Shown here: in pieces, positions 1 through 33,887 of the stretch | Layout of the letters: each line of letters begins with the position of its first letter | Numbering within the stretch: the stretch's first letter is position 1 | DNA from: a virus | Length of the DNA stretch: 33,887 bases | Virus record (IMG/VR): IMGVR_UViG_3300027396_000058 | Span: 1 to 33,887 of that record | Direction: 5' to 3' (one strand) | Notes under the pieces: generated by a model | Seen by the model: the letters and a program-made list of their open reading frames with translations, nothing else | Databases searched by the model: none | Told to the model about the DNA's origin: nothing | Position numbers and translations under genes: made by a program

Positions 1-7
1 TTTTTTA

Positions 8-28
8 GCACACCCTAATGCACACCCC
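8..28 (+). repeat. Left pair of putative integrase arm-type repeats
   Basis: Two direct copies, GCACACCCT (8-16) and GCACACCCC (20-28), start 12 bp apart, about one helical turn. They match the pair on the other side of the tRNA core. Arm-type site function is inferred from position and from the repeat being shared across the core. Confidence 0.55.
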
Positions 29-73
29 AAGGAAAAAGTTTTCATTTTTTTCGGGTTTTAGCGGGCTTTCGCA

Positions 74-120
74 ATGGTCTTCGGAACCATAGGTTATAGG
101 TTCGAATCCTATCAGGTGCG
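74..120 (+). other. 3' half of a tRNA-Arg(UCG), likely att core
   Basis: An anticodon stem (74-78 with 86-90) closes the loop CTTCGGA, giving anticodon UCG. A 5-nt variable loop follows, then a T arm with a perfect 5-bp stem around TTCGAAT (96-112), then CAGGTGC and G as acceptor 3' strand and discriminator. No CCA is encoded. The 5' half is missing: nothing upstream pairs with CAGGTGC, and the D-arm position holds only a short GCG/CGC stem. It is therefore not a working tRNA gene. It is what an attP core looks like when the phage restores the 3' end of a host tRNA-Arg gene on integration. Confidence 0.75.
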
Positions 121-179
121 CTCAAAAATTAGTTTTTCCCGAGAAATTACTGCCACCCGCCGAGTCCTAAATAAGCCAA

Positions 180-1283
180 TTAGTTTTCTGGTTGCACACC
201 CTGCGCACACCCTAGCTGTGACTCTAGACTCTGCGCAGCCTGCGCCAAATGATCCGGGGTGGCGTGCGTGTAGTAGTCCAGGGTCAGCACACTGGTGCTG
301 TGCCGCGCCAGGCGTTGGGTGACCTCGACGCCCCAGCGCTGGGCGCACCAGGTAATGTAGGTGTGCCGAAGCCCGTGCAGATCCACGCGCTCTTGAATGG
401 TCACCCTGCTTTCCTCCAAGTCCTTGGCCACCATAACGGCGGACCTGTCGTGCCAGGTGCCGGGGAACCAGATCCCGCGGAGTTTGGCCAGTTCCATGGC
501 CAGCTCGGGGCCCAGGTCCAGCACGGCGCCTTGCCTGTTTTTGGTCTCCAGGGGCGTCAGTCGGATCTGCAGCCCGTGCAGGTGGCGGTCGGAGAGGCGC
601 ATCAGCTCCCCGCGGCGCAGCCCGGTGGTCAGCACCAGCCGGTACAGGCGCTCGCGCTGGATCCCGTCCAGCCCGCGAAACACCCTTGGGCTGGCGCGTG
701 TCCCTTGCAAAAGCCGGGTGGCCTGCTCCAGCGTTAAAGCTCCACGGCGCAAGACTTTATGATGCTTTGGCACCGGTAGCTTAAAACGCACGGCGGGCAG
801 CCCGGCGTGCCGTAAAAACTGATTTAGTGCCTTTAGGTAATGAGTCCGGGTCTGAACCGACCAGCGGCGTCTGGACGCGTCCCAGGTGGCGAAAACGGCT
901 CGCACGGCCTCAGATGGCAGCTCGGTGGCGTGCATCCGGTCAGCGGCGGTCAGGATGGCGCTCACCTTATAAGTCAGATCCTGCAGGCGGGCGGCGGAAA
1001 TGCCGGCCAGCGCCAGGGTTTGTTTCCATTCGTCCAGGCGTTTGCGCAGTGGTTTTGGCTTGTCAGGGCTGACCAGCCCTTGCAAGATCTTGGCCAGTTT
1101 GATCTTGCTGGCGGCCAGGGTGTGCGCCAGAGGGATGGGGCGGCGGCTGTGGGGGATCGCGCCAAAGGCGTAGTAAAGGCGACTTACCTCAATACTTTTA
1201 ATCGAACCCGGGGCGGTCGGGCTGCAGCGGCGCCCAGAGGTGTCGTGGTAGCGGACGCGGCGCACCTTCCGAATCATGACCAT
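180..1283 (-). CDS. int: Tyrosine recombinase (phage integrase)
   Basis: The 367-residue protein carries the catalytic set of tyrosine recombinases: Arg in TGLRRGEL (about residue 222), HxxR in LHGLRHTYITW (about 303-306), a second His in LARHST (about 328) and the nucleophile Tyr in LDYYTH (about 338). The N-terminal part, to about residue 170, has the basic and helical make-up of arm-binding and SAM-like core-binding domains. It would integrate the phage at a tRNA-Arg 3' end, since its gene abuts the candidate attP and its last codons contain arm-type repeats. The ATG at 1283 (a second one is at 1277) has no clear ribosome binding site, and the gene start overlaps the end of the zinc-ribbon gene by 86 bp. 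The exact start is therefore uncertain but the family is not. Confidence 0.95.
   Translation of the reverse strand: MVMIRKVRRVRYHDTSGRRCSPTAPGSIKSIEVSRLYYAFGAIPHSRRPIPLAHTLAASKIKLAKILQGLVSPDKPKPLRKRLDEWKQTLALAGISAARLQDLTYKVSAILTAADRMHATELPSEAVRAVFATWDASRRRWSVQTRTHYLKALNQFLRHAGLPAVRFKLPVPKHHKVLRRGALTLEQATRLLQGTRASPRVFRGLDGIQRERLYRLVLTTGLRRGELMRLSDRHLHGLQIRLTPLETKNRQGAVLDLGPELAMELAKLRGIWFPGTWHDRSAVMVAKDLEESRVTIQERVDLHGLRHTYITWCAQRWGVEVTQRLARHSTSVLTLDYYTHATPDHLAQAAQSLESQLGCAQGVQPEN
194..213 (+). repeat. Right pair of putative integrase arm-type repeats
   Basis: Two exact copies of GCACACCCT (194-202 and 205-213) start 11 bp apart. They lie inside the last codons of the integrase gene, so this DNA would serve both as coding sequence and as integrase binding site. 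Confidence 0.55.
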
Positions 1284-1560
1284 GAAAACGCACCAGCGGC
1301 AGCCGGTTGTCGTCCGGGTGCCATAGTTCTTCCTGATTCTTGTACCGTTCGCATAAAACGCGGATCTTTTCCTCAGATCCGGGCTGCGCCTGCGTTGCCG
1401 CCTGCGCCGGCCGTGCAGCTGATAGGATTGTAGGATTTGGCCGCACCGGGTACAAGTCCCGAAACACCTCGTAGCACGGGCTGCAAAGCCCGCGCCGGCG
1501 TCCCCAGTTTTTGCCGCAATGCCGGCAAACTAGATGCTCCACGCGGTTTTTGGGGTTCAT
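1198..1560 (-). CDS. Small zinc-ribbon protein
   Basis: The 120-residue product has CxxC-x10-CxxC near its N-terminus (Cys 12, 15, 26 and 29; CRHCGKNW then GLCSPCY), a zinc-ribbon knuckle pair. A low-complexity linker follows, then a helical stretch ending in ELWHPDD. I chose the ATG at 1560 because it overlaps the stop of the upstream membrane-peptide gene as ATGA; an in-frame ATG at 1581 would lie inside that gene. The product resembles small planctomycete proteins with the same Cys knuckles and 'HPDD' ending, whose role I do not know. Its position next to int would fit a DNA-binding regulator or directionality factor, but nothing in the sequence proves this. The C-terminal 28 residues overlap the integrase start. 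Confidence 0.7.
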   Translation of the reverse strand: MNPKNRVEHLVCRHCGKNWGRRRGLCSPCYEVFRDLYPVRPNPTILSAARPAQAATQAQPGSEEKIRVLCERYKNQEELWHPDDNRLPLVRFHGHDSEGAPRPLPRHLWAPLQPDRPGFD

Positions 1561-1715
1561 GCCAGTCCCAGAAATAGCCATAGCAGTTGAATCAGTTTGC
1601 GCAAAATGGGCCGGTCAGCCGCATGCGCGCAGGTGCAGGCATGGCTGGACCAGTACCACGCCAGGAAGGCGTTTCCGGCGGCCAGCCAGTAGATAAGGCG
1701 AGTGTTGTCTTGCAT
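1557..1715 (-). CDS. 52-residue membrane peptide in the lysis region
   Basis: This short gene reads MQDNTRLIYW at its start and ends in LLWLFLGLA. It holds two hydrophobic stretches (about residues 7-21 and 41-52) around a short Cys/His segment (HACTCAHAAD). It starts on the TAATG overlap with the holin-like gene, with an AAGGGTGG ribosome binding site just upstream, and ends in an ATGA overlap with the zinc-ribbon gene. This double coupling is the main support that it is translated. A second lysis component such as an antiholin or spanin-like peptide is possible by position only; I recognise no family. Confidence 0.6.
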   Translation of the reverse strand: MQDNTRLIYWLAAGNAFLAWYWSSHACTCAHAADRPILRKLIQLLWLFLGLA

Positions 1716-1951
1716 TAGCCACCCTTGAGTTTGTTGCGGCCGGTCACGTAATTGATGACGGTGCCACCGGCGACGATGAGGGCCACGATCGCCTCAATGG
1801 CGTGCCCCAGGGCGGATCCCAGCCCAGCAGAATCCGCGGGGCTAATCACTTTAAGAATCACCGCCAGGGAAAGTCCCTGTAGCACTAGCGTTTGCCAAAA
1901 TTCGCTGGTCTTCCAGCCAGGCTTAATCTCGGGAGTGGGTTCACTGGACAT
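1715..1951 (-). CDS. Holin-like small membrane protein
   Basis: The 78-residue protein has a short polar N-terminus (MSSEPTPEIKPGWKTSEFW), two hydrophobic segments (about residues 19-38 and 46-68), and a basic tail (GRNKLKGG). Size, two-helix topology and charged tail are those of class II-type phage holins, which open the inner membrane at the end of infection. The start overlaps the end of the papain-like protease gene by 11 bp, placing both in one cassette. No homologue is identified beyond this general form. A structural membrane role cannot be excluded. Confidence 0.65.
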   Translation of the reverse strand: MSSEPTPEIKPGWKTSEFWQTLVLQGLSLAVILKVISPADSAGLGSALGHAIEAIVALIVAGGTVINYVTGRNKLKGG

Positions 1952-3320
1952 GGTTGCCGCCTTCCTGTTCCTTGAGTTTTTTCAAAATCAGCGCCACCAT
2001 TTCCTCGGGGGTGGGCTTGGGGGGAAAGACTTTATGCCGAATGATGTGCAGGCGTTCTAGGACAACCGGGACAATCGTGCTGGCAAACCAGCCCAAAACA
2101 AAGGCCACGACGGCCACAACGGCCACTGCCCGGTAAAAGTTCAAGCTGGCCACCAGTGGATCCGGGCCGCCCTTGCGTCCGTCCTTATCTTTGCTGGGGT
2201 CGTAGTTGGGTGCCTTCCGGCGCAATGCGCTGATAAGCCCAGGCAGGCCGTCCTCGTAGTCGCCTTGGGAATGAATGACGCGTGCGGTGCCGTCGTTCCC
2301 CGGGGGTTCCTGCACGATGATGCGCGGGGATCCTGCGGTCTGAAAGCCCACGCTGGCCACTGCCCAGTCGGTGGGCTGGTAGCACTGCACCAGACAAAAG
2401 GGTCCCCAGGGGCTGCCCTCTAAATCTGCCTTCACCTTGGCCGCTTCGGCGCGATCAGGGCTGATGACGGTCACGCGCAGCTTGTGCGAATCGTCGGTCA
2501 GCTCGCCGCCTTCCAGGATCCGTTCGGCCTCACCAGCGCTGATTTTGCGCCCGTTATAGAAGTGGCCATGCTCCAGGCTGCGGGAAAGGTCCACTCCGAA
2601 CAAGTAAGGTGGCTGCACGGCAGGCTTGGGCGCTTCGGCGGGGGCTTCATCCTCGGCAGGTCCGGCGACCGCCGGCTCCGGGGCCACGGCACCCCAGCAT
2701 TTCCTTGGGGGCCGGGCTTCCACCACATTGGACGCGGGCGGGGGTGGCGGCGGGGGTGCCAGAAGAAACACCGCCCAGCCGCCTCCGCCCAGTTTCCAAC
2801 GGCGCGTAAATTCAGCCGGCGCCATCCACTCGTAGTTGTTTTCCCCCACGAAATTATTGTCCAGCACGGCCGCCCAGTTGTCGGTGAGGTGCACCAGGTT
2901 GACCATGTGGGCGATGCGGCCCGACCCGCCATAGCGCGGTGAGTAGCCGTAGGTAACGCAGGGCATACGGCCTGTTTTTATGGCTAGTTTTAATAAACTT
3001 GGGTCGTCTCCCGAATACTGCAAATACGCTGTATTTGGGGCGTATTTTCCCAGCATTTTGTCCACCTTTTCTGGCCATCCTCCGCCTAGCTCCTTCTTCA
3101 TTTGGTTCTGGAATCCGGTTAGTTTTTCGACGTTTTGCCAGCGGCCGGAATGTTCAATCGACGTGAACACGCAGAGGCCGGCGCCATCGCGCCCGCCGAC
3201 GTTTTTGAGCTGTTGCGTGCCAGGCAGGTCGAGCTGGATTTGCTCAGTGCCGTCCGGCGAGGTGCGCCCGCCGACCTGCGAGTCGGCCGCCAGAGTGAGA
3301 AAAAGAATAAATGAAAGCAT
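1941..3320 (-). CDS. Exported, membrane-anchored papain-like cysteine protease
   Basis: The 459-residue protein starts with a hydrophobic export signal (MLSFILFLTLAADS). A papain-like domain follows with the expected order Cys50 (GAGLCVF), His138 (IAHMVNLVHL) and Asn155 (AVLDNN). After a run of seven prolines (189-195) and a Pro/Ala-rich linker comes a second module (about 240-370, FGVDLSRSLEHG to GLISALRRK) of a kind I associate with planctomycete proteins of unknown function. A transmembrane segment (about 397-421) and a charged cytoplasmic-looking tail close the protein. It would be an envelope protease held at the inner membrane. Placed beside a holin-like gene, with no lysozyme, amidase or transglycosylase visible nearby, it may be the lysis enzyme. 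Head or tail maturation is less likely given the signal peptide. ATG 3320 has AAGGG seven bases upstream. Confidence 0.7.
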   Translation of the reverse strand: MLSFILFLTLAADSQVGGRTSPDGTEQIQLDLPGTQQLKNVGGRDGAGLCVFTSIEHSGRWQNVEKLTGFQNQMKKELGGGWPEKVDKMLGKYAPNTAYLQYSGDDPSLLKLAIKTGRMPCVTYGYSPRYGGSGRIAHMVNLVHLTDNWAAVLDNNFVGENNYEWMAPAEFTRRWKLGGGGWAVFLLAPPPPPPPASNVVEARPPRKCWGAVAPEPAVAGPAEDEAPAEAPKPAVQPPYLFGVDLSRSLEHGHFYNGRKISAGEAERILEGGELTDDSHKLRVTVISPDRAEAAKVKADLEGSPWGPFCLVQCYQPTDWAVASVGFQTAGSPRIIVQEPPGNDGTARVIHSQGDYEDGLPGLISALRRKAPNYDPSKDKDGRKGGPDPLVASLNFYRAVAVVAVVAFVLGWFASTIVPVVLERLHIIRHKVFPPKPTPEEMVALILKKLKEQEGGNHVQ

Positions 3321-3346
3321 GGGGAGCCCTTAAGGATGGAAAATGT

Positions 3347-3367
3347 CCTTTAGGAATAAATGACCTA
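3347..3367 (-). repeat. 21-bp junction repeat, copy 1 (GTCATTTAT motif)
   Basis: This block, identical to 10774-10794, runs on the minus strand from the TAG stop of the upstream gene through GTCATTTATTCC to AAAGG. It sits between the 547-residue tail protein and the papain-like protease. It could be a promoter element, a recombination boundary or an RNA signal. Confidence 0.7.
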
Positions 3368-5008
3368 GGCTAATGTCACCAAACTGGTGATGTAGCAGCT
3401 TGTGTTCTGACTGCAGATAGCAAAGTGCTCCGTCTTTTGCACCTCTGGAATACCGCTCCAAATTGGGTCTACGGTGCTGGCAACTGGAGTATTGGGCGGG
3501 GTGCCATAGCTTTCGATGGTATGCCGGACGCTATTGCCAGCACCGTCTTTCCACGGAATGTATCGTGCGCTCCGCGTTGACGCGTACGAAACAGCAAACT
3601 GATACGTCTGGGTGCTGTCGCTGTAATAGCCGTGCCATCCTCCGTCTTGGTAGTTAGCGTAGTTGACTGCCAGGCGAGAATCAAACCAAGGCTGCCCGTC
3701 TTTAACTCCGTACAAATACGGCTGATAATTAAACAGAAAATTAAAAGACGTGCTGGTTGGCTGCCCGTCTCTGTACTCCCACCGACGAAAGCTGCCGTAG
3801 CGCTCAATCAGCAGATTGATGCTGTAAGCTCCTTCTGGGTCTACTCCGTACGTGTAATTAAACATTCCGGTCCCATAATCGTAGTTCAGATACTTTTTAA
3901 ATCCCATGTACATACCAGTCACATATCCAATATTACTCTTGACCACTTTGCGCCCGCCAACAGGGTAAAAGTTTGTTTGTAAGTGAATGCGCCCCGGAAT
4001 GTTGTAATAGTTTTTTAAGCTGCTGAAATAGCTTCCGCTGGCGGTGTCTAGTGTCAGCACTTCGTTGATGTTCCCCAGGGAATATCTGCCATTGTCGCCG
4101 GTCCAGCGGTCTCCCTGAAAAAAAGCCTGTGGCATGACCACGCGACACGTCGGCGGCAGGTGCATGTAGGAGCTGGTGGGATCACTGGTATTCTTGGTGA
4201 AGGTCACCGTGGCGATCTTGCTGGGGTCTCCCACGCGATAGCACTGCACAGGGTTGGGCAGGTCTGCATGCGGATATGGGTTGCTGCGGTAGCGTTCGAT
4301 CGTGGGATTGTCCGAGGTGGCGGTTAAATAATACCGTCCTGTCTGCATTACTGTGACCACGGTCTTGGTGCTGTCTGCGTAGTCATCCCGAACGCGAACC
4401 CCGCGGTTGTAAGGTCCGCCGCCCGGGGATGAAGTTGATTGCAAGCCGTAAGGGATAAACAGACTGATGGCTGGAGTTTCCAAATTAGTACTCGACCTTG
4501 GCTCGCCGCCGCTGGCTACCAGAGACCATACGCCGGGTCCCTCGTCCACTTGTGCCGCCTCGTTGTAAACAATGTTGGCGTGCGTTGGGAGGTTATTGAT
4601 CGTGTAATCTTTAGGGCAACAGTCCGCATCATCTAGGGTTGCTGCTGCGGAGTGAAAGCATGATATGGGTTGCTTTCGCTGGCTGGGATCCCAGTACAGC
4701 CGAAACGTGGTCACTTCGGCAATGTTTTCTGTGGTAAAGTTTACTTTTTGCGTTTCCTCTTCATCATAGAACAAACAACAGTGCGTTCCGGATGCTTGTA
4801 CGCGCAGGTAATAAATAGTTTGCTCTTGCAAATCCGCAGGCAAGACTGTATCTGCCCCCGCACTGTTTTTCCCTTGCACGGTCACCTGCCAAAGATAGGT
4901 CAGCCAGTATCCGGCCAGCGCTCCGGAGCCCAGGTAAATTTCGTCCGTAGTCGTATTAATGTTTGCCTTGGCAATGTAGGCTGGGGCAACGCCTTGATAG
5001 ATCTGCAA
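3365..5008 (-). CDS. Tail-tip-region protein of unknown function
   Basis: The 547-residue protein is rich in Tyr, Asn, Ser and Thr, with dense aromatic beta-strand-like stretches in its second half (for example YNIPGRIHL, MFNYTYGVD and FNFLFNYQPYLYG). I see no signal peptide or membrane segment and do not recognise the family. It starts at TTG 5008, with AAAAAGGGG six bases upstream; no ATG is suitably placed. It follows the long repeat fibre and precedes the lysis cassette, so a virion tip or receptor-interacting role is the simplest guess. By eye the gene is AT-richer than the head genes, suggesting separate acquisition. Confidence 0.65.
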   Translation of the reverse strand: MQIYQGVAPAYIAKANINTTTDEIYLGSGALAGYWLTYLWQVTVQGKNSAGADTVLPADLQEQTIYYLRVQASGTHCCLFYDEEETQKVNFTTENIAEVTTFRLYWDPSQRKQPISCFHSAAATLDDADCCPKDYTINNLPTHANIVYNEAAQVDEGPGVWSLVASGGEPRSSTNLETPAISLFIPYGLQSTSSPGGGPYNRGVRVRDDYADSTKTVVTVMQTGRYYLTATSDNPTIERYRSNPYPHADLPNPVQCYRVGDPSKIATVTFTKNTSDPTSSYMHLPPTCRVVMPQAFFQGDRWTGDNGRYSLGNINEVLTLDTASGSYFSSLKNYYNIPGRIHLQTNFYPVGGRKVVKSNIGYVTGMYMGFKKYLNYDYGTGMFNYTYGVDPEGAYSINLLIERYGSFRRWEYRDGQPTSTSFNFLFNYQPYLYGVKDGQPWFDSRLAVNYANYQDGGWHGYYSDSTQTYQFAVSYASTRSARYIPWKDGAGNSVRHTIESYGTPPNTPVASTVDPIWSGIPEVQKTEHFAICSQNTSCYITSLVTLA

Positions 5009-5022
5009 TGAATACCCCTTTT

Positions 5023-7617
5023 TTATGTGGCGATAAGTCCATGAGCCCGCAAGGCCGCCAGTGCTGCGTTCAACTGCGTCTTTAAATCGTCGATTGCGGC
5101 CTGCGTGGAGGTGGCGCAGTCTGTCAGACTGGTGTCGTCAATCGTGCCGCCCACCGCGTCGGCCACCGCCGCCTGTTGCGTGCCTACAACTTGCGTGCCG
5201 CCCAAAGTAACGGCCGAGCTGCTGAGGTAACTTTCCAGATCCGCAATTCGACTGTCTAGTGTTTGGGTTTCCAGCGTGGTCAAGCGGCTGTCAAGAGTTT
5301 GATTTTCTAGGGTGGCGATCCGCGTGTCCAGCGTCTGGTTTTCTAGCGTAATGATCCGAGAGTCTAGGGTTTGCCCCTCTAGTGTGGTTAAACGGGTGTC
5401 AAGGGTTTGATTCTCAAGCGTGGTCAGGCGGGAATCCAGCGTCTGGTTTTCAAGAGTTGTGACACGCGTGTCTAACGTCTGACCCTCCAGAGTGGTAAGT
5501 CTTGTATCCAGTGTCTGGCCTTCCAAGGTGGTAACCCTAGAATCCAAGGTTTGTCCCTCAAGGGTGGTCAGCCTGGAATCTAACGTCTGGCCTTCGAGGG
5601 TGGCCAAACGCGTGTCCAGCGTTTGATTTTCCAAAGTGGTGACTCTGGTGTCTAACGTCTGGTTTTCCAAAGTCGTCAGCCGGCTATCTAAAGTTTGCCC
5701 TTCCAAAGTGCTGATTCTCGTGTCTAACGTTTGAGCCTCAAGGGTGTCCAGTCGGCTGTCTAATGCGTTATCGGCACTGTCCACATAGTTTTTGGTGACG
5801 GAATCATACCAGCCGCGGGTGCCACCGGTGTTGGTGCCATAATATTTGTCACTCCCTGGCACCGACGAGTCGTTCAATAGCTTAAACGGATCTAGGGCGG
5901 ACCCGGATCCGTACACGGATTCCGCGCTGTGGCTGGAATCAGGAAGATCGTGCCAGCCTAGACCGCCGCCGCTGTTGGTGCCATAAAACTGATTGGCGTT
6001 TGGTGTCTTATCATTCGTCAGTTGAATCGGCTGACCCGCCGACCCATTCCCCGTTACGCTATAGGCCGTCACTTGCGTGCCTGCCACGTCATGGTAGCCC
6101 AGCGTGCCGTTGGCGCTGGATCCGTAATACTGACTGGCGTTGGGCGTCTTGTCATTCACCAGTCGAATCGGATCTAAGGCGGATCCGTCGCCGGTCAGGC
6201 TCAGGGTGGTGTCCGGAGCCGCCGGCAGATCGTGCCATCCTCGAGCCGCCAGCCCGTCGGTTCCATAGTATTGGTTGCTGTTTGGGGACGCCTTGTCATT
6301 TATCAGTTTTAAGGGCTGCGCTGCGGTGCCGTTTCCAGTGATGGACATGTCCACGGTACTGACCGGCAGGCTGTACCAGCCGCGAGTTCCGGAAACGTCC
6401 GTGCCGTAGTAGTATTGAGCCGCCGGACTGGTCTGGTCGTTGACTAGCTTGATGGGGAAATTGGCTGTCCCGTCACCGGTCACCGACATGGTTACCGTGG
6501 GGGCATCCGTGGCCGGCAAGTCAAACCACCCCTGCTTGCTGCTGGCGTCCGTGCCATAATATTGGCTGGCCGTGGGTGCGCTGGTGTCGTTTTTCAGCGT
6601 GTACGGATCCGCCACTGTCCCGGCTCCGGCAATCGACTTGCCGACATGCACCTCGGCCGGCAGATCATGCCACCCAAGCGCTCCTCCGGAACTGGTCCCA
6701 TAATACTGGCTGGCCGCCGGCGATGCGTCATTGACCAGTTGAATGGGGTCTTCTGGGGATCCATTGCCGGTGATGGATAACGCTGTGGCAGGCCGGTCAG
6801 TCAAGTCGTGCCACCCGCGGGCGCCTGTCTCGTCGGTGCCGTAATACTGCGAGTTGCCGGGGGTGTCTATGTCTCCCACCAGGGATAAAGCCGCCCAGGA
6901 TGGCGCATTGGGATTGCCACCGCCAGTCAGGCTCTGCTTGGTGGTGATTTTGTTTTCGTAAAAAACGATTGCGCTATTGCCGCTGTTGACCCCGCAAACC
7001 CGGTAAGCGTTGGATCCATAAGAGTTGGGAGTATCTGTCAAGGCCACAAAGGTGCCATACTTGCTGGGATCCAGGATGGGTCCAAATTCCAAAGCCGTTG
7101 CATTGGCATTGACCACCACGGCACGATTCTGGTTTCCCAGAAAACTTTTGGGCGTCACGTCGGACAGCGCCAAAAACTGCCGAATTACGGCCGTGTCATA
7201 GTCTGCGCCGGCCAGTCCCACCGTGGAAAGCTGCAAGCCCTCGGGGGTGCATTGCACATCGGTGACAACCTCAACATAGGCGGACCCGCCGCCGCCTGAT
7301 CCGCCGGTAATTATCTCGTATTCAACCTGCCCGTCCCCGTTTACTCCACGCTGGCGCATAAACACCAGTCCGTTAGACTGTGTGCCGCCGCCAGGCAAAA
7401 ACGCAGGACTGTTAGTGCCGTCGCCTTCTATTTTTGGGTTGGTGTTTTCGTACACGCCAGCCGCGGTAAGTTGCTGCTTGACCCACTTGTGCGCCACCGG
7501 GCTGGATCCAGACACTGCGCCAGTGATCTTGGCCACAAACCAGTCCGGGCGCGCCAGGCTAATTTCAATCTGGCTGCCGTCGAAATTCAGATTCAGGCCG
7601 TCGCCGGCTCTAAGCAT
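5023..7617 (-). CDS. Large repeat-built tail fibre
   Basis: The 864-residue protein has four parts. An N-terminal region (about 1-230; MLRAGDGLNLNFDG, with a GGSGGGGS linker) probably attaches to the tail. Eight copies of a 40-50-residue unit follow, built on 'GNGS..DPI.LVND...QYYGT....GWHDLP'. Then come fifteen exact-length 12-residue units (consensus LDSRLTTLENQT), which should form a coiled-coil-like shaft. A C-terminal region begins SSSAVTLGGTQ and ends in a helix (about 840-864). Unit form and gene position (after tape measure and distal tail genes) fit a trimeric side or tip fibre. ATG 7617 has AGGAAC upstream. The receptor and the exact placement on the virion cannot be read from the sequence. 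Confidence 0.85.
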   Translation of the reverse strand: MLRAGDGLNLNFDGSQIEISLARPDWFVAKITGAVSGSSPVAHKWVKQQLTAAGVYENTNPKIEGDGTNSPAFLPGGGTQSNGLVFMRQRGVNGDGQVEYEIITGGSGGGGSAYVEVVTDVQCTPEGLQLSTVGLAGADYDTAVIRQFLALSDVTPKSFLGNQNRAVVVNANATALEFGPILDPSKYGTFVALTDTPNSYGSNAYRVCGVNSGNSAIVFYENKITTKQSLTGGGNPNAPSWAALSLVGDIDTPGNSQYYGTDETGARGWHDLTDRPATALSITGNGSPEDPIQLVNDASPAASQYYGTSSGGALGWHDLPAEVHVGKSIAGAGTVADPYTLKNDTSAPTASQYYGTDASSKQGWFDLPATDAPTVTMSVTGDGTANFPIKLVNDQTSPAAQYYYGTDVSGTRGWYSLPVSTVDMSITGNGTAAQPLKLINDKASPNSNQYYGTDGLAARGWHDLPAAPDTTLSLTGDGSALDPIRLVNDKTPNASQYYGSSANGTLGYHDVAGTQVTAYSVTGNGSAGQPIQLTNDKTPNANQFYGTNSGGGLGWHDLPDSSHSAESVYGSGSALDPFKLLNDSSVPGSDKYYGTNTGGTRGWYDSVTKNYVDSADNALDSRLDTLEAQTLDTRISTLEGQTLDSRLTTLENQTLDTRVTTLENQTLDTRLATLEGQTLDSRLTTLEGQTLDSRVTTLEGQTLDTRLTTLEGQTLDTRVTTLENQTLDSRLTTLENQTLDTRLTTLEGQTLDSRIITLENQTLDTRIATLENQTLDSRLTTLETQTLDSRIADLESYLSSSAVTLGGTQVVGTQQAAVADAVGGTIDDTSLTDCATSTQAAIDDLKTQLNAALAALRAHGLIAT
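5224..5763 (-). repeat. Fifteen tandem 36-bp units coding 12-residue repeats
   Basis: Exactly 540 bp code for 15 x 12 residues with consensus LD(S/T)R(L/V/I)TTLE(G/N)QT; the last unit is degenerate (LDSRIADLESYL). Leu recurs at unit positions 1, 5 and 8, as in a coiled coil. The protein repeat is nearly perfect while the DNA copies differ widely at synonymous positions. Confidence 0.95.
5795..6860 (-). repeat. Eight YYGT/GWHDL fibre repeats
   Basis: Eight degenerate protein repeats of about 40-50 residues are centred on QYYGT-x6-GWHDL, each preceded by a 'GNGS..DPI.LVND' stretch. The units diverge at both protein and DNA level, unlike the 12-residue units next to them. Confidence 0.9.
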
Positions 7618-7627
7618 GAGCTAGTTC

Positions 7628-7813
7628 CTATGGGTTTGCGTCAAAGTATTGGCGGAGCAATTTGCGAAGCTGTTGAATCTTGGTTTCAATCTCGGAACCG
7701 TCCGGGAAAAAGTCGGATTCGTTGATTTGTTTTTTACCCTGCTGACCAGCCAAAGAAACCAAGTAGCCTTTGGCGTTATCGGTAATATTTTCGCTTATGC
7801 TGATATGTATCAT
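7628..7813 (-). CDS. Small protein between two fibre genes
   Basis: The 61-residue product (MIHISISENI...RKLLRQYFDANP) is charged and probably helical at its C-terminus, with no signal or membrane segment. It lies between the collar-domain fibre (stop at 7822) and the repeat fibre (start at 7617), in the same orientation. The upstream AGGTG is a weak ribosome binding site. I recognise no family. Its position would fit a small fibre chaperone or attachment protein, which is only an inference. Confidence 0.55.
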   Translation of the reverse strand: MIHISISENITDNAKGYLVSLAGQQGKKQINESDFFPDGSEIETKIQQLRKLLRQYFDANP

Positions 7814-7821
7814 TTCGGCAC

Positions 7822-8661
7822 CTATGTTTTGATGATAAAATTTAATACGACAAAAGGAGGGATTGTTGCGTGTCTTGCGTCACTTCCCGCCGTGTTTGTT
7901 GAAATAACGTTCGTTGCATCACCAAAACGGTCATAAAGTCTATACCCTGACGTTCCTGATGAAGCTGCGTACGTTGTTAAATTGTGGGAGTGTGACGGCA
8001 TTTCTGAAAGTGTAAGCTGGTGCGTTTCTTCACCACCCCATGCGCCCCTTGTTCTTGCCGTTTGCGCGGTTCCGCTTGGCGCTCCTCCTGTACCTGAAGC
8101 GTTCAATCCAGTTCCAGTACCAGCGCCCATAGGAAAACGACCGCGCAAGTCGGGAAGATTAAAAGATAAACCGGTAGCTCCGGTATAAGCAGAACCCCCA
8201 AACGTATTGCTTATGACAGCATGAAGCGCCAAATAATTTGTTGAACTAACTGAAGAACCATCACATAAAAGCCATCCGGAAGGAGCAGAACTTCCCGCGT
8301 ATTGTTGAATACATCCAGCCGGTAGAACTTGAGACCACGTTGGAGCGGAAGCTCCGGAGCTTGTCAAAACCTGTCCGCTTGTGCCAGCGGCAAGCATTGC
8401 CGTTGTGTTGCTTGCGCTCTGATAAGGTAATTGCCCTGCCCCACCACCGGCGAGATTGGTTGCGGTCGTTGCACTTGTTGCGCTCGAAACGGTGCCGGTA
8501 ATATCAGATCCGTTAAGGCTAGCAATGAGAATGTTGCCAGTCCCGGTCGAGTTCCCAATAAGAACCTTTTTGTCAGCGGCTTGAATGGCAAGCTCCCCGG
8601 CCGCAAGGGTCGGGGTAGCACTGGCCGTGTAACTGCGCTTCGGCTTAAGGGTGTTGGCCAC
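7822..8661 (-). CDS. Tail-collar-domain fibre protein
   Basis: The 279-residue protein starts MANTLKPKRSYTASATPTLA, a short attachment motif shared with the neighbouring fibre. A Gly/Ser/Thr-rich stretch leads to a phage tail collar domain (about 115-175; QQYAGSSAPSGWLLCDGSS, then FNLPDLRGRFPMG). The C-terminus (ETHQLTLSEMPSHSHN to IPPFVVLNFIIKT) is the usual end of such collar and microcystin-dependent-type fibres. It should be a short receptor-binding fibre. The start is GTG directly after the TAA of the upstream gene (TAAGTG), with GGGGG upstream. Base composition is lower in GC than its neighbour, suggesting recent exchange. Confidence 0.85.
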   Translation of the reverse strand: MANTLKPKRSYTASATPTLAAGELAIQAADKKVLIGNSTGTGNILIASLNGSDITGTVSSATSATTATNLAGGGAGQLPYQSASNTTAMLAAGTSGQVLTSSGASAPTWSQVLPAGCIQQYAGSSAPSGWLLCDGSSVSSTNYLALHAVISNTFGGSAYTGATGLSFNLPDLRGRFPMGAGTGTGLNASGTGGAPSGTAQTARTRGAWGGEETHQLTLSEMPSHSHNLTTYAASSGTSGYRLYDRFGDATNVISTNTAGSDARHATIPPFVVLNFIIKT

Positions 8662-9975
8662 TTAGAACGTGCCCCCGTCGATGCTGACGCCGTCCAGGGT
8701 TGTTGCGGAAAGCACTGTCGTGCCGTTGATTTTCAGGGCTTTGCCTGACGCTAAATCCAAGTGCTCCGAGCTGGTCCAAGAGTCAGTCGCATCTACCCAG
8801 TTAAAAGTTTTATTGATGGCGCCAAGAAGGGTGATCCCGCCTCCGTCCGCCGTGCTATCGCTCGGTGAGGCCACGTTGCCCAAGACAATATTCTTGTCTT
8901 GGACGTTAAGGGTCGTCGATTCAATAGTAGTGGTTGAGCCCTGGACCGTCAGGGTGCCGGTGATGGTCACATTTCCGCTGACCGTGCCGCCTGAGCTGGC
9001 CAAATAACTCAACGCTGGAATATCGTTGGCCACCAGCGCCCGAAAAGTCGGGGCGGCTGCGGATCCAGTGGTCGGGCCGGCCCATACGTAATTGGCCGCC
9101 TGGCTGGCAAGGGAAAGCCCCAGAGTGCCCGAGCTGGTCACCGGGGAGCCCGAGACTGAAAAGATGTTAGGGGCGGATAATGCCACGCTGGTCACGCCGG
9201 TGCTGGGCGCAGTGATCCATTCCACGTCGGTGCCGCCAGAGTTGAGTGCCAATAGTTTGCTGCCGTTGCCGGTGTAGCTGGGCAGCAGGTTGACTCGGGC
9301 ACCGGATGCGGTGGAAGACCCTGTGCCGCCATCGGCCACTGCCAAATCAGTGATTCCGGTAATAGATCCACCCGTGATGGAGACGCTGCTGGCGTCTTGA
9401 GTGGCAATGCTGCCCAAGCCAAGGTTGGTGCGAGCGGTGCTGGCACTGGCCAGTCCGGACAAATTGCCAGCCTTGGAAAGATAATCTGTGGCCGCTTCCA
9501 CGGCCATCGTGCCGAGGCCCAAGTTGGTGCGGGCGTCGGCTGCGGTGCTGGCTCCAGTTCCCCCGTCGGCGATCGCCAGATCCGTGATCCCAGAAATGCT
9601 CCCACCTGTGATGGAAACATTGCTGGAATCCTGCGTCGAAATGCTACCAAGGCCCAGGTTGGTGCGCGCTCCCGAAGCCGAATCCGCTCCAGTGCCGCCG
9701 CGATTTAGCGGCAAGGTAAAGCCGCTGGCAAAGGTCACGTTGGTATTGGTGAAGGATACGGTGCCGGAGAAGGTGAGATTCCCGGAAAGGCTCGCGTAGG
9801 CGCCCGCGCCGGCGATCGCCACAATGCTGGATGCCACACCGCCGCCCGCGTCGCCAAAACCGTAGTAGAGGGTGTTATCGGCTTCGTTGTAAGCCAGCTC
9901 CGAGGGCGCCAGGCTACTGGGGGACCCTGCGCTTCCGGCTGCGCTGCGCCTTTTAATCCTGATCGTGTTTGCCAT
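8662..9975 (-). CDS. Tail fibre protein with Gly/Thr-rich repeats
   Basis: The 437-residue protein begins MANTIRIKRRSAAGSAGSP, then LAPSELAYNEADNTLYYGFGD, an N-terminal attachment region seen in many phage fibres. The shaft has repeats of the form 'NRGGTGA.SA..ARTNLGLGSI.TQDSS.VSITGGSI.GITDLA' (two good copies, others partial, about 90-235). A second beta-rich part follows (GTLTVQGSTTTIESTTLNVQ). It ends in SIDGGTF, like the collagen-like protein upstream, which ends LDGGNF. ATG 9975 has AGAAGG upstream. It is probably a trimeric beta-helical fibre. Confidence 0.8.
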   Translation of the reverse strand: MANTIRIKRRSAAGSAGSPSSLAPSELAYNEADNTLYYGFGDAGGGVASSIVAIAGAGAYASLSGNLTFSGTVSFTNTNVTFASGFTLPLNRGGTGADSASGARTNLGLGSISTQDSSNVSITGGSISGITDLAIADGGTGASTAADARTNLGLGTMAVEAATDYLSKAGNLSGLASASTARTNLGLGSIATQDASSVSITGGSITGITDLAVADGGTGSSTASGARVNLLPSYTGNGSKLLALNSGGTDVEWITAPSTGVTSVALSAPNIFSVSGSPVTSSGTLGLSLASQAANYVWAGPTTGSAAAPTFRALVANDIPALSYLASSGGTVSGNVTITGTLTVQGSTTTIESTTLNVQDKNIVLGNVASPSDSTADGGGITLLGAINKTFNWVDATDSWTSSEHLDLASGKALKINGTTVLSATTLDGVSIDGGTF

Positions 9976-9987
9976 GATATTTACCTT

Positions 9988-10413
9988 CTAAAAGTTGCCG
10001 CCGTCAAGCTGGTTGCTGTTCGTCCACTGTGCCAGGGGCTGGCTGTAGCGCAGGATTTGCCCGTCCTGCAGATTCACCAAAAGCACGTCATTGAGGCCGT
10101 CTAAGCCGCTTTCCAGGCTTCCGATCGGTCCTTGGGGGCCGGTGGGGCCAGCGGGGCCAATAGGGCCCGGGGGGCCTTGAACTCCGCGCACATTTGCAAC
10201 GACCTGCTGGGTCAGCTCGGTGACTTCGACCGACCGGGTGCCCTGCTCAACGACCACAAAGTTCGGCCAATCGGCCAGTCCCCGGGGAGATGCGGCTGGC
10301 TCATTTTCCAGTGCTGAGACCACGATGGGAACGGCTTTTTCGTCAATAATCTGCACCACGGTGGCCGCCGCGCTGACGGTGACGCTCTGAGCGGCCTCCT
10401 GTTGACTGCTCAT
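9988..10413 (-). CDS. Collagen-like virion protein
   Basis: The 141-residue protein has an N-terminal domain (about 1-75), a short run of seven Gly-X-Y triplets rich in Pro (about 76-98; GPPGPIGPAGPTGPQ), and a C-terminal cap ending in QLDGGNF. Collagen triplets in phage virion proteins trimerise fibres or connect fibre parts. The start overlaps the upstream gene's stop as ATGA (10410-10413), so the two are translationally coupled. It lies between distal tail genes and fibres and probably forms a trimeric adaptor. Confidence 0.75.
   Translation of the reverse strand: MSSQQEAAQSVTVSAAATVVQIIDEKAVPIVVSALENEPAASPRGLADWPNFVVVEQGTRSVEVTELTQQVVANVRGVQGPPGPIGPAGPTGPQGPIGSLESGLDGLNDVLLVNLQDGQILRYSQPLAQWTNSNQLDGGNF
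10119..10187 (-). repeat. Collagen-like Gly-X-Y coding repeats
   Basis: Consecutive Gly-X-Y codons, mostly GPx or GxP, give the DNA a period of nine bases rich in GGCCCC. They form the trimerisation stalk of the 141-residue virion protein. Confidence 0.9.
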
Positions 10414-10766
10414 CGGGTGACCCCCGCCCGCACCTGAAAATTGCCATACAGCGGCTTGTTGATCTTGCCGTCCGGACTGGTCAAATTCAGATCGTAGACA
10501 TAGGTGCCAGGAGTTAAGGCGCTGGTGTCGGCGGCGGAAATAAACAGCGTGACCGTTCCAGCGGTGCCGCCTAGAATGATGCCGCCATTGGCGGTGGTCA
10601 GATTCTTGATAATGGTGGAACTGGAAGCCGTGGGGCGGACCTGCATTTGCCCAGTAAAATTGGTGAGGTTTAACAGACTAGCGCCCGCGTCGCGCAGGAT
10701 GATCGTGCGCTCGTACGTCGCGCCTTGATCGCATATCGTGTCATATCGCCCGGCTGGTGCGCCCAT
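10410..10766 (-). CDS. Small beta-rich baseplate or tail-tip protein
   Basis: The 118-residue protein (MGAPAGRYDTICDQGATYER to GNFQVRAGVTR) has the layout of small Ig-like or BppU-like tail proteins: an opening 'D...GATYERTIIL', then 'NLTNFTGQMQVR', and a closing 'GTYVYDLNLTSPDGKI...L.GNFQV'. I set the start at ATG 10766, which follows an AAAGGGGG ribosome binding site. The longer open frame to 10901 only runs into the upstream gene. The gene begins directly after a copy of the 21-bp junction block. It may attach fibres to the tail tip. Confidence 0.7.
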   Translation of the reverse strand: MGAPAGRYDTICDQGATYERTIILRDAGASLLNLTNFTGQMQVRPTASSSTIIKNLTTANGGIILGGTAGTVTLFISAADTSALTPGTYVYDLNLTSPDGKINKPLYGNFQVRAGVTR

Positions 10767-10773
10767 GAAGCCC

Positions 10774-10794
10774 CCTTTAGGAATAAATGACCTA
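10774..10794 (-). repeat. 21-bp junction repeat, copy 2 (GTCATTTAT motif)
   Basis: Identical to 3347-3367 and placed the same way: it covers the TAG stop of the distal tail gene, GTCATTTATTCC, and the AAAGG of the next ribosome binding site. Flanking bases differ, so the identity is limited to the junction. Confidence 0.7.
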
Positions 10795-11805
10795 CGAGGG
10801 GGTGAATAGCAGCTCAAACGGATAGGAGAGGTGCGCCGGGATGCCTTCCACTGGATCTTGTTCCTGCGTGGTGCCGGTGGTTGCGTAGTAGTAGGCGCCA
10901 TCCTTGAACCAAGGGACTACATTGTGGCCGTAAGCAATAAAGCTGGCATTGGAAGGGCTGGAAGGTGCTCCTAGTTCCGGCTCGCTGTATTGAAAATTAA
11001 ACGTAATGTTGACGATTTTCTCGGTGGCTGGCGTGTTGGATCCAATATCCGGGTCAGTGACCATTTCCGGAAACGGCGGCGGCACCGGGTCGGATGTTTC
11101 GTATCCCAGGAAAAGTAACGTCCCGGCCGCATAGCCCCACCAGTCATGCTGATTGACGCGCCCCAAGCCGTTAAAAATATTGTCACCTTCGGCCACGCTT
11201 TGGGGAACTTGATGCCAGGTAATAGCCAGCGCTTTGGACTTCTTAATCAAGCGCACTTGCCCAGGAAAGGCAATTCCATCCGGATCCGTGCCCGCCATCC
11301 GGAACTGTCCGTGCTGGGCGGTCAAGTATTCCACCGAAGGCTTGGTCTTGTAGGTGGTATAGCGCCAGTATTCGTACGTCACATCCTTAGTAGTAGCGAC
11401 GCCACCGTCGTTGTAATGCTCGACCGTGTCGGTTCCTATGCTTTCATCCGCAAACAGGCTGTACGGGCGCGGCGCAAACTCAACGACGACCTTGGCATAG
11501 TTGTACTTGGCATAGTATTCGATTGCCGGCGCCTCAAGCTGGCTGTCGCTCATATCGGTGGTGTTGTACTGAAACCCCTCAATGGTGCTGACACGTTCAG
11601 CAAACAGCCAGGAATAGACCGGGTGCGCCTTGGGCAGCGTGCGCTTGAGGCTGCCGCCGTCCACGGTGACCGAACCAAGGCAATCCTTGCAAAAATCCGT
11701 AACCTCGTCCCAGGGCATTTGGTATTCGATGGACGCGCGCCCGCCTTCCATGCCGAACCCGGCGGACGCCTTTGCAATGCTGCCAACTCGTTCCTGGTAC
11801 GCCAT
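10792..11805 (-). CDS. Distal tail protein downstream of the tape measure
   Basis: The 337-residue soluble protein is rich in Tyr, Trp and Phe (for example EYWRYTTYKTKPSVEYL and NQHDWWGYAAGTLLFLGYE), with two Cys near the N-terminus (DFCKDCLG). I recognise no family with certainty. It directly follows the tape measure gene, where siphophages encode distal tail (Dit-like) or tail-hub proteins, so that role is inferred from order. ATG 11805 has a strong AAGGGGG ribosome binding site that overlaps the tape measure stop region. The upstream gene ends ten bases before. Confidence 0.6.
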   Translation of the reverse strand: MAYQERVGSIAKASAGFGMEGGRASIEYQMPWDEVTDFCKDCLGSVTVDGGSLKRTLPKAHPVYSWLFAERVSTIEGFQYNTTDMSDSQLEAPAIEYYAKYNYAKVVVEFAPRPYSLFADESIGTDTVEHYNDGGVATTKDVTYEYWRYTTYKTKPSVEYLTAQHGQFRMAGTDPDGIAFPGQVRLIKKSKALAITWHQVPQSVAEGDNIFNGLGRVNQHDWWGYAAGTLLFLGYETSDPVPPPFPEMVTDPDIGSNTPATEKIVNITFNFQYSEPELGAPSSPSNASFIAYGHNVVPWFKDGAYYYATTGTTQEQDPVEGIPAHLSYPFELLFTPS

Positions 11806-11814
11806 GTTGCCCCC

Positions 11815-14139
11815 TTAGTAACCCATAAGCCCAGCCGCTTTGTCGCCGAGCCATTCCCCGGCGCCCTTGAGCGGGTTCCATTCGTAGGCGGCGTTTCCAG
11901 CGGCTTTGAGTGTTTCCTTGGCTCCGCCCGCAATTGCCCTCGCAATCGCTGGGGAGGCTGATTCGATCGCCTCAATAATGACTTGCTTTATGTCCGTGTT
12001 GGCGATCATGTCCATGTCTTTGGCAATTTGGTCAAGGAAGTCGTCCGTCTTCTTGGGTGCCGCTGCGGCGCTGGTGGCCGTGAAGGATGCGGTGGCAATG
12101 GACTTACCAAAACTTTCCGCGGCTGTAAAATTGGCTCCGGTGGGAACCGCGCGTCCGGTGGTGTCTTCCTTGTCCGGGCCTTTCTTTTCAGCAGCCTTGC
12201 GCATATTCTCCAAGAATCCGGTAGCGCCTACCATTTTGGCCACCATGGCCACCACGGCCACCGTGGCCCGCACGATCTGTTTGGTAAAATCGACGATGCC
12301 ATCGACGACTTTCTGCACCATGTCCTCGACGCCGTCAAAGCTGCCCACGAAGCCGGAAAGAATGACCATGAGGCCCTCGTTGACGGCGGCCACGATGCGC
12401 GCCAGCCCTGAGAGCACTATCAGCAGTGACTTGATGATGGGCATTAAAATCTGAAAGTAGGTAAACAGCAGTCGGATCTGTGAAATAAACATGTCACCGA
12501 ACGCGCGTGCAATCTGGGCAAACAATGGCGCCATTTGCCGGGCGATCGGTGCCAGCGTGTTGGCCCACTCCCGCACGACTTCGGTGGCAATGGTCATGAC
12601 GGGTGCCAGCGCCTGCCCGATGACTGCGGTAGCGTCGCGCATGGCGAAGTTAAAACCCATAACAGCGGCAGGGTTAATCGCCTGCACAAAACTCATCACC
12701 AGCCCGGAAAGATCCTTGAAAGCCGCCATAGGGTTGGCAAACGCGTTGGCCAGCCTGCCGCCGACGCCTTCGATCATGCTGCCGGCCTGCTTGAACGGGG
12801 CGGCCACACCGGAGCCGACCATTTCGGACATTTTTTTGCCCGCTTTGAGGGCTTCCATGGTGAGCGCCCTGGCAGCTTCTTGCATGCCACCGCCCAGACG
12901 AGCCAAAAATAACAGGATTGCTTTCCGCGGATCCGCTGAAGGGGCTTTGGAAGCAGCTTTGGCGGCTGCTGGCGTGGATGGGGTTGCCGTAGCCTGCCGG
13001 CGGAAATTCTTAGCCTGATTAAATAGTCCGCCCTTGAGCCCCACGCCTTTCATAGCTCTAACCTTGGGCGCCGTCGTTTGAAACGCTTTTGCCTTGCGCG
13101 TCAGCTCTTGGGGCTTGCGGATCGGGGATTGCTGTGCCTGCGTCGGTTGCGCCATCTGCGCGGCGTGCAGGTTGACCACGGCCGCCTTGAGGACGATGGC
13201 AGGCGGTAGCATGAGCCGGCCTTGGAAAAGTCCGTTGGCGATGTTGAATCGGGCGGCGGTCGGGGAAAATGCCTTGTTGGGGGATGCTGGACTAGCAGGA
13301 GCCTGCTGGCGCATCTTACTGGCTCGGTGAAAAAAGCCGCCGCTGAAACCGCCGCCCGTCATAGGTCGTGCCTTGGGCGTCGTGGCGCGAAATGCGCTGG
13401 CGCCCGCTCCCGGCTTGGCCGCCTTCGGTGGGGCTGCCTTGGGAGCTGATGGTGCCTTTGGCGCACCCTTCGGTGGGGCCGCCTTCGGGCTGGCCAACAA
13501 CGGCCGAGCCGTCTTCGGTGCGGCGTTGGTGCCGCCGTTCATTTTGACGGTGGCCTGCTCGATGCCCACGCTGGCGTCTTGCACCTGAATAACCCGCGGG
13601 CCGGTGCTAATTTCAGGGGACGCTGGCGCTGAGGCTTCCACGTTTAAAGTAGGCACTGCAGGCGCTGCGGGAGCGCCAGGAACGGGCGGCGCCGTGGGGG
13701 CTGGCGCGTCCGTTTTACGAAACGCCGTAAATTGGTCAGGCTTGAAATATTTGTCGTATTTGGCGTCGTGGATGCTGGAAGACTCAGGCGTCGGTGCGGG
13801 TGCGGCGGCTGGGCTTTCCGGGGGCGCTGTGGGGGCTGGCAGAGCCATATTCCCCGCGGGCTGCGGTGTGGCTTGCAATTTGGAAAAACTTGCCAGAACG
13901 GATTTTAAAGGCCGGAAGGCATTGGCCACATCGTTGAACAATTTGCGAGTGGCGCCGACTATTGCCTTGCCAGAGTTGTCGGGTTTGGGTGCGGCTGGGC
14001 TGCTGGATCCCCCTTCGCCACCGTCGCCGCCAGGGCCGGCTTTGCCCAGCACATCCACTAACTGCGTCAGCGTGGCCAGGAATTTGGCCAGGTGCTGCTC
14101 GCCGCCGGTATTCCCTGTGGGTAGGTCAAGCTCGGCCAT
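11815..14139 (-). CDS. Tape measure protein
   Basis: The 774-residue protein follows the tail chaperone genes and has typical features. The N-terminal half is Ala/Pro/Lys-rich and low in complexity (KAAPPKGAPKAPSAPKAAPP). The C-terminal half has long helices, a hydrophobic segment (about 480-620; IRLLFTYFQILMPIIKSLLI) and Gly/Ala-rich ends. A module of about 38 residues occurs twice (FRATTPKARPMTGGG and FQTTAPKVRAMKGVG, about residues 250 and 353). By the rule of about 0.15 nm per residue, the tail would be near 115 nm. The start overlaps the end of the frameshifted chaperone reading frame by 14 bases. It is short for the class but within range. Confidence 0.85.
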   Translation of the reverse strand: MAELDLPTGNTGGEQHLAKFLATLTQLVDVLGKAGPGGDGGEGGSSSPAAPKPDNSGKAIVGATRKLFNDVANAFRPLKSVLASFSKLQATPQPAGNMALPAPTAPPESPAAAPAPTPESSSIHDAKYDKYFKPDQFTAFRKTDAPAPTAPPVPGAPAAPAVPTLNVEASAPASPEISTGPRVIQVQDASVGIEQATVKMNGGTNAAPKTARPLLASPKAAPPKGAPKAPSAPKAAPPKAAKPGAGASAFRATTPKARPMTGGGFSGGFFHRASKMRQQAPASPASPNKAFSPTAARFNIANGLFQGRLMLPPAIVLKAAVVNLHAAQMAQPTQAQQSPIRKPQELTRKAKAFQTTAPKVRAMKGVGLKGGLFNQAKNFRRQATATPSTPAAAKAASKAPSADPRKAILLFLARLGGGMQEAARALTMEALKAGKKMSEMVGSGVAAPFKQAGSMIEGVGGRLANAFANPMAAFKDLSGLVMSFVQAINPAAVMGFNFAMRDATAVIGQALAPVMTIATEVVREWANTLAPIARQMAPLFAQIARAFGDMFISQIRLLFTYFQILMPIIKSLLIVLSGLARIVAAVNEGLMVILSGFVGSFDGVEDMVQKVVDGIVDFTKQIVRATVAVVAMVAKMVGATGFLENMRKAAEKKGPDKEDTTGRAVPTGANFTAAESFGKSIATASFTATSAAAAPKKTDDFLDQIAKDMDMIANTDIKQVIIEAIESASPAIARAIAGGAKETLKAAGNAAYEWNPLKGAGEWLGDKAAGLMGY

Positions 14140-14901
14140 GCTTTTCCTCGGCTTCCTTCCACTTGGCTTCTGCGTGCGCTAAGTCCATGCCAAACGCCAG
14201 CGCCATGGTCAGGTACTTCGCTTTTGCCTTCGCCTTGGCGTCGGGTGTCTCCAGGTCTTCGGGCACTTCCTTGCGCTGCCACTCAGCCTCGGGATCCTCA
14301 ATCGCCACCGGAGAGCCGTCCTTGTCGCGCTCACGGTAGTAGAGGTCGTAAATCTGGCGGTCCGTCAGCTCGGCAATGTCGCCAAAGGTCAGGTGATACG
14401 GCGCGTCGATCAGGCAGGCGTAGAGCTGGTAGACGTTGGCGTATCCGGCCCAGACGGAGCGCTCGCCGGCGTCGTCGCCGCTGTCGCTTCTGTTTTTTTT
14501 TGCGGGAAACTTTGTGCCTGCACCAGCTCCAGAATATGCGTCACTTCCTCGGGCCGTGCCAGAAACAGTTCTTCCATCTCGTCTTCGGTCGTGTTGAAGA
14601 TGAAGGCGGCAAACGCCACCCCGCCGGCCATGGTGCCCAGCGCTTCCACGCAGTAGGGCCCGCCAAACGCGTATTTGCCCGAGGCTATATCCGCGGTGAC
14701 CGCGGCGCTCAGGTTGCGAAATTCCGCAATGTCCAGATCGGCGCGGAAGCGCATCACGCTTGCCATGGCGCGCTTTTCCAGCCAGCGTTCGACTTGGCTC
14801 TTGATCTTCTGAGTAATCAGGCCGGCCTTGAAGTTCTTGCCGTTGTATTCGAGGGTCATGGGGGCCGCGCTGGCCCCCAGGCTTTCCGAGGTGGTTGGCA
14901 T
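14126..14901 (-). CDS. Tail assembly chaperone, -1 frameshift fusion (GpGT-like)
   Basis: This is the extended product made when ribosomes slip back one base on the A9 run at 14493-14501. The first 0-frame part is the 163-residue chaperone. The -1 frame then continues NRSDSGDDAGERSVWAGYAN to KWKEAEEKHGRA and stops at 14126. From 14901 to 14126 there are 776 bases; one base re-read gives 259 codons including the stop, consistent with a -1 shift. The extension has a beta-poor, charged C-terminus with an Ala/Lys repeat (AKAKAKAKYL). Lambda and most siphophages make such a G/GT pair to load tail tube protein on the tape measure. The site, order (between tail tube and tape measure) and frame all agree. 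Confidence 0.8.
14410..14901 (-). CDS. Tail assembly chaperone (GpG-like, unshifted)
   Basis: The 163-residue product starts MPTTSESLGASAAPMTLEYN. It has a helical core (SQVERWLEKRAMASVMRF) and the pattern 'EEMEELFLARPEEVTHILELV' common in tail chaperones, then a Thr/Ala/Ser/Pro tail produced only when no frameshift occurs. It lies between the tail tube gene and the tape measure, where this gene is found in lambda-like phages. ATG 14901 lies four bases after the tail tube stop and has no clear ribosome binding site, so translation is probably coupled. The slippery sequence sits at codons 134-137. Confidence 0.75.
   Translation of the reverse strand: MPTTSESLGASAAPMTLEYNGKNFKAGLITQKIKSQVERWLEKRAMASVMRFRADLDIAEFRNLSAAVTADIASGKYAFGGPYCVEALGTMAGGVAFAAFIFNTTEDEMEELFLARPEEVTHILELVQAQSFPQKKTEATAATTPASAPSGPDTPTSTSSTPA
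14493..14501 (-). other. Slippery A9 run for -1 programmed frameshift
   Basis: On the minus strand the 0-frame reads CCG CAA AAA AAA ACA. This contains A_AAA_AAA, where both tRNAs can re-pair one base back. The -1 frame is open from here to 14126. The site separates the short and extended tail chaperones. No stimulatory RNA structure was tested. Confidence 0.8.
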
Positions 14902-14907
14902 GGATTA

Positions 14908-15276
14908 TTAAACCGTGATGGTAAATTCGCCGGTGCTGGTGGCGGTGTAGGAAATTTTGGCCACGTCCTTGGCGTCCACGTCGATCTTTACCGAGGTGAG
15001 CACGGCAGGAATGGTAAAGCTAGGACCGCCGGTGCCGGTGGTCAGCACAAATTCGACGCTGGTGCCGGTGCCAGGTTGTCCGCCGGCGCTGCCGTCGTAT
15101 GGGCCGCTGGCGCTAATGTCCGCGCTGCGGATCCCGTACACGTGCTCAGCGTAACCCTTGGAGTCAAAATTGGTCGTTTCAATGGGGTCGCACTTGTAGT
15201 CCAGGCCCCACTGGTTCAGGGGCTGGCTGCTGCCGCCCACGGTGATCGATCCGGTTCGTCCTGAGTAAAATGCCAT
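14908..15276 (-). CDS. Major tail tube protein
   Basis: The 122-residue beta-rich protein starts MAFYSGRTGSITVGGSSQPL and contains ETTNFDSKGY and ASGPYDGSAG, ending VAKISYTATSTGEFTITV. This is the pattern of small siphophage tail tube proteins, with a long inner-tube beta hairpin. The tail chaperone and tape measure genes directly downstream support it. ATG 15276 follows an AAGAAAGGACC ribosome binding site, the style used by most head and tail genes here. Confidence 0.75.
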   Translation of the reverse strand: MAFYSGRTGSITVGGSSQPLNQWGLDYKCDPIETTNFDSKGYAEHVYGIRSADISASGPYDGSAGGQPGTGTSVEFVLTTGTGGPSFTIPAVLTSVKIDVDAKDVAKISYTATSTGEFTITV

Positions 15277-15291
15277 GATGCTGGTCCTTTC

Positions 15292-15768
15292 TTAGAGTCC
15301 GCCGACAATCGCAACCTGGATTGTGGCGCTGGTGGCTCCAGTGTTCGTGATTTTCAAGGTCTTGGCGCTGCCTGAGACCGTGTAATTCGTATTCCACGCT
15401 ACAGTTATAAATGACCCATCCGGCAGGCTGATGCTCGGGGTAGTGCCGCCAAAGAACCACGTGGCCGGATCGGCTGCGCCGGGCTCCAGCTTGACGGTGC
15501 TGCCTGAAACGCCCAGGTGCAACGCGCGCGCCTTGGTGAGCACGATGGACTCACCGAAGAAATTCGTCAGCGCCTGCAGGTCGTAGGTATAACTCGCCGA
15601 CGCCGCAATGGTGCGGGATTCGGCAAAGATCTGATTCACGGTCGCCACCGGGGGGCTGACCGAGTCGATGAGGTTGTCGGGCCCCTGCTTGCTGGCTGCG
15701 AAGCCGGTGTTTGTTTTTTCTTGGGACCAGCGGATGCCGCCGGAAATGGTGCAAGTGGTCAGGCTCAT
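15292..15768 (-). CDS. Tail-region structural protein, function unknown
   Basis: The 158-residue protein (MSLTTCTISGGIRWSQEKTN to TIQVAIVGGL) is beta-rich and low in charge, with a middle section SYTYDLQALTNFFGESIVLT and a C-terminal part resembling 'coat/tail' beta proteins (GSFITVAWNTNYTVSGS). It overlaps the tail completion gene by four bases (ATGA). Its position before the tail tube gene fits a tail or tail-decoration subunit, but I cannot name the family. Confidence 0.6.
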   Translation of the reverse strand: MSLTTCTISGGIRWSQEKTNTGFAASKQGPDNLIDSVSPPVATVNQIFAESRTIAASASYTYDLQALTNFFGESIVLTKARALHLGVSGSTVKLEPGAADPATWFFGGTTPSISLPDGSFITVAWNTNYTVSGSAKTLKITNTGATSATIQVAIVGGL

Positions 15769-16214
15769 GCGGTCCTCGTTTCCATGGTCAGGTAGGTTAG
15801 GCGGATGGCGCTCACGTCATAGACGGTGGTGGGGCCGGCCGCGGTGCTGTAGGGGGGATCTAGGTCAATTTCGGTGTCGTGCACGCTGACCACGCCCTCC
15901 AGCATCGGCTGGTACATCTGGTTGCGGATCCGCTCGCGCAGCTCCAGGGCGCCTTGCACATCCACTTCGGTGACGCGATCGCCGGCGGACACCAGGGTGA
16001 TTGTCACGGGGTAGCGGTATTCCACGGTACGGTTGAAGGCTTCCAGCCCGATCGTCTCGGCGCCGGGTCCCGGGCTGATGATGATGCTGGGGATGCTGTC
16101 GGTGACCAGCAGGATCGGCCGCTTGCGGATGGTCGGGACAATGTCCCCGGAGACCTCGCGCACGCGCTGCTTGACGGCCTGCAGAATGTCAAAATACATG
16201 CTGTTGGTGCTCAT
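15765..16214 (-). CDS. Tail completion or terminator-like protein
   Basis: The 149-residue protein has an N-terminal helix (FDILQAVKQRVREVSGDIV). Then come a conserved-looking 'PSIIISPGP' loop, beta strands with 'VEYRYPVTITLVSAGD', a helix (VQGALELRERIRNQM), and a closing strand (TVYDVSAIRLTYLTMETR). That alpha/beta order and length are those of siphophage tail terminators, which cap the tail tube and join it to the head. It overlaps both neighbours by ATGA, making a tightly coupled neck-tail set. Confidence 0.6.
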   Translation of the reverse strand: MSTNSMYFDILQAVKQRVREVSGDIVPTIRKRPILLVTDSIPSIIISPGPGAETIGLEAFNRTVEYRYPVTITLVSAGDRVTEVDVQGALELRERIRNQMYQPMLEGVVSVHDTEIDLDPPYSTAAGPTTVYDVSAIRLTYLTMETRTA

Positions 16215-16561
16215 GCGTCATGCGCGACCGGAATCTCCGGCTCGGCCTCGGTGGTGGTTTCCAGTGCAAAGTAGGCGCCCGCACCCTGCAGCACCACGTC
16301 GTCGGTGAAGTAGTGGCGGCCGTCCTTATCGGTGACCCGGCAGTTTAAGACCGGTTTGAAATGTCCCAGGTGGGCGGTCCAGACCAGCCAGCGCTGGGTC
16401 TGCCCCATGCGCTGCAAGCCGCTTTCATCGACGTAGACCATGCGCGACATGCGGCGGAAGCCATAATCGGTGACGGCCTCGGCGCCGTCCGGGTTGCGCA
16501 ACGTGATTCGCTCGGGGTTGTCCATTATTTCCCAGCCGGCGCTGGTGTCCAGGGTAGGCAT
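16211..16561 (-). CDS. Neck-region protein (head closure candidate)
   Basis: The 116-residue protein (MPTLDTSAGWEIMDNPERIT to AEPEIPVAHDA) is mixed alpha/beta with no membrane segment. It starts on a TAATG overlap with the upstream gene and ends on ATGA with the tail completion gene. Head-closure or adaptor proteins of siphophages are this size and in this place. Its sequence alone does not identify it. Confidence 0.55.
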   Translation of the reverse strand: MPTLDTSAGWEIMDNPERITLRNPDGAEAVTDYGFRRMSRMVYVDESGLQRMGQTQRWLVWTAHLGHFKPVLNCRVTDKDGRHYFTDDVVLQGAGAYFALETTTEAEPEIPVAHDA

Positions 16562-16785
16562 TAGACGATCTGCCCCCGAATTTCGCGGGGATCCACGCGG
16601 GTGAGCATGGTGTTGACCTCTTTGATCTGCGCCAGGAGCTTTTCCCGCCAGGTCATCCGGTCCACGCTGACGCCCTCCCAGGAGTAGCTGGGCTGCGGGT
16701 TGGCGCTGTCGGCGACGAGCGCCTCGAGGTAGCCGTCGCGGATGGTCTGCAGGTCGGCGATCTGTTCGGCGAGTGATTTGGCCAT
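16561..16785 (-). CDS. Small neck protein
   Basis: The 74-residue protein has two helices around a beta hairpin (AEQIADLQTIRDGYLEAL, then PSYSWEGVSVDRMTW, then REKLLAQIKEVNTML). This resembles in outline the small head-tail joining protein gpW of lambda, but the match is only in layout and size. ATG 16785 has an AAGGGGG ribosome binding site placed just after a GTCATTTAT motif. The downstream gene starts on its stop codon. Confidence 0.6.
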   Translation of the reverse strand: MAKSLAEQIADLQTIRDGYLEALVADSANPQPSYSWEGVSVDRMTWREKLLAQIKEVNTMLTRVDPREIRGQIV

Positions 16786-16801
16786 TTATTCCCCCTTGAG
16801 A

Positions 16802-16810
16802 ATAAATGAC
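16802..16810 (-). promoter_or_regulatory. GTCATTTAT junction motif
   Basis: On the minus strand GTCATTTATTCTCAAGGGGG lies between the polyvalent gene stop and the small neck gene start. Order and spacing of motif and ribosome binding site are as in the 21-bp junction repeats. Function is unknown. Confidence 0.45.
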
Positions 16811-16819
16811 CGCCGCCGG

Positions 16820-19800
16820 CTAGCCGCGCTGGGCCAGCAGCTCGCGGATCCGTTTAACCCTCGGGTCTTCCTCGCATTGCGCTTCCTGCGCCTGCTTGGG
16901 CCGGGGCGGTTTGGCACCCGTCTGGGAGATGATCGCCTGCACGAGCGCGATCTTGGCGGCTTTATCGGTAGGCATGACGGCCTCGGTGGTTTTTTTGAAT
17001 TTTTCTTCTTTCACGGCCATTAAAAACGCCTCCATGGTGGGAGCCAGCGTTTTCATTTCTTGTACGGTTGGCCAATATGGGTGCCCGTTGTTGCCAGCTA
17101 GATACGTGTTTTCCCGTCCGTCTGCGGCAAGTTTTTGCTGCACATAGGTTTCAAAAATGCGCGCAAAAGATTCACTGCGCGATAGAAAATAAACTGCTTC
17201 TGGGTGATTTAAGGTTCCATAGTCTTTGAGAAGTTCTCCCTGCAGTCTTTTGAAATAACCTGATTGGTGGTAATCTGCAAAAAGAAGTTTGGATATTGAT
17301 TTTTCTGCGGGCGAAGCGTTGGGGCCTACCAGCATTGTAGCGTCAGAAAGATACAATTTTTTATTGTCTGAGCCCTTGCTTTGCACCAAATAGTGATCCA
17401 TGGCATGGCCCCATTCGTGAGCCAAACTGCCAACACCGTTTTTTCGGGTGAGGTTGATAACATTCTTGTCGGACTCGTAGTGCGCTACTGCTCCGCCTCG
17501 TCCTCTGGCTCCTATAGCTAGGCCCAATTGCCCGCCCAAAGAAATGTCCCGGTCGGAAAATCCGGTCACATCCGCCAAGTCGGCCATAGCCTCCGAGGTT
17601 TTTTGCAAGTGGTGCAGGCGTTCTTTGTCCGTGACACTGTTGCCCCATTGCACGCCGCGCAACCCCACGCCTTCCATCAAAAACTTTCTGCCCGTTTCCA
17701 AAGTGTGTGCGTCAATGGCTCTGCCTCCCTTACGCGTGGCGTAGGACACGTATGCCTTGCTGGCATCCCAGCGCTTGTTGGTGTGATTGACCGTGTCAAA
17801 GGTCTGGTTGAAAGATTTTCCTTCAAGAATGTCCATCACGTGATTCTTGATAGTGGCCGCTCTTTCATTAATATCTGAAGCTTGATCTGGATTTTTTCCT
17901 GCGCGCAATCTTTTGCCAAAATCATTCATCTTGCCCAAAACGCTGTTGGCTCCACGATTGGTTAATCGGTTATAACTATCTACAAGAGCATTGGCTACTG
18001 GGTTAAATCTGTCGCCATGATCGCGACCAAATTTCAATTGTTTACCTTGGCCGGTTTGCCGAAATTTACTTATAAGTTCTCCAGTTTTTTTTCTCAACTC
18101 GCTAACTATTTTGACAAAATCAACTTCTTTTTCAGCTAATTCTTCTCCCAGTTTTTTCATTGTTGTAAAAGCTTCGTAGTATTGGGCCCGAAGTTTCTCC
18201 GGTGTTGAAACTTGGTCTTCTTTTGATGCCTTATAAATTCCTGGCTCTTTGGGGAATGTTTTTAAGGCTAGATGAGCGGCTAAAACGGACAGAGGGTGCC
18301 CTTTTTCAATTTTGTCCATTAACTTGCTGGGTTCGCTGTTAAGCAGTACATCTCGTTTAACCAATTCTTCTGCTGTTCCTTCTTTTTCGGCACTTTCTAA
18401 GTTTGTCCAACGTCTGCGGTTGTGCCGCGCAGACTGCTCAATATCCTCGCCAAAATTACCAATGGAACTGTTTCTGGCAAATTGGTAATCCTGTTGGTTG
18501 GCCGATGCTACACGGTTTGCTACGGCTCTCGGAGTATCACCTTTTTGTGGCTCTGCCGCTGCCGCCGCCGGTGTGCTGGGCTCGTCCATGGGGTCCACGT
18601 CGGTGCCGTTGTTCACTTGGTCGATTTTGGCCTTGGTGCCCGGCCCAAACAGGCCAAACATGTCCTGCGTATCATCTCTCTTGGCGGCGTCCGGCCGGTC
18701 CAGCGGGTTGTCCGTGCCGGCGGTCGTCGGCTCCGGCGCGCTCTGGGGCTTGTCCGCGCCGATGGGTACCGGCTCGCCAAACAGGCCGGGCATGGTCTCG
18801 GGCGATTTGGGTTTGTTGTCTGGCAGGGGGTTGCCAAACAGGTCGGCGGCCGGCTTGGTGCCTGCAGGCAAAATGTCTTTTAGTGAAAGGCTTTTGTCGA
18901 CGTCATTATAAAACTGCTTGGCGCTGTCTGTGATGGCAAATTTCTTATCTTTGCCATACCTTGGCTCGCCATTGATTAGCGGCCAGGCATAGATGACTCC
19001 GGGGCCTTTCTTGCTTATGACATACTCGTTGCCCATCTTGTCTTTAAACTTGTCATCTACTTGAATTTTATCAAAACCGCTTCTGTCGCTGTCGTTTTTC
19101 AAGTCTGTTTGGGATTTTTTGTAATGAAAATACTCTTGAAATTCAGGATTCATCCTATGAATTAACGACGCGTTAATAGGAAGGCCAGCGTCTGCCAGTC
19201 GATAAATGTGTTTACCCTTAGCTATCTCTGGATAATCGTTGATTGGAACCCATTTAGTGCCGTCCTTGAACATTTGCGCCAATTCAACAATTTTCTTTCT
19301 TAGGCCAACGTCTGCATTTATGTAATCAAGGTATCCGTGATTTACGTATCCATTTTTATCCATCCAAACGCCAACCATGGCGCCATATATGGACATGAGG
19401 CCGGGCTCGGGTGGTGTTTCCTGTGTAGTTTTTCCTGTGTTGGGGTCATAAACTGTTTCAGTTCCATCACCTGCAGATTGCTTGATTTTGTGTTTTATTG
19501 TCTTTGGCATATCGGTGGTAGCTATAAAAGCACCGCCTTTGTAGTGCTCACCGTTTGGGCCAAACTCGCCGCCGGCGGCAGCTCTTTTCTGTTTTGGCTC
19601 CTCCTGCTTGGCCACCAGTTCCCCATTACGCCACTCTCGGCCCTCGGCATCGATGCCGGTGAAGCCGGGCTGGTCGGCGGCTGGGGCTACTGGTTCTGAG
19701 CTGCTTTTTCCCTGGCTGCCTTGCTCGCCGCTGTCGCCTGGCGCCCGACCTCTTTCATCCAGGGGCGCTTGATCTGGAGCTCCTGGCGGATTTTCATCTG

Positions 19801-22800
19801 CTCCTCGTCCAGTTGCTGGCCGTCCGCTATCGCTCGCTCCAGTTGGTCGAAGTTGATCGCGTCCACCAGCAATTGCGCGTGCACCGAGGAGCCCCTTTGC
19901 GATGTCAGGGGGAATTTTTCCTTGTTCATATAGTCCGCGGGTGTCATTTTCTAACTCCTTCAGAAGTTCCTCTTTATTGTATCCGCCTATGCCCTGCTGC
20001 AAATAGGCGGCCACTGCGTTTTCGTCCACTTGCTTCGCTTTACCAAAACCCAGGTTGTTGTTGATGATGATGGAAGGCACCTTGCCTTCTTCGAACAGTT
20101 CCAGCGCCGCGCGGCGAGCTTTCAAATTGGCTGGCACGGCCACGCTTAAGGGCACGGTGCGCGCCAGGCTGGTCGGGTCGCCGGCGTCAAACTTTTCCCG
20201 CGCTTGCATGGCGCGCTTGACCACGCCGTCTTTCCAGGCGTCGGCCGGGGCACGGTCGATGAACACAAATTGCCCGTCCAGGCCATGCTTGGCGGCGCCG
20301 TCCATGAGTTCCTTGGTCCAGGCGCTGTCGTCGGACACGGAGTCCAGTACCACCGGGTATTCGGTGACCTGGATAATATCCTTAGTAGCAGTGCCCTTCC
20401 CGCTGCCACCGCCGCCGCCCAGGACCAGGAATTGGTTGTTCCCCTTCCCCTTCATGAGGGCCCAGGCTTCATTCAACATGCGCATGTTCGCGTAGCTTGC
20501 GGCGTCATGGATGGAGCCGGAATTGGTGCCTTTGTACGTCGGAAACAGGTCGCGCCAGTCGTCGCAGTTGCAGGTGATGCTGATTAGGTTGCCGTCGGCG
20601 TCGAACGTGCCCATTTTGGTCAGGTATTCCTGACGGAATTTTGGCCATTCCCGGCGCACCAGCTCTTGGGCTTCGCGATGCTCCACCACTTCCTGCTCGT
20701 CCAGATTGTAGAAGGCTTTTGGCGCAACGGGCTCGTAGTCGGTCCACCCGGGCACGTTTTCCAGTGGCGCCGGGATACGAAGCTTTTTGCCGTTTTGCAC
20801 GACCACGGTATGCTCGCCGCCGGTGCCAAAGTATTTTTCCGGGGCGCTGGTGGCCGAGGGCGTTTTTGGGGCAGGCGCCGCGGGAACGGGTGCTTTTTGG
20901 GAGGTTAAATAACTTCGGCCCTGTGCGGTGATTCGGCCGGAAGCGTCCACCAGGTTTTGCGCCTGGAGGCTTGCCACCGCCGCCGGAGTGATGAGGGAGC
21001 TGTTGTGGGCCTTGCGGTTGGCCCGGAGTCGCAGCGCGTTAAGGACCGCCAGCTCGGCGTCGGAACCGCGCTCGGGAGCGGGTGCCTCGGGGCCTACCAG
21101 GGCCTTGGCGGCCTTGGGTCCGGTCGCTTGGCGCACCGGCTTTCCCTTCTGCGCGTACAGATACAGGCGGCCGTCGTTGGTGAGCTGGCCTGCGTCGTTG
21201 ATGTAGCCTTTTTCCTTGAGTTCCAGCAGGGCTGGCACCGTGATGTGGGCGGCGTTGTGCGGCTTGCGGTTGCCCTTCAGGCGCAGCGCGTCCAGGGCGA
21301 GGGCATTGGCGTCCAGGCCGTTGCCGGCAGACGCTGCCTTGGGTTCTTCCTGCTTGGCCACCAATTCCCCGTTGCGCCATTCGCGCCCTTGGGCGTCGAT
21401 GCCGGTGAAGCCGGGTTCCTCGGGCTTGGCCGATTTTTCGGCGGCCGGCGTGGGCTCGTCCTGGGGTCCAAACAGGGAAGGTCCTAGATCTCCGGCATTT
21501 CCTCCCCGTAAATCTCCCGATACAGTTCCCGGTTCCGTTGTTCCTGCGCTCGGGTCACCTTGAGGATCTTGTGCACCTGCTCGCAGATCGTTTTCAGCTC
21601 CTCCGCTGATAATGGCTTGAATGGCTCCACGGGCGTCCGCAAGGGCCTTTTCGACGATGGTTCGTTTTTGTTTGGGGCTGGCACTGGCGTAATCCTCCAC
21701 GTGGGCGTTGATGGCGTCACTCAGGGGCCCAGCTAGGTGCTGGAACTGCTCAAATCCCTGTTTTATTCTATCGGCAGCCTTGGAAAGTTCTTTGTTTTTC
21801 TCCACCTGCAGCACGTTGCCAGCGCCCGCAATGTTTTTGGCACGACGTGCGTTGCCGGCGACCGTGTAGTCGTTCACTTCCTGCGCCAGAGCGGCACGGA
21901 GTTTGTTTTTCAGCTCGGCTTTTTCCAGAAACAGGCTCTTGCCGTCGTCGGTATTTCCGAACAGGTCCATCTGGCCGCCGCCCTGCTGCTTGGGCGCGTT
22001 GGCCACGTCCATGGCTGCCTGCTCCAGGGTGGCCGCGCTAAATTCCTTATTGTGCTTGTCCCGCTGCTCCAGGTAGTGGTTGTACAGTTGCTCTTGCGCG
22101 TCGTGGTCCTTCAAGTGGCGTCCGATCGCCACGGCCTTGTCTTCCTCCAGCCGGCCGGTAAGCAGGTCGTTGAAAATTCGATCGCTCAGGCCCCGGAGCT
22201 GGACCGCGTTGTCCACCACTTTTTCCTTGAGGCTGACGCCGTGCCCCTTGAGGTCTTCGATGGATTGCTTGGAATCTCGCAGGAACTTGGCGGCGTCTAG
22301 GGCCGTGCCGCGTCCCTCGGCCATGTTGATGAGGGCCCCAGTGGCCCGGGCAGTGGTGGCGTTTGGCGCGATAATCATCTGCACGTTCATTTTTTGATGG
22401 CCGGCACGCCGGGCCAATTCCATGCGATGATGGCCGTTCACGACGTACGTCTTCCCGTCGGCCGGGTCTTTCCACGCGTGCACCACGCCCGCAAACAGCG
22501 GGTTGAATTTGTTCACGCCCTTCAGGTGGTCGCCGGTTCCCGTGGACGCGTCCAGGGATTGCTTGTATTGAAAGCGCTTGGGGTCCACGTGGATCTGATT
22601 CGTGTCTAGGCTGACCAGGTCCCCGGCTTCTCCAATGCCGGACTGATTGCCGTGGCTGGTGGCCTGTTCGGCGGGCTGGCTGGCGAGCTTGGACAGATCC
22701 TTGACGCTCAGGCGCATGAGGTCGTTGGCCACGCTGCGGACCTGCTCGGGGTCTGCATGCGGTCCCAGGTTGGACAGGGATTTGGAAGCGCTGGGGGCGC

Positions 22801-23059
22801 CGCCGGCGGCGGAGTGGCTTGTCCCAGAACTAGGGGCGGTTTGCTGGCCGTGGCTGGCCAGGGCCTGCTTTTCTTCCGGGCTGGGATTTTTGACCTGGCG
22901 GCCGTCGCGGTAGTAGCGCTTGTGCCCAAGCTTGTCCACGCGCATGCCGGTGAAGCCGGCTTCCAGGACCCGATGACCGCGCGAGCGGCTTTGCAGCCCT
23001 TCCACTAGAAGGCGGATATAGAAAGCGGCTGTTGCGCTGCCGGTCGGTGGTTTGCCCAT
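16820..23059 (-). CDS. Giant polyvalent protein: ParB-like, zeta-like kinase, LPD1 metallopeptidase
   Basis: The 2,079-residue protein strings together unlike domains. (1) A linker unit (about 32-58; GFTGMRVDKLGHKRYY). (2) A ParB/sulfiredoxin-like domain (about 140-260) with VVNGHHRMELA near 206. (3) Helical regions. (4) Two helical repeats (LRLKGNRKPHNAAHITV and LRLRANRKAHNSSLIT, about 580-710). (5) A P-loop kinase of zeta-toxin type with Walker A GGGGGSGKGT near 880. (6) A second and third linker (PGFTGID-x-GREWRNGEL at about 548 and 1130). (7) A C-terminal LPD1-type domain with RGVQWGNSV, ARGRGGAVAHYE and the zinc motif HEWGH near 1880. Polyvalent proteins are known from phages and conjugative elements and are thought to enter the host with the DNA and counter defences. 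Its place among head genes fits packaging in the virion. I start it at ATG 23059; the open frame further upstream overlaps other genes and is spurious. Confidence 0.9.
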   Translation of the reverse strand: MGKPPTGSATAAFYIRLLVEGLQSRSRGHRVLEAGFTGMRVDKLGHKRYYRDGRQVKNPSPEEKQALASHGQQTAPSSGTSHSAAGGAPSASKSLSNLGPHADPEQVRSVANDLMRLSVKDLSKLASQPAEQATSHGNQSGIGEAGDLVSLDTNQIHVDPKRFQYKQSLDASTGTGDHLKGVNKFNPLFAGVVHAWKDPADGKTYVVNGHHRMELARRAGHQKMNVQMIIAPNATTARATGALINMAEGRGTALDAAKFLRDSKQSIEDLKGHGVSLKEKVVDNAVQLRGLSDRIFNDLLTGRLEEDKAVAIGRHLKDHDAQEQLYNHYLEQRDKHNKEFSAATLEQAAMDVANAPKQQGGGQMDLFGNTDDGKSLFLEKAELKNKLRAALAQEVNDYTVAGNARRAKNIAGAGNVLQVEKNKELSKAADRIKQGFEQFQHLAGPLSDAINAHVEDYASASPKQKRTIVEKALADARGAIQAIISGGAENDLRAGAQDPQGDPSAGTTEPGTVSGDLRGGNAGDLGPSLFGPQDEPTPAAEKSAKPEEPGFTGIDAQGREWRNGELVAKQEEPKAASAGNGLDANALALDALRLKGNRKPHNAAHITVPALLELKEKGYINDAGQLTNDGRLYLYAQKGKPVRQATGPKAAKALVGPEAPAPERGSDAELAVLNALRLRANRKAHNSSLITPAAVASLQAQNLVDASGRITAQGRSYLTSQKAPVPAAPAPKTPSATSAPEKYFGTGGEHTVVVQNGKKLRIPAPLENVPGWTDYEPVAPKAFYNLDEQEVVEHREAQELVRREWPKFRQEYLTKMGTFDADGNLISITCNCDDWRDLFPTYKGTNSGSIHDAASYANMRMLNEAWALMKGKGNNQFLVLGGGGGSGKGTATKDIIQVTEYPVVLDSVSDDSAWTKELMDGAAKHGLDGQFVFIDRAPADAWKDGVVKRAMQAREKFDAGDPTSLARTVPLSVAVPANLKARRAALELFEEGKVPSIIINNNLGFGKAKQVDENAVAAYLQQGIGGYNKEELLKELENDTRGLYEQGKIPPDIAKGLLGARAIAGGRDQLRPTGASDSGRPATGRGADENPPGAPDQAPLDERGRAPGDSGEQGSQGKSSSEPVAPAADQPGFTGIDAEGREWRNGELVAKQEEPKQKRAAAGGEFGPNGEHYKGGAFIATTDMPKTIKHKIKQSAGDGTETVYDPNTGKTTQETPPEPGLMSIYGAMVGVWMDKNGYVNHGYLDYINADVGLRKKIVELAQMFKDGTKWVPINDYPEIAKGKHIYRLADAGLPINASLIHRMNPEFQEYFHYKKSQTDLKNDSDRSGFDKIQVDDKFKDKMGNEYVISKKGPGVIYAWPLINGEPRYGKDKKFAITDSAKQFYNDVDKSLSLKDILPAGTKPAADLFGNPLPDNKPKSPETMPGLFGEPVPIGADKPQSAPEPTTAGTDNPLDRPDAAKRDDTQDMFGLFGPGTKAKIDQVNNGTDVDPMDEPSTPAAAAAEPQKGDTPRAVANRVASANQQDYQFARNSSIGNFGEDIEQSARHNRRRWTNLESAEKEGTAEELVKRDVLLNSEPSKLMDKIEKGHPLSVLAAHLALKTFPKEPGIYKASKEDQVSTPEKLRAQYYEAFTTMKKLGEELAEKEVDFVKIVSELRKKTGELISKFRQTGQGKQLKFGRDHGDRFNPVANALVDSYNRLTNRGANSVLGKMNDFGKRLRAGKNPDQASDINERAATIKNHVMDILEGKSFNQTFDTVNHTNKRWDASKAYVSYATRKGGRAIDAHTLETGRKFLMEGVGLRGVQWGNSVTDKERLHHLQKTSEAMADLADVTGFSDRDISLGGQLGLAIGARGRGGAVAHYESDKNVINLTRKNGVGSLAHEWGHAMDHYLVQSKGSDNKKLYLSDATMLVGPNASPAEKSISKLLFADYHQSGYFKRLQGELLKDYGTLNHPEAVYFLSRSESFARIFETYVQQKLAADGRENTYLAGNNGHPYWPTVQEMKTLAPTMEAFLMAVKEEKFKKTTEAVMPTDKAAKIALVQAIISQTGAKPPRPKQAQEAQCEEDPRVKRIRELLAQRG

Positions 23060-23097
23060 GGTTCTGCCCTGGCTAAAAGTGCAGCGACCTGCTGCCT

Positions 23098-23328
23098 TTA
23101 GCTCGGCAGCGGGTCGCAGGTGATGGGGTTTTCGGTGGCTAGGATGCCGCAGGCGGCCAGGTAGGCTGCTCGGGCGTCCTCGGGATTGTCGGCCTCCACC
23201 ACCAGGGTGGGGTTGTTGCGAAGGCTGAGCTGGTAGCGCCCCTGGGCGCGCGGCTGCTGGTCGGGAGACACGACCGGGGCAACCGCGCTGGCAGGGACAG
23301 ACTCGGGTTTGGTCTTTGCGCGCGCCAT
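23098..23328 (-). CDS. Small protein after the capsid gene
   Basis: The 76-residue product has a Lys/Ala/Pro-rich N-terminus and a compact part (GRYQLSLRNNPTLVVEADNPEDARAAY split by a turn, then LAACGILATENPITCDPLPS) with an alpha/beta look. It starts on the capsid stop as TAATG and is therefore translationally coupled to the capsid. I recognise no family. A head accessory role is inferred from order only. Confidence 0.6.
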   Translation of the reverse strand: MARAKTKPESVPASAVAPVVSPDQQPRAQGRYQLSLRNNPTLVVEADNPEDARAAYLAACGILATENPITCDPLPS

Positions 23329-24500
23329 TATGTAGGCGACCCAAAGGCCACAAAGCGGGGATCTCGCACCGCGGCGACGCCCATGAGGGACGCCTTGACC
23401 GCAAGCGCGATGTCCTGATTGAACTCCATGGGGTTCTGCGCAGGAGCTTCCACCACGGTGAGCGGCTTGGCTTCGCGCCAGATGAACGCCTTCTTGAAGT
23501 CGCCCAGGAACACGTACTTGTCCGCGTTGGTTGCGGAAACGCCAGATTCCACCAGCAGACGGCGAGCGTGCGGGCTGGTGAGGATCTGGTAGTCCTTGTC
23601 CAGGGGATTGGGTGCCTCGATCTGGTCAGGGTTCCCGCTGGTCGCAAAATCACCCGAGCGGGTGTTCGTTGCGGTAATGGCCCTGCGGGTCCTGTACTTA
23701 TTCGCGGGCATGACAAAGAGCTGCTTGGGCTCGATGAGGATGTTCTTGCCGGTGTTGGGGTCCAGCATGTTCATGAAAAGCTGTTCCAGCGTATTGATGC
23801 TGCTCCAGTCCGTCATGGTGAAGGTCGCCACCTTGTTGACCCAGCTTCCGCTGGTCAGGTAGGTGTTGTAGGAGCTGCCGTTCCACTTGTGGTTGTTCGT
23901 CAGGCCGAGCACCACCTTGAGGATGCGTTCCTCGCGGGCGATGCCGCAGTAGGTGCCGACCGAGCCTGCCGAGTCCAGGATCTGGCCGGTCAGATCGCTG
24001 TAGATCGCTTCCATGGTTACGGCGCAAATCTTGCCAATCTTCTCAATGGCAGGATATTCGATGTAGTTCGGGCTGAAGGAAGTATGCGGATAGGGCATGC
24101 CTTCCTCGACCTTTTCCACGCTGTCGATCACGTTGGACAGCCATGGCACCTTCTGTTCCTTGAGGTTGCCGTTCGTGACAGGTACGGTCTCGGCCACTTC
24201 GTCGCCGATGAGGGCGGCCAATTCGTACTTGTCCTTGATCTCGTTCACCAACAACTGGCCGGTGATGGCCGTGAAGCTGGATGCGTCCACGCCTTCGGAG
24301 GCTTCGCGCACGCGCACGCCGCTGTTGTAGCGGTAGAGCTGTTCAGCCCAGTCGGAGCCCATGAAGGACTCCGCGAGCTGGCGGATGCTGATGGTGTGGC
24401 GGTTGATCTTCTTGTCGCGGATCGCGTCGCCCAAAAACTTGCTGGTCTTCGCGATGCCGTAGCTCTCGGTGAGCTGCTTGAGTTTTCGTCCTAGTGACAT
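23328..24500 (-). CDS. Major capsid protein (HK97 fold)
   Basis: The 390-residue protein has a helical, charged N-terminal part (MSLGRKLKQLTESYG). A middle domain follows, with 'GNLKEQKVPWLSNVIDSVEKVEEGMPYP' (split by a short loop) and 'YIEYPAIEKIGKICAVTMEAI'. The A-domain end includes PLTVVEAPAQNPMEFNQDIA, then KASLMGVAAVRDPRFVAF. This is the HK97-type capsid pattern. The gene follows the protease-scaffold and decoration genes and is preceded by AGGAAAGGACC. No separate delta-domain cleavage site is evident. Confidence 0.88.
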   Translation of the reverse strand: MSLGRKLKQLTESYGIAKTSKFLGDAIRDKKINRHTISIRQLAESFMGSDWAEQLYRYNSGVRVREASEGVDASSFTAITGQLLVNEIKDKYELAALIGDEVAETVPVTNGNLKEQKVPWLSNVIDSVEKVEEGMPYPHTSFSPNYIEYPAIEKIGKICAVTMEAIYSDLTGQILDSAGSVGTYCGIAREERILKVVLGLTNNHKWNGSSYNTYLTSGSWVNKVATFTMTDWSSINTLEQLFMNMLDPNTGKNILIEPKQLFVMPANKYRTRRAITATNTRSGDFATSGNPDQIEAPNPLDKDYQILTSPHARRLLVESGVSATNADKYVFLGDFKKAFIWREAKPLTVVEAPAQNPMEFNQDIALAVKASLMGVAAVRDPRFVAFGSPT

Positions 24501-24540
24501 GGTCTTAGGTCCTTTCCTAGAGGGTTATTTTGGGGGTGGG

Positions 24541-25014
24541 TTAGCGGGCCACGCTGTTGAGGGTTGACAGGAGCTGCACCTTGATTTTCGTGGCGCTGGC
24601 GGCGTTCTCGACCACCCGGCCGATAGCCAGGGCCGCGGAAGCCACTTTGGCCAGGGTGCCGTCCAGGAGCGCGTTGCCGGTGTCCTTGGCGGGGCCGACG
24701 TAGTCGCCGATCACGTAGCTGGCGCTCGAGCAGTCAAATTCAAAAATGCCGGAGCAGTCCACACGGATGATGTTGTCCGTGGAGTTGCCGAACACGCGGG
24801 CCTCGGTATCCAGCTTCTTTTGGCCGCTCACGCCCAGGAAGGCGGTGGCAAAATTGGTCTGGGTGGTGGCGAGGTTGGTGTCCCAGGTTTGGGCGGACGC
24901 CTTGTAGACGTAGCCGGTGGCGTAGCCGAGCAGGTCGCCCACGGAGACCGCGGTAGCGGTCTGAACAGGGGCACTGACAGGGTTGGTTTCGCCGTAGAGG
25001 TAGCGAGATGACAT
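24541..25014 (-). CDS. Head decoration protein (DUF2190-like)
   Basis: The 157-residue beta-rich protein contains 'VSVGDLLGYATGYVYKAS', then 'IIRVDCSGIFEFDC' and 'YVIGDYVGPAKDTGN', ending AIGRVVENAASATKIKVQLL. This pattern is close to DUF2190-type capsid-stabilising or decoration proteins. It sits between scaffold and capsid genes, as decoration genes do. The ribosome binding site is AAGGAAAGGACC. Confidence 0.7.
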   Translation of the reverse strand: MSSRYLYGETNPVSAPVQTATAVSVGDLLGYATGYVYKASAQTWDTNLATTQTNFATAFLGVSGQKKLDTEARVFGNSTDNIIRVDCSGIFEFDCSSASYVIGDYVGPAKDTGNALLDGTLAKVASAALAIGRVVENAASATKIKVQLLSTLNSVAR

Positions 25015-25029
25015 GGGTAGGTCCTTTCC

Positions 25030-25743
25030 TTAGTTGGCGAGCAGGTCGCGAACAAACGATTCGTAGGTGTCACCTGCCACGGTGGCGGGTGCGCTGATGG
25101 GTTTAACGGTGCGTTTGGCGATCGCGGCGCGGTCGGCGACCAGCGGCTTCCATTCGCTTTCCTTGAGCTGCAGGAGCTGGCCTACGAACACCTTGGTGAT
25201 CGCTTCCTTGGGCAGCTTTGCTTCCTTGCATGCCTTGAGGGCCTTGGCCCTCTTGACGCGCAGGGCTTCCTGCACGCGCAGGGCGTCCAGTTCCGCGGTC
25301 AGGGCGGCAATCTTGGGATCCACTGATTCTTCGGCTTTTTTCTTGGTGGGCATGGGGGGAGGCATTTCCTCGTCACTGCCGAGCAGGGCGGCTTCCATTG
25401 CGGCGGCCTCGTCGTCGGTGCCGTAGTCCTCGCCTTCCTCGACCTCGTCGGGGGGCAGGACGTCGGATTCGGATCCATCCATCGCCGGGGTATCGTCCTC
25501 GACGATAGGTTCCAAGCCTGGCTCTGCGCCGGCGGCCGGTTCCTCGTCCATCAATTTCAATGCGCCCAGGATTTTTTTGCGCTTTTCGTCGGTGCTCATG
25601 CTAGCGTCGTTGAGGATGGCTAGCACGGCGTTTCCCAGGTGGGAAGCAAAGTCCCCTTCGTCGTCTGCCTCTTGGGTCGGTTGCATTTCCCCAGGCGGCA
25701 TTTGAACGGCTGGGTCGTGATCCATGGTTTCCATGGGGTCCAT
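25030..25743 (-). CDS. Nested scaffold protein (in-frame internal start)
   Basis: An ATG at 25743 (MDPMETMDHD) inside the protease-scaffold gene is preceded by AAGAAAGGAACGTC. This is the same ribosome binding site style as those of the tail tube, decoration and capsid genes. It falls just after the protease domain (codon 176 of the parent), so the 237-residue product would be exactly the acidic scaffold. Nested scaffolds are known from lambda (C/Nu3) and related phages. Here the signal is unusually clean. Confidence 0.75.
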   Translation of the reverse strand: MDPMETMDHDPAVQMPPGEMQPTQEADDEGDFASHLGNAVLAILNDASMSTDEKRKKILGALKLMDEEPAAGAEPGLEPIVEDDTPAMDGSESDVLPPDEVEEGEDYGTDDEAAAMEAALLGSDEEMPPPMPTKKKAEESVDPKIAALTAELDALRVQEALRVKRAKALKACKEAKLPKEAITKVFVGQLLQLKESEWKPLVADRAAIAKRTVKPISAPATVAGDTYESFVRDLLAN

Positions 25744-26268
25744 GACGTTCCTTTCTTGATAACTTTCTAACAGTCCCTTGGTCGTGGCCGGATCTGCGAC
25801 CAGATCCACACTGTCCACGTCCCGTATTTCAGTGACCAGCTCCGTGCCCTGCGCGGTGGTCTGCACCTCCGCGGTGGCGTTGTGGCTGAGTCCAATTGCG
25901 TTGGGGTCGTGGGCGACCCACCAGCGGAAAGCCTCGGCCAACGGATGCGCCGGGTTGTACTGCAGGTCCCCAAACAGTCCCTCGGGGGTGAAGCGCACGT
26001 TCACCAGGCGCCCAAAGCGCTCGGAGAACTTGCGCGGCTCGCTGCCGGTGTTGTGGTCCAGGTTGACCTTGCAGCCTTCGTATTTGGCCGCGGCGGCCTG
26101 CACGGCCTCGCGGGTGTAGACGCGGTTATTGCGGCTGCGGAATCCCAAGATCTTGCAATTGGGAATGGTCGGCACGCTCGGAGCGGGCGCGGCGGTCAGC
26201 GTGAGCGCTGCCAGCTTCGGCAGGCCCTTGATGACATCTTCGCGCAAACTGCAAATTTTTTGGCTCAT
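25030..26268 (-). CDS. Prohead protease fused to scaffold
   Basis: The first about 175 residues form a prohead protease: His72 (VNLDHNTG), 'FGRLVNVRFTPEGLFGDL', Ser128 (AIGLSHNATAEV), and 'DVDSVDLVADPATTKGLL'. The rest is a charged, acidic scaffold with a helical end (DPKIAALTAELDALRVQEAL). Such fusions cut themselves and the capsid during head maturation. I prefer ATG 26268. An in-frame GTG at 26283 adds five residues but would lie inside the GTCATTTA motif. Neither start has a clear ribosome binding site. An internal start yields scaffold alone (25030-25743). Confidence 0.82.
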   Translation of the reverse strand: MSQKICSLREDVIKGLPKLAALTLTAAPAPSVPTIPNCKILGFRSRNNRVYTREAVQAAAAKYEGCKVNLDHNTGSEPRKFSERFGRLVNVRFTPEGLFGDLQYNPAHPLAEAFRWWVAHDPNAIGLSHNATAEVQTTAQGTELVTEIRDVDSVDLVADPATTKGLLESYQERNVMDPMETMDHDPAVQMPPGEMQPTQEADDEGDFASHLGNAVLAILNDASMSTDEKRKKILGALKLMDEEPAAGAEPGLEPIVEDDTPAMDGSESDVLPPDEVEEGEDYGTDDEAAAMEAALLGSDEEMPPPMPTKKKAEESVDPKIAALTAELDALRVQEALRVKRAKALKACKEAKLPKEAITKVFVGQLLQLKESEWKPLVADRAAIAKRTVKPISAPATVAGDTYESFVRDLLAN

Positions 26269-26272
26269 ACAA

Positions 26273-26281
26273 GTAAATGAC
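26273..26281 (-). promoter_or_regulatory. GTCATTTAC junction motif variant
   Basis: One base away from the GTCATTTAT consensus, between the sigma-like gene stop and the protease start. No ribosome binding site follows it here, unlike the other junctions. Confidence 0.35.
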
Positions 26282-26290
26282 ACGCGTGCG

Positions 26291-26770
26291 TTACTCGCAG
26301 AAGATCTGCAGCATTTCCACGCCCTGCTCGTAGAGGGCCAGGGTGTCGCCGGCCGTGTGGCCGGTGGCGCGGGCGGTGCGGGTCAGGCTCTGGCGGTGCA
26401 GGATGCGCTCGCGCAGAACCTCGGCGTGCTCGGTGGGCAGGACCTGCAGCGCGTCCTCCAGCAGGTCAGTCTCCAGCAGCTCGCGCTCGGTGCGCTCCTG
26501 ATGTTCGCCGATGAGCGGCTCCGCGGAATCTTCCCAGCGCGGCCGGCGGCCAAACACGTAGCGGTAGACCGAGCCCTTCACCCAGAGCCGGGCGTAGGCC
26601 CCAAAGGTGACGCCGCGGTCGGGAGCCCAGCGCTGGCTGGCCTTCAGCAGGCCCAGCCACCCCTGCTGGATCAGGTCGTCCAGTTCGTAGTGGGACGTGT
26701 GGTAATACTGGCTGGCCACTTGGAGCACCAGCGGCTCATGGGAAAGGATGATGTGTTGGTCCACTGCCAC
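26291..26770 (-). CDS. Sigma-70-like RNA polymerase factor
   Basis: The 159-residue protein has a recognisable sigma region 2 (about 8-71): HEPLVLQVASQYYH, then ELDDLIQQGWLGLLKA, RGVTFGAYARLWVKGSVYRY. A weaker region 4-like segment follows (103-154; EDALQVLPTEHAEVLRERIL, then a degenerate helix-turn-helix). It would direct host RNA polymerase to particular promoters. Its place between portal and protease genes, inside the late structural unit, is unusual. The start is GTG 26770, with a weak GCGGA upstream; a second GTG lies two codons on. An alternative is a structural or DNA-binding protein that borrowed the fold. Confidence 0.75.
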   Translation of the reverse strand: MAVDQHIILSHEPLVLQVASQYYHTSHYELDDLIQQGWLGLLKASQRWAPDRGVTFGAYARLWVKGSVYRYVFGRRPRWEDSAEPLIGEHQERTERELLETDLLEDALQVLPTEHAEVLRERILHRQSLTRTARATGHTAGDTLALYEQGVEMLQIFCE

Positions 26771-26781
26771 GGAGCGTCCGC

Positions 26782-28356
26782 CTAGAAGGTCTCGGCCTGT
26801 GCGTCGGCCGGTTCGGCTGGGGCTGGCGCCCCGGCTGCGTCACTGCCGGCTGCGTCCTGCGCCGGGTTGGTTTCGGGCATGGCAGGGGATCCCCCCTGCG
26901 GCGGTTGCTGTTGCTGTTGCTGCTGGCTGCCCTGCGGCGGGTCCGCCTGCAGGTTCTTGTGCTCCGTCTCGTAATCCAGGCCCAATTCCGAGCAAATGGT
27001 CTGCTTGCTCTTGATGCCCATTTCGAGATAAGTGCGGTTGGTGGCGGCTTCCTTGTCGGTGTCACGGGTGACCAGGCTGGGGCCTTCCGCCTTGATGGTG
27101 ACTTCCGTGAGGGCTTCGGCGGGCAGGATGCCGCGCTCGACGGCGGCGCGGATCTGGCGCCAGATCAGGCTGCGGTTGGGGTTCAGGCGGCGCTCGCCAA
27201 AGGCTCCGCCCAGGAGCGCCTGCAGGCGCTTAAACGTGCGGTGCGCGGGCCCCTCGGCCACCAGGGCGCTGGCGTAGTTGTTGTTGCTGGCGTCCGCGCT
27301 CATCATGGTCTCGGAAATGCCGTAGCGGCTGGCGATGGCGCGCAGGTTGGCCTGCAGTGCCTCGATCAGCCCGCCAGCGTCCAGATTCGCCGCGGGAAAC
27401 TCGTAGTCGATATTGTCCGAGCTGGTCAGGATGGTGCCGTAGCCAAAGCGGTTCAGGTTGGTGGTCTGGCTGGTGGCGGGGTCGGTCACGGTGGCGTCCG
27501 TGGCGGTGGCGCTCAGGGCGGCCAGGGCGTCCGGGGGTGCCTCGCGCACCTTGCGAATCACCGCAAACTTGGCGCGGGCCTTCGCCAGGGTAATCAGGCT
27601 GGTGAGCAGATCCTCGCAAAAGCGGAAGTTGCCCTCGACGGCGTATGTCGTGGGCAGGCCGCGCTTGGCGTTGGAGTCCGTGTTCAGCTTCAGGTGCAGC
27701 ACTTCGTCCGCGGGAATCAGGACCGGCGTCAGGCTCTCGTAGGGGCGCTCGATGACCCAGTAGCCGCGCACGGTCTGCGCGTCTTCGGGGTCGCTCTCGA
27801 TGCCAAAGCTATGGTCGGGCTGGCCGGTGGAATCCTCGCGGGAGCGCACCAGCTCGGGCTCGATGAAGCGCACGGCCACCAGGCCCCCCTGCTGGGGGAA
27901 TGTCCGCAGGAAGCATTCGCCGTCCACGTGCAGGCGGCGCACGGCCTCGGCCTCGATCTCGGGCAGGCTGTTGGCCTCCCGGAACAGGTCCACGAGCTCC
28001 TGCACCTGCCGCACCAAAGTTTCGCTGGTGCCCTTCTTCCGCGGCATGGCCACGTAGGTCAGGCCGGTGCCAACGACATAGCTGATGTGCGCGGCCACGG
28101 CGGCGATGGCGTATTCGTTGTTCTTGCAAATGAGGCGGCTGCGGTCCCGGATCTGCTTGAGCTGGAACCAGTTGATGTAGGTGGGCAGGCTTTCGCCGGT
28201 CAGGCGGTTGTCGCGGCGGGCCAGGTAGGTCTGGGAGCTGCCGTCCAGGAAGCCATAGGGCGATCCCTCCGCAAACAGGTCCCGGCTGTCCCCGTAGGGG
28301 AAGAAGGGGAGACTGGCGTGAAAGTCGGTGGATTCCTGCGCGCGGCGTAGGTTCAT
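26782..28356 (-). CDS. Portal protein
   Basis: The 524-residue protein has the order of lambda/HK97-type portals: an N-terminal clip/wing part with SRLICKNNEYAIAAVAAH, 'VRRLHVDGECFLRTF', 'VRFIEPELVRSREDS', 'IPADEVLHLKLNTDSNAKRG', the long helix with 'LEALQANLRAIASRYGISE' (I for L at its start), and 'IRAAVERGILPAEAL'. The C-terminal tail is low-complexity, with seven Gln in a row and Pro/Ala stretches. Terminase lies upstream and protease downstream, as expected. Confidence 0.9.
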   Translation of the reverse strand: MNLRRAQESTDFHASLPFFPYGDSRDLFAEGSPYGFLDGSSQTYLARRDNRLTGESLPTYINWFQLKQIRDRSRLICKNNEYAIAAVAAHISYVVGTGLTYVAMPRKKGTSETLVRQVQELVDLFREANSLPEIEAEAVRRLHVDGECFLRTFPQQGGLVAVRFIEPELVRSREDSTGQPDHSFGIESDPEDAQTVRGYWVIERPYESLTPVLIPADEVLHLKLNTDSNAKRGLPTTYAVEGNFRFCEDLLTSLITLAKARAKFAVIRKVREAPPDALAALSATATDATVTDPATSQTTNLNRFGYGTILTSSDNIDYEFPAANLDAGGLIEALQANLRAIASRYGISETMMSADASNNNYASALVAEGPAHRTFKRLQALLGGAFGERRLNPNRSLIWRQIRAAVERGILPAEALTEVTIKAEGPSLVTRDTDKEAATNRTYLEMGIKSKQTICSELGLDYETEHKNLQADPPQGSQQQQQQQPPQGGSPAMPETNPAQDAAGSDAAGAPAPAEPADAQAETF

Positions 28357-28373
28357 GACTGCCCCTGCGTTAG

Positions 28374-28682
28374 TTATTCGTCAACGACCGCAAAGCCGGT
28401 CAGGCGTCCGCCGGAGAGGATGCGGATCTTGAGCCCCTTGCCGGCGGCGGTGGCGGCCAGCGGGGTGGTGGTATCGCTAAACGCGGTGACAAATTGCTGC
28501 AGGTCGCCCAGGATGATCGGGCCGGTGAGCGCGTCAGCGTCGGAGTCTTCGATCTGGAACACGATGCCGCCCAGGTTGGTGACGCCCACCATGAGCAGGG
28601 AATGCACCACGCCCACGGCGGGCACGGTCAGCGCAAAACTGCCCGGGCCGGTAAAATCCACGATTTTTGTTGCAGAGGCCAT
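28374..28682 (-). CDS. Small beta-rich protein between terminase and portal
   Basis: The 102-residue protein (MASATKIVDFTGPGSFALTV to GGRLTGFAVVDE) has regular hydrophobic strands and no charge clusters, as in small trimeric head or spike proteins. I do not recognise the family. ATG 28682 has AAGAAAGGAGC upstream, directly after a GTCATTTAT motif, and it precedes the portal by 17 bases. A head decoration role is possible. Confidence 0.6.
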   Translation of the reverse strand: MASATKIVDFTGPGSFALTVPAVGVVHSLLMVGVTNLGGIVFQIEDSDADALTGPIILGDLQQFVTAFSDTTTPLAATAAGKGLKIRILSGGRLTGFAVVDE

Positions 28683-28697
28683 AAAAAAGCTCCTTTC

Positions 28698-30185
28698 TTA
28701 TAAATGACCCGTCACGCGCTCCACGGCTTGGGAGGCGGGCAGGTAACAGGCCAGGTTGAACGCGTCCGCCAGGTCGGGGGATTTTCCCAGGCGGCGCTTG
28801 GTCTGGGTCTTCGCCTCGACGACGCGGCGGTTCATGCTGTCCACGACAAACACCGGCGCCTTCAGCTCGGCGACCAGTTGCTGCTGGGTCGCCAGGGGCA
28901 GCGCCTGCATGCTCAGGTTGCCGTCGCGCGCCAGCTCGGCCGCCAGGAACCAGAGCTCCGAGCGCAGGTTGGGAAAATCGCCGGGCCAGTTGCTGGTGGT
29001 GGACGAGTTCACGCCCACGAAATGAAAGCGCTCGGTGCCAATGCCGGCGCAGTCCACGACGCCGGCGCCCAGGCCGCCCTCGTCGATGTAGATGGGCACG
29101 CTGCGCGCGGGCTGGTGAACGGTGCCCTGCTCCGCGGCCAGCTCCTTGAGGCGTTGGGCGGTCTGGGTGATCGTCCAGCCGCGGTGGGCCTCCAGGTGGG
29201 TGATCGCCCGGCCGCGGCGCACGACCATGACGGTGCGGTCGTCCCCAAAACGGGCTACGTCGCAGCCGATGGCGGCCAGCCAGTTGGGCTGGACCTCCAT
29301 GGGTTGCAAAAGCAATGCCAGGGCGCTGTCCCCCCAGACGCTGTTGATCGCGCGGGTCGGCCAGCGGCCCAAAACCTGTATCTCAAACAGGGGATCTTCC
29401 GGCAGGTAGGTCTGCCCCTCGAACGTGAACGCGTTCCAGGGGTGCGGCTCGTCGTCGCGCAGGCGTTTGCACTCGGTGGTTAGCCGCTCGGTGACTTGCT
29501 CGTAGGTGACGGCGCCCGGCACCACCAGACGCCGCTCGGTGACGTTCGGGTGATCCAGAGCGCTCATTTCTAGCACGGTGTGCCGGCCGCTCGATTCTTC
29601 GGCGTAGGCCGGGCTGCTCACGTCGTAGGGGTTGTAGATGCCCAGAAAACAGTAGTTGGGCCCATGGGAAAGCATGGTTCGCGCGCGTTCCCAAAAGACC
29701 TTGTCGACGCCGGCGGCCTCGTCAAACACGATCATGAGGGCGGTGCCGTGCCGGCCCTGGAAGGCGTCGGCTTTGTTCGCGGTCAGGCCGTGGATGAAAT
29801 GGTTTGGGTTTTCCTCGAGCCTGGTAGACTTAGGCAAAAAATGCGGATCGCCGCGGCGCACGTTGCGCAGCTCCTTGAACAACAGATCGGCTACCTGAAT
29901 GTGTGTGGGCGCGGTGGTCAAGCAGATGCCGGGGTTGCGCGTGTCGTAGAACCAGCTTGCCGCCAGGCTGGCGATAAAGGTTTTTCCGACCGCGTGGGCG
30001 GCGCGCACCAGGACGCTGTAGGGTGGCTGGGTGAGGGCGCGCAGGATGGCCGCCTGCTGGGCGGTGATGCGCAGCCCCTTGGCGGCGGCGTATTCGACCG
30101 GGTCGGTCGGCAGGGCCCGGGTGCGGGCTTCCAGCTCCTGGCGGGTGGCCCTAGCTCGGGTCAGTAGAGTTCGAATGCTTGGCAA
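28698..30185 (-). CDS. terL: Terminase large subunit
   Basis: The 495-residue protein has a Walker A-like loop (61-70, RAAHAVGKTF), a Walker B (150-156, LMIVFDE) and the RNase H-like nuclease with Asp309 (IGCDVARFGDDRT) and Asp368 (VPIYIDEGGLGAG). It pumps DNA into the prohead and cuts the concatemer. TTG 30185 is the likely start, with GAGGAG three to four bases upstream and no ATG near. It overlaps the small subunit by 35 bases. Confidence 0.93.
   Translation of the reverse strand: MPSIRTLLTRARATRQELEARTRALPTDPVEYAAAKGLRITAQQAAILRALTQPPYSVLVRAAHAVGKTFIASLAASWFYDTRNPGICLTTAPTHIQVADLLFKELRNVRRGDPHFLPKSTRLEENPNHFIHGLTANKADAFQGRHGTALMIVFDEAAGVDKVFWERARTMLSHGPNYCFLGIYNPYDVSSPAYAEESSGRHTVLEMSALDHPNVTERRLVVPGAVTYEQVTERLTTECKRLRDDEPHPWNAFTFEGQTYLPEDPLFEIQVLGRWPTRAINSVWGDSALALLLQPMEVQPNWLAAIGCDVARFGDDRTVMVVRRGRAITHLEAHRGWTITQTAQRLKELAAEQGTVHQPARSVPIYIDEGGLGAGVVDCAGIGTERFHFVGVNSSTTSNWPGDFPNLRSELWFLAAELARDGNLSMQALPLATQQQLVAELKAPVFVVDSMNRRVVEAKTQTKRRLGKSPDLADAFNLACYLPASQAVERVTGHL
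28700..28708 (-). promoter_or_regulatory. GTCATTTAT junction motif at terminase end
   Basis: The motif overlaps the last codons of the terminase (GGT CAT TTA TAA), followed by AAGAAAGGAGC for the next gene. It is thus coding and junctional at once. Confidence 0.45.
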
Positions 30186-30555
30186 TTTCTCCTCGGATCA
30201 GTTCCAGCTCCCGGCGCAGTTCTTCCAGTTCCCGGCGCTCGCTCGCCTTGGCAAATTGCTCCGGGTGGCGGCGTTCCAGCAACCAGGCGGAAGCCTGCCA
30301 ACTTTGATTGGCATGTCGGGCCAAGTTTTCTAGATTGTTAGCGATGAATTGTTCTTCGGCGGTCTGCATCTTCTGGACCAGCTCGTGGTAGATCCCGGAC
30401 TTGGCCTTTTTCCCTTGCTTGCGCCAGTGGTAAAGAGTCTTGGGGTCGATGCTGGCGCACGCGGCCGCCGTCTTGATGGAAGCCCCCAAAGTGATGGACC
30501 GGCAGATGGCTCGGATCTTGGCCTCGGTGATGACGCTGGTTTTGGTTTTCGCCAT
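30151..30555 (-). CDS. terS: Terminase small subunit
   Basis: The 134-residue protein has a helix-turn-helix at its N-terminus (about 15-48; LGASIKTAAACASIDPKTLY, then HWRKQGKK), followed by EEQFIANNLENLARHANQSW and WLLERRHPEQFAKASERREL, then a coiled-coil end. These are marks of small terminase subunits, which recognise packaging sites on phage DNA. It overlaps the large subunit by 35 bases, supporting coupled expression. Confidence 0.85.
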   Translation of the reverse strand: MAKTKTSVITEAKIRAICRSITLGASIKTAAACASIDPKTLYHWRKQGKKAKSGIYHELVQKMQTAEEQFIANNLENLARHANQSWQASAWLLERRHPEQFAKASERRELEELRRELELIRGEIAKHSNSTDPS

Positions 30556-30586
30556 AAAACCCTTTTTTAGGTCGGGAATATTAGAC

Positions 30587-30832
30587 TCACGCCGGCTTGG
30601 TTACGTCCGGCCCGGGTGGCTGCAGCTCCTCCGCTTTCAGCTCGCCGGCCTGAATCCGGCACCAGAGGCGCAACGCCTCCAGCCCCTCGGCCATGTACAT
30701 GGTCGCCGCCGCCTGGGCGCGCTCGTATTCCCCGGCGCAATAACTAGCGTACGTCTCGTTGAACCAGTCCACGCTAACCATGCACTGCGCTGGGTACACC
30801 GGCTTCGGGCTGCTGTTGGGTGTTGGGTTCAT
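30587..30832 (-). CDS. Small acidic protein upstream of terminase
   Basis: The 81-residue product (MNPTPNSSPKPVYPAQCMVS to LQPPGPDVTKPA) has a helical middle (ERAQAAATMYMAEGLEALRL) between Pro-rich ends. Its start overlaps the KTSC-domain gene as ATGA, and the terminase small subunit follows 31 bases after. I recognise no family. Confidence 0.55.
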   Translation of the reverse strand: MNPTPNSSPKPVYPAQCMVSVDWFNETYASYCAGEYERAQAAATMYMAEGLEALRLWCRIQAGELKAEELQPPGPDVTKPA

Positions 30833-31635
30833 CGGATGCGCCTCCTGCGTCCACCGGGAGCATGCGGGCTATCCGGGTTGGCGATTAAGTGCACCGCGGT
30901 GCGGAGCATGCGCCGGCCAATGGCGCCGCGGTTACTGTAATAGCGCAGGGTGGACCAGTAGAATTTGCCTTTGGACGGGGCGCGCATGGCGCCGTCCATG
31001 ACCTTGCGTGGCACGCTGGGATAGGTGTAACGGCCGGAAGGATTTGGCGCCGAAGGCTTCAGCACGACCATGGTCAGGTCGCCTATGTCGCGGGGGTCCT
31101 GATCGGCCCCGTAGTCGCCGCCCCAGGTGCGGTAGTTGAAGGCTCCGATCCAGGAGCTGTCCACGTCCACGTCCTGCCCGTCCTGATACCCGTAGGTCAG
31201 GCTCAGGTAGCCGTGCTGGGTCAGGTCGCGTTTGCCGTAGGGTCTGGGTTCATGGCGGGTGGTTTCCGGCGGCAGAATGCCGGTGCCTCCGGTCTCCCTG
31301 CCACCACCACGGCCACCGCGTCCGCCCCGGCCCCCTCCGCCCGTCTGTCGGCGGCGTTGTAGGTCCCTCGGCACCAGCGCGGTTTTCAGCCCAGAAAGCT
31401 CGTTTTGCAGGATGCCGTAGAGCCGCTTGTACTCGGCGGCGTAGGATTTTTGCGCCGCGGACGTGACCGGTGGGGTGTCACCGGGTCCCGGTCGGCGGAT
31501 CTCCAGCTCGTTTTTTTTTGGGGGAGCCGCCGGCTTACTGCCGTCCGGCTGGCCACGTCCCGGAGAGCCGCTGCCAAACAGCACCCGCCCCAGAAAACGG
31601 CCCAAAGATCCGAAAAAACTGCCTGTTGGTAGCAT
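30829..31635 (-). CDS. RGG-box and KTSC-domain protein
   Basis: The 268-residue protein has a Pro/Gly-rich N-terminus. A helical stretch (61-90) leads to an RGG-type box (about 99-113; GGRGGRGGRGGG). The C-terminal KTSC-like domain (about 159-235) reads DSSWIGAFNY, DLTMVVLK, YTYPSVPRKVMDGAM and SKGKFYWSTLR. The KTSC domain is a small domain found alone or fused to other proteins, of uncertain and possibly nucleic-acid-related role. RGG boxes often bind RNA or single-stranded DNA. It lies upstream of the terminase genes. An A9 run (31511-31519) within codons 39-42 could allow slippage to a short alternative end. GAGG precedes ATG 31635. Confidence 0.65.
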   Translation of the reverse strand: MLPTGSFFGSLGRFLGRVLFGSGSPGRGQPDGSKPAAPPKKNELEIRRPGPGDTPPVTSAAQKSYAAEYKRLYGILQNELSGLKTALVPRDLQRRRQTGGGGRGGRGGRGGGRETGGTGILPPETTRHEPRPYGKRDLTQHGYLSLTYGYQDGQDVDVDSSWIGAFNYRTWGGDYGADQDPRDIGDLTMVVLKPSAPNPSGRYTYPSVPRKVMDGAMRAPSKGKFYWSTLRYYSNRGAIGRRMLRTAVHLIANPDSPHAPGGRRRRIR

Positions 31636-31651
31636 AGTGTGGCCTCATTGC

Positions 31652-32041
31652 CTAAGAAGCGCAGCCCCGCCCTCCTCCCCTATAAATGACACACTCGGCC
31701 CAGGCGTCCTGTTTGGCTCCTAAAGGCGGCTGGTAAACCACTTCGACCCCATGAACATGCTTGGTGTTGTCTTCTGCCAGGATTTGCAGGTGCTGCAGTA
31801 GGTCTAGCACGGCCTTGAGGCTGTTGTCCAGGTCGCGGCTGACGGTCCAGCCCTTGCCGCCATAAATGACCAAGCGAATCCGGCAGGGGTAATGCCGCCA
31901 GGGCTTCACCTTGCCGATCTGGATGGCGTTAATGGTGATCCAGTCTTGATAGGCCCGGGTGCGGAAAGTCTTATTCCCCCGGCGCCGGTAGAGGTGGTTG
32001 ACGCTGGGGGGAATGGTCAGGGGTAGGATGAGCTGGGTCAT
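31652..32041 (-). CDS. rusA: RusA-type Holliday junction resolvase
   Basis: The 129-residue protein has the family's opening (PPSVNHLYRRRG) and the metal-binding set: Asp70 and Asp72 in SRDLDNSLK, Lys76, and Asp91 in LAEDN. These are the same residue numbers as the known Asp70, Asp72, Asp91 and Lys76 of the E. coli enzyme. RusA cuts Holliday junctions, so it would resolve branched DNA before packaging. It starts one base after the stop of the DGQHR protein. A GTCATTTAT motif lies in its last codons (31682-31690). Confidence 0.9.
   Translation of the reverse strand: MTQLILPLTIPPSVNHLYRRRGNKTFRTRAYQDWITINAIQIGKVKPWRHYPCRIRLVIYGGKGWTVSRDLDNSLKAVLDLLQHLQILAEDNTKHVHGVEVVYQPPLGAKQDAWAECVIYRGGGRGCAS
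31682..31690 (-). promoter_or_regulatory. GTCATTTAT motif upstream of the KTSC gene
   Basis: Minus-strand GTCATTTATAGGGGAGGAGG lies within the last codons of rusA, 47 bases before the next start. Another copy in the same gene (31862-31870) and one at 15407-15415 are plain coding sequence, so not every copy is a junction signal. Confidence 0.3.
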
Positions 32042-32042
32042 G

Positions 32043-32831
32043 CTAGATAATTTCCGGGAATTGCTCGCTTTCTTTCTTCCAGTTTAGCCGGCTGATAATT
32101 TTCCCGGCTCTTACGGCGTTCCAGGCGATAATGACCAAAGCCGCCAGTTGAATGGATTGCAAACGGGCGTCCGAAGTTTTGTTTTCGATGAGTTTTTTTC
32201 GCAGCACCCACACCGGGTCTGTCGCTTTCAAATCCACCCCACTGCTTAACCGTTCAAAAAATTGGTCGGCTTGCAAGGGGTCTTTTTTCTGGAATAGATA
32301 ATACAGGGCGGCTTGCCAGGTGCCTTGCAGGGCGCCAAAGGTCTGCCATTTGCGCGCCTTGGCGTAACAATCGCGGATCCTAGGGTGCTGCTCAAGCGCC
32401 TGCATAATCTCATCATTCGTGTAACCGTCTCGCACGGACCAGTTTTTGGACGTGAGCCTCTTGAGCGCATTCAGGGAAGCCGCCAGCCCGATCGTGTTGG
32501 ATTCGCCGTTAAAGTCTAGAATGTGATTGGCTCGGCGGTTGGCGCCGCAATCAATGGTTTGAATTACGTCTTCATCCAAATCATACACAACGTTCATGGG
32601 CTGTGGAATGTTCGTTTCGACGATAGCTAACAGGCGATGCTGGCCGTCCAGCAGTCGCTTACTCTTGGCAATCTTGATCGTGTCGCCATTCAGGCGCCAT
32701 TTGTTTGCCAGCATGGCCTGCATATACTGCTTCAGTTTCACGTTACTCATTTTGCGGTTGTTTGTGTTGTGTTTCAGAAATTCCAGCGCCAATTCCGGCG
32801 TCACCAGCATGGTTCGTATCGTTTGATTCAT
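32043..32831 (-). CDS. DGQHR-motif (ParB/Srx-like) protein
   Basis: The 262-residue protein holds RLLDGQHRLLAIVE (Asp62 to Arg66), the hallmark of the DGQHR branch of ParB/sulfiredoxin-fold proteins. 'KLKQYMQAMLANKWRLNGD' comes before it and 'VIQTIDCGANRRANHIL' after it. Phage members are thought to act on DNA, as nucleases or site binders, but their exact role is not settled. The C-terminal half is helical. ATG 32831 has the strong AGGAGGAAAGAC. It sits among other nuclease-like genes. Confidence 0.75.
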   Translation of the reverse strand: MNQTIRTMLVTPELALEFLKHNTNNRKMSNVKLKQYMQAMLANKWRLNGDTIKIAKSKRLLDGQHRLLAIVETNIPQPMNVVYDLDEDVIQTIDCGANRRANHILDFNGESNTIGLAASLNALKRLTSKNWSVRDGYTNDEIMQALEQHPRIRDCYAKARKWQTFGALQGTWQAALYYLFQKKDPLQADQFFERLSSGVDLKATDPVWVLRKKLIENKTSDARLQSIQLAALVIIAWNAVRAGKIISRLNWKKESEQFPEII

Positions 32832-32885
32832 GTCTTTCCTCCTGTAAAATTACGCCCCACCGTTTCCAGCGGGGCTCGCCTTCGG

Positions 32886-33056
32886 TTACTTGCACCCGCC
32901 GCACCCACGGCCGCCACGTCGGGCAAACAGGCCACGGCGCTCGCGCTGCACGATGCGGGTCTTCTCCACATGCACCTTGGCTGGTGCGCTGGCCACTGAA
33001 CAGGATCCACCCGAACAGCCGGCGCCAAGCGCCAGGGAAACTAAAATCGCTAACAT
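32886..33056 (-). CDS. Cys-rich exported micro-protein
   Basis: This 56-residue protein starts MLAILVSLALGAGCSGGSC, a signal with a lipoprotein-like Cys (the -3 residue is Gly, so not a canonical lipobox). A basic middle follows (EKTRIVQRERRGLFARRG), with a Cys-Gly end (GCGGCK). ATG 33056 has AAGGAG inside the end of the gene upstream, so it is coupled. I associate this type of small Cys-rich exported protein with planctomycete genomes and phages. Its role is unknown. Confidence 0.7.
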   Translation of the reverse strand: MLAILVSLALGAGCSGGSCSVASAPAKVHVEKTRIVQRERRGLFARRGGRGCGGCK

Positions 33057-33060
33057 TCGT

Positions 33061-33606
33061 CTACTCCTTCACATGAACGCCCGCCACCGCGGCGGGCTTG
33101 CTTCGGTCTGCGCCTTCGCGCAAATCTTCTTTGAACGGTCGTAGCTGGTGCTGCTCCAGCACGTAGCAGGGCCCATGACCCAGGTTGTTCAGCGCCTTCT
33201 GGTTGCGCAGTTCATGCGTCAGCGCATAGCCAATGAAATGCACGTCCGGCAGGGTCACGATCGCCAGCACGTAGGCGTCTATGTCTGGGTTGTTTTGCGC
33301 GGGGTTTAAAATGAGCCGGCCGTTGGGGTTCGTCGTGGCTTTAAGGTCAATCCTCCAGCCGTGCAGCAGGCTGTCGTAGCCGTTACGCCGCGCGTGGAAC
33401 GTGAGGTCGGGGAATAGGTTGTGATGCTTCGCCCAGGCGTATTCGGCTGCCACGCCGAGTGTATCGGCGGCAATCTGGTCGCTGTGGGTAAACTGATGCT
33501 TTGGCCGCCAGTGCGGATTCGAATGAGCCGCCCGCGACATGGTGGAACGCAGGGTGCCCAATACATGAATGACCGCCAGGTCGGCTTCGGTCAGAGTGAT
33601 TTTCAA
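33061..33606 (-). CDS. PD-(D/E)XK-like nuclease-fold protein
   Basis: The 181-residue protein has an N-terminal helical part, then GVAAEYAWAKHHN (Glu55), GYDSLLHGW (Asp78) and IDLKATTN (Asp87, Lys89). Then come 'DIDAYVLAIVTLP' and 'VHFIGYALTHELRN'. Order and spacing of Glu, Asp and DxK match the PD-(D/E)XK nuclease core. The target is unknown; recombination, packaging or host DNA are all possible. I see no strong ribosome binding site before ATG 33606. Confidence 0.65.
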   Translation of the reverse strand: MKITLTEADLAVIHVLGTLRSTMSRAAHSNPHWRPKHQFTHSDQIAADTLGVAAEYAWAKHHNLFPDLTFHARRNGYDSLLHGWRIDLKATTNPNGRLILNPAQNNPDIDAYVLAIVTLPDVHFIGYALTHELRNQKALNNLGHGPCYVLEQHQLRPFKEDLREGADRSKPAAVAGVHVKE

Positions 33607-33687
33607 GGTTGTTGGTGTTGGGTAGCGCGTCCGTGCTACAAAGATATTTCGGCAATCAAAACCATGCCGCCTAGGAAACGTTATCGT

Positions 33688-33705
33688 ATCGGCTTACATG
33701 CCGAT
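33688..33705. other. Perfect 6-bp inverted repeat
   Basis: ATCGGC and GCCGAT enclose TTACAT in the 110-base gap between the HNH gene and the PD-(D/E)XK-like gene. No U-tract follows on the minus strand, so it is not a clear intrinsic terminator. An operator or RNA hairpin is possible. A weak minus-strand promoter-like pair (TTGCAA and TACGAT, 16 bases apart) overlaps it. The rest of this gap shows nothing else. Confidence 0.4.
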
Positions 33706-33716
33706 TGCAAGCAAAA

Positions 33717-33887
33717 TCATGGCCTTTTCTTGACCAGATCCAGATACAAAATCGCATGCTGCCGCACCGCCAAGTTATACGACTTCCAGTTTTTGAGATG
33801 CCCAAACGTCAAGTGGCAGTTGCCGCCGTTCTCGCAGAGCACGACCAAATTTTCCGGTGCCAGTTCAAGTTCTGGAAACAAATGAAA
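33717..33887 (-). CDS. HNH endonuclease, C-terminal part (cut by window edge)
   Basis: Only the last 56 residues are present: the frame is open to the window end. They contain HLFPE, PENLVVLCENGG, NCHLTFGHLKNW and then a helix, ending LVKKRP. His plus 'NLVVLC' plus 'CH..FGH' is the HNH core. HNH genes often sit near the terminase and cohesive-end sites of siphophages and help packaging. The stop at 33717 is TGA. Joining the window ends as a circle gives no sensible N-terminus, so the rest lies outside. Confidence 0.8.
   Translation of the reverse strand, partial: FHLFPELELAPENLVVLCENGGNCHLTFGHLKNWKSYNLAVRQHAILYLDLVKKRP

What the first reader, a model, noticed from the sequence alone, without database searches (positions are those of the whole stretch)
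16820..23059. A 2,079-residue polyvalent protein built from ParB-like, zeta-like kinase and HEWGH metallopeptidase parts
One gene covers nearly a fifth of the window, in the head-neck region, and combines at least three catalytic-type domains with unknown stretches. It may be packed in the virion and act on host targets at entry. The helical double repeat (about 580-710) and the region around residues 1150-1450 match nothing I know.
Basis: partly seen in the sequence, partly recalled or inferred. Interest (0 to 1): 0.75.

Follow-up and report, generated by a model that had tools for sequence, protein, structure and literature searches.

The report
Modular effector protein of phage heads
This phage gene makes one giant protein, probably carried in the virus head and sent into the bacterium with the DNA, that combines a DNA-gripping module often fused to the head's DNA gate with enzyme parts that related phages swap in and out like cassettes.

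Summary
Minus-strand 23059..16820 is one 2079-aa ORF between the major capsid and tail-completion genes, with ParB-like, zeta-like and HEWGH-zincin parts, all with conserved active-site residues. It belongs to the known polyvalent-protein class (Iyer 2017), as a new variant.

(1) The 'ParB' is a ParB N-domain plus the ParB HTH, in a family that Pfam's ParB models miss. Relatives occur in 72 viral loci and 23 cellular contigs, and the module is fused in one ORF to three different portal families.
(2) The zeta kinase has the gonococcal zeta1 fold and shuffled motif order (UDP-MurNAc 4'-kinase type).
(3) The 580-720 'helical repeat' is two winged helices.
(4) The gene is a mosaic. Constant high-GC3 blocks frame two low-GC3 blocks that are replaced by other domains in a 67% relative; one swapped block, the metallopeptidase, occurs as an independent ~520-aa unit in more than 30 phages.
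(5) The N-terminus looks like a cleavable capsid-targeting peptide.
(6) A QxDLFG motif, like a sliding-clamp docking motif, is conserved in a disordered linker.

Best reading: a head-packaged, injected effector carrier with swappable payloads. Packaging, ejection and all activities are inferred. Region 1155-1400 stays unresolved.

The parts
16820..23059 (-). whole gene, 2079 aa, ATG start
   Evidence: start codon aligned with L003 homologue
22961..23059 (-). residues 1-33: candidate capsid-targeting peptide, helix 7-23, two [LIV]xE|[AG] sites (E20, E33)
   Evidence: both sites kept in L003, L091, L092; shuffle P 0.001-0.003 each, sequences not independent; helix in model
22883..22954 (-). residues 36-59: first 'FTG' hairpin motif (FTG..KDKLGHxRYYxDGRQVKNP)
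   Evidence: strands in model
22310..22624 (-). residues 146-250: ParB N-domain (NTP-binding fold; DPKRFQYK, NGHHR)
   Evidence: fold Z 10.1, rmsd 2.8 over 96 to 7bm8; motifs invariant in 35 nr relatives
21995..22306 (-). residues 252-355: ParB/Noc-type HTH DNA-binding domain
   Evidence: fold Z 8.1, rmsd 3.5 over 95, 24% identity to Spo0J-parS 4umk
21956..21973 (-). residues 363-368 QMDLFG: conserved short motif in a disordered linker, sliding-clamp-motif-like
   Evidence: entropy 0.45-0.83 bits at L, F, G against a linker mean of 2.38 in 46 sequences; pLDDT under 50
21602..21931 (-). residues 377-486: helical tail of the ParB module
21344..21415 (-). residues 549-572: second 'FTG' motif (PGFTGIDAQGREWRNGELVAKQEE)
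21146..21310 (-). winged helix 1 (residues 584-638)
   Evidence: pLDDT above 90; wHTH-PRTase_assc E 6e-6, just under cut-off
20900..21061 (-). winged helix 2 (residues 667-720)
   Evidence: L091 and L092 keep one copy only
19865..20839 (-). residues 741-1065: zeta-like kinase of ng_zeta1 topology (DDWR 833-836 before Walker K888)
   Evidence: PF06414 above cut-off; fold Z 23.7, rmsd 2.8 over 263 to 6eph; motif order
19598..19669 (-). residues 1131-1154: third 'FTG' motif, high-GC3 island
   Evidence: predicted hairpin, pLDDT 69-78
18860..19597 (-). residues 1155-1400: swappable block 1, unresolved; second half (1318-1400) weakly matches a segment inserted before ParB in L091
   Evidence: GC3 0.455; replaced in L003; L091 match E 3e-7; pLDDT under 50
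18590..18859 (-). residues 1401-1490: constant LFG-rich linker
   Evidence: GC3 0.856; blastn block with L003
16994..18589 (-). residues 1491-2022: swappable block 2, MP1 helical part + zincin metallopeptidase + LPD1
   Evidence: replaced in L003; GC3 0.455; same unit in more than 30 viral loci at 35-44% identity
17405..17419 (-). HEWGH active-site motif (1881-1885), followed by D1888
16823..16993 (-). residues 2023-2079: constant C-terminal tail
   Evidence: 63% identity to L003, GC3 0.81
26782..28356 (-). true portal gene (lambda family, PF05136)
23328..24500 (-). major capsid protein (PF25209); three [LIV]xE|[AS] sites in its first 66 residues
25030..26283 (-). candidate prohead protease/scaffold, by position and reading of the sequence only
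   Evidence: no Pfam match, no phage-record match

Best explanation
The gene encodes a head-associated polyvalent effector carrier. An N-terminal peptide of about 33 residues targets the protein to the prohead core and is probably clipped there (inferred). A ParB-type NTP-binding plus HTH module lets it hold DNA near the portal or follow the genome into the cell (fold shown, function inferred). The payload is a zeta kinase, expected to phosphorylate UDP-MurNAc/UDP-GlcNAc and so perturb peptidoglycan synthesis, and a zincin that may cut the polyprotein into working units or attack host proteins (folds shown, activities inferred). The payload blocks between the constant linkers are exchanged between related phages as cassettes (shown for two blocks).
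For: Portal link: the ParB module is C-terminal to the portal in one ORF in 16 loci, plus L070 and L104 with a third portal family. L022 carries portal + zincin + 2H/Acb1-like + ParB, and L029, L030 and L094 carry portal + ParB + zeta. In Prochlorococcus phage P-SCSP1f the module sits in a 2563-aa protein whose gene size and position suggest an internal virion protein (authors' speculation, PMC9860041).

Cassettes: L003 shares 63% identity over 9-1211, 63% over the C-tail and the LFG block, but has other domains at 1155-1400 and 1491-2022. GC3 is 0.72-0.86 in the constant blocks other than the 1066-1132 linker (0.42) and 0.455 in the swapped ones, rank 1 of 69 circular shifts. The zincin unit occurs alone in other phages with ends at the same residues.

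Active sites: conserved in relatives.

Zeta: fold Z 23.7 to ng_zeta1, with the catalytic-Asp-type motif placed before the P-loop, as in the rewired ng_zeta1.

Targeting: conserved N-terminal LxE|A sites, with precedents in P1 DarB (N-terminal 30 aa sufficient) and T4 (L/I-X-E cleavage).
Against: No proteomics or activity data. In most ParB loci no portal was recognised next to the module (72 'none_seen', though only three portal queries were used). The candidate prohead protease has no profile match. The window's own E33 site is VLE, not L/IxE. The cassette swap rests on one full-length relative plus partial contigs L091 and L092. ParB homology is weak by sequence: TIGR00180 in 6 of 46 members, best E 0.0012.
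Confidence: 0.62

Rival explanations
1. The protein is a head-assembly or portal-vertex accessory. The ParB module organises or grips DNA during packaging, and the enzymatic parts are not delivered into the host.
For: Fusion of the ParB module to three portal families and to a minor head protein.
Against: Its partners are zeta kinase, zincin, 2H/Acb1-like, RelA/SpoT-like and RadC domains, typical of injected conflict effectors (PMC5512222), and they are exchanged, unlike structural parts.
Confidence: 0.17
2. The protein is made late and acts in the producing cell, for instance the zeta kinase starving wall synthesis to help lysis, without being packaged.
For: The gene lies in the late operon. 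ng_zeta1 expression lyses E. coli (PMC5923241).
Against: Portal fusions of the same zeta and ParB modules (L029, L030, L094) and the conserved targeting-like N-terminus.
Confidence: 0.14
3. The mosaic is an assembly chimera of two phages.
For: GC3 changes sharply inside the gene. The independent contig L002 confirms the sequence only to residue 1232.
Against: L002 crosses the first boundary at 100% identity. The frame stays open over 2079 codons. LFG block and C-tail behind the swapped blocks match L003 in order. The zincin unit is an intact natural unit.
Confidence: 0.04

Closest known systems
Polyvalent proteins (Iyer et al. 2017, PMC5512222)
   Same: Many unrelated catalytic domains in one late-gene phage protein; a zincin with the extra His before and Asp after HEXXH; an LPD1 domain; zeta, ParB, RelA/SpoT and 2H domains already listed for the class; portal fusions already noted for PBECR, 2H and InPase domains
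   Different: Here the ParB part is an N-domain plus HTH module that recurs on three portal families; two payload blocks are shown to be exchanged within one constant frame; the zeta is of the rewired ng_zeta1 type
Phage P1 DarB/DdrB
   Same: Large head-packaged antirestriction proteins; DdrB has a ParB-like domain and a zincin; DarB is targeted by its N-terminal 30 residues (PMC9024508)
   Different: Different domains; the DdrB-type ParB Pfam model was not among the families shown as matched; no helicase/methylase
Gonococcal zeta1 toxin (ng_zeta1, PDB 6eph)
   Same: Kinase fold, Z 23.7 over 263 residues; catalytic-Asp-type block placed before the P-loop
   Different: No C-terminal OB domain seen and no epsilon antitoxin identified; embedded in a virion-type polyprotein
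Chromosomal ParB/Noc/Spo0J CTPase clamps
   Same: N-domain and HTH folds; G-H-x-R in place of the G-E-R-R box
   Different: No ParB dimerisation domain recognised; a helical tail and a QxDLFG linker instead; not seen by Pfam ParB models, so surveys built on ParB profiles may miss it (PMC12704722, whose text does not mention portals)
T4 internal proteins and Alt
   Same: N-terminal propeptide with L/I-X-E-like sites for head targeting (PMC9026906)
   Different: Much larger protein; protease family not established here

Membership tests
Polyvalent proteins | several domains of disparate activity in one polypeptide | tested here: met
Polyvalent proteins | phage-type zincin: conserved His at end of strand 2, HEXXH, Asp three residues after it | tested here: met
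   AHYE 1859-1862, HEWGHAMD 1881-1888, conserved in relatives
Polyvalent proteins | LPD-type domains | tested here: met
   LPD1 33 bits, cut-off 27
Polyvalent proteins | encoded among late/packaging genes of a portal-terminase phage | tested here: met
   terminase, portal and capsid genes adjacent
Polyvalent proteins | carried in the virion and injected | not testable with these tools
   only indirect: portal fusions
ParB CTPase-fold proteins | ParB N-domain fold with conserved Arg of the P-motif | tested here: met
   Z 10.1 to 7bm8; R212 invariant
ParB CTPase-fold proteins | central HTH DNA-binding domain | tested here: met
   Z 8.1 to 4umk; TIGR00180 in 6 of 46 members
ParB CTPase-fold proteins | C-terminal dimerisation domain | tested here: inconclusive
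   helical tail instead; not searched alone
ParB CTPase-fold proteins | NTP binding and DNA clamping | not testable with these tools
   needs biochemistry
DdrB-like ParB | match to the DdrB-type ParB family | tested here: inconclusive
   not among the 25 families shown for 36 members; fold search cannot exclude it
Zeta toxins, ng_zeta1 subclass | zeta kinase fold and P-loop | tested here: met
   GGGGSGKGT conserved
Zeta toxins, ng_zeta1 subclass | rewired order: catalytic Asp block before the P-loop | tested here: met
   DDWR 833-836 before K888; ng_zeta1 Asp56 before Lys115; exact catalytic Asp not proven
Zeta toxins, ng_zeta1 subclass | partner epsilon antitoxin | tested here: inconclusive
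   no PHROG match for the small neighbouring genes; no dedicated search
Sliding-clamp-binding proteins | QxxLF-type motif in an exposed segment | tested here: met
   QMDLF in a low-pLDDT linker; Q in 27 of 46 relatives, L and F in about 85%
Sliding-clamp-binding proteins | actual clamp binding | not testable with these tools
   none
T4-type head-targeted substrates | N-terminal propeptide with L/I-X-E cleavage site | tested here: met
   relatives have LME/LIE and LLE/ILE; window has LVE and VLE
T4-type head-targeted substrates | gp21-like protease in the same phage | tested here: inconclusive
   candidate gene 25030-26283 has no profile match

The most novel reading that the evidence does not exclude
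A portal-linked, ParB-type NTP-gated DNA clamp acts as a general phage delivery chassis. It rides the genome into the cell, docks on the host sliding clamp through QxDLFG, and brings exchangeable effector cassettes (zeta kinase, zincin, Acb1-like, RelA-like, RadC) to the incoming DNA, where the zincin or the head protease releases them.
Probability: 0.2. Interest if true: 0.82.

Novelty: new variant of a known kind. Interest (0 to 1): 0.6.

Why it matters
It links a ParB-fold family that Pfam's ParB models do not see to the portal vertex of phages whose relatives turn up in contigs of many bacterial phyla. That suggests a common way of placing effectors on incoming DNA. It also shows payload exchange inside one gene, with boundaries visible in base composition, as in polymorphic toxins. 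Cultured relatives of the ParB module exist (Prochlorococcus P-SCSP1 phages), so packaging and ejection can be tested directly. Pipelines that call such proteins 'portal' on the phrog_21 hit are misled.

Tried and rejected
- PHROG's 'portal protein' call for residues 144-482: rejected, because the hit covers only the accessory module and the portal is a separate gene.
- DNase reading of the ParB part: less likely than an NTP-dependent clamp because the HTH domain is present; not excluded.
- Close relatives or host in cellular genomes: the A1 scan found none, the A5 scan found only ParB-module relatives, and the phylum-wide genome search attempts failed for technical reasons.
- Swappable block 1 (1155-1400): no Pfam match, no viral relative except a near-identical contig, low-confidence model.
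- Sequence profile of zeta against PDB: no zeta hit; only fold and Pfam link them.
- Orphan cassettes downstream of the L003 gene: none seen; unrelated opposite-strand genes instead.
- Foldseek on model B gave no significant match; the zincin assignment rests on VIA-align, motif and LPD1.
- DNA-level search of cultured phages with the gene: no match.
Full report
OBSERVATION. The window is a 33,887-base viral record. The gene lies on the minus strand, 23059..16820, 2079 aa. Upstream are terminase (28698-30185), lambda-type portal (26782-28356), a sigma-70 region-2 protein, a candidate protease/scaffold and the capsid protein (23328-24500). Downstream are a candidate tail terminator and the tail genes. 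The start codon aligns with the start of the relative in L003. No cultured phage carries anything similar over more than about 17% of the length.

ParB MODULE (133-486). The module is found in 72 viral loci and in 23 cellular contigs, labelled Planctomycetota, Cyanobacteria, Acidobacteria, Verrucomicrobia, Gemmatimonadaceae, Chloroflexota, Deltaproteobacteria and others. In 35 non-redundant members DPxRFQYK, the NGHxR box and a NIAEGxGxxxDAAK box are nearly or fully invariant. The predicted structure matches the ParB N-domain (7bm8, Z 10.1, rmsd 2.8, 96 aligned) and, for 252-355, the ParB/Noc HTH domain (4umk, Z 8.1, rmsd 3.5, 95 aligned, 24% identity). Sequence support is weak but in the right register (TIGR00180 in 6 of 46 members; 6t1f at E 0.095). 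None of 36 members showed a Pfam ParB family among those listed.

PORTAL LINK. In 16 loci the module follows a portal in the same ORF, either lambda-type (L031, L050, L055 and others) or Mu-type (L022, L026, L028, L029, L030, L094). L070 and L104 add a third portal family, phrog_113. L022 encodes portal, metallopeptidase unit, a 2H domain scoring above the Acb1 (anti-CBASS) cut-off, and ParB in 1950 aa. L029, L030 and L094 encode portal, ParB and zeta. Other ParB partners are a canonical zeta (L097), 2H with a RelA/SpoT-like region (L108), and RadC with LPD23 (L100). The zeta of L097 has the canonical motif order and that of the window the shuffled one, so zeta kinases seem to have joined this module at least twice. 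In P-SCSP1f the module lies in a 2563-aa protein downstream of the tail tubular gene; the authors of PMC9860041 speculate that the P-SCSP1 genes of this size and position encode internal virion proteins. Together these tie the module to the head, although none is direct evidence for the window's protein.

SHORT MOTIF. Between the HTH and the helical tail lies QMDLFG (363-368), in a segment with pLDDT under 50. In 46 sequences the linker has a mean entropy of 2.38 bits, but L, F and G have 0.75, 0.83 and 0.45, and Q is present in 27. This looks like a docking motif. The bacterial sliding-clamp motif QL[SD]LF is the closest one I know (own knowledge); the extra Gly is not part of it, so another partner is possible.

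ZETA KINASE (741-1065). Pfam Zeta_toxin is above its cut-off. The model matches gonococcal zeta1 with Z 23.7 and rmsd 2.8 over 263 residues, against about 11 for other zetas. The invariant DDWR...GTN block lies before the P-loop. ng_zeta1 differs from other zetas by the same kind of shuffling, with Asp56 before Lys115; it phosphorylates UDP-MurNAc at the 4'-OH and kills E. coli by draining wall precursors. Substrate and effect are therefore inferred for the phage domain.

WINGED HELICES. 584-638 and 667-720 are two copies of a winged helix; L091 and L092 keep one.

METALLOPEPTIDASE (1491-2022). A helical part (MP1) is followed by a zincin with AHYE, HEWGHAMD and ExFARxFE conserved. VIA-align places 604-905 of the model on lethal-factor-type and other zincins (Z about 11 and 6-7), as Iyer et al. 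reported for this class. The same 510-530-aa unit occurs in more than 30 viral loci at 35-44% identity, many of them as 690-940-aa proteins; in L162 and L146 its gene follows a ParB-module gene.

CASSETTES. L003 is 63% identical over 9-1211, then carries unrelated sequence in the two blocks, yet keeps the third FTG motif, the LFG block and the C-tail. DNA identity is also confined to the constant blocks. GC3 is 0.72-0.86 in these blocks, 0.42 in the 1066-1132 linker and 0.455 in both swapped blocks, and the true labelling gives the largest difference among 69 circular shifts. L091 and L092 carry further, different insertions before ParB, and L092 another behind the second FTG motif. The FTG motif, a predicted hairpin, stands at 36, 551 and 1133. 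It may be a linker, a recognition site or a recombination seam; the data do not decide.

N-TERMINUS. All four relatives begin with a helix and two [LIV]xE|[AG] sites within 33 residues. A third, IGE|A at 144, stands at the start of ParB. The capsid protein has three such sites in its first 66 residues. T4 gp21 cuts after L/I-X-E, and 30 N-terminal residues target P1 DarB to the head. A cleavable targeting peptide is the simplest reading. The candidate protease has no profile match.

JUDGEMENT. The protein is a member of a known class with new features: a portal-linked ParB-type module, a rewired zeta and visible cassette exchange. Steps shown: domain folds, motif conservation, fusions, mosaic. 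Steps inferred: packaging, processing, ejection, NTP-gated DNA holding, kinase substrate, peptidase target, clamp docking.

Noticed in passing
window 26291-26770 (-): A 159-aa protein with only sigma-70 region 2 (PF04542, E 1e-14) lies between the portal and the candidate protease gene; it is conserved at 60-62% identity at the same place in L003, L091 and L092.
   Followed up: partly
PHROG phrog_21 profile positions 1014-1351: The 'portal protein' family includes the ParB module as its C-terminal part, so stand-alone ParB-module proteins are annotated as portals.
   Followed up: yes
L022 2061-7910: One ORF holds Mu-type portal, metallopeptidase unit, an Acb1-like 2H domain (28.3 bits, cut-off 27) and ParB.
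   Followed up: partly
L187 4651-12339 (P-SCSP1f record 19402-27093): The 2563-aa hypothetical protein of a cultured Prochlorococcus phage carries the ParB module and an HESFH motif.
   Followed up: partly
L118 7731-9392 and 9377-10447: In Nostoc punctiforme NIES-2108 the ParB module is split over two overlapping frames, possibly a frameshift.
   Followed up: no
L067/L112 984-1278 and 1366-1691 (protein): Two ParB modules in tandem in one protein of a Myxococcales prophage-like contig.
   Followed up: no
window 5023-7617 (-): An 864-aa ORF between the integrase end and the tail fibre region matches only PHROGs of unknown function and no Pfam family.
   Followed up: no
L003 13741-14670: About 1 kb of opposite-strand small genes is inserted between the polyvalent gene and the next shared gene, absent from the window.
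   Followed up: partly
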